Below, one piece after another: positions 1 to 64,000 of a stretch of 64,000 nt of DNA. The number at the start of each line of letters is the position of its first letter. Within the stretch, counting starts at the first letter, position 1. The notes beneath the pieces were generated by a model. The model did not search any database. It saw only the letters and a program-made list of their open reading frames with translations, and was not told where the DNA came from. This DNA comes from Apophysomyces variabilis (lineage: Eukaryota; Mucoromycota; Mucoromycetes; Mucorales; Mucoraceae), in NCBI GenBank assembly GCA_002749535.1, contig MZZL01000403.1, positions 706,209 through 770,208 on the forward strand. Reading direction: 5' to 3'. Both the position numbers and the translations under genes were made by a program.

Positions 1-726
1 ATGGTACGTTCAAGTTCCTCTAAAAACTCCGGATGCTCCTCCCCACGCGGTGCCATTTCTTCAGCAGCAAATTCTAATGCCCCAGCAAAGTCATTCTTAC
101 GGATCAATTCAATCAATCGCTGTTGTTGTAAATGGAAAAATAGACGTGGATTGGTATCTAAAATCTAATCAGATCGCATAATGCAACCCCAAAAGAAAAA
201 AAAAATTATTAGAAAGGTTTACAAACACTAATCGAAATGTAAGAAAAGGAAAAAGAAAAAAAAAACCCCAACGAAATTTTTTCTTTTGGCAATCATTCAT
301 AATCAGAGAACGCTGAAACCGCATAGTTACCTCTGGGTTCAAGTCATTCACAAGTTCAATGGCAGTATCCACATCGCCAGATTGAATCGCATGCCGAATT
401 TCCATACGCTCTTGAATGGATTCCAAATCCACAGAAGGTGATAATCCACTTTCAAGGCTAAACTGTTCCGCAGCATCCTTATACCCTTCAATAACCAGAT
501 AGTTCATCACTAACTGATTCAAATCTCTGGTTCATTAAACAAAAAAAAAAAAAGAGAAAGACAAAAGTTCCCAGTACATGCAATCAATAACTTCAGAATA
601 CATTCTTTTTCTCATGCTTTCCCCCCAAAAAAATGCTTACTGTTTGTTCACTTTAACTTTCGATAGCCTTTCCTCCCATTCATTTCTGGAGATGACTTTC
701 TTGTTCGATGTTGGGATGGAAGTCAT
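1..726 (-). CDS. GID8: GID8 / TWA1, GID-CTLH E3 ligase subunit (partial)
   Basis: Subunit of the GID/CTLH ubiquitin ligase, which in yeast degrades gluconeogenic enzymes when glucose returns. Exons on the minus strand are 641-726, 331-526 and 164 down to the window edge, so the C-terminus is missing. Exon 1 starts MTSIPTSNKK and reaches EWEERLSKVKVNKQ. Exon 2 carries the LisH-like segment DLNQLVMNYLVIEGYKDAAE and then the start of CTLH (ERMEIRHAIQSGDVDTAIEL). Exon 3 continues with ILDTNPRLFFHLQQQRLIEL and an acidic run. Order, spacing and the NPE-ILDTNP junction match GID8 closely. Both introns are GT-AG and keep frame. It lies head-to-tail with HIS6, 298 bp downstream of the HIS6 stop. Family assignment is firm; the regulatory role is taken from yeast. 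Confidence 0.9.
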
Positions 727-1024
727 AACGAAGTCAAATTAAAAAGAACGTTTTATGTTGAAAGGCTTGGGCTGATTATGCACCTGCTTTGTGCAAGAAT
801 AAAAATGTGTGTGTGTATATGGTGTGGGAGAGTCACAGTTGCTACGGCAAGTGTGCTCATTTCAATGTCGGACTACAAAATAGGCGCTTTTTCATCATGC
901 ATACTTTTTGCTTAGAGAATTGGTGACACTTGTCCGAATCAAGAAGTCTTTAGTTCCGCTTCTCTCGATAACAAAAATTCCACGATACTCAGTACATTAT
1001 AATTCTCTATAAAATTCAATGGTT

Positions 1025-2245
1025 TTATTTCTCGCGATTCCATGCCACACATTGCTCAAATGTCACTCCGTTTCCGCCGAATATATCCAGAGCACTTTTT
1101 GTTTACCAAAAAGAATAATTATTATAAATCATAACTTTTCTTTTGTTAGATCTTTTACCTTCCAAATGTCAGGTCCACTTTGCCTTGGGATAATTGATCC
1201 ACCAAAGCTAAATCTTCAATGGCTAAGAAAAAGAAGAGGAAGAATCATGTCAACAAGTTGCATGACTCTTTGAATTCAAGTACACAAGAGAAACTCAAAC
1301 TTACATCGACCGCCCCCAGCATAAGTTGTTGGGATGGTAACCCATTCACCAAGTCCTAGTAGAACGTACGGTAAGGGTACAAGGGTTAAATAAGGAAAGG
1401 CTATTTTACTTACGCTTGACAAGGTCCTGGTCAATGCCGTTGCATAATCCCTCCACATCAGCAGCATGGATTAAGAACTCACTACATCATTATCATCATC
1501 AACCAGATGTATCAGCCCGCTAACCGCATTCATATTCCTCTTTTCCTTAGATCCGCTCTCTACCTGCAATATTCTGAAAGCATTTGCAACGTTTCTATTG
1601 CATAGAAAAGGAACATGTTCAATAAATACAGGAAAAAGAAAGAAACAAAGAAGGAGAGGGACTTTTGTAGCTGTACCTCGATTGACTTCCATATCGGTCA
1701 TGGTTTGCCATTTGTTCATGGCGACAATCCATTTATCATCCCGTCGACGGCAGCTGACATCCACGACCAAATTTTCCTTTCCAATTTTATGACTGATCGT
1801 CTGGAGTCGTTCGAGCGAGAATCGGGCATCGGGAAACAGATAACTTGTGACAATCACTTTGGAAGCACCCAGTGCGAGCCAATCGGACGCATTATCCGCC
1901 GTGATGCCTCCACCCACCTGAAGACCCTGAGGCCATGCCGCCAAAGCCTCTTTGGCTGCATCGTCATTGTTAGGTCCAAGCTTAATGACATGACAACGCG
2001 TCACATTATGCTTCTTGTAAAGTTCAGCATAATAAGCAGGCGATTCTCTGTGAAAGAAAGAAAGGGCATAAGAAGCTTGTTCCCCTCGATAGGTTTTTGC
2101 CTTTTTGTTCTTTTTTATTTTTTTTTTTTTACTTCGAGACAAAGTTTGTGCAAAGACCTTCGGGTGCATCGTCGCGTAAGGATCCACCAACGATTTGCTT
2201 CACTTGACCGTGATGCAGATCGATGCAGCCGTTAAATCGTGTCAT
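1025..2245 (-). CDS. HIS6: HIS6, phosphoribosylformimino-AICAR-phosphate isomerase
   Basis: Catalyses the fourth step of histidine biosynthesis, an Amadori isomerisation in the cytosol. Seven exons join in frame: 2133-2245, 1677-2047, 1564-1594, 1414-1481, 1305-1355, 1159-1222 and 1025-1094, giving 255 residues (yeast HIS6 is about 260). The N-terminus [20 protein letters not shown] holds the catalytic Asp of the TIM barrel. [18 protein letters not shown] and [12 protein letters not shown] follow, then [47 protein letters not shown] and the phosphate loop [11 protein letters not shown]. Exon 3 is only 31 nt. The ATG at 2245 faces the start of the HIT-family gene 127 bp away, suggesting a shared promoter. 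A run of T near 2118 lies in the first intron. Identification is secure. Confidence 0.95.
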
Positions 2246-2372
2246 GGAGAAATACAGCGCAAAAAGAATGCAGACAGAAGAAGGACGGCAAGTTTAAAGA
2301 GGAGCGAATGTGTGACTCACTTTTCGATACCCTTCTCTCTTTCTTTTTCCTCACTCTGTACGTGCTTCAGCC
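2246..2372. promoter_or_regulatory. Compact divergent promoter between HIS6 and the FHIT-like gene
   Basis: Only 127 bp separate the two start codons, so both 5' untranslated regions and core promoters must fit or overlap here. The strand facing the HIT gene is pyrimidine-rich (2325-2355). No clear TATA box or Gcn4-type TGACTC site was found, although TGTGACTCAC occurs around 2309-2318 and contains TGACTC, a possible Gcn4/Cpc1-like half site relevant to HIS6. That role is an inference. Confidence 0.45.
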
Positions 2373-3041
2373 ATGCGCTTACCGAAAGCATTCTATAAAT
2401 TCGGACCTCATGTCATCCCTGATACACAAGTATTTTACCAGTCCAAATTCTGTCTAGGTTTAGTAAACCTTAAACCCATCATTCCGTATGTAACATGCCA
2501 TGTCATTGGCTTAAAAGGGCGGGTCTGACCTTCATATCTTCTAGTGGTCGTCGGTATCCAATTGGCCCATGTTCTTATCTTTGCTTATGATAAAAAAATA
2601 ACCAATAGATGTACTTGTTATTACAAAGCGACCTGTGCGGCGCGTTGAGAATCTATATCCAGAAGAAGCCATTGATCTTATGCTGAGTTCACAGAAAGTG
2701 GGGAAAGTGATTGAAAAGTATTATGAGGGTACTTCTCTCACTATGGTCATCCAAGATGGACCCGAAGCTGGTCAGACTGTATGAAAGATATTCCAAATCT
2801 CGGTATATGTTTATGCTTAAATCACTCTTTTTCTCTCCCGGTCTTTTAGGTGCCACATGTGCATATGCATGTGATCCCACGAAAGGCCAATGATTATGCC
2901 AATAATGATGATATCTACGATGACATCGACCATCGCAAGAAAAGAGTGGATAATGAAGACAGGCAACCTAGAACAGAAGAAGACATGGCAGAGGAAGCTG
3001 AAAGACTTCGCGTTTTTTTCGAACCTTTTACTGGCGAATAG
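2373..3041 (+). CDS. HNT2: FHIT/HNT2-type bis(5'-adenosyl)-triphosphatase
   Basis: HIT-superfamily hydrolase that cleaves diadenosine tri/tetraphosphates. Exons 2373-2485, 2545-2549, 2609-2778 and 2850-3041 give 159 residues (human FHIT 147). The protein starts MRLPKAFYKFGPHVIP, continues VFYQSKFCLGLVNLKPIIPG and HVLVITKRPVRRVENLYPEE, and has the histidine triad VPHVHMHVIPRK with the preceding QDGPEAGQT. The tail EEMAEEAERLRVFF is typical of Fhit. The conserved PGHVLV segment can only be restored by a 5-nt microexon TGGTC at 2545-2549, because the flanking exons end and begin in phases that need exactly 3n+5 bases. It ends one base before the NSE3 stop on the other strand. Substrate preference cannot be read from sequence. 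Confidence 0.9.
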
Positions 3042-3042
3042 G

Positions 3043-4200
3043 CTACCGCACATCGTAACCTGAAGTCTTATAGATGTATCCTCGCAATCGTTCCAATTCT
3101 GCTCCTTCCGCTCCATACATCTATAGAACATACGATCATGATCAATAAAAACGAATCCATATCGATTAGAACACATACACTCGCAATAAACTCGACCATA
3201 TTTTCCTCAGGAATCTCCGCCTTTGCTCTCGGTCCCCAATAATACTCCCAGACAGTATCACTCGACGGATCCTGGTCATAGCCTGTTTTCTGTCTATGTA
3301 GATATCCTTGCTTGACAAAGCTGTCTAATAGTTTATCACGTTCGCCAAACAGAGTCGTCTCGTCTGCGACGCGTAATCGATCCAAATGCTGCTTAAGTTC
3401 CACTTTTGAGAATGAACAACACATACTTTAGAGAACCAAACCTATTCCTTTTCTCATTCTCCTTACCATCAGCGAGCGCTTGTTCGTGGACAAAGATTAA
3501 AGCTAAGATCACATAGAGAATGCCTATTTGGGTGTATTCCTCATCGGAGCGCTTGATGATATCAGGCTGATTGTATTTCTCAGGTAATATGTTCCGCAGA
3601 ATGTAATTGCGTGTGACGGATGATTTATTGCTATCGGCTGATTGGGAAAACCAAACAGTGACATTAGTTCGACAGTTTTATATATGGATCCATGTAAGCG
3701 TCTACCTTTTCTACCACCTGCCACAACTGGTTTTTCTCTAGCTTGCAGTTCAACCATCTCCATACCAAAGATATGACGTAATTTCTGTTGTGCATCGGTG
3801 AAGACGGTCCGGAAATCTCGTGTGTGTTGGTGTAGAACTTTGCAAACGGTATCAGTGATCAAACTGTCGTCTTCCCTCTTTTTAGGGATATGTACTTTTC
3901 TTATTGATGTCATCGCGTCGGATCGGCTGCCGTTTGAACTCACATGCTAAGGCATAGCGAACGGTGTCCTTAACTTTTCGTAATATTTCCTAAGAACATT
4001 TGTTTGCCAGGATTTTGAATCTTAGTCGTGTTCGCTATGCAACTGTCTTTCTAGATTCTTACTTCTCCACTCCAATCGACGTCGGCATGGTCATTGGTTT
4101 TGATCCTTTGGGTTTGCGTCGACGATCCTTCCCCATTGTCATATTCATCGTCGTCGTCATCCACCGCACGTGCACGTTTGCCTTTGGAGCGCTGATCCAT
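3043..4200 (-). CDS. NSE3: NSE3, MAGE-domain subunit of the SMC5/6 complex
   Basis: Winged-helix MAGE-homology protein that partners Nse1 and Nse4 in the SMC5/6 DNA-repair complex. Six exons join in frame: 4063-4200, 3896-3989, 3706-3837, 3467-3637, 3179-3402 and 3043-3120, giving 278 residues. A polar, acidic N-terminus (MDQRSKGKRARAVDDDDEYD) precedes the MAGE core: EEILRKVKDTVRYALACEFK, RQPIRRDDINKKILHQHTRD, then AQQKLRHIFGMEMVELQARE. Downstream come TRNYILRNILPEKYNQPDII, GILYVILALIFVHEQALADG, LFGERDKLLDSFVKQGYLHR and WEYYWGPRAKAEI, the usual second winged helix. Its stop (3043-3045) lies one base from the stop of the convergent HIT gene, so the transcripts must overlap. The last exon codes for a short tail ending YIYKTSGYDVR. 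Confidence 0.9.
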
Positions 4201-5931
4201 GGATAGCCGCCAGTCAACCAAGAGAAGGAAAGGAAAGGAAACAATAGACGGGATGTTCGACCAATGGCTTGTCCATAAGCTTTGACGGTGATTTTAGGCA
4301 TCATTTTTGAAAACCCGCTCTTCATCCTATCCCATTAAGCTGATCAGCCATCTATAACCTTACGCTTTTTTGTAGAGCCTGGATTTTTCCTCGTATCAGC
4401 CAAAAATGATAACCAGACCAGGCTTGTTTAAGTGGATAGTGCAATTATTTGTATCAAGTGAAACAAGCCGCTGCCTGCGCGGTGAGATTTTACGGGCACC
4501 TAAACATTCGAATAACTATCTGAATTGTTTTGTCCATTAAGCGGGTATGTATGTTGACTTGCCTTTCTCAATCACCGTTTAAGGACGCATTGCAATGTTT
4601 TTCACATATTTGTTTGGACGTCAATTGATTTTTTTGCTTCAGCTTGCTTTATCGTTCCGTTGCGTATTTGCTAACGTTTATTCCATATTTGACAGCAAGG
4701 CCTGCAATCAACATCTTTCAATCATATTGTAATTGTGTTGAAGGTGAGAAAAACTTAGGTTGTATGCATACATAGCTATTCTGTATATGCTATCTATAAA
4801 ATCTGGCCTTATGAACAGGCATTCTGCTACAATAAACTCACCAATTAGCGGTGCTCTCTTAAAGCTCACGAAAAGTTACGGGTGATAAAACATATAACAA
4901 CTGATTCCAACCACAGCTCCTAAAATACTAGAAACAATACAAAATCTAGTTACATTTGTGTGCCATAGATATCATTACAGATAGAGGTCTGAGTTCTAGA
5001 GGAATCCAGTAGCAGTATGTTTCATGTCATAAAGGGGCTATATGTTCATTCTGAGGGGCATTATTTTGCTACACACTGTGCATTCTTGGCAAGTCAGTGG
5101 CTAACTGAGTTGCCTGATCAAGTTGGCTTATACTATCCAGCGTCAGCCCCTCTTTATTTTTATTCTACCTATGAATATATGCAGGGAACTGGGACTGAGT
5201 CCAAAAAGTACTTGTACTTGCATTCACTTTTCTCCCTTTGCGTTAAAACAATAAGTGCCAGACAACGTTTTCTGGTATACTATTCGCACACTGTCACACC
5301 AAGAAGTGGAACACTCCCTGTTATGGTATGTTCCAACTTTTTCCCGCCACCGAAAATCCGGATTTTATTTGTAAATTCACTGTAGCTGCTTGTCCCAGGT
5401 AGCTGCATCCTTTAGAAAGCCCTTTCTTGGTACGTAGTATTGTGGAAGTTATACAAGGGAGAAAGGAGTAGTTTTGCTTAAACCCAGATGAATTCAAGGC
5501 TTCACAAGTTCTGTTCATGTGATTGTTAACGAAATCATTTACGTAAATGGAAACTGGCAAAGTGTTGTTGACGTTCTTTGGCCACCAAGATCTCAGTTAT
5601 CATATTCAGGACCAAAAACCTTAATAATTCCGGCTATAAATTGCCAAAGTTATCATTAGATAATGATAGCGAAGGAAAGTATATGCATTAGAAATGGGAA
5701 AGCTAGCAAACTTTGTTTGAAGGGGATATGAAAGCCCACTTACGGGTAAAATCCTCAACCTTGTTGGATGATGACATGGGTAAATCGTTGAATTAGTGGT
5801 AATAGTTTCAGTTCTTTCCTTCAATGTTTGTTCGAATATGGCTAATCTTACACCGATACAATATATGCAAACGAGCTATTTCATGTTTTCCAGGTTGGAA
5901 ATGAATGCAGTACAATGCAAAACACGTTCCT
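4201..5931. other. 1.7-kb intergenic region upstream of NSE3
   Basis: AT-rich. An open frame at 5017-5385 (122 codons) starts MFHVIKGLYVHSEGHYFATH but shows no family signature, no intron pattern and no flanking gene-like composition, so I do not call it a gene. The minus-strand frame at 4059-4325 overlaps NSE3 exon 1 and its 5' flank. No RNA gene or repeat was recognised. Confidence 0.5.
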
Positions 5932-6277
5932 TTATTGCTGAGACATGTTGTAATTCTCCGACGACCGCACGATACGTTCGCTCTTTTTACGTAGAAGATT
6001 AGTCGATTTTAGTAAAGAGGTATTCCTTGTAAGACCGGTGGACGTATCTTTATGTTGATGAGTGTAGACCCCGTTCTGATAATGCTTATCGTAAAATTCT
6101 CGGTCTAAATTAAAGGAAGAAAGTGTAAGTATGTGGCAAAGAAAAAAAACTTTCTTGGTGATTCATGGGGATGTTGCCTTTCTGTTCAAAATCGGGTGTT
6201 GTCACAGGTCGTCGTTTGGTATACTTTTCAATTCTCCACATTTCTACCTGCGCTTTAATTTTGTCTACGAATCCCAT
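5932..6277 (-). CDS. Small conserved-looking hypothetical protein (99 aa)
   Basis: Two exons, 6151-6277 and 5932-6104, give a 99-residue polar protein. It begins MGFVDKIKAQVEMWRIEKYT followed by KRRPVTTPDF, an amphipathic and basic start resembling the opening of small uncharacterised fungal proteins (MGF-x-DK-[IV]K). The second exon reads REFYDKHYQNGVYTHQHKDT and ends in a basic serine-rich tail. The intron donor GTTTTTTTTC is weak. A GC-AG alternative that ends exon 1 at FEQK and joins DREFYDKHY also keeps frame, so the middle is uncertain. There is no signal peptide, membrane segment or catalytic motif. Function unknown. Confidence 0.55.
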
Positions 6278-6562
6278 GATGTTCTAATCTCAAGAAACAT
6301 TAGCATGTAGCTCGGTGGGGTTATTGACTAGGATTTACATGAGAAGGTTAAGAATGACGAGAGATGAACAAAATAAATTTAAGGAGAGTGCGTATGTTTC
6401 TGTCTATGCGTGGAAAAGAGAAGGAGAGACGAAAGAAGAAAAGAGACAAGAGGTGCGAAAAGCGGGCGTTAAAAAACCCAATGTGTATTAAAAAAAAAGG
6501 ACTATAATTTATATAAGCTTTTTTTTTTTTGGTGATACTGATCTCATCAGGTCGGGTAATGT

Positions 6563-7202
6563 TTATGCTTGTTGGTTTGAGTCATCGTTGGTATTTCCAG
6601 CTCGCATTAATAGATATCGTCCTAGAAATGTTAACGGGTCGGATGGTCTACAGAATGCAAAGGTAATAGCATGGAAATTTGGTTAAAAAGGTACGAAGAC
6701 ATAGGATACACTCCTTTCGTGTTATTCTCTTCTTTACCGCTCGTTCACCAAAATTTTCATGCCATCTAATAAAACAGGCACCACTGTCGAATCAAGATAT
6801 GATCTTGGTGTTAATCCATCTAGAGGTCGGGCTTGCCCAAATGATTCTCCCTCTATCATTGATTCGGAAGATGGGTTCACTGCTGTATAGTCTGACGTTT
6901 TCGGCGGTACATAGGAAGATTCAGGCTGGACATCAAAACATGTAAGACATAAAACATCACTCAAGCCATGATGAATAGGAAGTAAATGCTACCTCTTGCT
7001 TAACGTTAGCTAACATTGCATTCGGTGATGATCGTTGAGGCGGTGCGTTCGATGGAGGTGACGATGATCCGCTTTCTGCAGATCCTGGATAGAACGGAAC
7101 GTCAAAGCTATTAGTTACGTTAGGCTTGATGTAGCAAACTTTCAAAGTACGAGAAATGTCTCCCCATTTCTTTCAGGATTTATACCTTTGTCTGTCAGTC
7201 AT
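6563..7202 (-). CDS. DPY30: DPY30/Sdc1-like subunit of the COMPASS (SET1) complex
   Basis: Dpy-30 proteins dimerise through a short helical motif and bind Ash2/Bre2 in the histone H3K4 methyltransferase complex. Exons 7186-7202, 6993-7107, 6738-6925 and 6563-6647 give 134 residues. Residues 1-80 are Pro/Ser-rich and disordered (GSSSPPSNAPPQRSSPNAML). The Dpy-30 motif follows: LDGLTPRSYLDSTVVPVLLD, GMKILVNERPSDPLTFLGRY and LLMRAGNTND, with the hallmark YLD-x-TVVP-x-LL and RP-x-DP. The first coding exon is only 17 nt (MTDRQ plus two bases). The acceptor at CTAATAG (7108-7114) is the one that keeps frame. Assignment is strong from the C-terminal motif. Confidence 0.88.
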
Positions 7203-7685
7203 CGCTCTCACTATGTGGTCGTACACAACAATAAAAAGGGAGCAAACGAAATAGAAATGACACTCAGCCACCTGCAGTTGAATAACCCGTTTCACCTTCA
7301 CGCTGCCAAAAGCGACAGGTTTATCAGGAATGTGGTTATGATCATTTCAATTAAATGTTTAGATATTGGACTCTACGCTTTTGTTCAGTTAAACTAAGTC
7401 TAAAGTCCTGGATATGTAAACAAGGAAGAATATAATATAACAACTAAAGTTGAAGAGTATAAACTTTACGTCATTGAGCCGTAACTGTTTGCTAGTATAT
7501 CATGAACAACTTTGGCTTCCATTACGGCTACTTTGACAATTTGGAATAAATGGTAGATGATGGTTCTTCAGGACATCTGGTGGGTTACTTCTGCATATAA
7601 GCTTTTCTTGTTTCCACTGTTAGCCTTTCCATTAGATCTTTTTTTTTTGACATTCTATTCTATTGGTAAATGTGCGGTTTTGAAA
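7203..7685. other. Intergenic, DPY30 start to ALG7 end
   Basis: AT-rich 480 bp holding the DPY30 promoter and the ALG7 3' flank. A 69-codon open frame at 7188-7397 has no recognisable features. Nothing else was seen. Confidence 0.5.
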
Positions 7686-9256
7686 TCAATATACGTATTG
7701 TACTAGTTTATAACGAATGAAAAATGCAAATGCGCTGGACAAAATTTGAAGACATAGGACAATGCATGTAACATCACGCTCATTCATTGGCCCAGTGTGA
7801 GCCAAGACGAGATTGAGCAACGTGAAGTTGTTACACTCAGCGACATATCCATCTTCATCGTATTTGAAAGCCTTGAGAAGGCCTACTGAGTGAAACAACT
7901 GTACTAGGATTCGACCGAGCTTATGTATTGGCTTTTTGCCTTCCAATGACACAGTCGAACAGCGTAAAAGGCCGTTGTCTGCTAACCTGGGCATTCGATG
8001 ACGGGGGCATTCCACCAGCCGAAAAAGCTGAGGACAAGAGTATACGAAGTTGAATACCTGCGGAAGGAAAAAGAGAAGCAGGGTTTTCGAAAAATGACCC
8101 AAGATACCAACCACAGCAAGTGTCATGCCTGCAAAATAGCAGAATGTGTCGCCAACAAAAACTTTAGCGGGGTACCTAAAAAAGAGAATATGCATCAGAT
8201 GCACCACAATAAAACAGGTATGGCACCAAATTACCAGTTATGCCATAATAAACCAGTAGTGACTCCCACGAATGGAAGCATGAAATAGAGACTGAATAGA
8301 TGTGCATCCACGCTGTTACGATCCGGGTTGTTGAACAAGAAAAGTAAATCATTGATAATGACTGATAATCCGATCACCAAAGATTGACCCGCTTCAATCC
8401 CGTTAATACCGGCCAGAATATTGATACTGTGGGTGCAAAATATAATGACCATGACCATGTAAACATAGTAAAGGGCACCTTGAGCAGTTATGAGAAAAAA
8501 CAAGCTACTAATGGTCCGAACGCTGCCCAATTTTACCGAGATCCAACAAGTCGCCTAGATACGATCGTAATTGAAGAGGTATCATAACGTGCGTTGCGCC
8601 TTCGTTGGTGTAGTAAAAAATCAGCAGAGGAATTCCTGCTATCGCTGGAAACCACACTTTGTATCGCCATCGTACGTCCAGTACATCATCCGCAAATCCA
8701 AGAAGGACCATTGACTGAATAGCCAGAATAGCCGCTAAGATCTCACCGAGCTAAACGGTATCCATGAAGTAGAAGTGAATCGTTTTGCTGTTTCTCGTTT
8801 GGTGTAGGAAATATTATTTTATCCCATTTTTACCTTGCGATACGGAAATGTACCAAGAGTAGTGGGATCTTCGCTGTGGGTGAGCTGTACAGTGCCATCG
8901 AACCAATCCATAAACGGGAACGGCATGAAAAGAAACAAGCCAATCAGGTAAATAATCGCTGTCGGCAGACCCATCGTTTCTGGACTGTGGAGAATATATA
9001 TATCAGCGAAGTGCCTGCATGATCATCCATGTCGTTTACTTTCTTCTTACATAACTGGTCGGGAGGGTTTGAGAATGTCCACACCAGATAATCGAGCATG
9101 AATAAATGAAGAGGATAAATTTGGTATCGTTTTCCACGCCATGAGACCGGTGATGATGGCCATGCCGATCGAAATAATGAGCGCTTGGTAGGCGCTAGGC
9201 ATGTAACCCGCAACTATGAAAGTAACGGCCGAAGCAGCCACTAAGCGGATACCCAT
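7686..9256 (-). CDS. ALG7: ALG7/DPAGT1, UDP-GlcNAc:dolichyl-P GlcNAc-1-P transferase
   Basis: First enzyme of dolichol-linked N-glycan assembly at the ER membrane and the target of tunicamycin. Exons 9051-9256, 8834-8984, 8537-8750, 8235-8478 and 7686-8175 give 434 residues. The start [20 protein letters not shown] opens the first of about ten hydrophobic segments. Family motifs in order are [20 protein letters not shown], the Asp-rich loop [56 protein letters not shown] with catalytic Asp residues, and CPRHRMPR. The tail ends [14 protein letters not shown] conserved DDxxD-like site and the [10 protein letters not shown] signature make the call secure. The gene is divergent from the B55 gene, with 1.3 kb between the starts. 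Confidence 0.95.
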
Positions 9257-10540
9257 GGCAAGAGTGTCAGCTGAAGAGCAAGAATCAAAGAAAAGGGCAA
9301 TGCTGCCACGCACGGTGAGACCATTGGCTTCGGAATCTAAATTTAATTCTTTTGAAGATATGTAACAAAAAGTGACTTTGGCGCTTTTTAACCAGAGTGA
9401 GTACTGTACATGGAAATTGAACATGCTTGATTAGACGTGCGGGCTACTAATATTTTTGGACTTTTAAGCTTATAGATACAAACAGTTGTTTGATTAATGA
9501 ACGATATCATGGCGTAAAGCTATGCAGGGTTCAAGTGTGTCTCGTCAATATCCCTAAAACGTGGTACAAGTGCCTAAGAGCTAAACGGCGGCAAGGTAAC
9601 ACGAATACACGTTCTTCTCCGACCCGCCCGTCATGAATTGCTAGTCTGCAATTGTGCAAAACGAAGAAAGGGTACTCATGCATTTGTGCGCAAACTCTTG
9701 GGATATCCGCGGGAATGGAAGTGTAAATTGACGTCGTTCACTAGACAAAGGTAGTCAAACAATGGGATCGACAACAGGGTTTGGGCCAACAGGCTTTAGG
9801 AGTACCTGGGCAAGCTCTGAGGGGCAGGGTTTGGGAACGATGAAGTGGACATTCGCAAGTCGGCTGCTTTAGCGTTTCCAGATCAAGAAGCACAATTTTA
9901 GCAGTGTGATTCAGAATGATCCTAAATTAGCACTTGACAACGGTTATGGTTCTGCAAATAGAGATGCGATGGCAATACATCATTTCTGTGCGACTTCTCC
10001 CGAGCTCAGCATGCTTGAAATCGTACTATCCTAGGATATATCTCAGAAACGGTGAAGTTTGCGCTAAACAAACAAGAGAAATGAGCTATTAATGTGCAAG
10101 TGAAAGCGACAGAAAGCTTTTACTTGCATGGACCTGGCCCCAATTTCGAGAATACAGTAACAGTAACTAGTGCTACATTTTTCTATTAGCGCAAAGGTGG
10201 TCTTGCCACACCGCACAATGCCCTGGTATGACAGTCCGGAGATTTTGTCCGGCTCTCGAGCATGCCGCATCCCGAAGGTCCAGCAACAGTTTAGCAGTCT
10301 CGTCACATGAGGTGCTGTGATGGAATTTCCTTATTCAGCTTTGAGGTGTCGTGCCCTCCGTGGAAAACCCGTTTCCGTTTTTCTTTCCTGCAAGAGTTCA
10401 CCTGTCTTTTTCACTATCATCAGACGCATCCCTTTGGTTAGTCACACTCCATTTTGATGACATTACTCCTTTAACTAACAAATCTATACTGATTCTTGCT
10501 TTGCTTATGCAAACGCGATATGACAGAGTAACACCGCCCT
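9257..10540. promoter_or_regulatory. 1.3-kb divergent intergenic region, ALG7 / PP2A-B55
   Basis: No coding exon could be supported. The minus-strand open frame at 10064-10306 lacks any family feature. The region must hold both promoters and 5' leaders. No convincing TATA box, RNA gene or repeat was seen. Confidence 0.45.
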
Positions 10541-12458
10541 ATGCAGACAGACACTAGTCAAGCAGAAACAGAAAACAAATGGAAGTTCGCCCAATGCTTT
10601 GGAGACAAAGGCGATTCGGACGATATTACTGAAGGTAAGAAACCATACAGTGAAAGTATTATACTGCGCTGAGGTTGCCGAACATGGGAGAAGTTGTCAG
10701 CTCAATCATGCTGTACAATCTTATACTTCCTCTATCTCTCCCTATGAAATACTCCGATGCGAGAAGCACGGCACATATAAACAAATATTGATGACCTTTT
10801 TCTTTCTGATTTTTCCATAGCCGATATTATCTCTGCTGTAGAATTTGATCATACTGGCGATTATTTAGCTACTGGAGACAAGGGAGGAAGAGTGGTACTG
10901 TTTGAACGTAACGAAAGTGTAAGCATGCAATCTCCTTCTCCACTCCGCTTAGCTGTCATTATCTCCACAGAAAAAAGGCTGCGAATACAAATTCCATACC
11001 GAATTTCAATCTCATGAACCGGAGTTCGATTACCTGAAAAGTTTGGAGATTGAGGAAAAGATCAATAAAATCAAATGGTGTCGACGAACAAACGCCGCTC
11101 ATTTCTTGTTATCCACTAATGGTAAATATCTGGTGACAGTGATATTGCATGGATGTATCTCACATGTTACTGCTAGATAAAACGATCAAGCTTTGGAAAG
11201 TCTTCGAACGAAACTTAAAGATCGTTCACGAAACGAACTTGGCAGAGAATGGCTCCGGGCGACCGACGAAACCCTTAACACTACCAAGATTGACGCATCA
11301 TGACACTATCATTGCTGCAATCCCGAGAAAAATTTACGCCAACGGTAAGCCAAACGACAGAAAGTCCATTTTGGTAACTCAATTGCGCCCCCCTTTTTTT
11401 CCTTGCCTCTGTTAGCACATGCCTATCACATCAATTCGATATCAGTCAACTCAGATGGAGAAACTTATATCTCTGCAGACGATTTGAGGATCAACCTTTG
11501 GAACATGGACATTTCGGAACAGAGCTTCAGTAAGATTAGTTCGTAAAAATTGTGGTTCTTATAATTATAATTTTAGATATTGTTGATATTAAACCGGCTA
11601 ATATGGAGGAGCTCACTGAAGTTATCACGGCTGCCGAATTCCATCCCTTACATTGCAATCTCTTTATGTATAGTAGCAGCAAAGGAACTGTTAAACTGGC
11701 CGACATGCGAGAATCAGCTCTCTGTGATATGCACGCAAAAGGTAAATCAACCATGTGTCTGTGCATATATTTAAACTTTCCATACTTAGTGTTTGAGACA
11801 AGTGAAGACCCTAGCAATAGATCGTTCTTCTCGGAAATCATTTCCTCTATATCTGACGTGAAATTCAGCCCTGATGGACGTTATATTCTTTCCCGTGATT
11901 ATCTTACTTTGAAGCTATGGGACATCAACATGGATAAAGAACCGATAAGGACAATTAATATTCACGAAGCCTTACGCACCAATCTATGTGATCTATACGA
12001 GAATGACTGCATTTTTGACAAGTTTGAGTGTATATTCAGTGGGGACGGAAAGTGAGTGGAAAAAGCTGGAATCTAAAGATGAAAATGACTAATGCCATCA
12101 AAGGAATGTCATGACGGGCTCCTACAGTAATAACTTTCATATATACGAACGTGATGGTTTATCGGATATCAGCCTTCAGGCGGATAAGAGTGCGTTTAGG
12201 GCTAAGCGACTTGGTTCTGCCAAGAACAAGATAACACTAGGCGGTGGTAATCGGGGTGGTATTAAAGGCCGTCAGGAAGTCGACGGTATAGATTTTAACA
12301 AGAAGATCTTGCATGCATCATGGCATCCCAGAGAAAATACGATAGCCGTGGCAGCCACTAACAATCTCTTCATTTTCACGTACGTAAAACACGGCTTCTA
12401 TTGACGGGAACTGACATGATATCTTTTCTTCTTTATTCATCTTCTAAATAGCGAGTAA
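10541..12458 (+). CDS. CDC55: PP2A regulatory subunit B (B55/Cdc55 family)
   Basis: WD40 regulatory subunit directing protein phosphatase 2A, with roles in mitotic exit and morphogenesis. Exons are 10541-10634, 10821-10918, 10971-11121, 11177-11344, 11416-11529, 11577-11741, 11790-12051, 12104-12379 and a final 7-nt exon at 12452-12458. Motifs include [138 protein letters not shown] and [20 protein letters not shown]. These follow the B55 propeller from start to end. The C-terminus is short (IFTE), and an alternative last exon starting at the GTTGTAA after 12505 cannot be excluded. Length about 440 residues, as expected. Confidence 0.93.
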
Positions 12459-13285
12459 GTAAAACGTATCAGAGGTTTAACTTGAAATATTCACTTATTT
12501 CTAGGTTGTAAATCCCTTTCCTCCTTTGTCCTCAATTAGTACCATGTAAAAAAGAAACAGGAGACTTACCGCTAAAATACATCTTCGTCTGCCGCTCAAA
12601 ATGAGAATAGCGTTCAATACGTGATCACAATTTTCCTTATGCAGGTGAAAATAACGAATATGAATGTTACACTGTGGTTAAATACCGGTGAATCGGAGCT
12701 GGCAAGGATCAACGTGCCATCTATGATTCTATGAGCATGTTTGCGTTTAGGTTATGGAAAATTCCCGATAATGTTTTTTTTCTTGCTAAATTGTATATTA
12801 ACAACTGCCAATTTGGTGAAAAAGAGATTGCTGGAGAAATTCTTGTTTATTTTACGTGTCTTTCTATGGCTACTCTCAAAGTGTAGCAATTCTATGCGCA
12901 CTTAGCGTATTTTCACCATAGCTATGTAGAATAAAGGAGAACTCATATCCTACACATATGCATAGAGGACTTTTCAAATGTATATGATATTGCTTCATCC
13001 TGATAAACAGTGGTACTACAAAGACCGATGCCTTATGCAGTTGCATTTCAAATCATAAACGCACGTTTTTCCAAGTTGTTGCAAGTATAATACACTGTTA
13101 TTTTCTGAATAGGACAAGCTCGTGATCGGTTTGGCGGTGTGTCAATAGACAGCAAGTTACTGCGCCACTAGCTGGATCCGCTAGTAGTGTGAGCCCAGCC
13201 TGCCGCAGCAAACTCACTACTAGGGTATCTATAATAAATAGGGAGCTTCTGGAGTGGAACAAAGATATTACAGAAAGTTAGAAAA
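12459..13285. promoter_or_regulatory. Intergenic region upstream of the ABC-F gene
   Basis: AT-rich and without a supportable gene. Its notable element is an imperfect inverted repeat at 13181-13223 (CTAGTAGTGTGAG against CTCACTACTAG), about 60-105 bp upstream of the ABC-F start codon. A shorter CACTAG/CTAGTAGTG pairing just upstream overlaps it. Confidence 0.5.
13181..13223 (+). repeat. Imperfect inverted repeat in the ABC-F promoter/5' leader
   Basis: The left arm CTAGTAGTGTGAG (13181-13193) pairs with the right arm CTCACTACTAG (13213-13223) as 11 base pairs with a 2-nt bulge around a 19-nt GC-rich loop. It could be a bound dimeric operator or an RNA hairpin in the 5' leader. Which is unknown. 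Confidence 0.6.
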
Positions 13286-16069
13286 ATGGCCCTTCGAGAT
13301 ACCTTTATTGGCAAGCTAGCAGAATTTAATATTACCCTGGAAGAGGAAACGGTCGAGTATCTATCTGAAATTTTGCAAGATTTGCAATTGAGCGACCTTC
13401 GAGAGTCGACAGAAACGTTTCTTATCGATGCCAACACTAGTACGGAGACGATCCAGCAATTTTACGAATCAATTGCCAAGACGGCTGGGACCCAAGGCCA
13501 AGAAAAAGCAAAGGAAGATCCTCGCGAACCCAAGAAACTACAAAAGTCGCGGTCAGGAGGCTCGTCGGGTGACACCGAACCGCAATCCAAAGGCAGTACG
13601 AGTGTTCGAAAGTCTGCCGCTCGACGGACACGCCGGGCCAAGAAAGCGGAAGGTCAGCAGCGACAAACTGGCCAGGACGAATCGGAGGAACCGGATATCG
13701 TAGCCATCTCTCAGCAGAGTCGATTTCATCTGGAGACCTTGGAGACGCTAAGCACCGAAATCGATCTTCGAGACGTGCAACTTTCGGTGAACCAAGTGGA
13801 CCTATTGGTGGACGCTAAACTCAAGCTGAAGAGTGGCACCCGTTATGGTCTTGTTGGTCAGAATGGGGTTGGAAAGACAGGTAAGCAAAGACGAAAAACA
13901 AACGCTGTGATCTTTGTCTATTTGTTATTCAACACGGATTTGTTTTATTAGTGTTGATGAAATGTATGGCAGACGGTTTGCTGATCGGTTTGCCCAAAAA
14001 TGTCAACATTCTTCATATTGCGCAACTGCAGATCCAAGACGAAAACAAGAGTGTACTTGACGAAGTCTTGTCGGCTGATAAACGCAGTATGACTATTTTG
14101 CGTGAAGGAAAGAGTAAGATTGGCAAACCATCTTTTTTTTTTGTTGTCGTTTCTTTTGAACCAAACTCTCATTGTAAAATGATTTTTGTTTATCCGTATA
14201 TTTAGTGCTTCAAGAGGCTCAAGGCCAAAAGTTGGAGGACACTGAAGGACTCTATCGGGTAGTTTACCAGATTCTGGTGTCGCGTGCCCGTGATCGTCTG
14301 GATGAAGCAAATAAATTGGCAACACGTCGCTCTGGTACCCGTGGACATGAAGCCAGACAAGAGCTGATAAAACAAGAAAAGGAGGTGGCAGAGATCTTAG
14401 CCAAAACCAGCGCTGAAGTGGTGAATCAAGAAGTAGCCAATCAGGTCGTGGCCGAAGTCTTTGAACGCCTGGAGCTGGTGGACGAGGAAGAACTTAGGGT
14501 CAGAGCCCAAAAGATTTTACGTGGCGTGGGCTTTACAGAAGAACAGCTTCAGGCCAGTGTTTCTACCTTTTCGGGTGGTTGGCGTATGAAGATAGCCTTG
14601 GCCAAGTCTTTGTTCGTGGAGCCTGACGTCTTGCTATTGGACGAACCGAGTACGTAAATGCAAATGCGTCCTCACCTCAGATATGCTGAGCCCTGTGTTT
14701 TCGCTCCTTCTTTCTACCTATTCTAGCCAACCATTTGGACCTGCCTGCTATTCTGTGGCTTCAGGAATACTTATGTGCGATGGACAATGGGACGACCCTG
14801 GTGGTGGTATCTCACGATCGTGCATTTTTGAATGCTGTGACCGAGGAAACGATCATTTTCCGGGACCAGAAACTTAAGTACCACGCAGGAAACTATGAGG
14901 ACTGGGAAAAGAATACTGAGGAGCAACGTATACGGAAACAGGCTTTGCTGGATGTAAAGTATCAAAGACAACATGCGTCCCTTGGTGAAAGGAAAAATGA
15001 CGAACTTTTTGAAGCTAATTGTCAATGTCTTATTCTATAGGCTCAAGAGAGACGTAAGAAGAGCATCATGGCGAGTATACAGTATAATATACAACAAGCC
15101 AAGTCAACAGGGGATGAAAAAAGATTAGGACAAGTAGCTTCTCGGAAAAAGGTGAGGAAAAAGAAATAGAAACAGCGTTAAGAAAGATGTTGAATGCATT
15201 AACATGTTGTCCCGTCGTTTTGTCTTTAGAAACTTGATCGGCTAGGCATGGAGAAAATGGAAGATGGTCGGCGCTTCAGACTAAAATACCGTATTGGCTG
15301 GCATGATACCATGCGCGATCAGATTGTGGTCGAACAAGCTGTCAAAACGGCAGCCATCAAGATTGCTGATCCTCCCCCATTGCGTTACAATGGACCTCAT
15401 CTGCTTGGCCTGAAAGATGTCTCCTTCGGTTACGATAAATCAAAGAAGATCTTAGACCGAGTATCTCTAGATATTGAACCATCATCGAGAATTGCTTTCC
15501 TGGGCGGCAATGGCTGCGGCAAGACCACGCTATTGAATCTGTTGACAAGACAAATGCAACCCCAATCAGGCGAGGTGTATCAGCATCCGTTGCTTCGCAT
15601 AGGATACTTTTCGCAACACATTGTCGACCAACTGCCGATGGATATGACACCTGTGGAGGCAATGATGCAGCAGTTTCCAGATCTGAGTGAGCACGACTGC
15701 CGCGCTCACTTTGGTACGCTTGGAATCGGATCCATCGTGACGAGACCTATTGCCGGCCTAAGCGGTGGTCAGCGTAGTCGTGTTGCATTCGCCTTGATGC
15801 TCTACCGCTCGCCCCATGTAATGGTACTGGACGAAATCACGAACCATCTGGATATGGGAACCGTTGAAAATCTCGTCGAAGCGTTAGCTGGCTATTCCGG
15901 TGCCTTGATCTTGGTCAGCCACGACGTCTGGTTTTTGAAACAGTTATTAAGCGAAGACGACGACACTCATCAAATGTTCGTTGTGAAGAATGGCCAGGTA
16001 ACGCCTTGGAGAAAGAGCATGGACGACTATGTGGCCTCAGTCTTGCGACAAGTCAAGAAAAATATGTAG
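13286..16069 (+). CDS. ABC-F family ATPase (two nucleotide-binding domains, no membrane part)
   Basis: ABC-F proteins act on ribosomes in translation or ribosome assembly. Six exons (13286-13880, 13952-14113, 14206-14649, 14727-14953, 15041-15151, 15230-16069) give 792 residues. A 200-residue N-terminal region is charged and low-complexity. NBD1 has Walker A GLVGQNGVGKT, signature STFSGGWRMKIALAKSLF and Walker B LLLDEPTNHLD, split by an intron inside DEPT. NBD2 has LGGNGCGKTTLLNLLTRQ, AGLSGGQRSRVAFALMLY and VMVLDEITNHLDMGT, where the near-universal Pro after DE is Ile. The linker is long, basic and helical (YQILVSRARDRLDEANKLAT). No membrane segment is present. The gene resembles the Gcn20/Arb1/ABCF1 group; exact orthology is not decided here. 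Confidence 0.9.
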
Positions 16070-16480
16070 ATATATTAATTATATGTAATTTTGCACTGGA
16101 GTCTTTACGCTTTTTTTTTTTTTTTTTAGTTTTTTTTTTNNNNNNNNNNNNNNNNNNNNNNNNNNNNNNNNNNNNNNNNNNNNNNNNNNNNNNNNNNTTT
16201 TTTTTTTTTTTGAGTTTGTTTATTCACATGTTCCCTTCCATTGCTCTTTGTCTGTGTGAATAAATCCCCAAACAATCACCAGTTATGCTATTCGATCTTT
16301 AATCCATCAGACTCTGTATCGTGCTACAGGCATGACAATTCCAAAATATGCGACTCAAACAAACAAAGAATGTTTGTGAACAGACATCAGCGTGTACTGT
16401 ATTAAAAGAGCCTGTCAAATCGGAAGGACATGGGGATAGGACAAACACACTAGTTAAATTACATTTCTTTCCGTCTTTCA
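16070..16480. other. 3' flank with assembly gap between convergent genes
   Basis: Contains poly-T at 16111-16127 and 16130-16139, then 58 unresolved bases (16140-16197), then further T. The gap lies between the stop codons of the ABC-F gene and MED23. No gene is visible in the resolved part. Confidence 0.9.
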
Positions 16481-19400
16481 CTACATGACAAGTCGTATTA
16501 ATCTTTGCGAGTTGGGTGAGCTCATAGATCGAATAATATCTTTGATTTGATTCGCTAACTCCGTCGATTTCACAAAGTGGGTTCGGATATGGTGCCTAGA
16601 TACAATATTCTGTTAGCATACCTATAACATAAGCGTGTTTTTAGAGCGACGTACAAAAAGTCAAACACTTGTTCTAGCGCTTGCGTGGACCATCCATCTT
16701 TCATATCCATGTGTGTTGTCACTTGTTTCACCATATGCATCAACTCAATTAAAAACTATACAAGACCTGTTAGTCATCTTTAGAGCTAGATTATAGTGTT
16801 TTCTTACATCAGCATCGGTAATATCAAGCTTCTCTATGCGATGAAGAGCTGGACCGATCAAGGCGCAAACGTACAATAGCTGGACATCGGTCTTCATCTT
16901 ACCGGATGTGCGTAGCAACTGAAGATACTCTAGGAATACATAAAACGCATCTAGGCTAGAATAATGCAAAATACTGTGTAGTAGGGTGAGGAAACTGTTA
17001 GGGGCGTTTGTGCTATAGTTATGAAGGTTAAAGGTGTAGTCATTGAAAATATATGGGAAGACCATCGCTTTGCGAAAACGGACACTCATAGAGTCTTTAA
17101 GAAGGGCGGTATTAGTGAGGTCGGGAAGCGACTGTGACATAATATAGCGTCCATTGGTACGTTTGGGAACACCGCATCGAATCTACGCAGATATATCTTA
17201 ATCGTATGTATGCTGATCGGTAAACTTACCAGTCGACACGGCTCAGACACTTCAAGTAGATGCGGATCTGTCATGATCAAATTGTTAAGCTGCTGCCATA
17301 TAGGTCGCATAAAATAGTCTGAGGGTAGGGACGAGATGAGTAGCCCTATGGCGTGGATAGTCAGGGCGGATACGCCGACGTGATGTGATTCACGAAGCAG
17401 TGCCATATCTAATATGTACTTGACAATGGTTGCTGGTGGCACAGGTGTAAGCATGATCTCCAACGTGGCGATCGAAATCCCTTCCACAGCTGGACTGCCA
17501 ATTTCTCGAAAATGGCGCTCAGGAAGGTTAGGTTTCGTGCTTGGTCCGCATCTCTGGGGATTAAGACCTAATTAGTCTATGAGTAAGCGCCTCTTACATT
17601 TAGGTGACTTACTTGCTGCTAGTTTATGAATAACGCGTTCAAAATAATTAGCATCAAATACACTGCCATCCATATCGTCGTTCTGAGAATATTGGATGGC
17701 CTCAGGTGCAATGTCGTATTGATCAAAATCTAGTTCTTTGAATTAGCTCTACTCAGCAAAGCCGTTGGGTCTTGTTTTACCTAAGAGACGCAAAATTCTC
17801 TTGCAAATACGCGAATCTTGCAATGCAAGGGATGGATTGTAATAAAGGAAAAGACCGCACACAGAAGAAAGCGGGTATTGATGATAGCGGAATAGGCGTC
17901 CATAGCGGTCCAAAACTTGTATAAGCAAATCGCTTTGATCGTACTCAATCAATCGACTGATAAGCAGTTCGAACATTGAGACAAAGTCGCTAATAACGTT
18001 CGTGAGGTAGGTCGGCATAGCCGTCTGAAGCGGAGGTTCTATAACCGGTCTTGTCTGTTCGTTGCTATCCATGGCAAACGCTTCAAACTCTCTGTACTCT
18101 GGAAACTGATCCAAGAATTGCATCAGCTTTTCATGAAAATCCTCTTCAGCCCAGTGTCGAGAATTAAAGCTTAAGGACTCCCAGCTTTCCACACGAACAA
18201 AGAAATAAGGTGACTCAAATAGTAGGTATCGTACAAAAACAAAAGCTTTCCTTGAGCGTTCTGCCGAACCAGCTCCTTTCAAAAGTGCAGCAAGAACATG
18301 ATTGAAATCGAGCCATTGGTGCTTTCGTATCATGATATCTAGCAGATACAAGGGCTATACAGCTTATTAGCTCTCATTCACTTAGCAACTTACTTACCAA
18401 ATCAGGATTGTTTGGTGGATACTCCATATTCAACACGAAGTCAATAAAATCTATCACATTGGTGGCCATTTTTGAGGGAGGGATCAGCAACAACAACTTC
18501 CGAACCGCTGCAAAAAAGGTGTTAGATATTAATGCTAGACATTTTCATGTGTTACACTAACAAGGCATATGGAACCCATCCATCGAATTACTCATGACAG
18601 CAAGGACCCAAATGATACACAGCAAACTTGACTGATTTTCAGGTATCGTGAAATATGCGATTAAAGTGCGCTGATGGTGTTCGTTTGGACCCTGCAATAA
18701 GTATGTTGAATAGGCCGGGTTGGTGGTAAGCAGTTGTTGGATTTTGGTGGGGTTTACGGATGGTCTCAATGGGATCGTTTGATTAGGAGAATTAGAATCG
18801 ACGTAGAACGACCGCACAGCTTCTGGGAAATATTGTATCGATTCTTCGGACCATTCTAGCTTGTAATCATAGAGACTGGCCAGGACCCGATGGATCTGTT
18901 CAGTCTTGAGGTCAGCTTGCCCTCTCGTCTTAATCAAGCGACAGATGCTTTGAACCATTGCGCGTGCAAGCATTTCCGATTCAGCGAACCAAACAGGCTT
19001 TTCGCGATTAGGATCATCTAGAGATCTCAGGACTTTAACATCGATTTGCATTCTCTATTTGTGCAAAATGTGAGATAACACTAATGGGCTTGCAATACTT
19101 ACTATCACGTTAAAAACAAATGCCTCTAGTACATGATAGACTTGCCGATGCTCAAGATGCGAGATTGAATATCTAGTATAGTGTAAAAGTCCCGAAGACA
19201 ACGGCGAATATGTGAGAATTGTTAGGGTAATATGTATGTATGTTACAAAGGTATTCATAGAGTACTAGAAAAGGATATTTTAAAAAGCGAATAAATCGGT
19301 AGTTCATCAGCTGCAACACGGTATGTAGCCATCGCATCGTTTGATCAGGTAACTGTGCTGTATCTGAGGAGCGTTCATCTGCGTGCTTCTTAATCATTTT

Positions 19401-22400
19401 ATCGCATAAGCGCAGCTTGTCAAATATCTCCTTAATCATCAACTCAGCACTGCAGAAGTGATCAGTGTCACAAAAAGCAAGCAATCGAACTGATAACTTA
19501 CGAGCAAGGTGCACTATATAACAGCTTATAGACAACATCAAGAACATGAGGAGGTACGCAGGTGATAGGCGGAGATACGTTGGCTTGATAGCGAGGTCCA
19601 AGAACGCTATCTAGCATCATCTTATAGATTACCTGTAGTAATCTAGGTGAAGTAGTTAGTTTTTTTAACTTTAGTTTTCTTTTACTTACCTTTGTTTGGC
19701 GTTTACACTGAGCAGATCCAACAGCTTGTAGCATAGAGTACCGCCTTTGATGTATGTTGCACCGGGGTGTCCAAGTATCCCGATATCTGCCTTGGTAGGC
19801 ACTAAATATACATAAAGAGTATACGGTACTGCGTCTTGACGCAATTGACTTTCCATGGCCACTTTGGTCATTTCCTGAAGATCGAGGTTACGGAACAATG
19901 TCGAATTGGTTGGAACGTTGCCTAATATATATAAACTAAGCGCATATGGCAAATAAACAATCTGTAAGACATACTGTGATAATGATTGCTGAAGTAAGCT
20001 TGAATCTGGTAGCATAAACCTGCATACTGCAAAGAAGCAGCAACGCGTGGATGACGCTGTTTAATATTGGTTATATCTTTAATATGTGATTTTTGAAGGT
20101 TAATCTACAATATATGTTAATATACCTGTTTTGTATTTTACGGATGCTATCCTATTTCGACTTACGGTGCACTGCAATGCCAAGTCTCGTAAGGAGAATG
20201 CGTCTTTGGATCGTATCTGGTCTTCATTGTAAAGTTGTACAAGCTTTCCAAAAAGACGCTCATCATTTTCAAAGTCTTTCTGTATAACATTGGTAGAAAC
20301 CTTTTCGATATCTATCCGTTGTTGATCAGATGTAAGGAAAATTATTCGCTATACACTTACAAAACAGCTGAAGAAGGAGCCACACAAGTCCGTTATCTTT
20401 GCTTAAATGATACTTGGCCCCAGGCGGGTATAATTCACCGTCCGGTTTATAGACAAGATCATGGAAATCCTGGAGAATATCCTCATAGGAGAAAAAACTA
20501 GCTTGTGTTTAGGATCGCCGCTAACTAATTGGATCTTACTCTGCAGCGACAAAGCTGTACAATTGATCGGCCGTTTCCGTCATTAGTTCCCATAAAGCAA
20601 TGTTGTCAGGAATCAGCATTTTTATGTCTTCTCCTCGGACAGGCCCAGTTGCTGGGTTGAAAGGTTCTGGTTCTTTATCGCTCACTACTCTTCGTTAGTG
20701 TCATACCAGGGTTTTCAAGATGTCGTACCTTCCCGTTTTCCATCCCGGCTATGCTGTTGAATGCAACGTATCACGTCTCTCACTTTAGCCACCATAGCCT
20801 TTCGTATTTGGCTAGTATCGAGTCCGGTTTGTGTGAGAGACATAACCAGTTGTCTAAATTCGTCCATAGATGCACGTTGGAAGAGCATATCCCGGAAGTG
20901 TGTTTCGATATTGGTGGAGTTGCCCTCTTTCACAAATTCGATCTGTAACAATTCACTAAATTCTCAATAAAATCCTAAAATTTGATCAGTAAGGCATACC
21001 AGATCTCCTTCAAACATATGATAACTTGTTCGTGTTGTCAGGTCGTTGTATTCATGTCGGCGGCTCATCTGAGATATTAGAGGCCAGGAAGCATCTAATT
21101 ACTTCAGCATTCAATACACATATCATAAACATACACGCACACGCGAGCGTCCGGCATATAACTCTACCTGGAGGCATCATCAGGAATGCCAAGTGACGCC
21201 GTCGTTTTCCCAACTCGTTAACAAATTTTTCCATTGTCCAATGAATACTTTGCGCAAAAGTACCTCGAAGAAAGTGACCATAAACATCTGGCAGCTACGG
21301 AGAGTCAGTATCAGAAAGGAATCACACAAGTTCAACTTACGGCAACAATTATGTCATAGTGAGAGACCACGCCCACACCATCACCTGCCGGTCCAAGCAA
21401 GAATAAGTTGATAAGCTCTTTCCCTTTGTTAAGACAATTCACTTCAACGGTAGTAAGATTAGGAGGTAGCGTGTTGATTTCGCGCATGACATGCTTAATA
21501 ATGTTAATTGCTCTTGCTGTAGGAATTCGATCACTTGCTCGATTATCCTGCTTTATCGAGGCAATCATATAACGTAGAGTCATGAGCCACATTTTGTGGT
21601 TAGAGATAGAGGGTTCCAATTGGCTTCCTGGTAATAAGGTGGGATTTATGAAATGATCATACAACTTGGGACACTAAGAAGAATTGTCTTAATATCATGT
21701 ATTTCCAGGTTGAACCTCATTTACCGATGTTATTACGTCATAGAAGGACACTGTTCCTTGGATATTATCCGAATCGTTATTAACCTCACGTATTAGAAAT
21801 ACGTTAAGTAACTCCTTTCCGACGTTAAAGCATTGAGCTTCCAACGGATTTTCGCTCTCTCGCGGTAATTGCGTCAGTTCTAATAAAACATGCTTGATGA
21901 TTTTTAGAATAATGGGAGTAGTCAAACCGCCGCTGGTATGATGCAAGGCCTGCGACTGGTTGCTGTAAAGACATGATAGCATGAACTGGATAGCAACAAT
22001 CCATATAGATAGCGTGACATGATTCTGCGGCTTTAACGTTAGTGAAAACGTGATATCCTCGAATAATTGGCCAAATGGAACTACATATTGCTGTTGTTGT
22101 GGTTGCGGCGACTGTTGGTGCTGAGATGTGGTGTAGGTTGGTGCCAGTCTGATAATATGATGCAGGAATGTTATAAGCCGCGTTGTCTTGACCAATGTCA
22201 TCGGTGGCTCTCGATACTTTTGTATAACAGCTTTAAGAGGCTCTGCCTAATAGAAGATTGTTACTTCATGATAGCGTGAACTACACACTTTAATATACCA
22301 GGGCTCCCGTAGGGTACGATCGTAGGAAGTCACTGCTGATCGCTTCGTAATCAACACGATGATCTTGAAGAGAGAACGGCACCATAGAATTATCGTATAG

Positions 22401-22708
22401 TACCGGTTTGTCTTTCTGTTCGCCGCTGTCCGGATGCAGCAAATGTACGCGTTGTCGTTTTAATGGTCGTTTACTAAATATACTTCATTTCTCAAGTCAG
22501 CTTCTGATTTCGTAACGATGCCAATGTCTCACCCTTCGTATGCATTACTATTGCCTTCCCAGAATTGTGAGTCCTGACAGATCAGTGCATCGAGGTTAGT
22601 ACTACTGCATAAATGGCAATATAACGTATGTATTATCGGTAGTACCACTGTGTTGGTGTCATTAGCGTCTGAGAACAGCCGAGTAGTGATCGTCCTTAGT
22701 GTATCCAT
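16481..22708 (-). CDS. MED23: Mediator complex subunit MED23 (Sur2-like)
   Basis: MED23 is a large helical-repeat subunit of the Mediator tail that receives activator signals. The gene begins at ATG 22708 (MDTLRTITTRLFSD) and ends with TAG at 16481-16483, after HHIRTHFVKSTELANQ and IRSMSSPNSQRLIRLVM. At least fourteen exons are separated by short introns with CTTAC/ACTTAC donors on the plus strand. Recognisable stretches are DIMIRKHQWLDFNHVLAALL, FLDQFPEYREFEAF, the AWMNAIGLIITALP counterpart ALTIHAIGLLISSLPSDYF, and QLLYVCALIGPALHRIEKL near the C-terminus, all in MED23 order. The residue total is roughly 1,400-1,600; individual exon ends in 18.4-22.5 kb were not all fixed. Yeasts lack this subunit, so its presence fits an early-diverging fungus. 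It is convergent with the ABC-F gene. Confidence 0.82.
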
Positions 22709-23222
22709 TGGCAATATTTAAAAAAGAAGGGAAGAAAAGAAATCACTGGTGCGGAAGTATAGTGTTTATCGAGTGATTTTACGCTACTGTAAATAAAATA
22801 TAGGCACAGCTTCAAATGATCATATCTCCACAAGTATGCGTCGTACGCTCTTCAGACTTCGATCGCTATATTTCTCTCGTCCCTTCTGCGTGTTTCCGGT
22901 ATTTGGTGATTTTGTTGCACCGGTGATAGTTTCCTATTAATTGAGTACACGTCGTGTCACAAAAGCGCCGCTTAACCATGGCATAAGCCCTAGATTTTTA
23001 ACGGGCCGGGACTCGCTCTTTCGTACTTCCAAATACCGTTCCATAATGGTCATCAATACCGAGTCTGCTTTGAAAAGATCCTAAATAACCCAAGAACCTT
23101 GTTTCCGGTATACCAATCTACATTTGGAACGACTCGCATCTTTGCTATATAATATCTTAATCCCATAGCCTTTTTTTCTTCGTATGATATGTATCTTTAT
23201 GCGAAAAACTAAACTAATCTAT
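22709..23222. promoter_or_regulatory. Intergenic region, MED23 promoter and CNOT4 3' flank
   Basis: About 510 bp without a supportable reading frame. The MED23 promoter should lie here. No TATA box or repeat was recognised. Confidence 0.5.
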
Positions 23223-25147
23223 CTAAACTTGTGCGAAGCCAAACCGAGAACTTTTTCGCATCGGTGACTCCCAAAGATTATTTGTGGATCGTAATAATTG
23301 ATGTGTGAAAGGATTGAATGTCCCCGTGTAACTTGGTGTAGGCGTAGCATATGTTAAGAACTCTAATGCAGACATCGTAGAGACGGGTTGACTGTCGTCT
23401 GCAACCATTCCCGGTGGCGTTGAGGGCTTTGCCGAATCATTATCATCGTGCAATGCGCTTACACCCACCGGTATCTCATCCAGATCATTCTCATTTTCAG
23501 ATAATGGAAGAGGACAGACTTCGTCAAGAGCTTCTCCTAAGACAAACTTGACTAATCCATCAATATACGCCATTCGCCGGTCCACCTTTATCTCCGTTCG
23601 CGCCTGTTCTTCCTCTTCTTCTACGTCTAACTGACTTGGTGTCGCAGGTCTAGACGACTTTGGTGTTTCATCGGCCCGGTCAGCTTTTTGTTGCTGTTCC
23701 TTGCGTTTCTTTTTCTCCGTCTTTCGTCGAGGCATAGGTGGAATAGACTGCGACTTTTGGGTGGTTGCGGCAGCCGCAGATAACGGTGGTCCAAATGTAT
23801 CAGGCGTTAAGGCTCGTTCAGGAAGTAGGTTAGATTTCATAATGGGTGTAGAAGGACCACTCCCACATTTTGCCCAGGACGCTGAAGCTGGCAAAGCTGA
23901 TCGCTCATCATCTGCTGTATCGTGATTGGGCGCTTTGACAGATTCCTGTCGAGGGGTAGACATTTTATATGATATCGTTGCGACGGATTCCAATGTTGCT
24001 GGCTTGCGTGTGGCATTGGAGGATGCGACAGGAGGAAAATCACTACTATTTAATGGTGCTGGAGCTGTAGACGATGGCGTGTGTGTCATTCTATCCTCAG
24101 CATCCGTGGACATTTGATCTCGCATGCGATGTTTTCTACAATATTACAATAAATCACTTTGGAGATCTACCGCTACACGCTGCTTACCCTGTAGCCAGCT
24201 CTTCTTTGGAAATAGTATCTGCTTCCTCTCCAGGTTCATGCAGATAAAGGCAGGTGGGATTAGGGCAAGTCAGATTTCGTAAGTAATATGTGCAGTACTT
24301 TGTTGTACCATATGATGCACTAACAAGAAATACCTAGCATTAGGATCGGTGCCGTTTATCCAAGTTATGTTACATACCGAAGTATTCGTCCAGCCATTAC
24401 GCTGCCATCCACAGCATGGATCGCTTTAGCTGCATCTTCTCTTCGTTGATAAGTGACGTAAACGGCAGCACTTGGCTGCATTGTAGTTGATCCGCTAGCA
24501 TTTGGCGTCGGTGCCACGGGTCGCTTGTTTATCACAACCTTCGCAATCTTCCCAAACTGGCCGAAAAAATCTTGCGATCGAACGGTCTATAGCAGAAAAC
24601 GTGAACAACTTCGTAAGGCAGTCCTGTTTCTAGGTCTATACCTCTTCTGTAGCTAGCTTCGGATGTAGGCCAATCACGTAAACCAGATTCTTTTGGACAA
24701 CACGCATGTTGGCTAAATGCCTTCGATTGGCAGCTTCCATGTCCTTCTGTTGTCGTTCTTTTTCCTTCTTTTCCCGTTTGATGCGTGCAATTCTATTTGA
24801 AACAAATCAGTACGATTCATTCGGTCTGTTAGCCGCTTACTCATCGCTACTGATCGGTTGAAATTCCACCATCTGGTCAGAGTACTCTCTTCGACTAGCA
24901 TAATCAATAAGTGTCAGAGCATATATAATGCTGATTTTGCTTACCATGCCGGGCAACGACCATTCAGATTTTCTCGGATGTGATGCCAGCAGAAACGACA
25001 AATCTACCCGTTTTGGCTGTTTAGAACATCTGGGTGTGTTGCTAGCTTTACCTGATAGCCGCATGTACATGGCCTGAAATTGCGATCAGCAATATCAAGT
25101 TCTTCCATGCACAGAGGGCAATCATAATCTTCTTCATCAGAATCCAT
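23223..25147 (-). CDS. NOT4: CNOT4/Not4, RING E3 ligase of the CCR4-NOT complex
   Basis: Ubiquitin ligase of the CCR4-NOT complex that acts on stalled ribosomes and mRNA decay. Start ATG at 25147. Early exons are 25052-25147, 24945-25003 and 24841-24894. Domains in order: a C4C4-type RING (DYDCPLCMEELDIADRNF, CTCGYQICRFCWHHIREN, GRCPACRREYSDQMVEFQ); a charged helix (KREKKEKERQQKDMEAANR); an RRM (NLVYVIGLHPKLATEETV, FFGQFGKIAKVVINKRP, AAVYVTYQRREDAAKAIHAV); and a CCCH finger (TKYCTYYLRNLTCPNPTCLY). The last exon (to 24125 and beyond) codes for about 300 disordered Ser/Pro/Thr-rich residues ending SSRFGFAQV. RING, RRM and CCCH in that order are diagnostic of Not4. Upstream is a 1.8-kb divergent region. 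Confidence 0.92.
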
Positions 25148-26926
25148 CGTTTTTGAGCGAGTTCAGAGTACAAACAGTGTTTCGAATCTTACGGTGTCCC
25201 GAAATACAAGTAACGTGGCAGTCACTCAACTTCATTTGGTCAAAGAACCCTGTAGCTTCCACGGTTTTGACGCGGGAATCGATGTCATTGTTCTTTTTTG
25301 CTACTGTACTCAGAATTATGGACACATTGCTTGATATAGCTTATATCTGCGTAAGACGCTGTATTCGCCATGATATTAGTAGCATTTTATCAAAAACTAT
25401 ATACTTTTCGAAAACTTGCTATGCTGAGAATGGGTTACTGCTGATATAAAACCAGCACTTCGAGAAAGATGAGGTTTCCAAGAAGCTTGGCGATTTTTAG
25501 GCTACATTACGTTAATTAAAAAGACTATTAATGCAAAGCAGACTTGGAATGCCCTACATCTTAGATTTTGTGAGACTAGCTTGAATACCAACAGTAGTGC
25601 CTTATATCGCTTGTCGCTTAGAAAGTAAGCTTCAGGTTCAGACTCGTATTAATTAATAGCTTATGAGAAGCACATACGTATGATAACGTAATAGCTATTG
25701 ATTTTTCAATTGCATGTCTGTGTCGGCACACAATCCTATGAATAAGATGGCATGCTAACAATTATGACGTTAACGAGCAAAATCGAAACAGAAATGCAGA
25801 AATAAGTTAGAAATAAGTCAGAAATTGTTGCAGAAAAATGTTATGAGATCAGGTTAGCTTAATCTCGCGCAACAAACTATGATCGACTCAGCTAGCACGC
25901 TTATAAAATAATAACGGTTATACGAAGAGAAAACAGGAAATGAAATATAACCAATAGTTATAGATATTTATGTCTGACAACTACATGTAGTATCAAAGCA
26001 GAAAGTAAATGTTGAGATTTAGAGTAGAAGATAGCATATTGATTTGACCCAACCAACTGTCATAGTTCGTAGAAACGCTCCAAAGACACGTGTCATATCA
26101 AGATTTACAAAAGTATACTAGGTCACCCTGCCCTGTAGGTGATTCTATCAGAAGTGAGAATGTTTATAGATCTGATGTTGTTCGTACGAAAAAGAGATAC
26201 AGACATCAAACTTTCTTTTTTAAGATGACACGCTAGTTTCTTAGTTAAGGATGGGGATTAGTTCGCATGAGTTCCTAGCCTTTCTCTGTGCAATGTCATT
26301 TAGCAAATGTTATGCGATTTGTACGCGTACCATTTCAAGGGATGACTTTTCAGGATTTCAATGCATAAATGATGCTTCTAGCCCACTTAGCCATAGGGAT
26401 AGCGAACTGTGTTTTGTAGCTTGAATGGACAGTATATGCCAGATGAATAGCATATGTCAAGGGGCCGTGCATATAATCAACGTAATCCGATTTGGATTTT
26501 GTAAGATCAGTCAACCTGTATGCATCCTAAAGTCTATGTCTACCAAGCAAAGCATGCGGAAACCAAACAAGTGATTAGGAGGGTATAAGAACACTGATTT
26601 CCCGCCATGACGAAATCCTGTTTCCATTTCACTCTTTGTTTTCGACGTACAGCTTCATACATCAAATGGTCTATATATGTGTACTTAATGATATGTAAGG
26701 GAAAACGAGTGGTTCAAGGATAGAGGTTAAATGATCTAACTTTAGACAATTACGCACAGTCATCAGTTTTTGATTCAGTGGTCCCTGGGAAAAGAAATGG
26801 TTTTCCCGAAGTTAAGATTCACATGGTAATTTGACAGGTGCACAATACAATGTGGGGAAAAGTTTTTTTTTTTCTTCTCGAAGATATATAAGCATCTCGC
26901 CCTGACCAAACATTGTTGGTTTGTGA
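25148..26926. promoter_or_regulatory. 1.8-kb intergenic region between divergent CNOT4 and hydrolase genes
   Basis: Both strands were read and no exon with family similarity was found. The longest open frame (25153-25449, plus) overlaps the CNOT4 5' flank and has no recognisable content. AT-rich, no obvious repeat. It is among the longest gene-free stretches in the left half of the window. Confidence 0.5.
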
Positions 26927-28323
26927 ATGTTAACACGTTTTCGCTCCCTTTATACAATGGCCCGGCTTATCCCAACCTTTACCATGAATATCCCTGTCAG
27001 TCCAAGGACAGAGGGTTACAAAGTCCAGCAATTGGCAGTGGAACTTCATCGCTTTCCTGCTCCCAAGGCCAGACACCAGAAATGGGCATTTGTCTGGTCG
27101 CATTGCAATGGCTTCCATAAAGAAATATTCCACCCTGTCATGCGACGACTTCGAGACCACATGCGTACTCAATCGCAGTACGATCACATTGACCTTGAAT
27201 TCGTAGCATGGGATGCCCGTAACCATGGGGATTCTGCAAGACTGAATGAAGGGACCTTCCTAGACAGCTGTAAGCATCGACTATAAGCTCGAACGGAATG
27301 CCCCAATTTATGATTTATGAACTTGCTAGATACCTGGTTCGATAACGCTATGGATACATTACAAGTAATAGAACATTTGGAACTTAAAGAATATGACGCA
27401 CTATTTGGTGTAGGCCATAGTTTTGGTGCTACATCGATGTAAGTCTCTTCATAATAGCCACCGAACATCGACGCGCTCAATAGACCTAAGGCTCATAGCA
27501 GAATTTCTATACCCAAAGACGTTTAATGGGATCTGCGCTATTGAACCAGTTATAACCAAAGAACTTCATGACACAGCCATTCGAGAAATGTATCCTATGC
27601 TATCATCTCGCAAACGCCTTGACACTTGGCCAAGCCGGTAATTACATGGGCTAAGGCATACCGATCGTCATACTGAAAGAGGCCATGTAGAGAACATTGC
27701 CTCCAGCAGCTTTCCACACGATCGTTCTGGCAGAAGCTCCATCCTGAAGCGTTGGAGCTATATGTGGTATGTTTGACTCGTCTATCTATAAGAGCTTCTT
27801 GCTCATGTCAAAGTAGAATCACGGTCTATACGATGCAGCAGATGGGACCGTAAAACTAAAATGCCCTCCGGAGCAAGAATACGTAAGTGGTCAATTGACG
27901 CCAAAAACAGAGAAAAGCTGTACTGAACAACTTTCACAGCATGTGTTCAAGGTGGGATATTACGGGAATGTCACTGGCTTTCAGTCCATCCGTTCATTAG
28001 GTGTTCCTGTCCACTTTGTATTCGCAAAAGATTCGACATAGTAAGATCACCTTTTGTGATGGCAAGTGCTAAACCGAAATGTAGCATTCTCCCCGATGAT
28101 ATTGACCTGGTACCAAGTCAATCTCCTCAAGTAACATCCGAATTTGTTGATGGCACACACATGGTGCCAGCTGAAAATCCAGACATCATTGGTAAATCAC
28201 ATACGCTTTCTGGAAGATTATATCCACAGAGATTAACCACAACCACTAGTTCCCCATGTGATGCATTTGATTGAAAGAACAGATGCATCGTCAGTCAAAA
28301 CTATCGCCCAAGCTAAATTGTAG
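26927..28323 (+). CDS. Lpx1-like peroxisomal alpha/beta hydrolase
   Basis: Serine hydrolase of the alpha/beta fold. Yeast Lpx1 is a peroxisomal lipase of this type. Eight exons keep frame: 26927-27269, 27330-27438, 27491-27637, 27691-27766, 27817-27882, 27940-28040, 28085-28191 and 28250-28323, giving 340 residues. Motifs: WAFVWSHCNGFHKEIFHPVM (oxyanion region), FVAWDARNHGDSARLNEGTF, the nucleophile elbow ALFGVGHSFGATSM, FNGICAIEPVITKELHD, DTWPSREHCLQQLSTRSFWQ, and the catalytic His in FVDGTHMVPAENPDI. The protein ends in TIAQAKL, a canonical type-1 peroxisomal targeting signal. Naive reading shows stops and frame breaks, but all disappear with these introns. Two acceptors (CCTAAG at 27490, CATGTAG at 27690) are not the first AG encountered. 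It ends 38 bp from the convergent ZNHIT2 stop. Substrate unknown. Confidence 0.82.
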
Positions 28324-28361
28324 ATGATGCTATAGCTAAACCACGTTATTATTATTTACAA

Positions 28362-29609
28362 TTAAAGTTCGGAGATTTCCGGCTTTACTATATCCTGTGC
28401 TCGCTCCATCGCCTTTCTTGCTGCCTGCTCATGTTTAGCAAACGTTTCTTTGTCTAACAGCACGCGTTCTCGTTCTGCTGCAACAGCTATCTTGACATTC
28501 TCAAAGCTATTCAACTCAGTGTCTGCTATATGTCGACTCGCATAGGCTGCAAATGCTAAATAGAATTGTGCCTTTCGTGCAGCCAGCATGATCTTCTTCT
28601 TTTTCATTCGATGTGTCAACTGCTGTAAAATCCGCCACATATCTGCTGCGGCACGAACAAAGTCCCGCCTTTCTAGCAATGCTAAAATATCGTCTAATAG
28701 CAGTAGTTGAAGCTCCGAACGTTTACTGGAATCAAGGGTGCTCAATTGCTGATCGCTTTGTTTCTCAGAGTTGAGGATGTGCTCCACTACGTCAACAAGA
28801 ATATCCGCCACGTTGGAATAGACGTTGTCTGTAGCTGTTGAAAACAAAACAGAAAGTGACTCAATAACTTCCACAGTATCGTCCACATCTTCTAACGGTT
28901 CGCCCATTGAACGTCGCATCAGGTAACAATATGTCATAACTATGTTTAACAGGTTCCAAAGCAGATGTACGTTTGGCCTTGTAGTCGACTTGCACATCTT
29001 TGTGAAGTCAGGAAGCGGTGTTGGCAAGGGAGGTATATCGTCGGTACGTTCATCTGATGTCTGCACCAATTTTCTTGTTCTTTTCCACCAAGGATGGTAT
29101 TCTGGTAGCTCCACCCAGTCTGTAACCGCTTGATGTTGCTCCATTTTTGAGACGAGTTGTTCAAATTCGCGCCGCTCTTCCGGTGACAACTTATCCCAAA
29201 GATCGTTAGCATCCACGTTCTCAATGTCAATTCCTGCAAATCTCTTAATGAAGTGATCCTCGTCGTCATCGTCTTCGTCTTCGGCAGCTTCATCATTTTC
29301 ATGTTCAAACCGTCGCAACATGTCCATCATACGCCGTCGACTTGTTTCATCCAAACTGCGTGATTGGATCTCGGCAGTGACGTTATCTTTATAAAATGAT
29401 TCGGTACATTGTGCGTGTTGTAAATCCTTGTAGCAAGCGAGAGAGCAGTACTTTAGATTACAACGAGGACAAATGTAACTGGAAAATTGTCTTTGACATC
29501 TTTGCCGATTATGAGTTCCTTTCTCGATCTTCAAAGCAACTTACATGTTACATAGAGGTTGGGTTTCTTTCGGTTCCTGATTCTCGTCAACGATGTGAAG
29601 GCTTGGCAT
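28362..29609 (-). CDS. ZNHIT2: ZNHIT2-like zinc-finger HIT protein
   Basis: HIT-type zinc-finger proteins work with the R2TP co-chaperone; ZNHIT2 helps U5 snRNP assembly. Exons 29545-29609 and 28362-29499 give 400 residues. The finger spans the intron: PLCNICQRQFSSYICPRCNL then KYCSLACYKDLQHAQCTESF, with paired Cys-x2-Cys knuckles and the closing His/Cys. Next come an acidic run (AAEDEDDDDED) and LWDKLSPEERREFEQLVSKM. Then VELPEYHPWW and RPNVHLLWNLLNIVMTYCYL, as in ZNHIT2, precede a helical C-terminal half. Human ZNHIT2 is about 400 residues with the same order. The 5' end faces the VTT-domain gene 774 bp away. Confidence 0.87.
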
Positions 29610-30382
29610 AATCGCTGTTTCCCATGCGTATACAGATCTCGGTGTAGAGAAAAGAAAATTTTCCCCGCAGTCTTACTTGTTAAAGTTTTGCAACTGTGAG
29701 CACAGTAAAACCTGAAACGCAATTCAACCGATACAAACACATATAAAAACGATCACAAAATATCAGTTAGAGTTAATACTAAATGACAGAAGGCAGGTGA
29801 TGGAAAACCACCAAAAGTATTAGGTCGAATCATTGAATGAATGCAGGAAAACGTTATTGCTAATATACTCATGAATAACTCCACTGTATCTCTCCTGAGC
29901 GCTGCTTTGCTGTACTTTTGCAGAGGTCTTATATTCTAGCATATATCTTATGCATATTCCAGATATACGCAAATAACTGAATTTGCAGATGGTTACCTAC
30001 AATTACACGTGCTAGATTTGGTACAACTGCTCACAGAAACCCGTTGCAAAGTTATAACCGTTGTTTGGCCACAGGGAGAAAACCAAAAAGGCAAGAGTCG
30101 TCAATTACCGTGTCAAATTGAGGATCGCCTGGGCCATTCCTTGCTTTGTTCTTTTCATAATCAAGACTAAACGCTAAACCTTTTGCTGTCCAGCAAACAG
30201 TATTTTTTGTTATCGTTTGTGTCTCGATTGGATAGTTTACTGGAGAAATAGTTTTGGCGCTTCATTTGATCAAATGGATGGGGAAGCTGCCCGGGCCGAG
30301 AAAAAGCAATTATACAAATTAGGAGTTGCGGAGTAAAGAAGTTTACTGCTCTTTCCACTTTTCTCTGTTAACCTGATTCATC
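29610..30382. promoter_or_regulatory. Divergent promoter region, ZNHIT2 / VTT-domain gene
   Basis: 773 bp between two start codons on opposite strands. No exon or RNA gene was recognised. A short minus-strand frame at 30167-30358 has no family content. Confidence 0.5.
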
Positions 30383-31423
30383 ATGGCCAGACGCAATGAT
30401 ACCGATTCAAGTTCTTTAGACATTTTAGACTTCTCAGCACTCGACCCTAAACAGTCCACGTCGAGAAATGTGGCAGATAATGATGAGCGTGTATTCCAGT
30501 TAGACAATCTCGCCGTTGACGTTCCCACTTGGCGACAACTACTCCCTCGTCTGGCTTTATTCGTTGTTATTGGTTTAGTTTCGCTTTTCTTTACAATGAC
30601 TCTGGCCCACGAAGTTTTAGATATTGGCTTACCGAGAACCCTTGCGGAAGTGCAGGCAACTGCTGTACAGCTTGAAGAACTTGCTCGGGCAACCTGGACC
30701 GGTTCCTTATCCGTTGCCGGTGTGTTTGCTGTACTTTACCTTTGGCAACAAGCTTTTTCCGTGCCTGGGTCTGTGCTACTGAATCTATTAGCCGGATATC
30801 TCTATGGAATAGGACTAGCTACCATATGGACGAGCTGGTTGACAGCAACCGGTGCCACACTTGCCTATGGTCTGGCCAAGTTGGTTGGGGAACCATTTAT
30901 GCAGATTGGGTGGATATCTCGAAAAGCAAAGGTCATGATGAACCAAATGAATGGACGAACAAAATCTGGCCTTTTCTGGTGGCTGCTGTTTGTTCGCCTT
31001 TTCCCGTTCACACCGTACTGGTGAGCATTCTTCTTTTCTTCTTTTGCTGGCTTATCCACTTTTAAACTCATCATGTACTTAAGGTTCATTAACATGGTGT
31101 CTCCGCTCCTTGGAGTCCCTGTTTTTCCATTCTTCTGGTCTACGTTTATCGGGGTCATGCCTTATAACCTCGTGTGCGCTCAGGCTGGTGACGTGTTAGG
31201 TGATCTCACATCCACCTCCGAGATTCTCTCGTTTTCTTTGATCTTGAAACTTCTCTTAGTTTCATTCATTTCACTTGTCCCTGTCGTCTGGGGAAAGTCT
31301 ATCCAGAGAGCTGTTCGCCGATGCCTCAATCTTCCCCCTAGCGAAGATCTTGATGATGACGTAGAGAAGGCTTCGGTTGAGATCGATCGTGATGGTTATC
31401 AGCGTGTTTCTACGCACGACTAA
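30383..31423 (+). CDS. VTT-domain (TMEM41/Tvp38, SNARE-associated) membrane protein
   Basis: DedA/VTT proteins act in lipid scrambling and membrane traffic (TMEM41B, VMP1, yeast Tvp38). Exons 30383-31020 and 31084-31423 give 325 residues. The N-terminus (1-50) is cytosolic and polar. Hydrophobic segments begin with LALFVVIGLVSLFFTM and SLSVAGVFAVLYLWQQAFSV. The VTT core is clear: PGSVLLNLLAGYLYGIGLAT, ATGATLAYGLAKLVGEPFM, LFVRLFPFTPYWFINMVSPL and VPVFPFFWSTFIGVMPYNLV, followed by AQAGDVLGDLTS. A last membrane segment (LILKLLLVSFISLVPVVW) and an acidic, basic-flanked tail complete it. The F-P-x-x-P-x-W-x-x-N pattern is the family signature. Organelle location is inferred. Confidence 0.88.
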
Positions 31424-32720
31424 TTTATATTTGTATTGTTAAAACTACCTTGTAACTTTAATATCCCATCGGGCCCCGACACCATACAGTACGATATCTT
31501 TGAACAATGTATCATACCTAACGCGCTCATCAGATTACCATCATCACAATATCCCTCCACCTTTAACTACATAACTTATGTAATAAATCTGTGAAAGAGA
31601 AACGATACTTACCACAGCATCTTTTCTCACGTTGAGGAATTATTAAGATAATATAGTCTTGTTTAATGGTGCTACTAAGACGACTTTCGCTATGCTTGTC
31701 AGAAATTGCTTACCTCATTGGCCGTTATTGACACAGCAAGTGAAATCTGGAAAGGGGAGAATCCATGGAAATTAACCTTGCACGGTTTTCCATGGAATGT
31801 TTGCGAAGGTAGGCCCTATCCAAGAAGGACACAATCTTCTCGCTTCCTGTATCATGGTTCGGTATGGGTTACAGTTACGGAAATAAAGAATAACCTGATC
31901 AATGAACGCCTTGAAACTTCCCATATCCTACTTCCTTTTCCATTGCTTTACTCTGTATTGTCCCGGCTTAGCCGAGTAATACAAGATCCTACGTTTAAGT
32001 TCCAGCACACGCGTGTCTTTTTCGAAGTACCAGTACAGCTAAGGACCCAGGTATTAAACGACACTGGCTATTGTTTATCGTTGTTTCGACTGAAAGTAGC
32101 TCTTTTCTATGATCCCCTTTTTTCCTCGTTCTCTGCAGCAAGGCGAGATTCAAGCGATTGTAAATCCTACAAATGATATACGAACTGTCCCCTCGCAGAG
32201 CTAATATTTATGACCCACACAAATTACATGATAAACCGTTCGAGACTAGTATTTGAGCACTCGAATATCACACGGTAGTTCTCACAATGACAAGGTGACT
32301 GAGCCTTAAAAAGCATGGTTTGTTACGAAAGCCTAGTAAAGAATATCGATCCATGTCACGGGCTCACCCACTGGTACATTTCCTCCCTTTTTCTTTACTT
32401 TAAAGATTGATTAAATAAGATATTATTGACCTACTTCACGCGCTAGATTCAAATACTAGTGTTTACGATGCTTCTTCAATTTGCCGTACCTGATGAAAGC
32501 GGGTATTACCCTGCTGTGCAGGCAACTATTTCCCACTTTCATTGGCCAGCATTGGTACGAATGTGATTGGCTGCTGGGATGTATGGGACACTCCAAATGG
32601 AAGGCGCCAAAATCACCAAGTTTCACTGACGTCATTGATTATTTTTTTTTAAATAGAAGTGAAGTGTTTTGTTCCAAGAAGTGGTTTAAAGTATTTGTTC
32701 TTCTCCAAGCATAAAAAACG
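31424..32720. other. 1.3-kb intergenic region with one unexplained open frame
   Basis: A 156-codon plus-strand open frame lies at 31706-32176 (starts MLTSLAVIDTASEIWKGENP). It has several tryptophans and no low-complexity sequence but no recognisable family, so it may be chance. The rest is the promoter region of the DUF3020 gene, with a poly-T tract at 32641-32650. Confidence 0.4.
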
Positions 32721-33949
32721 ATGGAACATACAGACAACAAACCTAAAGATATGTCTACAGCTGGAAGTATGCCGACGACCTCCACCACCGACACCACACC
32801 TGTGACTAGTAGTAGTCCCACACCGTCCTCTTCGGTGTTCCAGCCCTACCAGCAACAATTGCACGAAGCTATGCTTGCTGCTGTCAACAGTCACGGCTCT
32901 GCTCTTTCACACGAAGGTCTGTTGGCAGCAGCAGCAGCAGCAGCGGCGGCGGCGGCAGCAGCAACAGGATCGTCGAATCATCCATCACAAGCGCCTTCCC
33001 ACCAATCTGCAGAGATTGATTACGAGAAAAAGATCAGCATTCGTGCTGCAAACAGAGAAAGAAAAAAGAAATGGCGATTGCATAACGAAGAACGAAGTAA
33101 GATTTCTATCTACCATCTTTCACTGTGGTACTGATTCTGTTCCTCTAGATAAAGATAACGATCTGCGTTGTCGGGTGAATAAGAGGGCAACAAAAATGTT
33201 TGGTCCGCATGACAGCGAAATCAAGCAAGCTTGGGTCCAGGAAGAGTTTGAGAAGCGTCGACAGAAACGAATAGAAAAGGAGCGCAGAAAGAATATCGTA
33301 GATAACGTACTGAGCGTGCCGGACAATATGCCCAATGATGGTTCTATGGAGCCTCACTCTTCAGCCCCCATGTCTTATTACCCACCAATCGACGCATCCG
33401 CAGCAGTGAAATTGCTAGATTTCCCAGCTGATCTGCAGCGTCAGCTTTTGGAACAACTTAACAATAGCATGCTGGTAAGATAGATGCATTCATATCAGTA
33501 GTGTCGCCTTCTCTTTTTGCGAACATTCTTGCTATGTATAGGCACTTGCCAATGGCAAAATGCCTACGCCTCCGGTCGATTTTACACAGTCAGAAGAAGA
33601 GAAGACAACGCAAGCACAGCCACAGCATTCATCAGAAGCACAAATTCCCCAATCGCATACGGAAGAACAACCAATCAAGACTGAGGATAAAGCGACCCCA
33701 GCAGCTGAATCCAGCAGTACTCAACAAGGTTTAGCTGTGCCTACCGGTCAAGATAGTTCTACGAGCAGCGATGGAACGACTAGCGATGAGAAAGCGGCTT
33801 CTCAAGAGCCAGCTACAAAGCAATCAGAGGAAACAGGCTCTTCGGGAGAGAAACAGCAAGAGGATGGTCAGAAAGAAGGGAAAAAACCAGAATATCCTAT
33901 GGATGCAGTGTTAACTCTTATGCAGTTGAACGCAGGATGGCGTCAGTAG
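32721..33949 (+). CDS. DUF3020-domain nuclear protein
   Basis: Three exons (32721-33096, 33149-33474, 33542-33949) give 369 residues. The N-terminal 100 residues are Ser/Thr-rich and include 13 consecutive alanines encoded by GCA/GCG triplets at 32925-32963. The conserved core follows: IRAANRERKKKWRLHNEER, NKDNDLRCRVNKRATKMFG, then a basic helix EEFEKRRQKRIEKERRKNI. This matches the fungal DUF3020 domain, which occurs in putative transcription regulators. The C-terminal 150 residues are Glu/Gln/Ser-rich and disordered, ending DAVLTLMQLNAGWRQ. Basic helix and composition suggest a nuclear DNA-associated role, which is an inference. Confidence 0.8.
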
Positions 33950-34923
33950 GATCTTTTTTATTTTTCATTCCTCATTCTCTTTTCCATCAAATAAACAATG
34001 TCCCCGCTTTTCAGTCATATTACGCCAATCATAGAATATCTGCATATTTGCAGCTTCAATGTGGAGGGATATGCTGGGTAATTAACGATAGCATTGCTAT
34101 ATGCGATGGGCAGAGTAGCACTGTGCAATAGCACTGCTTTCGATATCTGATCTGCAATGCATTTTGTTCCTATTCCAATCATATTACGTATTCAAAATTT
34201 CAACACACTCCAAATATGATTCCCAGATATCGCTATGGGTAAAGAATCGGTGCAAGCAAGGCTACACTGTACCGTATTCGTCTTCCTGCCCTAGAGAAAG
34301 GGAATCGCTACGCACAGAGAACTTTACAGGATTTCAAGCTTTGTCTAACGCGAAGCCTTTTTGTAAGCAGAATGCTAACATTCATGCCTTCATCGTTATA
34401 AGGAAAGACTCTAACTTAAAACTGCTTTGCTGTATTGACTACGGTCGATTTCTCCACCGTTAAACTCTTGTAGTGCTGTCGATATTGCTGGCGATCTTGT
34501 TATACGGATTTAGCTTTTGGCAGTTCAACAACAACCTTGAAAAACCTTGTCTTTAACAGCTTGTTCTTCTGGCAGTTCTTTCTCAATAGGTCTGTCTGAA
34601 GAGGATACAGCTATAGAAAACCAGCAAATGGTTTGAATGGTTTAGCCACTAATACACTAAAAGCCAGCCTTGTTATGTATCGTCTAATATATATCACGAT
34701 AGGCATGTTTTCGATAAGCAACTTGCCATAACGAAGTTTATTTCCGTAACATCTTTCAGTATTGACAATTAAGGGCAAATAAAAAATAAACAATGAAACA
34801 AAGGGCATAACAAGTGCGAAAAACAAAATATAAAACTCACAGAATAATGATGTATGTTTAATAAAACTTTCTATCGTTGCATCATGCTCCAACAGGATCG
34901 TGTCATGGAAGTCCAATAGTTGG
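33950..34923. other. Intergenic region, nothing recognised
   Basis: AT-rich sequence between the DUF3020 gene and the MULE relic. Open frames at 34164-34463 (plus) and 34611-34916 (minus, hydrophobic) show no family signature. It may include decayed transposon flank. Confidence 0.4.
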
Positions 34924-37313
34924 TTTTTCTTTCTTTATATGGAGCTGCCGCCTTGTAATGTCGCGGCAGATTAAGTTCCTTCCAGTTGTCTGCATGTCGA
35001 TGATCAACTGGTGGCCATTCCATCTTTATGCTTCGTTTTAAATTTATGGTTGCCCAATGGCAATTGTTTGATGTAATGCATAATTAATGGCTGCTCATTA
35101 CGGTTTGACGGAGCCTGGTAAGGCAAGTACAACATCGACTTGTGCTCAATGGCACCTCCACTGGAGAGAAATGCAATTGGGCGATTGAAGCTGTCCGCTG
35201 CCAACTGGAGATCTGTGCTTGCATCGAACCAATGCTGCATGGGGCATGGCTGCTGGCTGCATGCATTGTTTTAGGGGATAGGCCGTACTCCATACGATGG
35301 TTCAAGGTCTTGAATTCAGCATCAGAATTGAAACAAATGTACTTTTGACACTTTTGTTCATTGACGGAAAGGTACATTAACATGTCAGCCTCGACTTCCA
35401 TATACTGGCTCTCATCTCCCATATACAAGTAATGCAAGCGTTCTATAGCCACACCAACCATCGGCTACAACGTCTTGCATGTGTTCAATAACATGGGCTA
35501 GGATGCCTTTATGCCCAATGCTAGTATGATATTTTTCAAAGTTGGTTAAATAATCATGGAAGATCCCATTATTAAACGGTGTTACTAACTTTTTTTCCAT
35601 GTTTCTTGGTCCTTTGGCAATCCAAAGATCGTCTGCATCATTTTCGATGGCTGTTTTTCTTTTGTTTGTTTTGTTTGGAGGAATTATTTCATCCTCAATA
35701 CTTTCTTCAACGTTTTTGATTTTTTGGCGGTTTTCCTTCGGACAGTTTCAAAGGCAGAGGGGAAACGAGAGTTCTTGGTGTCCTTGGGGCTGCCTTTGGC
35801 TGGACTGCCGTGGGGAAGGCCAGCTCTTCAACCGGTTTTGGAGAGAAGGAGGTGACTACTTCCTGTAGACGTGCTATAAGATCCTCCTTTTGTTGAGTGT
35901 TCTCGCACGCGACATACAAGTCCTGGATGGAATTCATCGTTTTTTCGAATTTTATCTGACATCGTTTTCATTGGATGCCCCAACTGGAAGCATGATCACA
36001 CACCCTTTAAAACATAATAAATTAATAAGCATTCAACAGTTTTACAGTTACTGACCTTGGGGAGTAGTTAGATGCCAACGTTTATGAACCATCTCTGGCT
36101 CTATTGATGCTGTTCTGTCGTTAGGCAGAGTGTTTTTGCATGGTAGACAGTAGTTGACGCACAATGTACATTGGCAGTTTTGCACCTTATCTTCATTTTC
36201 CATCTCCCATGCTTTGTAAAGCTCGCGCTGGATGCGCCTGAGAGCAAAATGGCAGATTCTGCCTTGCAAGTTTTTCAAAGCAGCTGCCATTTTTAGATTT
36301 GCAATGGTGCGATCTCTGCTTTTCACGACAGGTCTTGTTAACAGCTCACGATTGCTGGTTACTTGCTGACGAAAGTCCTATTGTTTAAGCAAGATCAACA
36401 CATTGTCCGTTAGAATCGCTTATCTTACATTGGAAAACAACCAGTTATGAATGCTATTAAATAGCTTCTTCAGGCTGCCCACAGTGCTCAGAATCTGCTT
36501 CAGCTGCCAATGAGCACCTTCTATCCGCTGGCTTGTCCAGGCTCCAAAATAAATATGGCGCTCTATCCACAGACCAGCACACATCTCCTTGTACGACAGC
36601 AAGCTAAATCAAGTTGATAGGTATGCCCATCATATACTTGTTAGTGTACAAAATATACCCCTTGATGTAGCTCTGAAGTGCCTGAGCTTTGGATATCTTG
36701 CTGGCTAGGCGAGGGGACGTCTGCAGGCCTTGTCGAACTCTTCTTCGTCCCTATCCAAATAATCTTGTCCACAGCAGCCTTAAAGAAAACGTCACGCTCT
36801 TTGGAGCCATGCTAGAAGGATCTGGCCACATGCACCTTGAAATTATTGTTGATGTGCCATGCGCAAAGGTTGTGAGCGGCAAACTGACATTTTTACGAAT
36901 GACTGCCCCAAGAGCGCGGTCTCCGTCTGCAGCAAATGTCCTAGGCCGCACCGTGTCATCAACAAACAGTACTTCCGAAAGCCGTGAATAGGAAGATATT
37001 TTTCGTTCGACATGACTGCTAAAGCAGCAAAGGAGAATGTTGGAGAAAGATCGCATGCTCATTTACAAGGATGTCAATGCGTACATTGTCCACGAGAGAC
37101 CTCCTGTGCGCATTTGTTTTACAGGTTGTATCAAGGCTGGTAACCTTCGGAAACCGTCGCGACCTCTCGATTGCTACTTTATGACTACAGTAATCCAATG
37201 TAATTTCGACCTGGAAGAGACCGCCTACAGGTTGTCAAAATTGAGGATTGAGAATAAGTGGCGGGCTAATGGAATTGGTTCCTGCTGTACTGTCGTAGTT
37301 TTCAGCAAGTAAA
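34924..37313 (-). mobile_element. Decayed MULE transposon: DDE transposase + SWIM finger + OTU-like protease
   Basis: Reading the minus strand from 37.3 to 34.9 kb gives pieces of one large protein in several frames. VTSLDTTCKTNAHRRSL is the first catalytic-Asp region of MULE/FAR1-type transposases. RTFAADGDRALGAVIRKN is the second Asp. QFAAHNLCAWHINNNFKVH is the CxWH motif, in another frame from the second Asp, and SQRIEGAHWQLKQILST holds the catalytic Glu. The SWIM-like CxC and CxH pattern follows (KVQNCQCTLCVNYCLPCKNT). Then comes an OTU-type cysteine protease motif (DVVADGWCGYRTLALLVYG), continued in another frame by ESQYMEVEADMLMYLSVNE, HWFDASTDLQLAADSFNRP and a KDGM...WPPVDHRHADNW tail. 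At least two frame breaks (near 36860 and 35440) indicate a pseudogene. Terminal inverted repeats were not found. Confidence 0.72.
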
Positions 37314-39472
37314 CAATAGCAGTTCAAGAAGCAAATTCAAACGGTCTTAGTAGGTTGTTGAAATTTTTTTCTTCTATAAAACAACACTATCTAGCCTGTT
37401 TATATCTTTGATCCTTTCTATAGTCCAGATTGAGAGGTGAAGGAAGGAGATTCTAGGCTCATGTTCTACTTCCCATGGACTAACTGGGGAATTTTCGTTG
37501 TGAAGATCTTGTAAGCGTGTCGAGCCCATCGGACGTTGACAATGAGCCCTGAGTGCTAGTCTAGCGTAGAGCATCACTGACTTTGACCGTTAAGCACCGT
37601 TGTTACAATGTTGCGCTGGACATGACGCTATTGATGCTAGTGTGTCTCGAAGTCCATAAGATATGAACAATTTCCCATTGCCAGAAAGTCTTGTAATGGA
37701 ACACCGCGTGTTAAAGCGAGGTCGGATGGCAGAAAACGAACCGAAGTTAGTGGGGAAGCAGTTAGTAGATAGACATAGCCATGTAGGAAGCCGGGTAGAA
37801 ATGGTACCCACTCTGAGCGGAAGGTGTGCTTTTTTGCTCTGTACCAAATCTTGTCGGTCAAGCCCCAGCCCTAGCTTGGCTGCGTGGAGCTTTAAAAGCG
37901 TTGATGGGATCGTAGCGAAGAAGATGCGAAAGATTAAGTTCTTTGAATATAATACAGGATAGGCTGGATGTCGACTTGAGTGCGTGAGATTGGACGACGC
38001 GGGATAATCTCTTTGTGTTGCAAAATAAGTGCAGATTATCCGTTGTGCGAATCGGTATTGGATGAGCATCGAGGTGAAGAATTGCTGCGACAGAAACTTA
38101 TATCACGCTTTAAGTTCCATTTCAATCAATAGCATCATCTATCTACCAAGTTTCATTGATCCTATCGTTCTTTCAAAAATAACGACACTCCTTCGCCTGC
38201 AGATCAACAATCTCTTAGTTAAACGTGCTGCTGAACCTGCTCCGGATACCCTAGGTTTCGGCAGCAAAACGTTGTGCTCGTTTCAACGAAGATGGGAATA
38301 ATCAAACGCAATATACGCGAGAGTCAATCTCACATTTTGATCCTTAATCAAGGTTAACATAAACGTTCCTCGATTGCCTAACGGGTTTGGAGGTTCTGAA
38401 CGAATAGCATGAGCATCTAAAGAAAAATTACTGAATCATGCGAGATCGACCATAAGTGGCTTCGAGATATATCCCTCATGTTGCGCGTAAGTGGGAACGT
38501 CTTGTTGTAAGGAAGCGAAGATACTGCTTATTGAATACCAATGTTGTCTTTTACCTTTGGTAAACCATTCTCTGTATTCTTATAGTAATCGAACCAATAG
38601 CATTCGCGCCCTTCGATGCTTTTGAACAAATTTCACCGTTACTTTTTATTGATTCACGTTAGAAGCGGCCGGCATTTATGTGATGAACTAGGCAGTATCG
38701 ATGCCCGAGCAAAATTTCATCAGGTATGCCACTGCGGAACGCATATTGACTTCTTGAAGCAACTAATGCCGACTTAATCAAAAAGCGTTGTGTGCATCGA
38801 TCAATAATTGAATGAATTGCTGGGGTAAAATAGACCCTTTTTGGACCAAATGTTGCCGAATGGGATGTTGAATCCGGGAGACACCTAGTATAAGTGCAAC
38901 AACGCTCTTTAGTTTCATTAATTTTTCTTCTGCTTGTCTTTTGTAGTACAGCAGTTCTCATTGTCATTTCGATATATACCTTATGTTTGTAATAATGCTA
39001 AGATCCCTAATAGCAGTTTGACATCTAAGGGAAGGACTATACACTCGATTTCCCATTTTCAATGATTCTCTTAATAAGAACCATTTGATAAAGCAGACCT
39101 CTTTTCTTTTTGTCTGTAACGATATTTGTGCTCATGACAAAAATGGTTAAGCACAAAGCAAAATCAGATATACGACATTTCTTCTTCTAAGAATATGGCA
39201 ATCAGAAGCCGAGAATGGGATATCTATTTGTTTGACCGTACGGTAGTACACGTTCAATAGACTTAATGCGGTTCAAACTATGACCTTCCCCTACTGAAAG
39301 ATAGTCGAATGATTATAGTTGACTTTCCCAGAAACTAACGATTCAAACGTTGAGCGCTGGCTTAAAAAATGGGAAGTTCCAGGTATCGCAGGAATCACTT
39401 GTACGTTAAGTGGCACAGCCAATTTTCCTTGTCTTGAGTGACTGGTGGTAGGGTCTGAACAGTGCTTGAACC
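37314..39472. other. 2.2-kb region without a supported gene
   Basis: Overlapping open frames at 37590-38069 and 37637-37861 (minus) and 37663-37962 (plus) could be decayed mobile-element sequence, but no catalytic motif was found in any frame. Open frames at 38029-38301 and 38659-38967 are likewise unassigned. It adjoins the MULE relic, so degenerate transposon DNA is a reasonable guess only. Confidence 0.35.
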
Positions 39473-40136
39473 ATGACCAACCGTATGCTCGTACTGGTAG
39501 GCTTACCAGGATCCGGAAAGAGCACATTCTCAAATAAACTGATTGAATGTCGTCTTGTAAGTGCCTTGGGAGTGACTTGCACATGCCCCAATGTTGTCTA
39601 GCATTGACATTTTGATGGACAACACATAGGATTGGCGTCGTATTAATCAAGACGACATGAAGTCGCGCAAAAACTGCGAGCGGTTTACTCGGAAATTTCT
39701 TGAGGAAAAGCGCAACGTGGTGATTGATCGATGCAATTTTGACCTTAAACAACGAAAAACATGGATCGAGCTCGCTAAGGAATACAATGTTCCGGTGGAT
39801 TGTATCATTTTTACTGCCACGGCCGAGGTCAGTCTAATTTCCTCATTTCTCTTATTCCCAAACGTTGGTGGCCTAATTGACGGATTTCGATAGGAATGTA
39901 GCAGTCGTATCCTGGGACGGACAGAGCATCCAACAGGAGTGATCGGTGACCGAGGGGTGCATATACTCAATCGTTTTATACAAGATTATCATCCACCTAC
40001 GGAGGGCGTGATGGAGGGGTTCGATCGCATTATGTACCTTGATCCCAGTCCTGTACCGGATTGCACCGAAGAGCGCGTCGACCAGGTGCTGTATGATCTG
40101 TCATGCATGAAGTCTAGATCATCCAGCATCGAGTAA
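39473..40136 (+). CDS. P-loop kinase of the PNK/AAA_33 type
   Basis: Small ATP-binding protein resembling the kinase part of polynucleotide kinases and of plant aprataxin-like proteins. Exons 39473-39556, 39630-39827 and 39894-40136 give 174 residues. The Walker A motif LVLVGLPGSGKSTFSNKL is at residues 6-23. RINQDDMKSRKNCERFTR and NVVIDRCNFDLKQRKTWIEL match the lid and DRCN motif of that group, and VPVDCIIFTATAEECSSRIL with GRTEHP continues the fold. The C-terminus (EGFDRIMYLDPSPVPD) closes the kinase domain. There is no phosphatase, FHA or HIT domain, so it is a stand-alone kinase. All introns are phase 0. The natural substrate is unknown. Confidence 0.75.
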
Positions 40137-41378
40137 GAGTTCATTCACCAATTCTCGGTGTCTGTGGAAGTGTCAAAGCCAAGTTCACTCTTTGCCCTTG
40201 TACTTCCTTGTTTATACCTGTCCTAGATAACTCTTCAATGAACTGTAAACGTTACATTTGTGCTAACTACAGCTGATGGCTTGCTATGGAATAAACGTTC
40301 ACTAGGTATACACGGATGGTTTTTTGTTGGGTTCATAAGTAAGATGCTGCATGGAGGCCAAGCGAATAGAGCAGAAACATAAAAAGCAGCGTACGGTCCA
40401 TATGTGCGGTAGCAGTGGCCCAACTTATGATTCCGTTGACCGCGCTTTTTTTTCTTTCGTTTTTGTTGGCTCAAAGATAAGCATATCAGCAAATAGATTT
40501 AACCTGGTGAAATCTTAACCATTCTATAAAAGTAAGAAAGAGGCCGATGCGATAAAAATGCGGCAGATGCATGAAATCCCAGAGTTGAAAAGAGTGATAC
40601 AAGGAAGATCTGATAAATTATGACGCCGACCGATTGACCAATAAAACAACGTTTCATAGCTTACTTATCTTATCTATTCCTTTGTGAAACAGTTTAAGTA
40701 GGACCTTGCTGTTTGTTTACTAGATCATTTGTTGGTATACCATGACTTGCTTTCACTTGACCAATGTTTTCTGAAACTTCTTTATGTCATCTATGACAAG
40801 AAGCAGAAGAATGGCCATATTACGAAACGGTACAAATTGGGGACGTGGCTTCCTCAATTTGGGAGTGGAGGTAAATCGGCCCTGACTAAGCACAAAACCA
40901 GTTTGCTCGGCCATTGTGCCACCAGCAAAATAGAAAAAATGCAACTCAGCTGTCGGAGTGAATGGCACACCATCGGCGGACCGCCGAGTATACGCTTCTT
41001 TCTTTTCTATTGGATATGAGTTGTGAATAAGACATAACGTAGTGATGAAGAGGAGACGAGATATGGAAAGAAACGGTTGTGTTAATTGGTGACAAAGGAT
41101 CAGATAAAAGCCGAATGCAATAAAAGTGGGGGGTGGGGCGTAGAGGGTGACATTGTTTGTCCTACTTTGCAAGGGTACGTGTAAAAGAGAGAAGAAGAAA
41201 GGGGGGTGGAGCTGAGATATCAGATTGACCTTATAAAGAAATGCCGTGCGGGGCCATGCGGGACGAATGACGATTTGGCAGTCTAATCTGATCTTTTATA
41301 AACAGTACTCGTTATCCTTTTTCCGTTCTCTCGTTCATTTCCTTTTTCGCCCTCTTTTCTTTTTCTCGGTTTCCCTCC
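40137..41378. promoter_or_regulatory. Mitoferrin promoter and upstream intergenic DNA
   Basis: 1.2 kb with no supported gene. Near the mitoferrin start there are G-rich tracts at 41126-41139 and 41201-41210, a TATAAA at 41297-41302 about 77 bp before the ATG, and a long pyrimidine stretch (41315-41375) just before the start codon. Together these look like a strong core promoter. Confidence 0.5.
41297..41302 (+). promoter_or_regulatory. TATA box of the mitoferrin gene
   Basis: TATAAA 77 bp upstream of the ATG at 41379, followed by a CT-rich initiator-like stretch. The position is typical for a fungal TATA box with a short leader. Confidence 0.5.
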
Positions 41379-42461
41379 ATGGCTGAAGAATACGATTACG
41401 AATCGCTTGGTCCATCCTCTTCCTTAACCCAGAACGCTATAGCCGGTGCTCTTGCCGGTATTGCCGAACACTGTGCCATTTATCCTATGGATAGTATCAA
41501 GGTATGTACAACAAGAGATATTCCCACCACGGTAGTATATATTTATTTGATTTTATTTCCTTGGATACAGACACGAATGCAAGTGATTCAGACAGCAAGG
41601 CCGCCAGTTCTTGCAGCTGCCATGCCACATGCCTCTGTGATCGTACAATCTCCAGCTTTCAAGTCATTCCGAGCAACCACTGGCAACCTATGGCGAGGTG
41701 TTCAGTCCGTCATACTGGGTGCAGGACCTGCTCATGCTTTGTATTTTACGACTTATGAAGCTTCAAAGGAAGCGTTTGGAGCAAATAGAGCAGGACATCA
41801 TGTTTTTGCAACAGCCGCTGCAGGTGCATGTGCTACGCTTGCGCACGATACATTGATGAACCCATTTGATGGTAAAGCATATAACATTTGGAAAAAAGAG
41901 TTTGTTGGATACTAAACAAGTGAAATTGCGTTCATTCTAGTGGTGAAGCAACGAATGCAACTATGCGATTGCACGTACAAATCAGTACGTGAATGCACCC
42001 GCAACGTTTATCGAAAAGAGGGTATCAAAGCCTTCTATATTTCGTTGCCAACTACTTTGGCAATCTCTGTACCCTTCCAGTCCGTCCAATTTGCCACGTA
42101 TGAATACTTTCGAAAAGTCTTTAACCCCTCTGGTGAATATCATCCCAAGACACACGTTGTTGCAGGTGCTTTGGCTGGAATGGTCGCTTCTTCCATAACC
42201 ACACCTCTGGACGTTGTAAAGACACTGCTGCAGACACGAGGCAATAGCAGTGACCCTCAGATTCGGAACGCAGGAGGTTTACGGGACGCTGTAAGAATCA
42301 TTCACGAACGTTATGGTATCCGCGGATTTTTCAGAGGATTCAAACCGAGGGTATTGACACATATGCCGAGTGCAGCCATTAGTTGGAGTGTGTATGAATA
42401 CTTCAAATGGTTTATTGGCGTTCAGGAAGCGACGAGGGACCAAGAGCTTTTGCGTCTATAA
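41379..42461 (+). CDS. MRS4: Mitoferrin (Mrs3/Mrs4), mitochondrial iron carrier
   Basis: Mitochondrial carrier family protein importing iron for haem and Fe-S synthesis. Exons 41379-41501, 41571-41871 and 41941-42461 give 314 residues. The three carrier repeats have signatures IYPMDSIKTRMQVIQ, LMNPFDVVKQRMQLCD and ITTPLDVVKTLLQTRG. Each repeat begins with a membrane helix (AIAGALAGIAEHCAIYP, VFATAAAGACATLAHDT, VVAGALAGMVASSITTP). LWRGVQSVILGAGPAHALYF and ISVPFQSVQFATYEY fit the Mrs3/4 subgroup. Its C-terminus (SAAISWSVYEYFKWF) is also typical. Introns sit at the ends of the signature regions, between PMDSIK and TRMQ and between PFD and VVK. Identification is secure at family level and good for the iron subgroup. 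Confidence 0.9.
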
Positions 42462-42742
42462 AATCAACAACAGCACTTACCACATAGAAAAACTTCCATT
42501 GATCAGAAGTTAACCTGTTTTATTTTCTCTTGTATCATAGTCTGGATCATCATCATTTACATGCTTGTACATTAGTTTTCTTTTTTTCTTTTTCTCAATA
42601 TAATTAACAGAAACGTTACTGATTATAACTTTTTTTTCAATGAGCAATGTCCAAAAGCAGTCGCGGGGTATAAAGTGCATAAGCGTACAGCACCGCCTCC
42701 TTTTGTCACAGTTCGCCGCGGTTATATCTACATTCTCTCAAC

Positions 42743-44298
42743 ATGGTAAGATCTAAGGAGAGATCCTTGTTTTTCTGTTTCTAAATGTACTCTTTGCTTT
42801 GTTTTTCTTGCCTGTAGCCTAGAGCTAAATCAAGGACAGTAACTATCTCGGAGACGAAAAAAGTAACGACACAAACGCAGTCAGTCAAACGCAGTGTCAG
42901 GTTGGCACAAAAAGATCAAGTCGTCGCATCATCGTCTTCTGCCACTTCCGGTTATACTGTTGTTTTGGTCGATAAGAGAAAAAAACGAAAAGCAAAGACC
43001 AATGACGACAATGAGAATCAACCTAAGCGAAAGAAGAACTCCATCAAACAGCAGGAGGGCGACGATCCGGACGATCTTCGAGGTGTTCCTCCCGTAAGTT
43101 ATTTTAATAAAGTGCTCTTTTTTCCTTTATTTGCGTACTGAATCATTTGTGGGATAGGCTCTACTAGGAAGAATTGAACGCGCGCGTAAACAACGCATGT
43201 GTGTTTTATCGAGACAACCCGGCGGCTTCCGCTATGAACGCTTTGACGGTAAGGCCTATACTGATCTTTCTGTTTCCGTCGGCTTTAATTTTCACATTGC
43301 TCTTTAAACACAATTTTAGTTTTGGGAAGCACTGCCAACGTAAGGAAAAAGACGTTTATTTTTTTTATCATAACAATCGCATTTCTTGTTTGTGGAATAT
43401 CTTGTGTAGTTTTACACTGTGGAAATTGGCCCGGTTATATCATGCACTTGTATGGATCATCGTATGCGAGGCGCTCATTGCAAACATATCCTTATGATTC
43501 TGCTTAAGGTGTTCCGTCTTAGGCCAACCGCGAAGGCATTCAGGAGCTTAACTCTCTCGAGGACGGTAATTTGCCGAAGCACGAATGCAAACGAAGTCTA
43601 ATTATTGCTTCCTCAAAAATAATAGGATGTCGAAGAGATGTATGACAATTGTGTACCTGATCCCAGTGTACTGGTAAGTAATGGGCACTAGACTCAACGA
43701 TAAATGACTAAACGTTTGCTGCTGCTGAAAGGCGGATGAGCAGCTAAAACAAAAGATCAATGAAAAAATATATGGGCCCCCATCCCCAACGACAACCGCG
43801 ACAGTTGAAAGGTAAGTCATGCTTTCGTATAGCATAGCGAAAAGATTTTTGATACCCATCATCTTGCGTTCGTTAAAGACGGCCACTGGACACGTCAGAT
43901 TGTCCCATTTGTTTCGACGAATTTAAAGAGTCGGAAATTAGCAAAATCCTGTTCTGTAAGAAATGCCGCAATAACATTCATCAGGTAATTATCCGGTTTA
44001 TTGTTTGCCGTTTGGTTTCATTCATTTTCTACTTGCAGGTCTGCTTTGATTCCTGGGCGGCCATGCGTGGATCTGACGTGACATGTGTCTACTGTCGGTC
44101 TCTCTGGGAAGATGATCGTTCATCTAAGAAAAACAAAGGCAAAAGGCCTCTACCTAGAGGACCGGAAGGATACGTTAACTTCGCTAATGAAGCTGGAGTG
44201 TCTCTTAAGCGAGGTAAAAAAAAAAAAAAAAAAAGGTTGGGAGTTTAGCATTCAAATATTCACATATCTGGACAGATACGTCGACCTATCGCCGTTGA
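42743..44298 (+). CDS. SWIM-RING zinc-finger protein, putative E3 ubiquitin ligase
   Basis: Ten coding exons give 325 residues: 42743-42745, 42818-43093, 43158-43248, 43320-43339, 43410-43565, 43626-43673, 43732-43811, 43879-43984, 44039-44213 and 44276-44298. The first coding exon is the ATG alone, immediately followed by GTAAGA. A basic disordered N-terminus (residues 1-95) leads to LLGRIERARKQRMCVLSRQP. The SWIM finger follows, ISCTCMDHRMRGAHCKHILM with CxC...CxH. The RING is SDCPICFDEFKESEISKILF, CKKCRNNIHQVCFDSWAAMR and VTCVYCRSLW. SWIM followed by RING is the layout of ZSWIM2-type ligases. A 20-nt exon (43320-43339) codes the LGSTAN loop before SWIM. The last exon (DTSTYRR) is less certain. 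Ligase activity is inferred from the RING. Confidence 0.82.
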
Positions 44299-45046
44299 AA
44301 CTAGCTCTAAACTAAATGCTGCTTACTATGAATAAAAAAGCGTTATGTTGCTTTTTGCTTTGCAAGACATGTTACTGGCTGAATAATGCGATCTGATGAA
44401 TAAGGCAGATTTTGAGCCGTACCCTACCTGTATCTTGTGCACAACTATCGAAAACAACCAGATATTGCAAATGAGCTCTTCGTCAGAATTACAATATCAC
44501 TATTGTTTATACTAGAATGACAGGTCATGCTTTTTGATTGTTTTGCAGGAAAGTGTAATGCTGCTCAATTGACGGTTCGAGCAAGCACCGATTGCCATCT
44601 TTATCTTTTTATCTGCCCAACGAATGTGGCCCCATCTTGTCCGTTAAATTGTTTAACTTGACCAGTTTTCTTCTTCTTTTTCCAGACCTGAGTTCATCAG
44701 AACGTCTATGGTTATTCAGCAAATGCATGTTATGCGCCGCACATCTTAAATACACGGCAACGAAAGCATTGTAAAAGGAAACGCCTACTTGTACCTGAAC
44801 GACGCGTATCCCATTCTATCTATTCATATGTTAGTTCGTTTTTAACGATCTTTGCTTAATATCTTCAAAGTTATTGGGCTGCTGGTAGCTAATGCCAAGA
44901 CAAATGTTAACAGGTCCTCAACAGGTCTTTTTCATAGCTGTGACATATCAGTTTAATGCTGGAATGTCCGAAAGTGGGAATGACTCGAATGCTGCTCTGC
45001 TGCTTTTCATTCTCAGTGGCTTCAAACGATCCCTCACACGAGATCG
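44299..45046. promoter_or_regulatory. Intergenic region upstream of MCM10
   Basis: 750 bp without a supported gene. A 60-codon plus-strand frame at 44592-44774 shows no family content. It should contain the MCM10 promoter; no specific element was identified. Confidence 0.45.
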
Positions 45047-46485
45047 ATGAATGACACAAGCACTACGGTGAACAAATCAGCCATCGAGCACATAGAAGCG
45101 GATTTATCCAATTGGTTTAGACTAAGGCAATCCCCATTGCCCACGAACCGAGCGAATCGTCCTCATGCAGTTCCTCATTTTCTAGGAATCGAAAAACATC
45201 AGCAAAGGATTTAGAGCGTTTTGTACAGGCTGAAACGAAATACATTCGCGTTCATAACCTTCCAGAACACGTTAAACAATACAACTCCATCTATGTGGGA
45301 AGCAAACCATCGGACGATTGGGTCACCATCGGCATTGTGGATCGGATAGTGTGCCGATCCGACTTCTGGGTTGCCCGTCTAACCAACATGAGAGGCGCCT
45401 TCTTTTATACTTTCGCGTTCGGGCGCGCATACAAGGATTATTGTCATGTTCTCCATCCCGGCTCTGTTATTGCTATATATAAACCTACTATTCTTTTGTC
45501 TAAACAGAGCAACGCGGCGGTCGGTCTGCATGTCAACTATCTTCAACAATTAAAGATCATTGGCGATAGCCGTGACCTGGTTCGATGTGAAGCCTACATC
45601 AACGAAGAAACACAATGCGATGAAATGGTTGACGGGTATAGAAAAAAAATTAATATGATTTCGGGTTCATCTTGAGACCAATTCACAAAAATCAACTAGG
45701 CGAGAAGGCGAATATTGTGATAGGCACATTGCTACAGCATACAAGTCTTCCAGATTCGAACGGACTGAGCTGACGTCTGGGTAAATAATCAGTGGAAAGG
45801 GACAATTTGTTTACACTAATGTCTTGATCCATTCAGGAACAGTGCTGTGGAAGTACGATGGGCACAAGTACGCCAAACAGAAAAAGGCGTAAGATACGAG
45901 GAAGCTGCTCATACGAAAATTCAAAGACGCGATTATACATATACAATCCATGGAAAGGGGATCTACTCATCAGACGGTCGTCATTTAAGTGCTAAACGCG
46001 AAGCAACTAAACCGACCGAACAGGACAAAGTGAATCTCAGGTAGAAAACTAGAAGAAAATGAAGCAAAGAATTTCATTCTCACAATTCATGATTTGTTTA
46101 TGTGATGGCTATTTATATAGCAAATTTTTACAAGGTCGAACGGACCCAGGCGCAGAAATGCTTCGAAAAATCAATGGAATTGAGGAAGCAGCTCCAAGTA
46201 CGTACTGACAAATTTGACATCATATAAGAGTACTGAAAACACTGCTACATAGAATGCGCACTTTCTTTAGAAGCAATGTCAAAGATGGGATTAAGTAGCA
46301 AACATATTTTGACAGACAAGGAGGAAGATGCAAAGGTATGAAAGATTTGACATGCGGTTTAGCAAACGTGATTGATGGACATTTACTGTTAATAGAAACG
46401 CGCCATTGCTGCTTTATTGAATAGCAATGCAAAGGAGGAAAGAGAGACGCCAAAGGGAAAAAAACCGCGCTATGTATATCTCTAG
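45047..46485 (+). CDS. MCM10: MCM10, DNA replication initiation factor (core form)
   Basis: MCM10 activates the CMG helicase at origins. Exons 45047-45067, 45121-45635, 45700-45780, 45837-46040, 46121-46197, 46253-46335 and 46396-46485 give 356 residues. The OB-fold region reads DDWVTIGIVDRIVCRSDFWV, ARLTNMRGAFFYTFAFGRAY and HVLHPGSVIAIYKPTILLS. The MCM10 zinc finger is CEAYINEETQCDEMVDGREG then EYCDRHIATAYKSSRFERTE, with the CCCH spacing of the family. YTIHGKGIYSSDGRHLSAKR matches the post-finger segment that leads to the RTDPGAEMLRK region. Yeast orthologues exceed 550 residues; here the N- and C-terminal extensions are short. The start in the 21-nt first exon (MNDTSTT) is inferred. Confidence 0.83.
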
Positions 46486-46578
46486 CGTCGGTCAATAAAG
46501 CAATTTTTCACGCAAATTCTTTGGAAAAACCTATTTAAACATTCCCCTTACCTTTTCTTTCTTTAACTCTCTGCCGAG

Positions 46579-48805
46579 ATGTACATTTTGCAACCGTACC
46601 CAAGTACGTCGACCTCTATATACACGCATGCATCCGACCAGTATCCAGGCGCCCATATCACTGGTATTCCTAGTCATCTACTTCAGCATGTTCGCTCAGC
46701 GCTGCCCGCCATACAAGAGGCTATTGCACCTCATCTTCCGGTCGAAGTGATTCCATTATGCAATCAGTTATTTGATACCTGGGTATTGGCATCCATCGAA
46801 GAAGCTGAATACGCTCACCATCGATATCCACGCAGCTATTATCCTAGTCTACATGACAACAAACAATTCACACATGCACAGCATCGCGGACTCATGCCTT
46901 CGCGTTTTTCACGATGGATACTACGTCCTTTCAAAAAGAAGACAGCACATGTTGCCCCGCTGGATCCGACGCCGAAAAGAAATATTTCCGAACCTTTGAC
47001 TAGTCGCAGTTCTAGCAGCAGTAACAGTGAATGTTCCTGTCTCCTCACAGACGAGACAGCTGCGGCTGCCCATACAGCGAAGCTATCTCGGCAAAAATTC
47101 TCCGGTATTTTTGCTAAGCTGGGAAAGAAGATGAAAACAGCCGTCAGTCGTCGTCAGATCGACCAAGAAAACGCCAGCTGGACTCGGTTTGATCTGTCAC
47201 ACAAACTCGGGGTGGATGCTGCAACTCAAACGGTGGAGGAAACCCGACCACAGGAACCGCCCCTAGTTCCTGTGATAAGGCGGGAAAAGGAGGACGTCTG
47301 TTCGACTGAGAGCAGTTACAATTCTGCTGACGAGGAACCCGCCAGTAGTGTCTATGATGATGGTAGAGAAGATGCTTGTAGTAGTGATAAGGAACAAATG
47401 GAGGAAGATGGGGACAATGGTGAAGTGGTCAACCACGACACGGAGGACGTCATGTCACTGCCTAGGATCAATGGACTAGATGGCCATCTTATTCAGTCTG
47501 TCGTAGGCATTGAGAACAGGAAGGATAGGCAAACGTGCGAAGTGGAAGTAGAAGGAGAAAGGAAAATGGTGCGCAATGAGACGGGCAGTAATCTCCGCAG
47601 TGAGGCAGCAGGACTGCAGCAGATGGATTCCATCCAGGATTTGTTAAGCTTGAATTATCCTTATTTCCAGTTTACACCTTCTGTCCATGAGACTACTTGT
47701 AGCATCAGTAAAAGCAATCAACACGAGAAACAACTACGAAAACAACAACAACAGCAGATGATATTTCAATGGCAGGAACCAAATACACGTCAATTGCAAT
47801 TCACCCCTAATTTCAGAACGCCCTGGAGCCCTCCGGCAGGTGCAGCTCCGGCAGTTCTCCCCCCACGACCCATCAAAACAAGCAAGACGGACATGGATAT
47901 GAATTTCGACGAACCCGTACCGTTTCCAAAGATCGGTTTAGGTCGACAAAACAAAGAAAATGCACGCAATACAGACAAAATCCAGTTGGAAGACCTCAAT
48001 CAATACTGCCGATCGGTTTCTTCTCTATCTGTTTCACAGTTTGAACAGTCTTTAGTACCAAGTTCGTTTGCACTGCAGAACGTTATCCTCAAGTAAGTTG
48101 ACTCTATCTTGGCATGACGCGAAAGAGTCAATGTATCCTTCTTCTCATTGCTGGTTAGGGTCACCTGCGTACTCTATGATATCATTTGCCGTAACCATGC
48201 ACAGCGAGAATTCAACTTCGACAGTGTCTTCAGCATCAGTCCGTTTATTATGGATTGTAAACATGACATCTACTCCGAATTACCAGTGACAACATGGAAC
48301 GATGTCTATAACCAACTGACCTATGTCTTTACACATGGCCTGGTAAGTTACATATCATAAGAATAAGAAGGAGAGGACGGCGATATTGTGAACCGCTGGT
48401 AAATCACCTGCTTACCTTTTCCTTTCTATCTCTGAAGCTCACCACAGAGCACGCTATTATTACTCTTATTTATGTTGAGCGCATGCTTAAACGGTCGGGC
48501 CAAAAGTTATGCGATGTTAGTTGGCGTTTGATACTACTTGCAGCAATCTTGGTGGCTGTGAAAACCTGGGATGATTGTGCGGTATTTAACGCAGATTTTT
48601 CACACATCTTTTTTGAAGCAGATCTCAGTACAATGTAAGTTGGGTGATATTCTGTTTATTTGAAGACAGCTGTGGCTCAATCGGTTCTCTCGCACACAGC
48701 AATTATATTGAAAGGCGGTTCCTAGCTGCCATTGATTGGAATGTTACCATACGCAGCTCGTCCTTTGCCGAACGCTACTTCACATTACGTGAAATGGAAG
48801 AATAA
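46579..48805 (+). CDS. Cyclin-domain protein (cyclin Y/Pcl-like) with long disordered N-terminus
   Basis: Exons 46579-48092, 48159-48342, 48438-48634 and 48700-48805 give 666 residues. The cyclin box is C-terminal: TTWNDVYNQLTYVFTHGLLT, TEHAIITLIYVERMLKRSGQ, DVSWRLILLAAILVAVKTWD, DCAVFNADFSHIF and YIERRFLAAIDWNVTIRSSS. AxKxWDD-x-x-x-x-N-x-DF is typical of cyclin Y and Pcl-type cyclins, which partner CDK14/Pho85 kinases. The first 500 residues are one exon, mostly Ser/Glu/Gln-rich, with a phosphorylatable look and a basic patch (FAKLGKKMKTAVSRRQI). Known cyclin Y proteins are about half as long. The partner kinase is unknown. Confidence 0.8.
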
Positions 48806-49669
48806 GGACGAACCAAAACCGGAATAAAAAGAAAAGTTCAGTACAAAGAGAGTTATGTGCAATCGCACTAGTAAATGCATCTTCTATTTATCGTACAGAA
48901 GGTTAGGCTGATTATGAGGAGAAGCTCCATAACAACAGCTTAATCAATGAAGGAGTATCTTTAAATAGCTAAACGTGCTGCGCTTGAGCAGTTATCATTC
49001 CAGAAAGTTTATTTATATGAGCTTTATTGATCTTTAATTTTTCCGAATGTCAGGAACATTCAAAGTGTGGCTAACGTTCAAATCACTACCTGTACGATCG
49101 TATGGTAAAGGAAAAACCGCTATATTAACAAGTAGACTTGGTACTGATATTGACTTGCTCGTGGACGGTCAAACACTAGCGTTGGATCTCAGTAGCAAAG
49201 AAACAAATACGTAGCGTGAGCAAAATTTTGCTCGCTAAGCGATATCGCATCCACGATAAAGAGAAATTGAATGCTCCTAGCTAAACAAGGGACCAGCACA
49301 CGAATTTTTCTTTTAGTAGAAATCAGGTTAAACCTGCTCAAGTATGGTTCCAGTCATTCGTATTCAAAATTTGACTTTTGATTTGACATAATCCTAAGAA
49401 CCGCACTTTGGCCTGAGATCGGCTTGCTGGTTTTTCTAATATAGCACCAAAAATTTAACCTAAAATAATCCTTAAGTAGCGGCTAATCGATGTAAATAGA
49501 GTCACAAGGTAAATATTGACTGACGTATAACTGCGAAATATAGTTAAAGCCTTTGTGGTATTTCTTTGACAATAATGTTTTAATCGCAACCAAAAAAAAG
49601 AAAAGGAAAGGAAAACGTAGGGCAACAAAGGATAACCGTGGCAACCACAGTGACTACCGAAAGAACGTT
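48806..49669. other. Intergenic region, nothing recognised
   Basis: 860 bp between the cyclin gene and the secreted-protein gene. AT-rich, no open frame with family content, no repeat. Confidence 0.5.
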
Positions 49670-49927
49670 CTAGGCATGATACTTGTAGCAGGTCGAGTTG
49701 CGGTTATAGAACTCGCATAGACTGTCATAGCGGTCAGCGTAGTTCATAAGACATCCGTTATAAGCTCGCATCCATTTGCCCTCAGCCTTGTGGCAGAGAA
49801 CTTCAGCAAGGTCTCCACAATTACAAAGGTAAACGATGTCGTCGTCACCCATGGGGGAGACAGAAGCAGCGCTTGAAAAGCCAGCTAGGACAAACAAAGA
49901 CAGAATAGAGAGGATAGCCTTGACCAT
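49670..49927 (-). CDS. Small secreted cysteine-rich protein (85 aa)
   Basis: Single-exon gene. MVKAILSILSLFVLAGFSSA is a clear signal peptide (hydrophobic core, small residues before a cleavage near AAS). The mature part of about 65 residues has six cysteines in the order C-x-C, C, C, C, C (YLCNCGDLAEVLCHK, GCLMNYADRYDSLCEF, STCYKYHA), enough for three disulfides. A TATA box lies about 90 bp upstream on the same strand. Size, signal and cysteine count match effector-like or antimicrobial-type secreted proteins, but no family was recognised. It is not named as a toxin: nothing in the sequence shows activity. Confidence 0.75.
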   Translation of the reverse strand: MVKAILSILSLFVLAGFSSAASVSPMGDDDIVYLCNCGDLAEVLCHKAEGKWMRAYNGCLMNYADRYDSLCEFYNRNSTCYKYHA

Positions 49928-50015
49928 GATGATTAAGTGATAAATGGAGAGTTTTTAACAACTGAATCTGCAGTAAGAATGAGGCTCTGAAATAGTCTTG
50001 GGTCAGTTGCCAGTA

Positions 50016-50023
50016 TTTATATA
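50016..50023 (-). promoter_or_regulatory. TATA box of the secreted-protein gene
   Basis: TATATAAA on the minus strand, about 90 bp before the start codon at 49927. The match is strong and suggests an inducible, TATA-driven gene. Confidence 0.55.
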
Positions 50024-50538
50024 GTTTTAACTGAACATAAAGGAACGCATGCCATTTAGAACTACACGTTACGTTGCAGGAGTAAATTGAAGCCGGTTGC
50101 TTTTTCCCTCCTTCTTTCTTTCTCTTTTCCATTATTCATGTAATCCAGAAGAAATACAAACCCCTCCGTTGCAAAGTCATCTGCGACTCATCAGTCTCGT
50201 TTTTGTTTTCTATGCCGAACTGATGAGCGTTTAATAGAGATATGGAAACTACGCAACTTTGTTCGGCAAGAAATAAATTGTACGTAATAAAATACAATGA
50301 GTAGCCATAGCTACATTAGTCCAGCAAGGAGAGAGGTCGATCTAATACAGGAATATCCGATTTTTGACATACATTTAACCGGCTCTTTTTGCTAAACAAA
50401 ATACAGATACAAAAAAACTGCACTTCTTTGATTTTCCCTCTACACTAAGTTGAAAATTGACATTTATAAAACTTAGCGAGCTATTCAGGCGAGGCGAGTT
50501 TTATTCTCTGCGTTTGCCACTTCAAGGGTTTTAATCCC

Positions 50539-50619
50539 AGTTGGCCCTCTACCAAAACCGCGGCTCGGCTAATACCGGCTACATGCCTGTCATGTACGAG
50601 GTTTTATGCCGGGCCAACT
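50539..50619. repeat. 81-nt inverted repeat with nested stems
   Basis: AGTTGGCCC (50539-50547) is the exact reverse complement of GGGCCAACT (50611-50619). Inside, AAAACC (50554-50559) pairs with GGTTTT (50600-50605), and ACATG (50581-50585) pairs with CATGT (50591-50595). The nested, concentric arrangement is compatible with a folded RNA or a small inverted-repeat element. The local sequence is GC-richer than its surroundings. Confidence 0.6.
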
Positions 50620-51336
50620 CTAAACCATCCGACAAGAAATGTTCTTCTGTTATGCGGACGTATTATCACGGGAAAACGATTCCTTCCAGTATGTGGGAAA
50701 GCTAGTGGTCGAGCCCCTTGAGAGGTACCACTTCCCCACTGAGTAAGGTCTTGTCTGGCATAATTTCATTGCACGAGCGCTCTATATTTTCGCAGCCTTT
50801 GACCTTGAGGACTCTCAGATATTCTGTGAGCAGAGAGGAGATCAAGCGAGCAAAGCTTATTATCTTGCATTTCCTCCCAATGTACCGTTCGCACTCCTTA
50901 CACTGTCTTTGCAGAAAATGGAGCTATTCATGTGCAGTAAATTAATGAGTGCTTGTAGAATAGTATTGTTGACATCTTCAGATTGCGCTTTGTTTGGATG
51001 CGTTATCAGGCACCTGGTCCAAAAGGTCAGGAACGGTACGGCTGATACGAGAAGAGCTAGAGAAGAACAAACTTTAAATACTACGGAAGCCTTACATTCA
51101 AAACGCAGAAAGGAGTATGGAATGCGGTACCCACTGTCCGAAAGCGACCTCATATATTGCAAGATTGAGCTCCTTTATCTGCTCTTGCTTTCGCTATTTG
51201 CGGCAACAGCCTTATTTAGGTTTTCCAGGACGTTTCACTGCTATCGAATTAAATTTTCTATACTATCAGCTGTTGTTCAAAATTCAAACAACCACAAGCT
51301 GTGTATTCTGGTGATACGCGACCTTTTTCTGTCTGA

Positions 51337-52462
51337 CTATGGCGAGTTCGGTCTGGATATCTCAGAAAATTCGCTGTGCGAGTTCGCACCGTCTTCTTCT
51401 TCTTCCTTACTGTTTTGACAGTCTCCATCTTTTTCGATTTCTTCATCCCTTTTTTCATCAGCGTGCTTTTTTTCTTCGCCATTATCTTCTTTTTCCTGAT
51501 CATCCGTCTGGATTCAATATTAGTTAGATAATCATCACCACAATAGTAAATTTGGTAATGTTTTTGATTTTTAGCATACTTTGACATCATCGTCTTCGTT
51601 AAGCTCTCTGACGAGTATCTCCATGAAATGAATTGGCGCGTGCTGTAATCGATGACATAATTTGGTTTTCACCGTTTCCTTGTAGATGTTTGCCGTAGAA
51701 ATATGGTTGGTGCCACACCAGATGGTAAAAGTATCCGATGCTAAACCAAAACCGTCCTGGATCTAACATTGACAGAAAATGGATATGCCGCCCATGCATT
51801 CAAAGTCCAAGTACCTTACTGCATAACTCTCTGTAACTTGTATGGCCGTCGTTGAAAAGAATATAGCGCGTCTTATTGCTTCCTTCAGCAGATGCTTGGA
51901 CAACTAATGGGACATCGAGAAATACTCTCTCTCCATCCAAGCTTATTTCTCGTAACAACTCATTTAATACTTTTTCCTGCAAGTGATTGTTCATGAATTC
52001 GAGGGTATGCGTTAGCCTTAGGCATTCCTGCGTTTTTTCATCCAGTTTTTGCCGGAGTTCCTTGCAAATTTGATCTGCATCATTTAATTTTTGTGTCAAG
52101 TCATCCACTTTTCGGGTGTTTAGCTGAAGAATACATTGATGCTGACATTTGATTATATCCAGGTTCAACTGAATAAGCTTGGTCTTTATAATGTCTCTAT
52201 CCTCCGTATATAGAAAATTCGCTTTGGCCAGGTAGCATTGGTGTTCGTTGACCTCTTCCGTCAGTCTGGCAAGTGATATTCCAACATGTTCGCCAAATTC
52301 GGAACTGTTATCTAGCTGCGCCTTCACGTCTTGAAACGACTTTTCCGTGACGTTAAGTGAGCGCAAAAATATGTCGACCACCTAAAGCACGTTGGAACTC
52401 GCACCCTTTACGCAGTTTGCACTTACAGTTGATCTGGGTACATCGTAACTTTTATACGGCAT
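51337..52462 (-). CDS. PB1-domain coiled-coil protein, family copy A (acidic tail)
   Basis: Four phase-0 exons (52427-52462, 51815-52381, 51580-51762, 51337-51507) give 318 residues. Exon 1 codes only MPYKSYDVPRST. Exon 2 is helical with coiled-coil heptads (VDDLTQKLNDADQICKELRQ, KLDEKTQECLRLTHTLEFMN) and ends in the first strands of a PB1-like fold, TRYILFNDGHTSYRELCSK. After the intron the fold continues IQDGFGLASDTFTIWCGTNH; it is more divergent than copy C and lacks a clear acidic OPCA motif. Exon 4 is a highly acidic/basic tail (EKEDNGEEKKHADEKRDEEI) ending SEISRPNSP. Exon layout and the helix-then-PB1 order match copies B and C nearby. No catalytic motif. Function unknown; scaffold-type interactions are inferred from PB1. 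Confidence 0.68.
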
Positions 52463-53072
52463 GAAGCCTGTTTGGTTTGCATTTTGCGAGAATGAGGAAA
52501 TAAAGCGGGCTTTTATAGGCGTATGTCGACCAAAAACGATTATGATAAACAAGCTGCTTAGCCTGTTAACAGGCCAAGCCCATTGACCTGAATGATTCCT
52601 CTTTTGGCTGTCTTCATAGATAACAATTTATGCACATGACAGACCTCTTGAACCACAACAAAATAACAAACACTAGCAGGTTGCATCCATTCCGGTATTC
52701 TATCCGAGTTTTATGGAGAACTTCATTAGCTATAGCACCTGTTGTGGTGTACACAATTAATTATGACTTATGCACTTCAATCAGCCCATGGATTGTTTGA
52801 TTCTGAAAACGACGTGGCGTATATGCCAAGTTGAAAAATCGCAAGCATTTGACACATAATAAACCATCTGCAACGCTACTTCCAATGTTGCTCATAAAGT
52901 TGTTATCCGTTTATGCCTCAGACTAATGCATGATTATTTCCTAGTTGAATGGCATCAACCTATATCATAACGCATGTGTCTACACTTCGGATGTTTCAGA
53001 ATGAAATTAGGCTGATCACACTACATCAATTAGAAAGGAGGATAATTTCTCATAGATCTTCTTCTTAACTTG
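52463..53072. other. Intergenic region between PB1 copies A and B
   Basis: 610 bp, AT-rich, containing the copy A promoter and the copy B 3' flank. A CTTTTATAGGC at 52510-52520 reads GCCTATAAAAG on the minus strand, a TATA-like site about 50 bp upstream of the copy A start. Nothing else was seen. Confidence 0.5.
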
Positions 53073-54696
53073 TTACTCAATGTTCACTATGCGAACATAC
53101 GTGGAAACGAGGCAACAATCATTCACTAAAAACGGGCCCTTTCCATCCCAGACCTTGCCCATTTGTCGTCTCATATAAAAATTTTCATAACCCCATCCGG
53201 GGTGATCCGCGCAAAATTCATCATATGTATCTATGTACAATGAGGGCACAGTGCTAAGGCAGCGGAACTCACCTATATGATAAAAGTTTGCTGGATTATC
53301 AGGATTTGACAGCAAGAACGCATACTGTGTGCCTACTTTGGAAACCGCCTTTCCAAGATTATGAACTTCCAAGAAAATAGAGATTTCGCTATCTCCATCA
53401 GCGCCATTAGGATATACTTTGAGTCTCCTAGCTACCTGTAAGAACCATGTGATTAATGAAACCAGACTATAACTCACCACTCAAAACCGCCTACGTCAAA
53501 AAGTTCGCTGATTATACATCTTGCATGTGTACTCCAGTTTTCTATGCACCAATGGTATACAGTAAAATCGAGTTTTTGGTAACAATGTCGAGGGATCATT
53601 TTGTGTGAGATATTATTTACTAAGATTCCATGTCATTAAGTTAACTTTTGTGGGTATGTATATACTGTAGATGTAACACTTACAAAGGTCTATATGAGTC
53701 GTCATGTTGTATTGATTTAGCTGATCACAAGCCCGAGCGATGCCTGATACCCTTTCATTTTCGATAACCGGCGTTATTTTAAAGCAATTGGTTTCGTTGA
53801 GAGAGTCTTTGATTTCCGCATCGTCGAAAGGTCGAACGATGAAAGCGCCTGAGGCATGATACTGCGTTGGTATTGTGAATTCCACTTTGTTCTGTTCATA
53901 ACAGATGCAACAAACCTCAGGGCTCGTTTGGCAGCTCTTTGTTTGAACCTTTATATCTAGTATGTTTATCATCGTAACTGATGTTTGCACAACGGTAACT
54001 TTGTCGATAGCATTCTGGAAATGTTCCGGCTTGGAAAGATCGGAACTCCTACCAGTTTCGAGATCTTGACACGACAAATGGAAATCGTCCGACTTTAGTC
54101 CAAAAGTCTCGCGTACCTAACAGGCGCATTCCCCTATGAGGCAACGTTCCTTTCATCAAGCAGGATACCTTTTTACGCAATTCTTTGTAGGATGGATATC
54201 CGTTATTAAATACGATGCATCTAACTTGGGGGTTGGGATCTCTCATATAAATGTCCGCTATGAGCGGAACATCCAAGGGGACGACACGGATGCCCATCCC
54301 TTGTTCTGAATCCTTCCTTGCTGAGAATTTCTTGGTTACTTCTTTGATTTTTTCCTTTTTTTCCTTGAATCTTTGGAAATGTAACCATTGTGAAAGCTCT
54401 GACCTGAAATCAGCGTAGGAGCGCATAAACCTCTCTTTATCTGTTTCTGACAGGAATGGCATGTTCTCCATGTGAGCAAGATGATCGTCACTTTGTTTTA
54501 TCAAAAGGATAGCTGCGATAAAAGTGGCGTTCTCTTCTTGAGAAGCTGCCCCTTTTAGTTCTCTGAAACGACTTTGCATCACTTTTAATATGTGTGCAAA
54601 CATATCCGCTATCTAATACGGAGATGCTTCATCTGTTATGTCTTGTACTTTCAACATGACATGACCCACCATCTCGCTTTCCGAAACGCTCAACAT
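53073..54696 (-). CDS. PB1 + MATH fusion protein, family copy B
   Basis: Exons 54670-54696, 54169-54612, 53684-54116, 53478-53619 and about 53073-53427, the last possibly split by a small intron near 53227-53273. Total about 460 residues. Exon 1 codes MLSVSESEM. Exon 2 opens IADMFAHILKVMQSRFRELK, nearly the same as copy C, has a helical charged middle, then PB1: QVRCIVFNNGYPSYKELRKK, joined by the phase-0 intron to VRETFGLKSDDFHLSCQDLE. A Cys-containing linker (CQTSPEVCCICYEQNKVEFT) follows. The C-terminus is a MATH/TRAF fold: DFTVYHWCIENWSTHARCII, LFDVGGFEWRLKVYPNGADG, ISIFLEVHNLGKAVSK, HPGWGYENFYMR and PFLVNDCCLVSTYVRIV. Coiled coil plus MATH recalls TRAF proteins, but PB1 between them is unusual. 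Function unknown. Confidence 0.7.
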
Positions 54697-55259
54697 CTTT
54701 GACTCGACGTGTATCCTGTGTTAGCAAAAGGTAGAGTTAACTTTGACAGATAACGTAGCCATTTTGAACGAGTTTTTCTTACTCGTGTCAAACAGACAGG
54801 TGTGTAAAGTTGTAAAAAAAGAGAAAAGAAAAGACAATAATGACATGGATGGGCTAAAAAAGTTAGGGCGCAAATTCCTGCTAGCACTCAACCTTTTTTT
54901 TTTTTGAGTCCTGATTACAACAACTCTTCTTGTGATATCCTGAAAGAATCTTCTTTCCCACCGCAGAAGGTTACTCTTTGTTTGTGGCATCAAACCTCTG
55001 CCCTACTTAAATCTTTATGCCTTTTTAATTCAATTTCTCCTTTTTAGCGAAGGAAAAGTCTCTCCGGAAGTTATCTAGTGTAAAAGATCTCAGGGACAAA
55101 AAGGCTAAAATATATCGATCATAGCGGACCTGAATGTTTGACACGGCGTCGAACAGTAGCAGCAGCTTTCTTTGTTTTCTGCTATTCCAAATTTAAAACA
55201 TTGGCTATCCTCTCTACCAAATTCTGTTTCCGGATGGTACTATATCATGTTATATAGGT
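54697..55259. other. Intergenic region upstream of copy B
   Basis: 560 bp with the copy B promoter and the left flank of the Tc1-type element. A poly-T tract lies at 54894-54905. The minus-strand frame at 54721-54993 has no family content. Confidence 0.45.
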
Positions 55260-56329
55260 TACAGTGCTTCCAACAAGCAAAATCACAACCAATCAAAATT
55301 AATATCGCTTGCCAATGAAAATTGATGGATCCTCATGCATTTACCATTCAAATAAAGCTGCGCATGAATATTCTTGTCAAATGAATTTTGAAAATGTCTT
55401 TCTTTCATTGCATATATCAAGTCCCAAGGTGAAAAAGGTGAGACTGGTAGTGATGCAGAAGGCGTTATATTTTCACATCATGTGAAGTGCGGAGCTGAAC
55501 CAATTTTAGGGAGAATGTTGTTTACCTTTTTTGCTTCCTTCTCTTCCATGTTGCTGCCCAAAATATTCTTTCTTCCTATGACCATGTAGTTCAACCTGAA
55601 TAGCATCAAGGGAAAAAAATTGCGCCAGACTTTGAAATAAGCTGAATAGTATGCTCATTATGGAACCGAAGATGCAGCAACCTAAAATAAGTATATCTCA
55701 TTTGGATAATCCATTGGCAAAGAAAAGCATCATGGCAAGTCTACACATGGACCCTGCCCTATGCCGGAGAAAGTTCTGGCTGACTCGTCAGCATCGTCTG
55801 TCCCAGCCGGGAGTGGGAAGCGACCTTCTTCCTCTTTGTTAGATCTTACCGTTTTTTTATGCGCATAATGACTTCAAGAGACACCAATGTGTCTATCAAC
55901 ATTCATATTCCTTACTTGAGCTATCCTAGGTGATTATCAAAAGCAAAATTAGACAGCACATACTTTTGCATGCAACGAAGCCTAATCCCCCTCCCGCTTT
56001 ATATCCTTACACTACGTCCGATCTTATTCCTTGTTAGCTCGTTCTAACTTCACCCTTCCCGAATGCTCGCAATAGATCTGTGCGCTTTGCGCTTTGCGCG
56101 TTGGTCATGCGTAATACATGGGATTGGGCAAACTGAACGGTTGATGGTTATGAAAATGTTTTGATCGCACAATAATTTTATTGGGAATCCGATAACGCGG
56201 ATAAGCAAACTATTCACCTGGAAAAAGTGTACATACCCGCGTTTACCAGATTCCAAAATAAAAAAAAGCTGTAATATGTTAGTAATCTGAGTACTGCTTA
56301 CCCGGTTTTAATGAAGTCATATGTAGCCA

Positions 56330-57603
56330 TTACATGGGGACTTTGTTTCGACATTTATCCCAACACTTGTAAGAATGGGAAACAAAGCCTTTGAAGTGAC
56401 TTTTGTCTACACTTTGACAAGCTTCCGTGATTCTTTTTGATAAAATGTCTTCATGCAAAGTTCTATGGCGCTTAATCTTACTCTTTGCCACTGCCCAGAA
56501 TTGTTCTATTGGATTAAGCTCGGGAGAGTAAGTAGGAAGGTATCCTCAATATTAAACATACTTTTTTATGTTTTCATGCGTATGAATGGGAGCATTGTCC
56601 ATCACTATGTAGTGTCCTTTCATATGAGGATGCCTGTCCATTTCATTGAGAGTCGTTTTTAAGAAACTAATGTAGTGCCCTGTTACAGTTCCTGAACTTA
56701 TATATCCATCAGCCTTTCTCTTCTTAGCAGACCTTGTTTTTTTTTCACGCCAATTGTGATTAAACCTGCAGCAGAGATAGCGCCCAATATAGATGTTGTG
56801 TCTGCTCTCGTTGTAGGTCGGGTAACGATAGCACGAGTATCTTTTGTCCACCAAGCTCTTGACCGTTTCATATTGATATCAAAAGCAAACTCGTCAAGAA
56901 ACACGCAATTTGTTAGAAAGTTCATGTCTGTATTTTCCCACTTACAAACGCAATTATACCGCTCCTCAATCTTTGCCGGGCTGTTTCTTTCGATAGAATG
57001 GAAATCTGCTTTTTTCAACGAAAGGTTGCATTCACTTCTCATAAAGTTATAAACAGTGCTGCCAGAAACTTTAAGATCATTGAAACGTTTCAATAGATGC
57101 TCGGTTACTTCAACAACAGCAGCAGAGGGATTAGCATCAATGAAGTTGACAACAGCTCTTTTATACTCATCGGTAAGAATACACTTACGACCTACTCTGT
57201 TACAGCTGTCAAAGATGTTGTCAGGGCACATACTATACTGCTTTGCCCATCTCTGCGCTGTTCGAATGTGTATATCCAACTACTTCGCTGCAGCTGACGC
57301 ACTCATACACTTTTCAATCTTCAGACCGAAAAATCTGGCCTCATCCTGGACTGTATAGCGAACATAATCTCTTTTTGGTTTTGCCTCCTTCATATGGATG
57401 TCTTCATCTTTTGCCTTTTCTATCAGCATCGGGAAATTAAGAGAAGACTCGTCAGAAGTCGCATTTTTCAAGTAATCAGTGTGAGTGGCAATAGTTTCAA
57501 CAACAAACTCATTCTGATCGACAATGTACTCCATGGGCTCAGGATCACCATTCTTATCAACGACATTTCCATGTTCATCTTCATATAAAAATAATCTATT
57601 CAC
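56330..57603 (-). pseudogene. Tc1/IS630-type DDE transposase, inactivated
   Basis: The N-terminal part is acidic. The helix-turn-helix region is LDIHIRTAQRWAKQYSMCPD with VGRKCILTDEYKRAVVNFID. The first catalytic Asp is in NCVFLDEFAFDINMKRSRAW, the second in GHYIVMDNAPIHTHENIKK, and the Glu in GYLPTYSPELNPIEQFWAVA, giving a complete DDE set. At least four lesions interrupt it: an in-frame TAG just before LDIHIRT (near 57281), a frameshift at the nine-T run 56737-56745, and TAA and TGA between KKYV and GYLP (near 56549-56556). The stop after NKVPM is at 56330-56332. It is therefore a relic. The start is unclear because the open frame begins at a GTG. Confidence 0.8.
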
Positions 57604-58645
57604 GGTAACTTATAAAAAATCGAAAACAAAACACGAAGAAAAAAATGCGTCTCTCCTCTGTTTATATTTTTTGAGTGCCAAGAAATACTGTTTATTGAAC
57701 AATTTTTTACGCTACTCTAAATCAATTTTGCGCCCATGCAAGGATCAAGTTTGCGCTAAAAAGAATATAAATAAGCGTCATTAGTAAATGGATTATGCGG
57801 GAAATATATTTTACTTACCTCAACTTGGTCCTCCAGTGGACACAAAATTCATTCGAGCAGCGTAAAAAAATGTTCATGGTTAGTAAATGGAAGGATAGCT
57901 TGACATTTTTTTTACTTACCCCGGAAGGGTAATCCTACCCAAAGGTGAGGGCCGGTATAATGTAACGCACAGCAGAGGACTTGAAGCGATGCAACGCCTG
58001 GCGAGGACTTGGAAGCAGAAGATAATGAATAACACTGTGCATAAACAGACAACATTTATTTTTCACTTACCTAGTGGAGTGCAGGGAGCTTACTCACACA
58101 ACCAAGGTGGTTTGGGACAGAGGTCATGCAGGCTAAAGGATACAGAAGACGGACATCAGTCATTCTGTACATATGATCAATGTGAAATACATACCGGGGA
58201 TGTTTTGGATAACAGAGCCAAGGAGCAGAAAAGGTGTTGTCCCTTCGCGCTTTAATAGTACGTGATTACTGAAACCAAAAATCACAGCCATGGATTAGAA
58301 AATCGATGGATGTCTTATGGATGACAACAATTCAGAGATAAGACAGCAATTGTCCTAAGAGTAAATGGATTCAGTCTGATAGAAGGTCTCGAACAGAATG
58401 GAACATCTGTAGAGGAAATAGACCCTCTTCGTTCGTTTCTGTACGTCCTTGATGCTATCATATCCGTTTCTGTCAGTTATGGTATTAGAAACTGTCAGGG
58501 CAATGTGCCCCAATTCCGGTTCTGCTCAATTGTATTGCCTTATATTCCACTTAATATTCCCTGCATGTAGTTATGTTCTACTTTTCTTCTATTGTATCTT
58601 AAACTTTGTCTATCAGGGAGTCACAAAAGATTGGATTGCCACGGA
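57604..58645. other. Interior of the Tc1-type element, exon-like but unassigned
   Basis: On the minus strand three near-consensus splice donors GGTAAGT occur close together (around 58065-58071, 57916-57923 and 57812-57819), each downstream of a GC-richer block of 50-120 bp. This looks like a chain of small exons or leader exons upstream of the transposase, but no protein family could be read from them. Confidence 0.35.
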
Positions 58646-58912
58646 TTGAACGGTTATTATCTTGTCATGGATAATGCGCCCATCCATACACCAGTCAAGG
58701 TTAAGTAGTTGGTCGAAGAAACAGGATACAAATGTCTCTATCTCCGTCTCTACTCTCCCTTTCTTAACCCAATAAAAAGGTTTTGGGCCAAAGTGAAGGC
58801 TGGGGTAAGAAGGGAGCCCTTACAAGTTGACGATAACCTTCAAGAGCGTATATGTTCAAGCAGCGCGAAAAGTAAAGCGCTCAGACTGTCAAGAATGGAT
58901 CAGACACTCTGA
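58646..58912 (+). pseudogene. Tc1-type transposase C-terminal relic
   Basis: The plus-strand frame reads LNGYYLVMDNAPIHTPVKVK, then a stop, then LVEETGYKCLYLRLYSPFLN and PIKRFWAKVKAGVRREPLQV. The second catalytic Asp region is intact. The usual catalytic Glu in the N-P-I-E-x-F-W motif is Lys (NPIKRFW), so it could not be active. It is in the opposite orientation to the 56.3-57.6 kb transposase and represents a separate, older copy. Confidence 0.72.
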
Positions 58913-59492
58913 GAGCTTTTTCGTTAGGTGCAAAAATAGAGAACCACTTCTTTAAATAAATTCGTCTTGCTGTGGTTTGGAACAAACTATCTCAGTAACT
59001 AGTGAATATAGACACGACTGTACGCAAAGAAGGATAGTCTGACCGCAAATATTTTTATCCAATCATGCAAAAGCATTTTTTGGATTCCACAAAAACTTGA
59101 ATCCCAGTCTGCAAATAAAAAAAAATATAGAAAAACACGCAGACAAATAGGAAAAACAGGTAAATACATGGAGCAAGCGACTTGGTTTCTAAAAATATGA
59201 CATTGATTTTGATTGGACAGTGACATCGACTTTAGTTAGCACGCGACGTCAATTTTTCATTGGCAACCGATGTTAATTTTGGATGGCACTGTATCTTAAC
59301 AGAAAGGTGTACAAAACATAAAGGGACTAGTTACTTGATTTGTTGGCAATGGTTTTTTGTTTAAATATCCAAGAATTCAAGTACTTGCGGCGCAGCTTTG
59401 ACAGCATAACGTGGTTACTGTGATGAGGATACAGATTTCCCAAGTAAAGTTTTCGACTGCTCCAGATATATAACACATACTCCCTGCTGTTC
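58913..59492. other. Right end of the Tc1-type element and copy C 3' flank
   Basis: Contains the right inverted terminus (about 59215-59291) and then 200 bp of flank downstream of the copy C stop. No gene is supported here. Confidence 0.5.
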
Positions 59493-60572
59493 TTACTGCT
59501 TCTCATTGAGGGATATCTTCTGTTCATTTGTCTGAGACTCCAGTGTAGAATATTCCGAAAACTCATCGCTGTCCTCTTCAACTGTTTCTGTTAACTGCGG
59601 CGTTGACTCTTCTTTCGGGCTCAGGTCATCAGGCGCAGCACCGGATTTGACATCACCGGAGTGAATTTCGGGACGAGCGATCTGGGTGCTTTCTTCCTGC
59701 ATGGGTTGTTATTTCCATACTGCTGTTCCCAAGTCATTGTAGATACCTTTGGTTTGTCTCCTTGCGTGAGTGTGTTTATAAAAAGGTTCAAAGTAAACAT
59801 CCCACTGTCATCTTTTTTCGAAGCATTTAGATCCTCAAGAGCTTTCCTATAATCATCTTCACTGGATATCGTCAAGACATCACTACTTTCCGCATATGCA
59901 TATGTCAAATCAAATTCGTCGGATCCCAACTTGAACTTGTTGCGGACCTGCAAGATGATTTTGATTGAGACCACTATCTTCTCAAGCTATGGTAGGTACC
60001 TCTTCGCGCAATTCTAGGTATTCAGGATACGCATCATTATAGACTAGCGAGCGAAGCTGTTTTGCATGATTCATTACGTTGATAAGCACCACTGTCGGGA
60101 AATCTGAAGATGTATTACGGAAATGGTCTTGCAAAGCATCAAGCTTTTTTCGTAATAGAATATCCACAAGTTCTTCTCGTCGTAAGTTTTGTTCTTGAAG
60201 GTCATATATTTCTTTATCCTTTGCTTGAATATCGCAATTGTATTTGAATTCCAAAAGCTCCAATTTGAATTCAGTGAATATGCGGATCATTCGTTCCCTC
60301 TCCTCCGGAATAAGAAGCTGATGATTTTTCAAGAAGAAGATATGATCGTCCGTATTTGTGAGTAGTACACCAATGGCTACTTTTACGCGAGGATACTGAG
60401 CACTGATGCTATGGAAGTTTTCTTTTACATCTTTCAATCTTGTTTGCATCACTTGCAAAATATGATTGAATACGATTGCTATCTAATAGAGCATTGTATG
60501 CATATACTGGTTAGCCATCTTTGCTACCCCGAGACAGATAGGCAGCACCTTATTGCTACTTGATTTATCCAT
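59493..60572 (-). CDS. PB1-domain coiled-coil protein, family copy C (acidic tail)
   Basis: Four phase-0 exons (60549-60572, 60000-60482, 59747-59947, 59493-59696) give 303 residues. Exon 1 codes MDKSSSNK. Exon 2 begins IAIVFNHILQVMQTRLKDVK, close to copy B, then has helices with a charged coiled-coil stretch (IQAKDKEIYDLQEQNLRREE). The PB1 domain is the clearest of the three: LRSLVYNDAYPEYLELREE, intron, VRNKFKLGSDEFDLTYAYAE, then the acidic OPCA motif SSDVLTISSEDDYRKALEDL and FTLNLFIN. Exon 4 is acidic (KEESTPQLTETVEEDSDEFS) with no fold. Type I PB1 domains bind basic partners, so a second PB1 protein is a plausible partner. Function unknown. Confidence 0.72.
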
Positions 60573-61885
60573 ATATGTAAAGTTTAAAGAAAACTGAGAG
60601 ATGCTGGAAATGATGCTATTGGATAGTGAATAGGGCTGAAGGGGGTGGGGAAAGAAGAAAGAAGAGGTCAATTCGCCCAGAAATTCGTTGTTATAGTGGA
60701 CCGCTTGGTAACCCGAGCCAATCATTGATCTTTGGGAAGCGGAGTCATAACTATGCTTAGCGTGCACACATGCAAACAAGAAAGTGAACCAAAGCTTGAC
60801 TTTGCAACCGTGTCTTCCAACCACAAGATAACACAGAGGCTGAAATTCAACTTTCTGCAAATTAAGACTGTATCCGTATTCTTTTCTAAGGTAATATTGA
60901 TGTGAATAACATTGGAAACGATCATAAAGAAAACGCATGATCTCGCAAGCACGCTCAGCAAATAACGCAACTAAAAATGGTTAGAATTTCTGTTTGTTGC
61001 GCATGTTCCTGATATTACGAATACTTCTCAGATGAATTTTATTCCTCAGAGTTACTGTATTAAAAACCTTTATGCTGAATAACTTTGACGATCTATAGCT
61101 GGAGAACATTATTACCTGTTCAATGAGCTGTTGAAATTGGATCTTTCAAGCAAAGGATATGTCACATGGTAATACCTTCATATGTGCTTGAACAAGTAAC
61201 CAGCAGAATTCAGCATCATCTTCGCATTGAGCAATGTAGCCTATTATATCTTTCTTTAATGTAATCGTTTCAAGATTACCACACCCTTGGCAAGATACCA
61301 ACGTTTTGCTTTCGCAGTAGAACTAAACGGATTTTTGCCGCTTTCACAACACATATGTATATCGCTGCCGTGAGGGGGGGTTGTTCCCTGTAGCACTTGA
61401 TCCTGATCTCTGTTTTCCCCGAATGAAAGCTTGTCTCGTATGCGCGTAGAACAGAAACTTGTTTGACAAGTTAGCAAGAAAGAAAGTGGATTTCCGTATG
61501 AAGGCCTGAGTTCCATATACGGAAAGCTGAAGTCTGTACTGTTGCATTACGAACATTCTCTTACCGGAAGACATATTCAGTACATGACACCGACAACCTT
61601 GTCATTGCTTATCATGACCGGCCTGGCACAGACTTGCTCAAAAAACCATACTCTCAAAGACCAGCGTGTGATCCACCTGATGACGAAAAAGTTGACGGAT
61701 GCACCTGACAACAGCTACATCGCTGGAAAATCCGACTTTATGAACAGTACCCCTTGCGATGTCCCTCTACATTCCATCCTCAGCAGGCTAGGATGAGATG
61801 GTGTCTTCATCGCCTATCGCTGCTAAGGTACGATCGAGTGTAGAGCAAGCACACATGACGAAAATCTACAAGTAAAGCGAACACA
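60573..61885. other. Intergenic region upstream of copy C
   Basis: 1.3 kb holding the copy C promoter. Open frames at 60483-60938 and 61256-61574 (minus) and 61542-61796 (plus) show no motif I can assign. The 61.5-61.8 kb part may belong to the neighbouring transposase relic. Confidence 0.4.
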
Positions 61886-62336
61886 ACATCGATTCTAGGT
61901 GCAATATCCACAACCGGCTTAATTAATCTTAGTCTGAGAGTTTCAAAACGGATAGAAAAGAGAAACTCTTGATGAGATTGAGAAGTGGCTAGTAATGAAG
62001 GGATATTACCTTGTTGTGGATAATGCTCCAATCCGTAGCTCAGCTGATCTAGTAAAGTATTCTCACTCTCAAGGATATCGATATGCATATCTTCCTCAGT
62101 ATTCTGCTGAACTGGATCTAATTGAGTAGTTCTTTTTAGTTGTGAACAGTAAAGTTGTGCGAAATAAGTTATTGGAAAAAGGATGGCTAATAGCTAGTAT
62201 TAATGAGGCATGTGATAGCTTATATTTAAATGACTTCAAATGCTTTATTTCTCTTGCTGTTGTAGATTTTAGTAATTGCCTCGACAAAGAGAGGTTATGG
62301 AGCCTCGATGCACCTTTTTCGAAAATCATTTGCTGA
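61886..62336 (+). pseudogene. Third Tc1-type transposase relic
   Basis: Plus-strand fragments in several frames: TSILGAISTTGLINLSLRVS matches ADTTSILGAISAAGLITIGV of the 56-57 kb transposase, then GYYLVVDNAPIRSSADLVKY, HSQGYRYAYLPQYSAELDLI, a stop, and FFLVVNSKVVRNKLLEKGWL. The middle of the gene is deleted and frame shifts separate the parts. Same family as the larger relic but independently decayed. Confidence 0.68.
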
Positions 62337-62659
62337 ACAAAAAAGTTAAATACACGGAAATTTTTTATATGGTACTTACTATGCGACAGGTACTTTTTTG
62401 TTAAAAAAAAAAAGTGAGTAAGATAGAAAGGAAATGAAACAAAACCATGCAAAAGGAGCAGCGATCCTAAAATTGATCAATGTTCGCGAAAATAGGCTAG
62501 CGTTGACAAAAAAGATCCAAGACAGTGAATAGTGACCCATCGAGTCTTTCGCTTCCTATTATTTTGGTTGTCCAATGTAAACATAATGCCTGTGTCAACT
62601 TTGAGACCTAAAGGGGTAAAACGGTGAAGTATCATGAGGAAATCAAAGAGTTGCACGTA
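62337..62659. other. Intergenic, nothing recognised
   Basis: About 320 bp of AT-rich sequence including a poly-A tract at 62404-62413. No gene, RNA or repeat was recognised. Confidence 0.5.
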
Positions 62660-63086
62660 GCAGCACAGAAAAAACACCCGAATCCATGTGGGCCACCGCC
62701 TCAGAACTTGAGGTCAAGACGTGCCCCCTGAGTACTGACTACTTCCTCCAACCCAATGGTCACCCTGCTGTCCTATTGCCCATCGCATACCAAACTAATA
62801 ATATACGTGGTGTTCTTCACGAGCAGTCCTGGCAGGCCTACTAATTGGGATGATTTCACAGAGGCACGCAACCCATCGCAGCAGCACAGAAAAAACACCC
62901 GAATCCATGTAGGCCACCGCCTCAGAACTTGAGGTCAAGACGTGCCCCCTGAGTGCTGACTACTTCCTCCAACCCAATGGTCACCCTGCTGTCCTATTGC
63001 CCATCGCATACCAAACTAATAGTATACGTGGTGTTCTTCACGAGCAGTCCTGGCAGGCCTACTAATTGGGATGATTTTACAGAGGC
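62660..63086. repeat. 206-bp tandem duplication
   Basis: Two direct copies, 62660-62865 and 62881-63086, separated by 15 bp (period 221). I count four differences in 206 bp, all transitions (near 62690, 62733, 62801 and 62857 in copy 1). Each copy contains the short palindrome CTCAGAACTTGAG. No open frame is conserved in it. Very high identity means recent duplication or homogenisation. Confidence 0.85.
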
Positions 63087-63669
63087 GCAGTAAAAAAGGG
63101 AAAAAGTAAAGTAGGTCGTGAAAAACGCGGACTCTGGAGATAGTAATGGACAATGACGTTGGTATTAATGTGACTGCCGCGCTTTATAAATTGGGCAGAT
63201 CGCTCCCCGCTTGAAACTTGGAAGACTCTTCCATGTCCAAAAATTTATTAACAAATTCAGACAAATATATTCCAAACGATTTGAGCGAAGATAAAAAGAA
63301 TAAGAAGAAATAAAAACATCAACGTAAATGTCGTAGTAAAAATAGATGACTTAACCTAGCAATCCGGACCGGAGCATACCCAGGTGTTGCCCCAGGCAAC
63401 AAATGGGACTTGCCACATGTGCATTTTCTAATGTGGCGTTGGCCTTTTATTCTTTGCTTCCCAACTTTCATGCCATCAAATCCACAGCTCCATGGGCTGT
63501 CGCGTGAGTATACAATACTTAGTACACAGTTTGAAGCTTGGAAATTGAAGAAAATCTTCGCAGGCGTTCCCATTGAGCAATGGACCCAAGTGGAACAGCT
63601 CTGCGACCGAGTTTTGGCTTGCTGTCCCCATATCACTATTCCTCAAAAGCACGCTCGCTAATTAAATCC
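63087..63669. other. Region upstream of the last gene
   Basis: A plus-strand frame at 63480-63661 reads HGLSREYTILSTQFEAWKLK, then KIFAGVPIEQWTQVEQLCDR, LACCPHITIPQKHAR and a stop at 63659-63661. The next frame continues ARSLIKSMLTSISLKVFDAS across the same bases, so this may be the true N-terminal part of the following gene, with an intron or an indel I could not resolve. Confidence 0.4.
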
Positions 63670-64000
63670 ATGTTGACTAGCATCTCGTTAAAAGTTTTTG
63701 ATGCCTCATTAAAACTATATTGTGAAAGAATCAAAGCTTTCTTGGACAAAGCAGCTGTCAAACAAGAGTCTGACCGTACCTGGCAACACGCGTTAGACAA
63801 GGCGAGGCTGCGAGAGACCATCGAACGACGCAAAGAAACAAATGCGTTGAAAGCTGACCTTGTTGGCGAAGACTTGGTGACTAAATCGTTAGATCAACGT
63901 ATTACGAGTCCATCCACCGAGCAGTTGTCCGTTGCAAGCATCACCTCGACTGAAAGTCCCTGCGTGGTGAATGCGACCCCTGTTGTTGGCATCAGCGCCT
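63670..64000 (+). CDS. Unidentified helical protein (partial, runs off the window)
   Basis: Open from ATG 63670 (MLTSISLKVFDASLKLYCER) to the window end, 110 residues visible. Residues 1-70 are predicted helical and charged (IKAFLDKAAVKQESDRTWQH, DKARLRETIERRKETNALKA), then a Ser/Thr-rich stretch (SLDQRITSPSTEQLSVASIT). The true start may be further upstream in another exon or frame. No family was recognised; composition suggests a cytoplasmic or element-encoded structural protein. Confidence 0.4.
   Translation, partial: MLTSISLKVFDASLKLYCERIKAFLDKAAVKQESDRTWQHALDKARLRETIERRKETNALKADLVGEDLVTKSLDQRITSPSTEQLSVASITSTESPCVVNATPVVGISA

What the first reader, a model, noticed from the sequence alone, without database searches (positions are those of the whole stretch)
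51337..60572. Three PB1 paralogues with a shared gene plan: candidate undescribed family
Copies at 51.3, 53.1 and 59.5 kb, all on the minus strand, share a first coding exon of 8-12 codons, a helical segment with near-identical openings in B and C (HILxVMQxR), and a PB1 fold split by a phase-0 intron at the same point. They differ only in their tails. Local duplication plus tail swapping is what recognition or signalling families show. No named family fits.
Basis: partly seen in the sequence, partly recalled or inferred. Interest (0 to 1): 0.75.

Follow-up and report, generated by a model that had tools for sequence, protein, structure and literature searches.

The report
Fungal PB1–MATH adaptor gene family
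Three neighbouring genes in a mould belong to a family of at least nineteen related gene copies, many of which join a helical segment, a PB1-like domain and a peptide-binding MATH domain; two of these three lack the last part, and the searches made here found no description of such a family.

Summary
The three minus-strand genes are related and look protein-coding; their PB1 intron lies at the same codon (phase 0) in 14 of 14 family copies tested. The family has at least 19 loci on six contigs of this 38.7-Mb fungal genome. The only relatives returned are from the mould Apophysomyces ossiformis; the screen is leaky. A and C end in acidic tails where those copies have an acidic linker. So the tails differ mainly by presence or absence of MATH; loss is simpler than swapping. 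B and C are sisters; A groups elsewhere. An acidic [WFY]xx[LIV] motif, like an Atg8-interacting motif, is in 11 of 14 linkers or tails against 2.5 expected (post hoc), but not in B. My best reading is an oligomeric MATH adaptor, possibly a selective-autophagy receptor; that last step is inference. PB1 contact residues are degenerate in A, B and C, so classical PB1-PB1 binding is not predicted.

The parts
52427..52462 (-). Gene A, exon 1 (12 codons)
   Evidence: ATG to GTAAGT donor, 45-nt intron
51815..52381 (-). Gene A, exon 2: helical segment and first half of PB1-like domain
   Evidence: hold-out family profile E 1e-24
51580..51762 (-). Gene A, exon 3: second half of PB1-like domain
   Evidence: hold-out profile E 9e-5
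51337..51507 (-). Gene A, exon 4: acidic tail ending SHSEFSEISRPNSP and stop; no MATH found downstream
   Evidence: A. ossiformis P0007 matches this end in 13 of 14 residues
54670..54696 (-). Gene B, exon 1 (9 codons, weak donor, provisional)
54169..54612 (-). Gene B, exon 2: helical segment and first half of PB1-like domain
   Evidence: hold-out profile E 8e-14
53684..54116 (-). Gene B, exon 3: second half of PB1-like domain and linker (may hold a further intron)
   Evidence: hold-out profile E 1.3e-4; donor GTAAGT
53478..53619 (-). Gene B, exon 4: start of MATH domain (YHWCIENW...FDVGGFEW)
   Evidence: MATH hold-out profile E 1.9e-9; splice ends checked
53273..53427 (-). Gene B, exon 5: middle of MATH domain
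   Evidence: MATH hold-out profile E 3e-16 for the ORF 53076-53480; splice ends checked
53073..53230 (-). Gene B, exon 6: end of MATH domain and stop; the 42-nt intron before it is open in frame and inferred from family copies
   Evidence: spliced MATH: Pfam MATH_2 61.7 bits, cut-off 32
60528..60572 (-). Gene C, exon 1 (15 codons, or 8 ending at 60549; donor uncertain)
60000..60482 (-). Gene C, exon 2: helical segment and first half of PB1 domain
   Evidence: hold-out profile E 1.6e-11; P0005 of A. ossiformis identical at 199 of 208 helical+PB1 residues compared
59747..59947 (-). Gene C, exon 3: second half of PB1 domain
   Evidence: Pfam PB1 35.0 bits on the spliced protein
59493..59696 (-). 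Gene C, exon 4: acidic tail and stop; no MATH found downstream
   Evidence: ending agrees with P0005
51337..51381 (-). AIM-like motif of A (F-S-E-I) at the C-terminus, with stop
59541..59579 (-). Motif region of C (EEDSDEFSEYSTL; only Y-S-T-L fits the AIM core)
   Evidence: identical in P0005, 13 of 13 residues

Best explanation
Shown by sequence: A, B and C belong to a fungal family whose longest members have a short first exon, a helical segment, a PB1-like domain split by a phase-0 intron, an acidic linker and a C-terminal MATH domain. B has all of it; A and C end after an acidic tail. Inferred: the proteins are oligomeric adaptors. The helical segment, and perhaps the PB1-like fold, holds several copies together; MATH grips peptide segments of client proteins, as in SPOP and USP7; and the acidic linker's [WFY]xx[LIV] motif, where present, recruits Atg8, so that clients are delivered to autophagy. 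MATH-less members such as A and C would join or cap the assembly without binding clients. The confidence is for an oligomeric MATH adaptor family; the Atg8 step alone I put at 0.25.
For: Hold-out profile and shared intron. MATH_2 in B at 61.7 bits and in 5 of 5 long models at E <= 1; their profile matches SPOP (6e-12) and USP7 (about 1e-5) MATH domains. MATH hits beside nine of 19 copies, counting B. Pfam PB1 in 6 of 12 helical+PB1 members at E <= 1, best 1.5e-8. The seven best solved-structure rows at the PB1 position (E 0.03-0.42) are PB1 domains of NBR1, TFG, PKC zeta, PKC iota and Bem1; two weaker rows there (E 1.2, 4.1) are not. dN/dS 0.17-0.38 in four overlapping paralogue pairs. C is identical to its A. 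ossiformis counterpart at 199 of 208 helical+PB1 residues compared. The acidic [WFY]xx[LIV] motif is in 11 of 14 linkers or tails against 2.5 expected, 0 of 5000 shuffles as high; in 10 divergent members 7 against 1.74, 0 of 5000. Two Atg8 loci exist in the genome.
Against: B, the only MATH-bearing copy in the window, lacks the motif; C111a fails the acid rule and C111c lacks the motif; C and C115b pass only with another stretch (C reads F-S-E-Y where others have F-x-x-[LIV]). A computed linker alignment put phenylalanine in one column in 8 of 14 rows and did not align the motifs of A, C and C111b with it, so their common origin is read by eye. The motif test was made after the motif was seen, and paralogues are not independent. 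PB1 contacts: in the computed alignment the lysine column is lysine in 0 of 12 members (6 of 7 other PB1 domains of this genome); placing the strand by eye gives K/R in 3 of 12, none of them A, B or C; a full D-x-[DE]-x-[DE] core is in 0 of 12 (7 of 7). A simple heptad test gave p < 0.05 in 1 of 12 helical segments, so a coiled coil rests on weak matches to designed coils (best E 0.005). No ubiquitin-binding domain matched, and a likely NBR1 gene exists elsewhere. dN/dS was not measurable for C111a-C111b, where dS is saturated.
Confidence: 0.5

Rival explanations
1. A SPOP/TRAF-like adaptor of ubiquitin or receptor signalling: MATH binds clients, the helical+PB1 part oligomerises, and a separate ligase or kinase partner acts. 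The linker motif serves something other than Atg8.
For: The closest solved MATH domains are SPOP and USP7; helical segment plus MATH resembles TRAF-type layouts (recalled); PB1 joins kinases in other systems (recalled).
Against: No RING, BTB or protease match in A, B, C (E <= 10) or the five long models (E <= 1), so a partner must be assumed. The AIM-like motif recurs beyond shuffles.
Confidence: 0.25
2. A recognition family (self/non-self, virus or parasite) in which MATH domains read changing ligands and copies turn over by duplication and loss.
For: At least 19 loci, clusters on C111 and C115, stops inside matched frames of several copies; no B counterpart returned from A. ossiformis (a leaky screen).
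Against: dN/dS 0.17-0.38 in MATH and in helical+PB1, with no consistent excess in MATH. C is nearly unchanged between species. Whole-domain averages cannot exclude a few fast sites.
Confidence: 0.12
3. A very divergent branch of NBR1/Atg19 receptors.
For: PB1-like domain, helical segment and AIM-like motif recur. [quoted passage not shown]
Against: The C-terminal domain is MATH by Pfam; no ZZ, FW or UBA match. The genome has a likely NBR1 gene with PB1 and FW matches 1.4 kb apart on contig C54.
Confidence: 0.08
4. A decaying family without function, A and C being truncated remnants.
For: A and C lack MATH; several copies elsewhere have stops inside matched frames (some stops may lie in introns).
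Against: dN/dS well below 1 in the pairs tested. C matches its A. ossiformis counterpart at 199 of 208 residues compared and has the same ending; A's counterpart keeps 13 of 14 C-terminal residues.
Confidence: 0.05

Closest known systems
SPOP and USP7 MATH domains
   Same: MATH domain at profile E 6e-12 (SPOP) and about 1e-5 (USP7); the DWGF stretch of SPOP aligns with GWGY in B (its role in the groove is recalled)
   Different: No BTB or protease domain matched; MATH is C-terminal behind a PB1-like domain
NBR1/p62/Atg19 autophagy receptors
   Same: PB1-like domain, helical segment and, in most copies tested, an AIM-like motif in one chain
   Different: MATH instead of ZZ, FW and UBA; PB1 contact residues degenerate; a likely NBR1 gene is present separately
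Known fungal PB1 families Bem1, Cdc24, Mug70, NoxR
   Same: PB1 domain
   Different: Partner domains named for these families in PMC7051960 (section 9 read) were not matched; PB1 here is split by an intron at a fixed codon in 14 of 14 copies, while several other PB1 domains of this genome match nearly end to end in one open frame
TRAF proteins and plant helical+MATH proteins (recalled)
   Same: Helical segment plus C-terminal MATH
   Different: PB1-like domain and acidic linker in between; no RING matched

Membership tests
PB1 domain (PF00564) | Profile match over the curated cut-off (23.6 bits) | tested here: met
   C 35.0 bits and its counterpart P0005 27.8. A and B gave no match at E <= 10, so they are PB1-like by homology to C; 6 of 12 members match at E <= 1.
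PB1 domain (PF00564) | Contact lysine or acidic D-x-[DE]-x-[DE] core | tested here: not met
   Neither in A, B or C. Lysine column 0 of 12 members as aligned (3 of 12 K/R if placed by eye), full acidic core 0 of 12, against 6 of 7 and 7 of 7 reference PB1s. Definition from PMC7051960 passages.
MATH domain (PF22486) | Profile match over the curated cut-off (32 bits) | tested here: met
   B spliced 61.7 bits. A and C: no MATH found in or behind them.
Selective autophagy receptor (NBR1/p62 type) | Atg8-interacting motif | tested here: inconclusive
   Motif pattern in 11 of 14 linkers or tails, above shuffles, but absent in B; binding untested
Selective autophagy receptor (NBR1/p62 type) | Oligomerisation domain | tested here: inconclusive
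   PB1-like domain with degenerate contacts; heptad test weak
Selective autophagy receptor (NBR1/p62 type) | C-terminal ubiquitin-binding domain (UBA); ZZ and FW of NBR1 | tested here: not met
   No match in A, B, C (E <= 10) or five long models (E <= 1)
MATH-BTB adaptor (SPOP type) | BTB domain behind MATH | tested here: not met
   No BTB match in the five long models; B ends right behind MATH
TRAF | Coiled coil plus MATH, often RING and zinc fingers (recalled) | tested here: inconclusive
   Helical segment and MATH present, no RING or zinc finger matched; a PB1-like domain lies between

The most novel reading that the evidence does not exclude
A lineage-specific expanded family of selective-autophagy receptors that uses MATH domains in place of ubiquitin-binding or FW domains as the cargo reader, with MATH-less members as structural partners: a class of cargo receptor built on PB1-like plus MATH.
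Probability: 0.22. Interest if true: 0.68.

Novelty: new variant of a known kind. Interest (0 to 1): 0.42.

Why it matters
PB1 and MATH are two widespread protein-interaction domains. A search for open-licence papers holding 'PB1 domain', 'MATH domain' and 'fungi' gave 0; 'MATH domain' with 'PB1' gave 11, of which 10 were listed, none concerning this combination by title or opening abstract; 'Apophysomyces' with 'PB1 domain' gave 0. A fungal family that joins the two domains, numbers at least 19 loci and has apparently lost MATH more than once would show how one lineage builds its own adaptor set, and the linker motif gives a directly testable link to autophagy. The probable host genus causes severe human infection (abstracts in the listing), but nothing here ties these genes to disease.

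Tried and rejected
Homologue searches: two profiles gave 4 of 3464 and 3 of 4397 candidates, all A. ossiformis; spliced B gave none at E <= 1 among 2974. The second profile did not return P0003 or P0004, and the B search did not return P0001 or P0002, although these are relatives, so the screen is leaky: 'only Apophysomyces' and 'no B counterpart' are weak negatives. A single-protein structure search with P0005 gave no PB1, its best rows being designed proteins; single-sequence B MATH against solved structures was weak (best E 0.35), unlike the profile. NCBIfam: no match in 5 of 5 models. Paper searches for MATH with Mucoromycota, MATH and BTB with Rhizophagus, and autophagy receptors with Mucor gave 0; listings on MATH/TRAF evolution and on SPOP with autophagy receptors held nothing on this family by title or opening abstract. 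Tail swapping, diversifying selection and classical PB1 head-to-tail binding were considered and not supported. The first A/P0007 identity count contained a parsing error and was redone; for A only one search is used.
Full report
WHAT IS THERE. The window lies in a genome of 38.7 Mb in 126 contigs. All seven proteins returned by the two successful homologue searches are from Apophysomyces ossiformis. Six of the seven have a best partner among 13 models of this genome at 73% to 93% identity; P0001 reaches 58% (C92 was not in that set). The host is thus probably another Apophysomyces; this is inference. Gene A spans 52462-51337, B 54696-53073 and C 60572-59493, all on the minus strand; the spliced models are open and have GT-AG introns.

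CHECK OF HOMOLOGY. BLASTP within those 13 models gives B-C E 1e-19, A-C 6e-9 and A-B 2e-9. A profile built from nine family members outside the window, with A, B and C left out, ranks their second exons first to third and their PB1 second-half exons fourth to sixth among 2113 window ORFs; the next has E 0.55. Those nine had been found with A, B or C as queries, so the test is not fully independent.

GENE PLAN. The intron that splits PB1 is 52 nt and phase 0 in A, B and C. A GT-AG gap lies at the same codon in 14 of 14 copies for which both flanking exons were located (46-77 nt outside the window); C92 was not tested because its upstream exon end was not identified. A short first exon of 7-15 codons can be drawn in 10 of 12 copies, not in C115c or C111a; there was no shuffle control, and several donors are poor. 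For C88b the drawn exon (MSGTYEHRS) agrees with the start of A. ossiformis protein P0004, which others predicted. C's first exon stays uncertain.

CENSUS. Exon-by-exon searches of the own genome give matches at E <= 1e-3 at 19 loci: C89 three (the window), C88 two, C91 one, C92 one, C111 six, C115 six. A fragment on C64, a lone second PB1 exon on C111 at 283 kb and a doubtful stretch on C29 would make up to 22. Several copies have stops in matched frames; some may be introns, some pseudogenes. The tool calls such counts lower bounds.

MATH. The last exons of B, once spliced, are Pfam MATH_2 at 61.7 bits (cut-off 32) and MATH at 28.0 (cut-off 21.2). The largest MATH ORF unspliced scored 30.5, just under the cut-off. 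A MATH profile without B finds B's two MATH ORFs at 3e-16 and 2e-9 among the window ORFs; the next is E 2.9. Searches place MATH exons beside both C88 copies, C91, C92 and four C115 copies: 8 of 16 copies outside the window, 9 of 19 with B. C115b seems to have one by eye; the C115 copy at 74 kb was not examined. None was found at A, C or the six C111 copies. The five long models all match MATH_2 at E <= 1, and their profile matches SPOP and USP7 MATH domains. P0002 of A. ossiformis has MATH_2 at 33.4 bits; P0001, called MATH domain-containing by a source, gave no Pfam MATH match at E <= 0.1.

PB1. Pfam calls PB1 in C at 35.0 bits and in its counterpart P0005 at 27.8; P0003 (22.4) and P0001 (16.3) fall below the cut-off and A and B do not match. 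Of 12 helical+PB1 members 6 match at E <= 1. The seven best solved-structure rows at that position (E 0.03-0.42) are PB1 domains; two weaker rows (E 1.2, 4.1) are not. A profile of the family matches a profile of seven other PB1 domains of this genome with probability 95 over 60 columns (these are 7 of the 8 loci held, of 12 matches; L003 was left out because its match starts at profile position 15). The contact residues are worn. In the computed alignment the lysine column holds proline or serine in 12 of 12; placing the first strand by eye, in register with p62 (recalled), gives K/R in 3 of 12, none of them A, B or C. A complete acidic core is in 0 of 12 (read by eye). Classical head-to-tail PB1 binding is therefore not predicted.

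TAILS. A, C and C111a-c, whose tails were read, end in acidic tails where MATH-bearing copies have an acidic linker. In 11 of 14 linkers or tails there is [WFY]xx[LIV] with an acid within three residues before it, against 2.5 expected in shuffles (0 of 5000 as high); in 10 divergent members 7 against 1.74 (0 of 5000). B, C111a and C111c fail the rule; C111a (EKSGFVEV) fails only on the acid. C passes through Y-S-T-L, since its F-S-E-Y stretch does not fit, and C115b through a different stretch. The computed linker alignment put phenylalanine in one column in 8 of 14 rows and did not bring the motifs of A, C and C111b into it, so the claim that these motifs share an origin is by eye. Between species the end of A is kept in 13 of 14 residues against 30 of 43 in the tail before it (binomial 0.046), and the motif region of C in 13 of 13 against 52 of 63. 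The motif was noticed before it was tested, so this is a lead. That Atg8-interacting motifs follow this pattern is recalled; the make-up of NBR1-type receptors was read in passages of PMC9582228.

EVOLUTION. The tree joins B and C (96/92) and puts A with the C111 group (91/88), with warnings about long branches. The MATH label (C115b counted as bearing it, by eye) needs two changes, which fits two losses, one towards C and one in the A/C111 group, but the root is unknown. The search with B returned nothing; since it also missed P0001 and P0002, this says little beyond the lack of a close annotated counterpart. dN/dS is 0.17-0.38 in four paralogue pairs that share members, with 95% intervals below 1 (lower bounds of 0 arise where dS saturates). 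For the C111 copies, C111a-C111c gave 0.38 and C111a-C111b was saturated. A, B and C themselves were not included.

MECHANISM. Shown: architecture, family and purifying selection in the pairs tested. Inferred: oligomerisation through the helical segment and perhaps the PB1-like fold; peptide binding by MATH; Atg8 recruitment by the linker. The genome has two Atg8 loci and a likely NBR1 gene, with PB1 and FW matches 1.4 kb apart on C54, so the family would add to NBR1 and not replace it.

NOVELTY. A survey of PB1 families (PMC7051960; fungal section read, rest searched by word) names Bem1, Cdc24, Mug70 and NoxR in 12 fungal proteomes, sets aside a p62 relative and a PB1-SAM protein found once each, and contains neither 'MATH' nor 'TRAF' in its main text. 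The paper searches gave no description of this combination; they cover open-licence papers only. I rate it a new variant of a known kind: known domains in an order I found undescribed, with unknown function.

Noticed in passing
window 56330-57279 (-) and 58709-58912 (+): Pieces of a broken DDE transposase (DDE_3 matches) lie between B and C; Tc1/mariner type is recalled. Inverted repeats of 33 nt, 88% complementary, at 55289-55321 and 59254-59286 may be ends of a transposon relic.
   Followed up: partly
own genome C84:123400-123786 and C116:95033-95466: Two further MATH loci without a family helical/PB1 exon found beside them; the C84 frame holds 2 TGA and 2 TAA.
   Followed up: no
own genome C115:20-75 kb and C111:283-297 kb: Two clusters of family copies within about 75 kb and 60 kb of a contig end; subtelomeric placement not tested.
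   Followed up: no
A. ossiformis EC973_001470 / EC973_001471: Counterparts of C and A carry consecutive locus tags, so no gene seems annotated between them where B would lie.
   Followed up: partly
window 1471-2199, 15230-16069, 17749-18354, 41292-42461, 45121-45675, 48312-48638: Other large ORFs match ordinary genes: histidine biosynthesis, ABC transporter, Mediator 23, mitochondrial carrier, MCM10, and a cyclin match just under its cut-off.
   Followed up: partly
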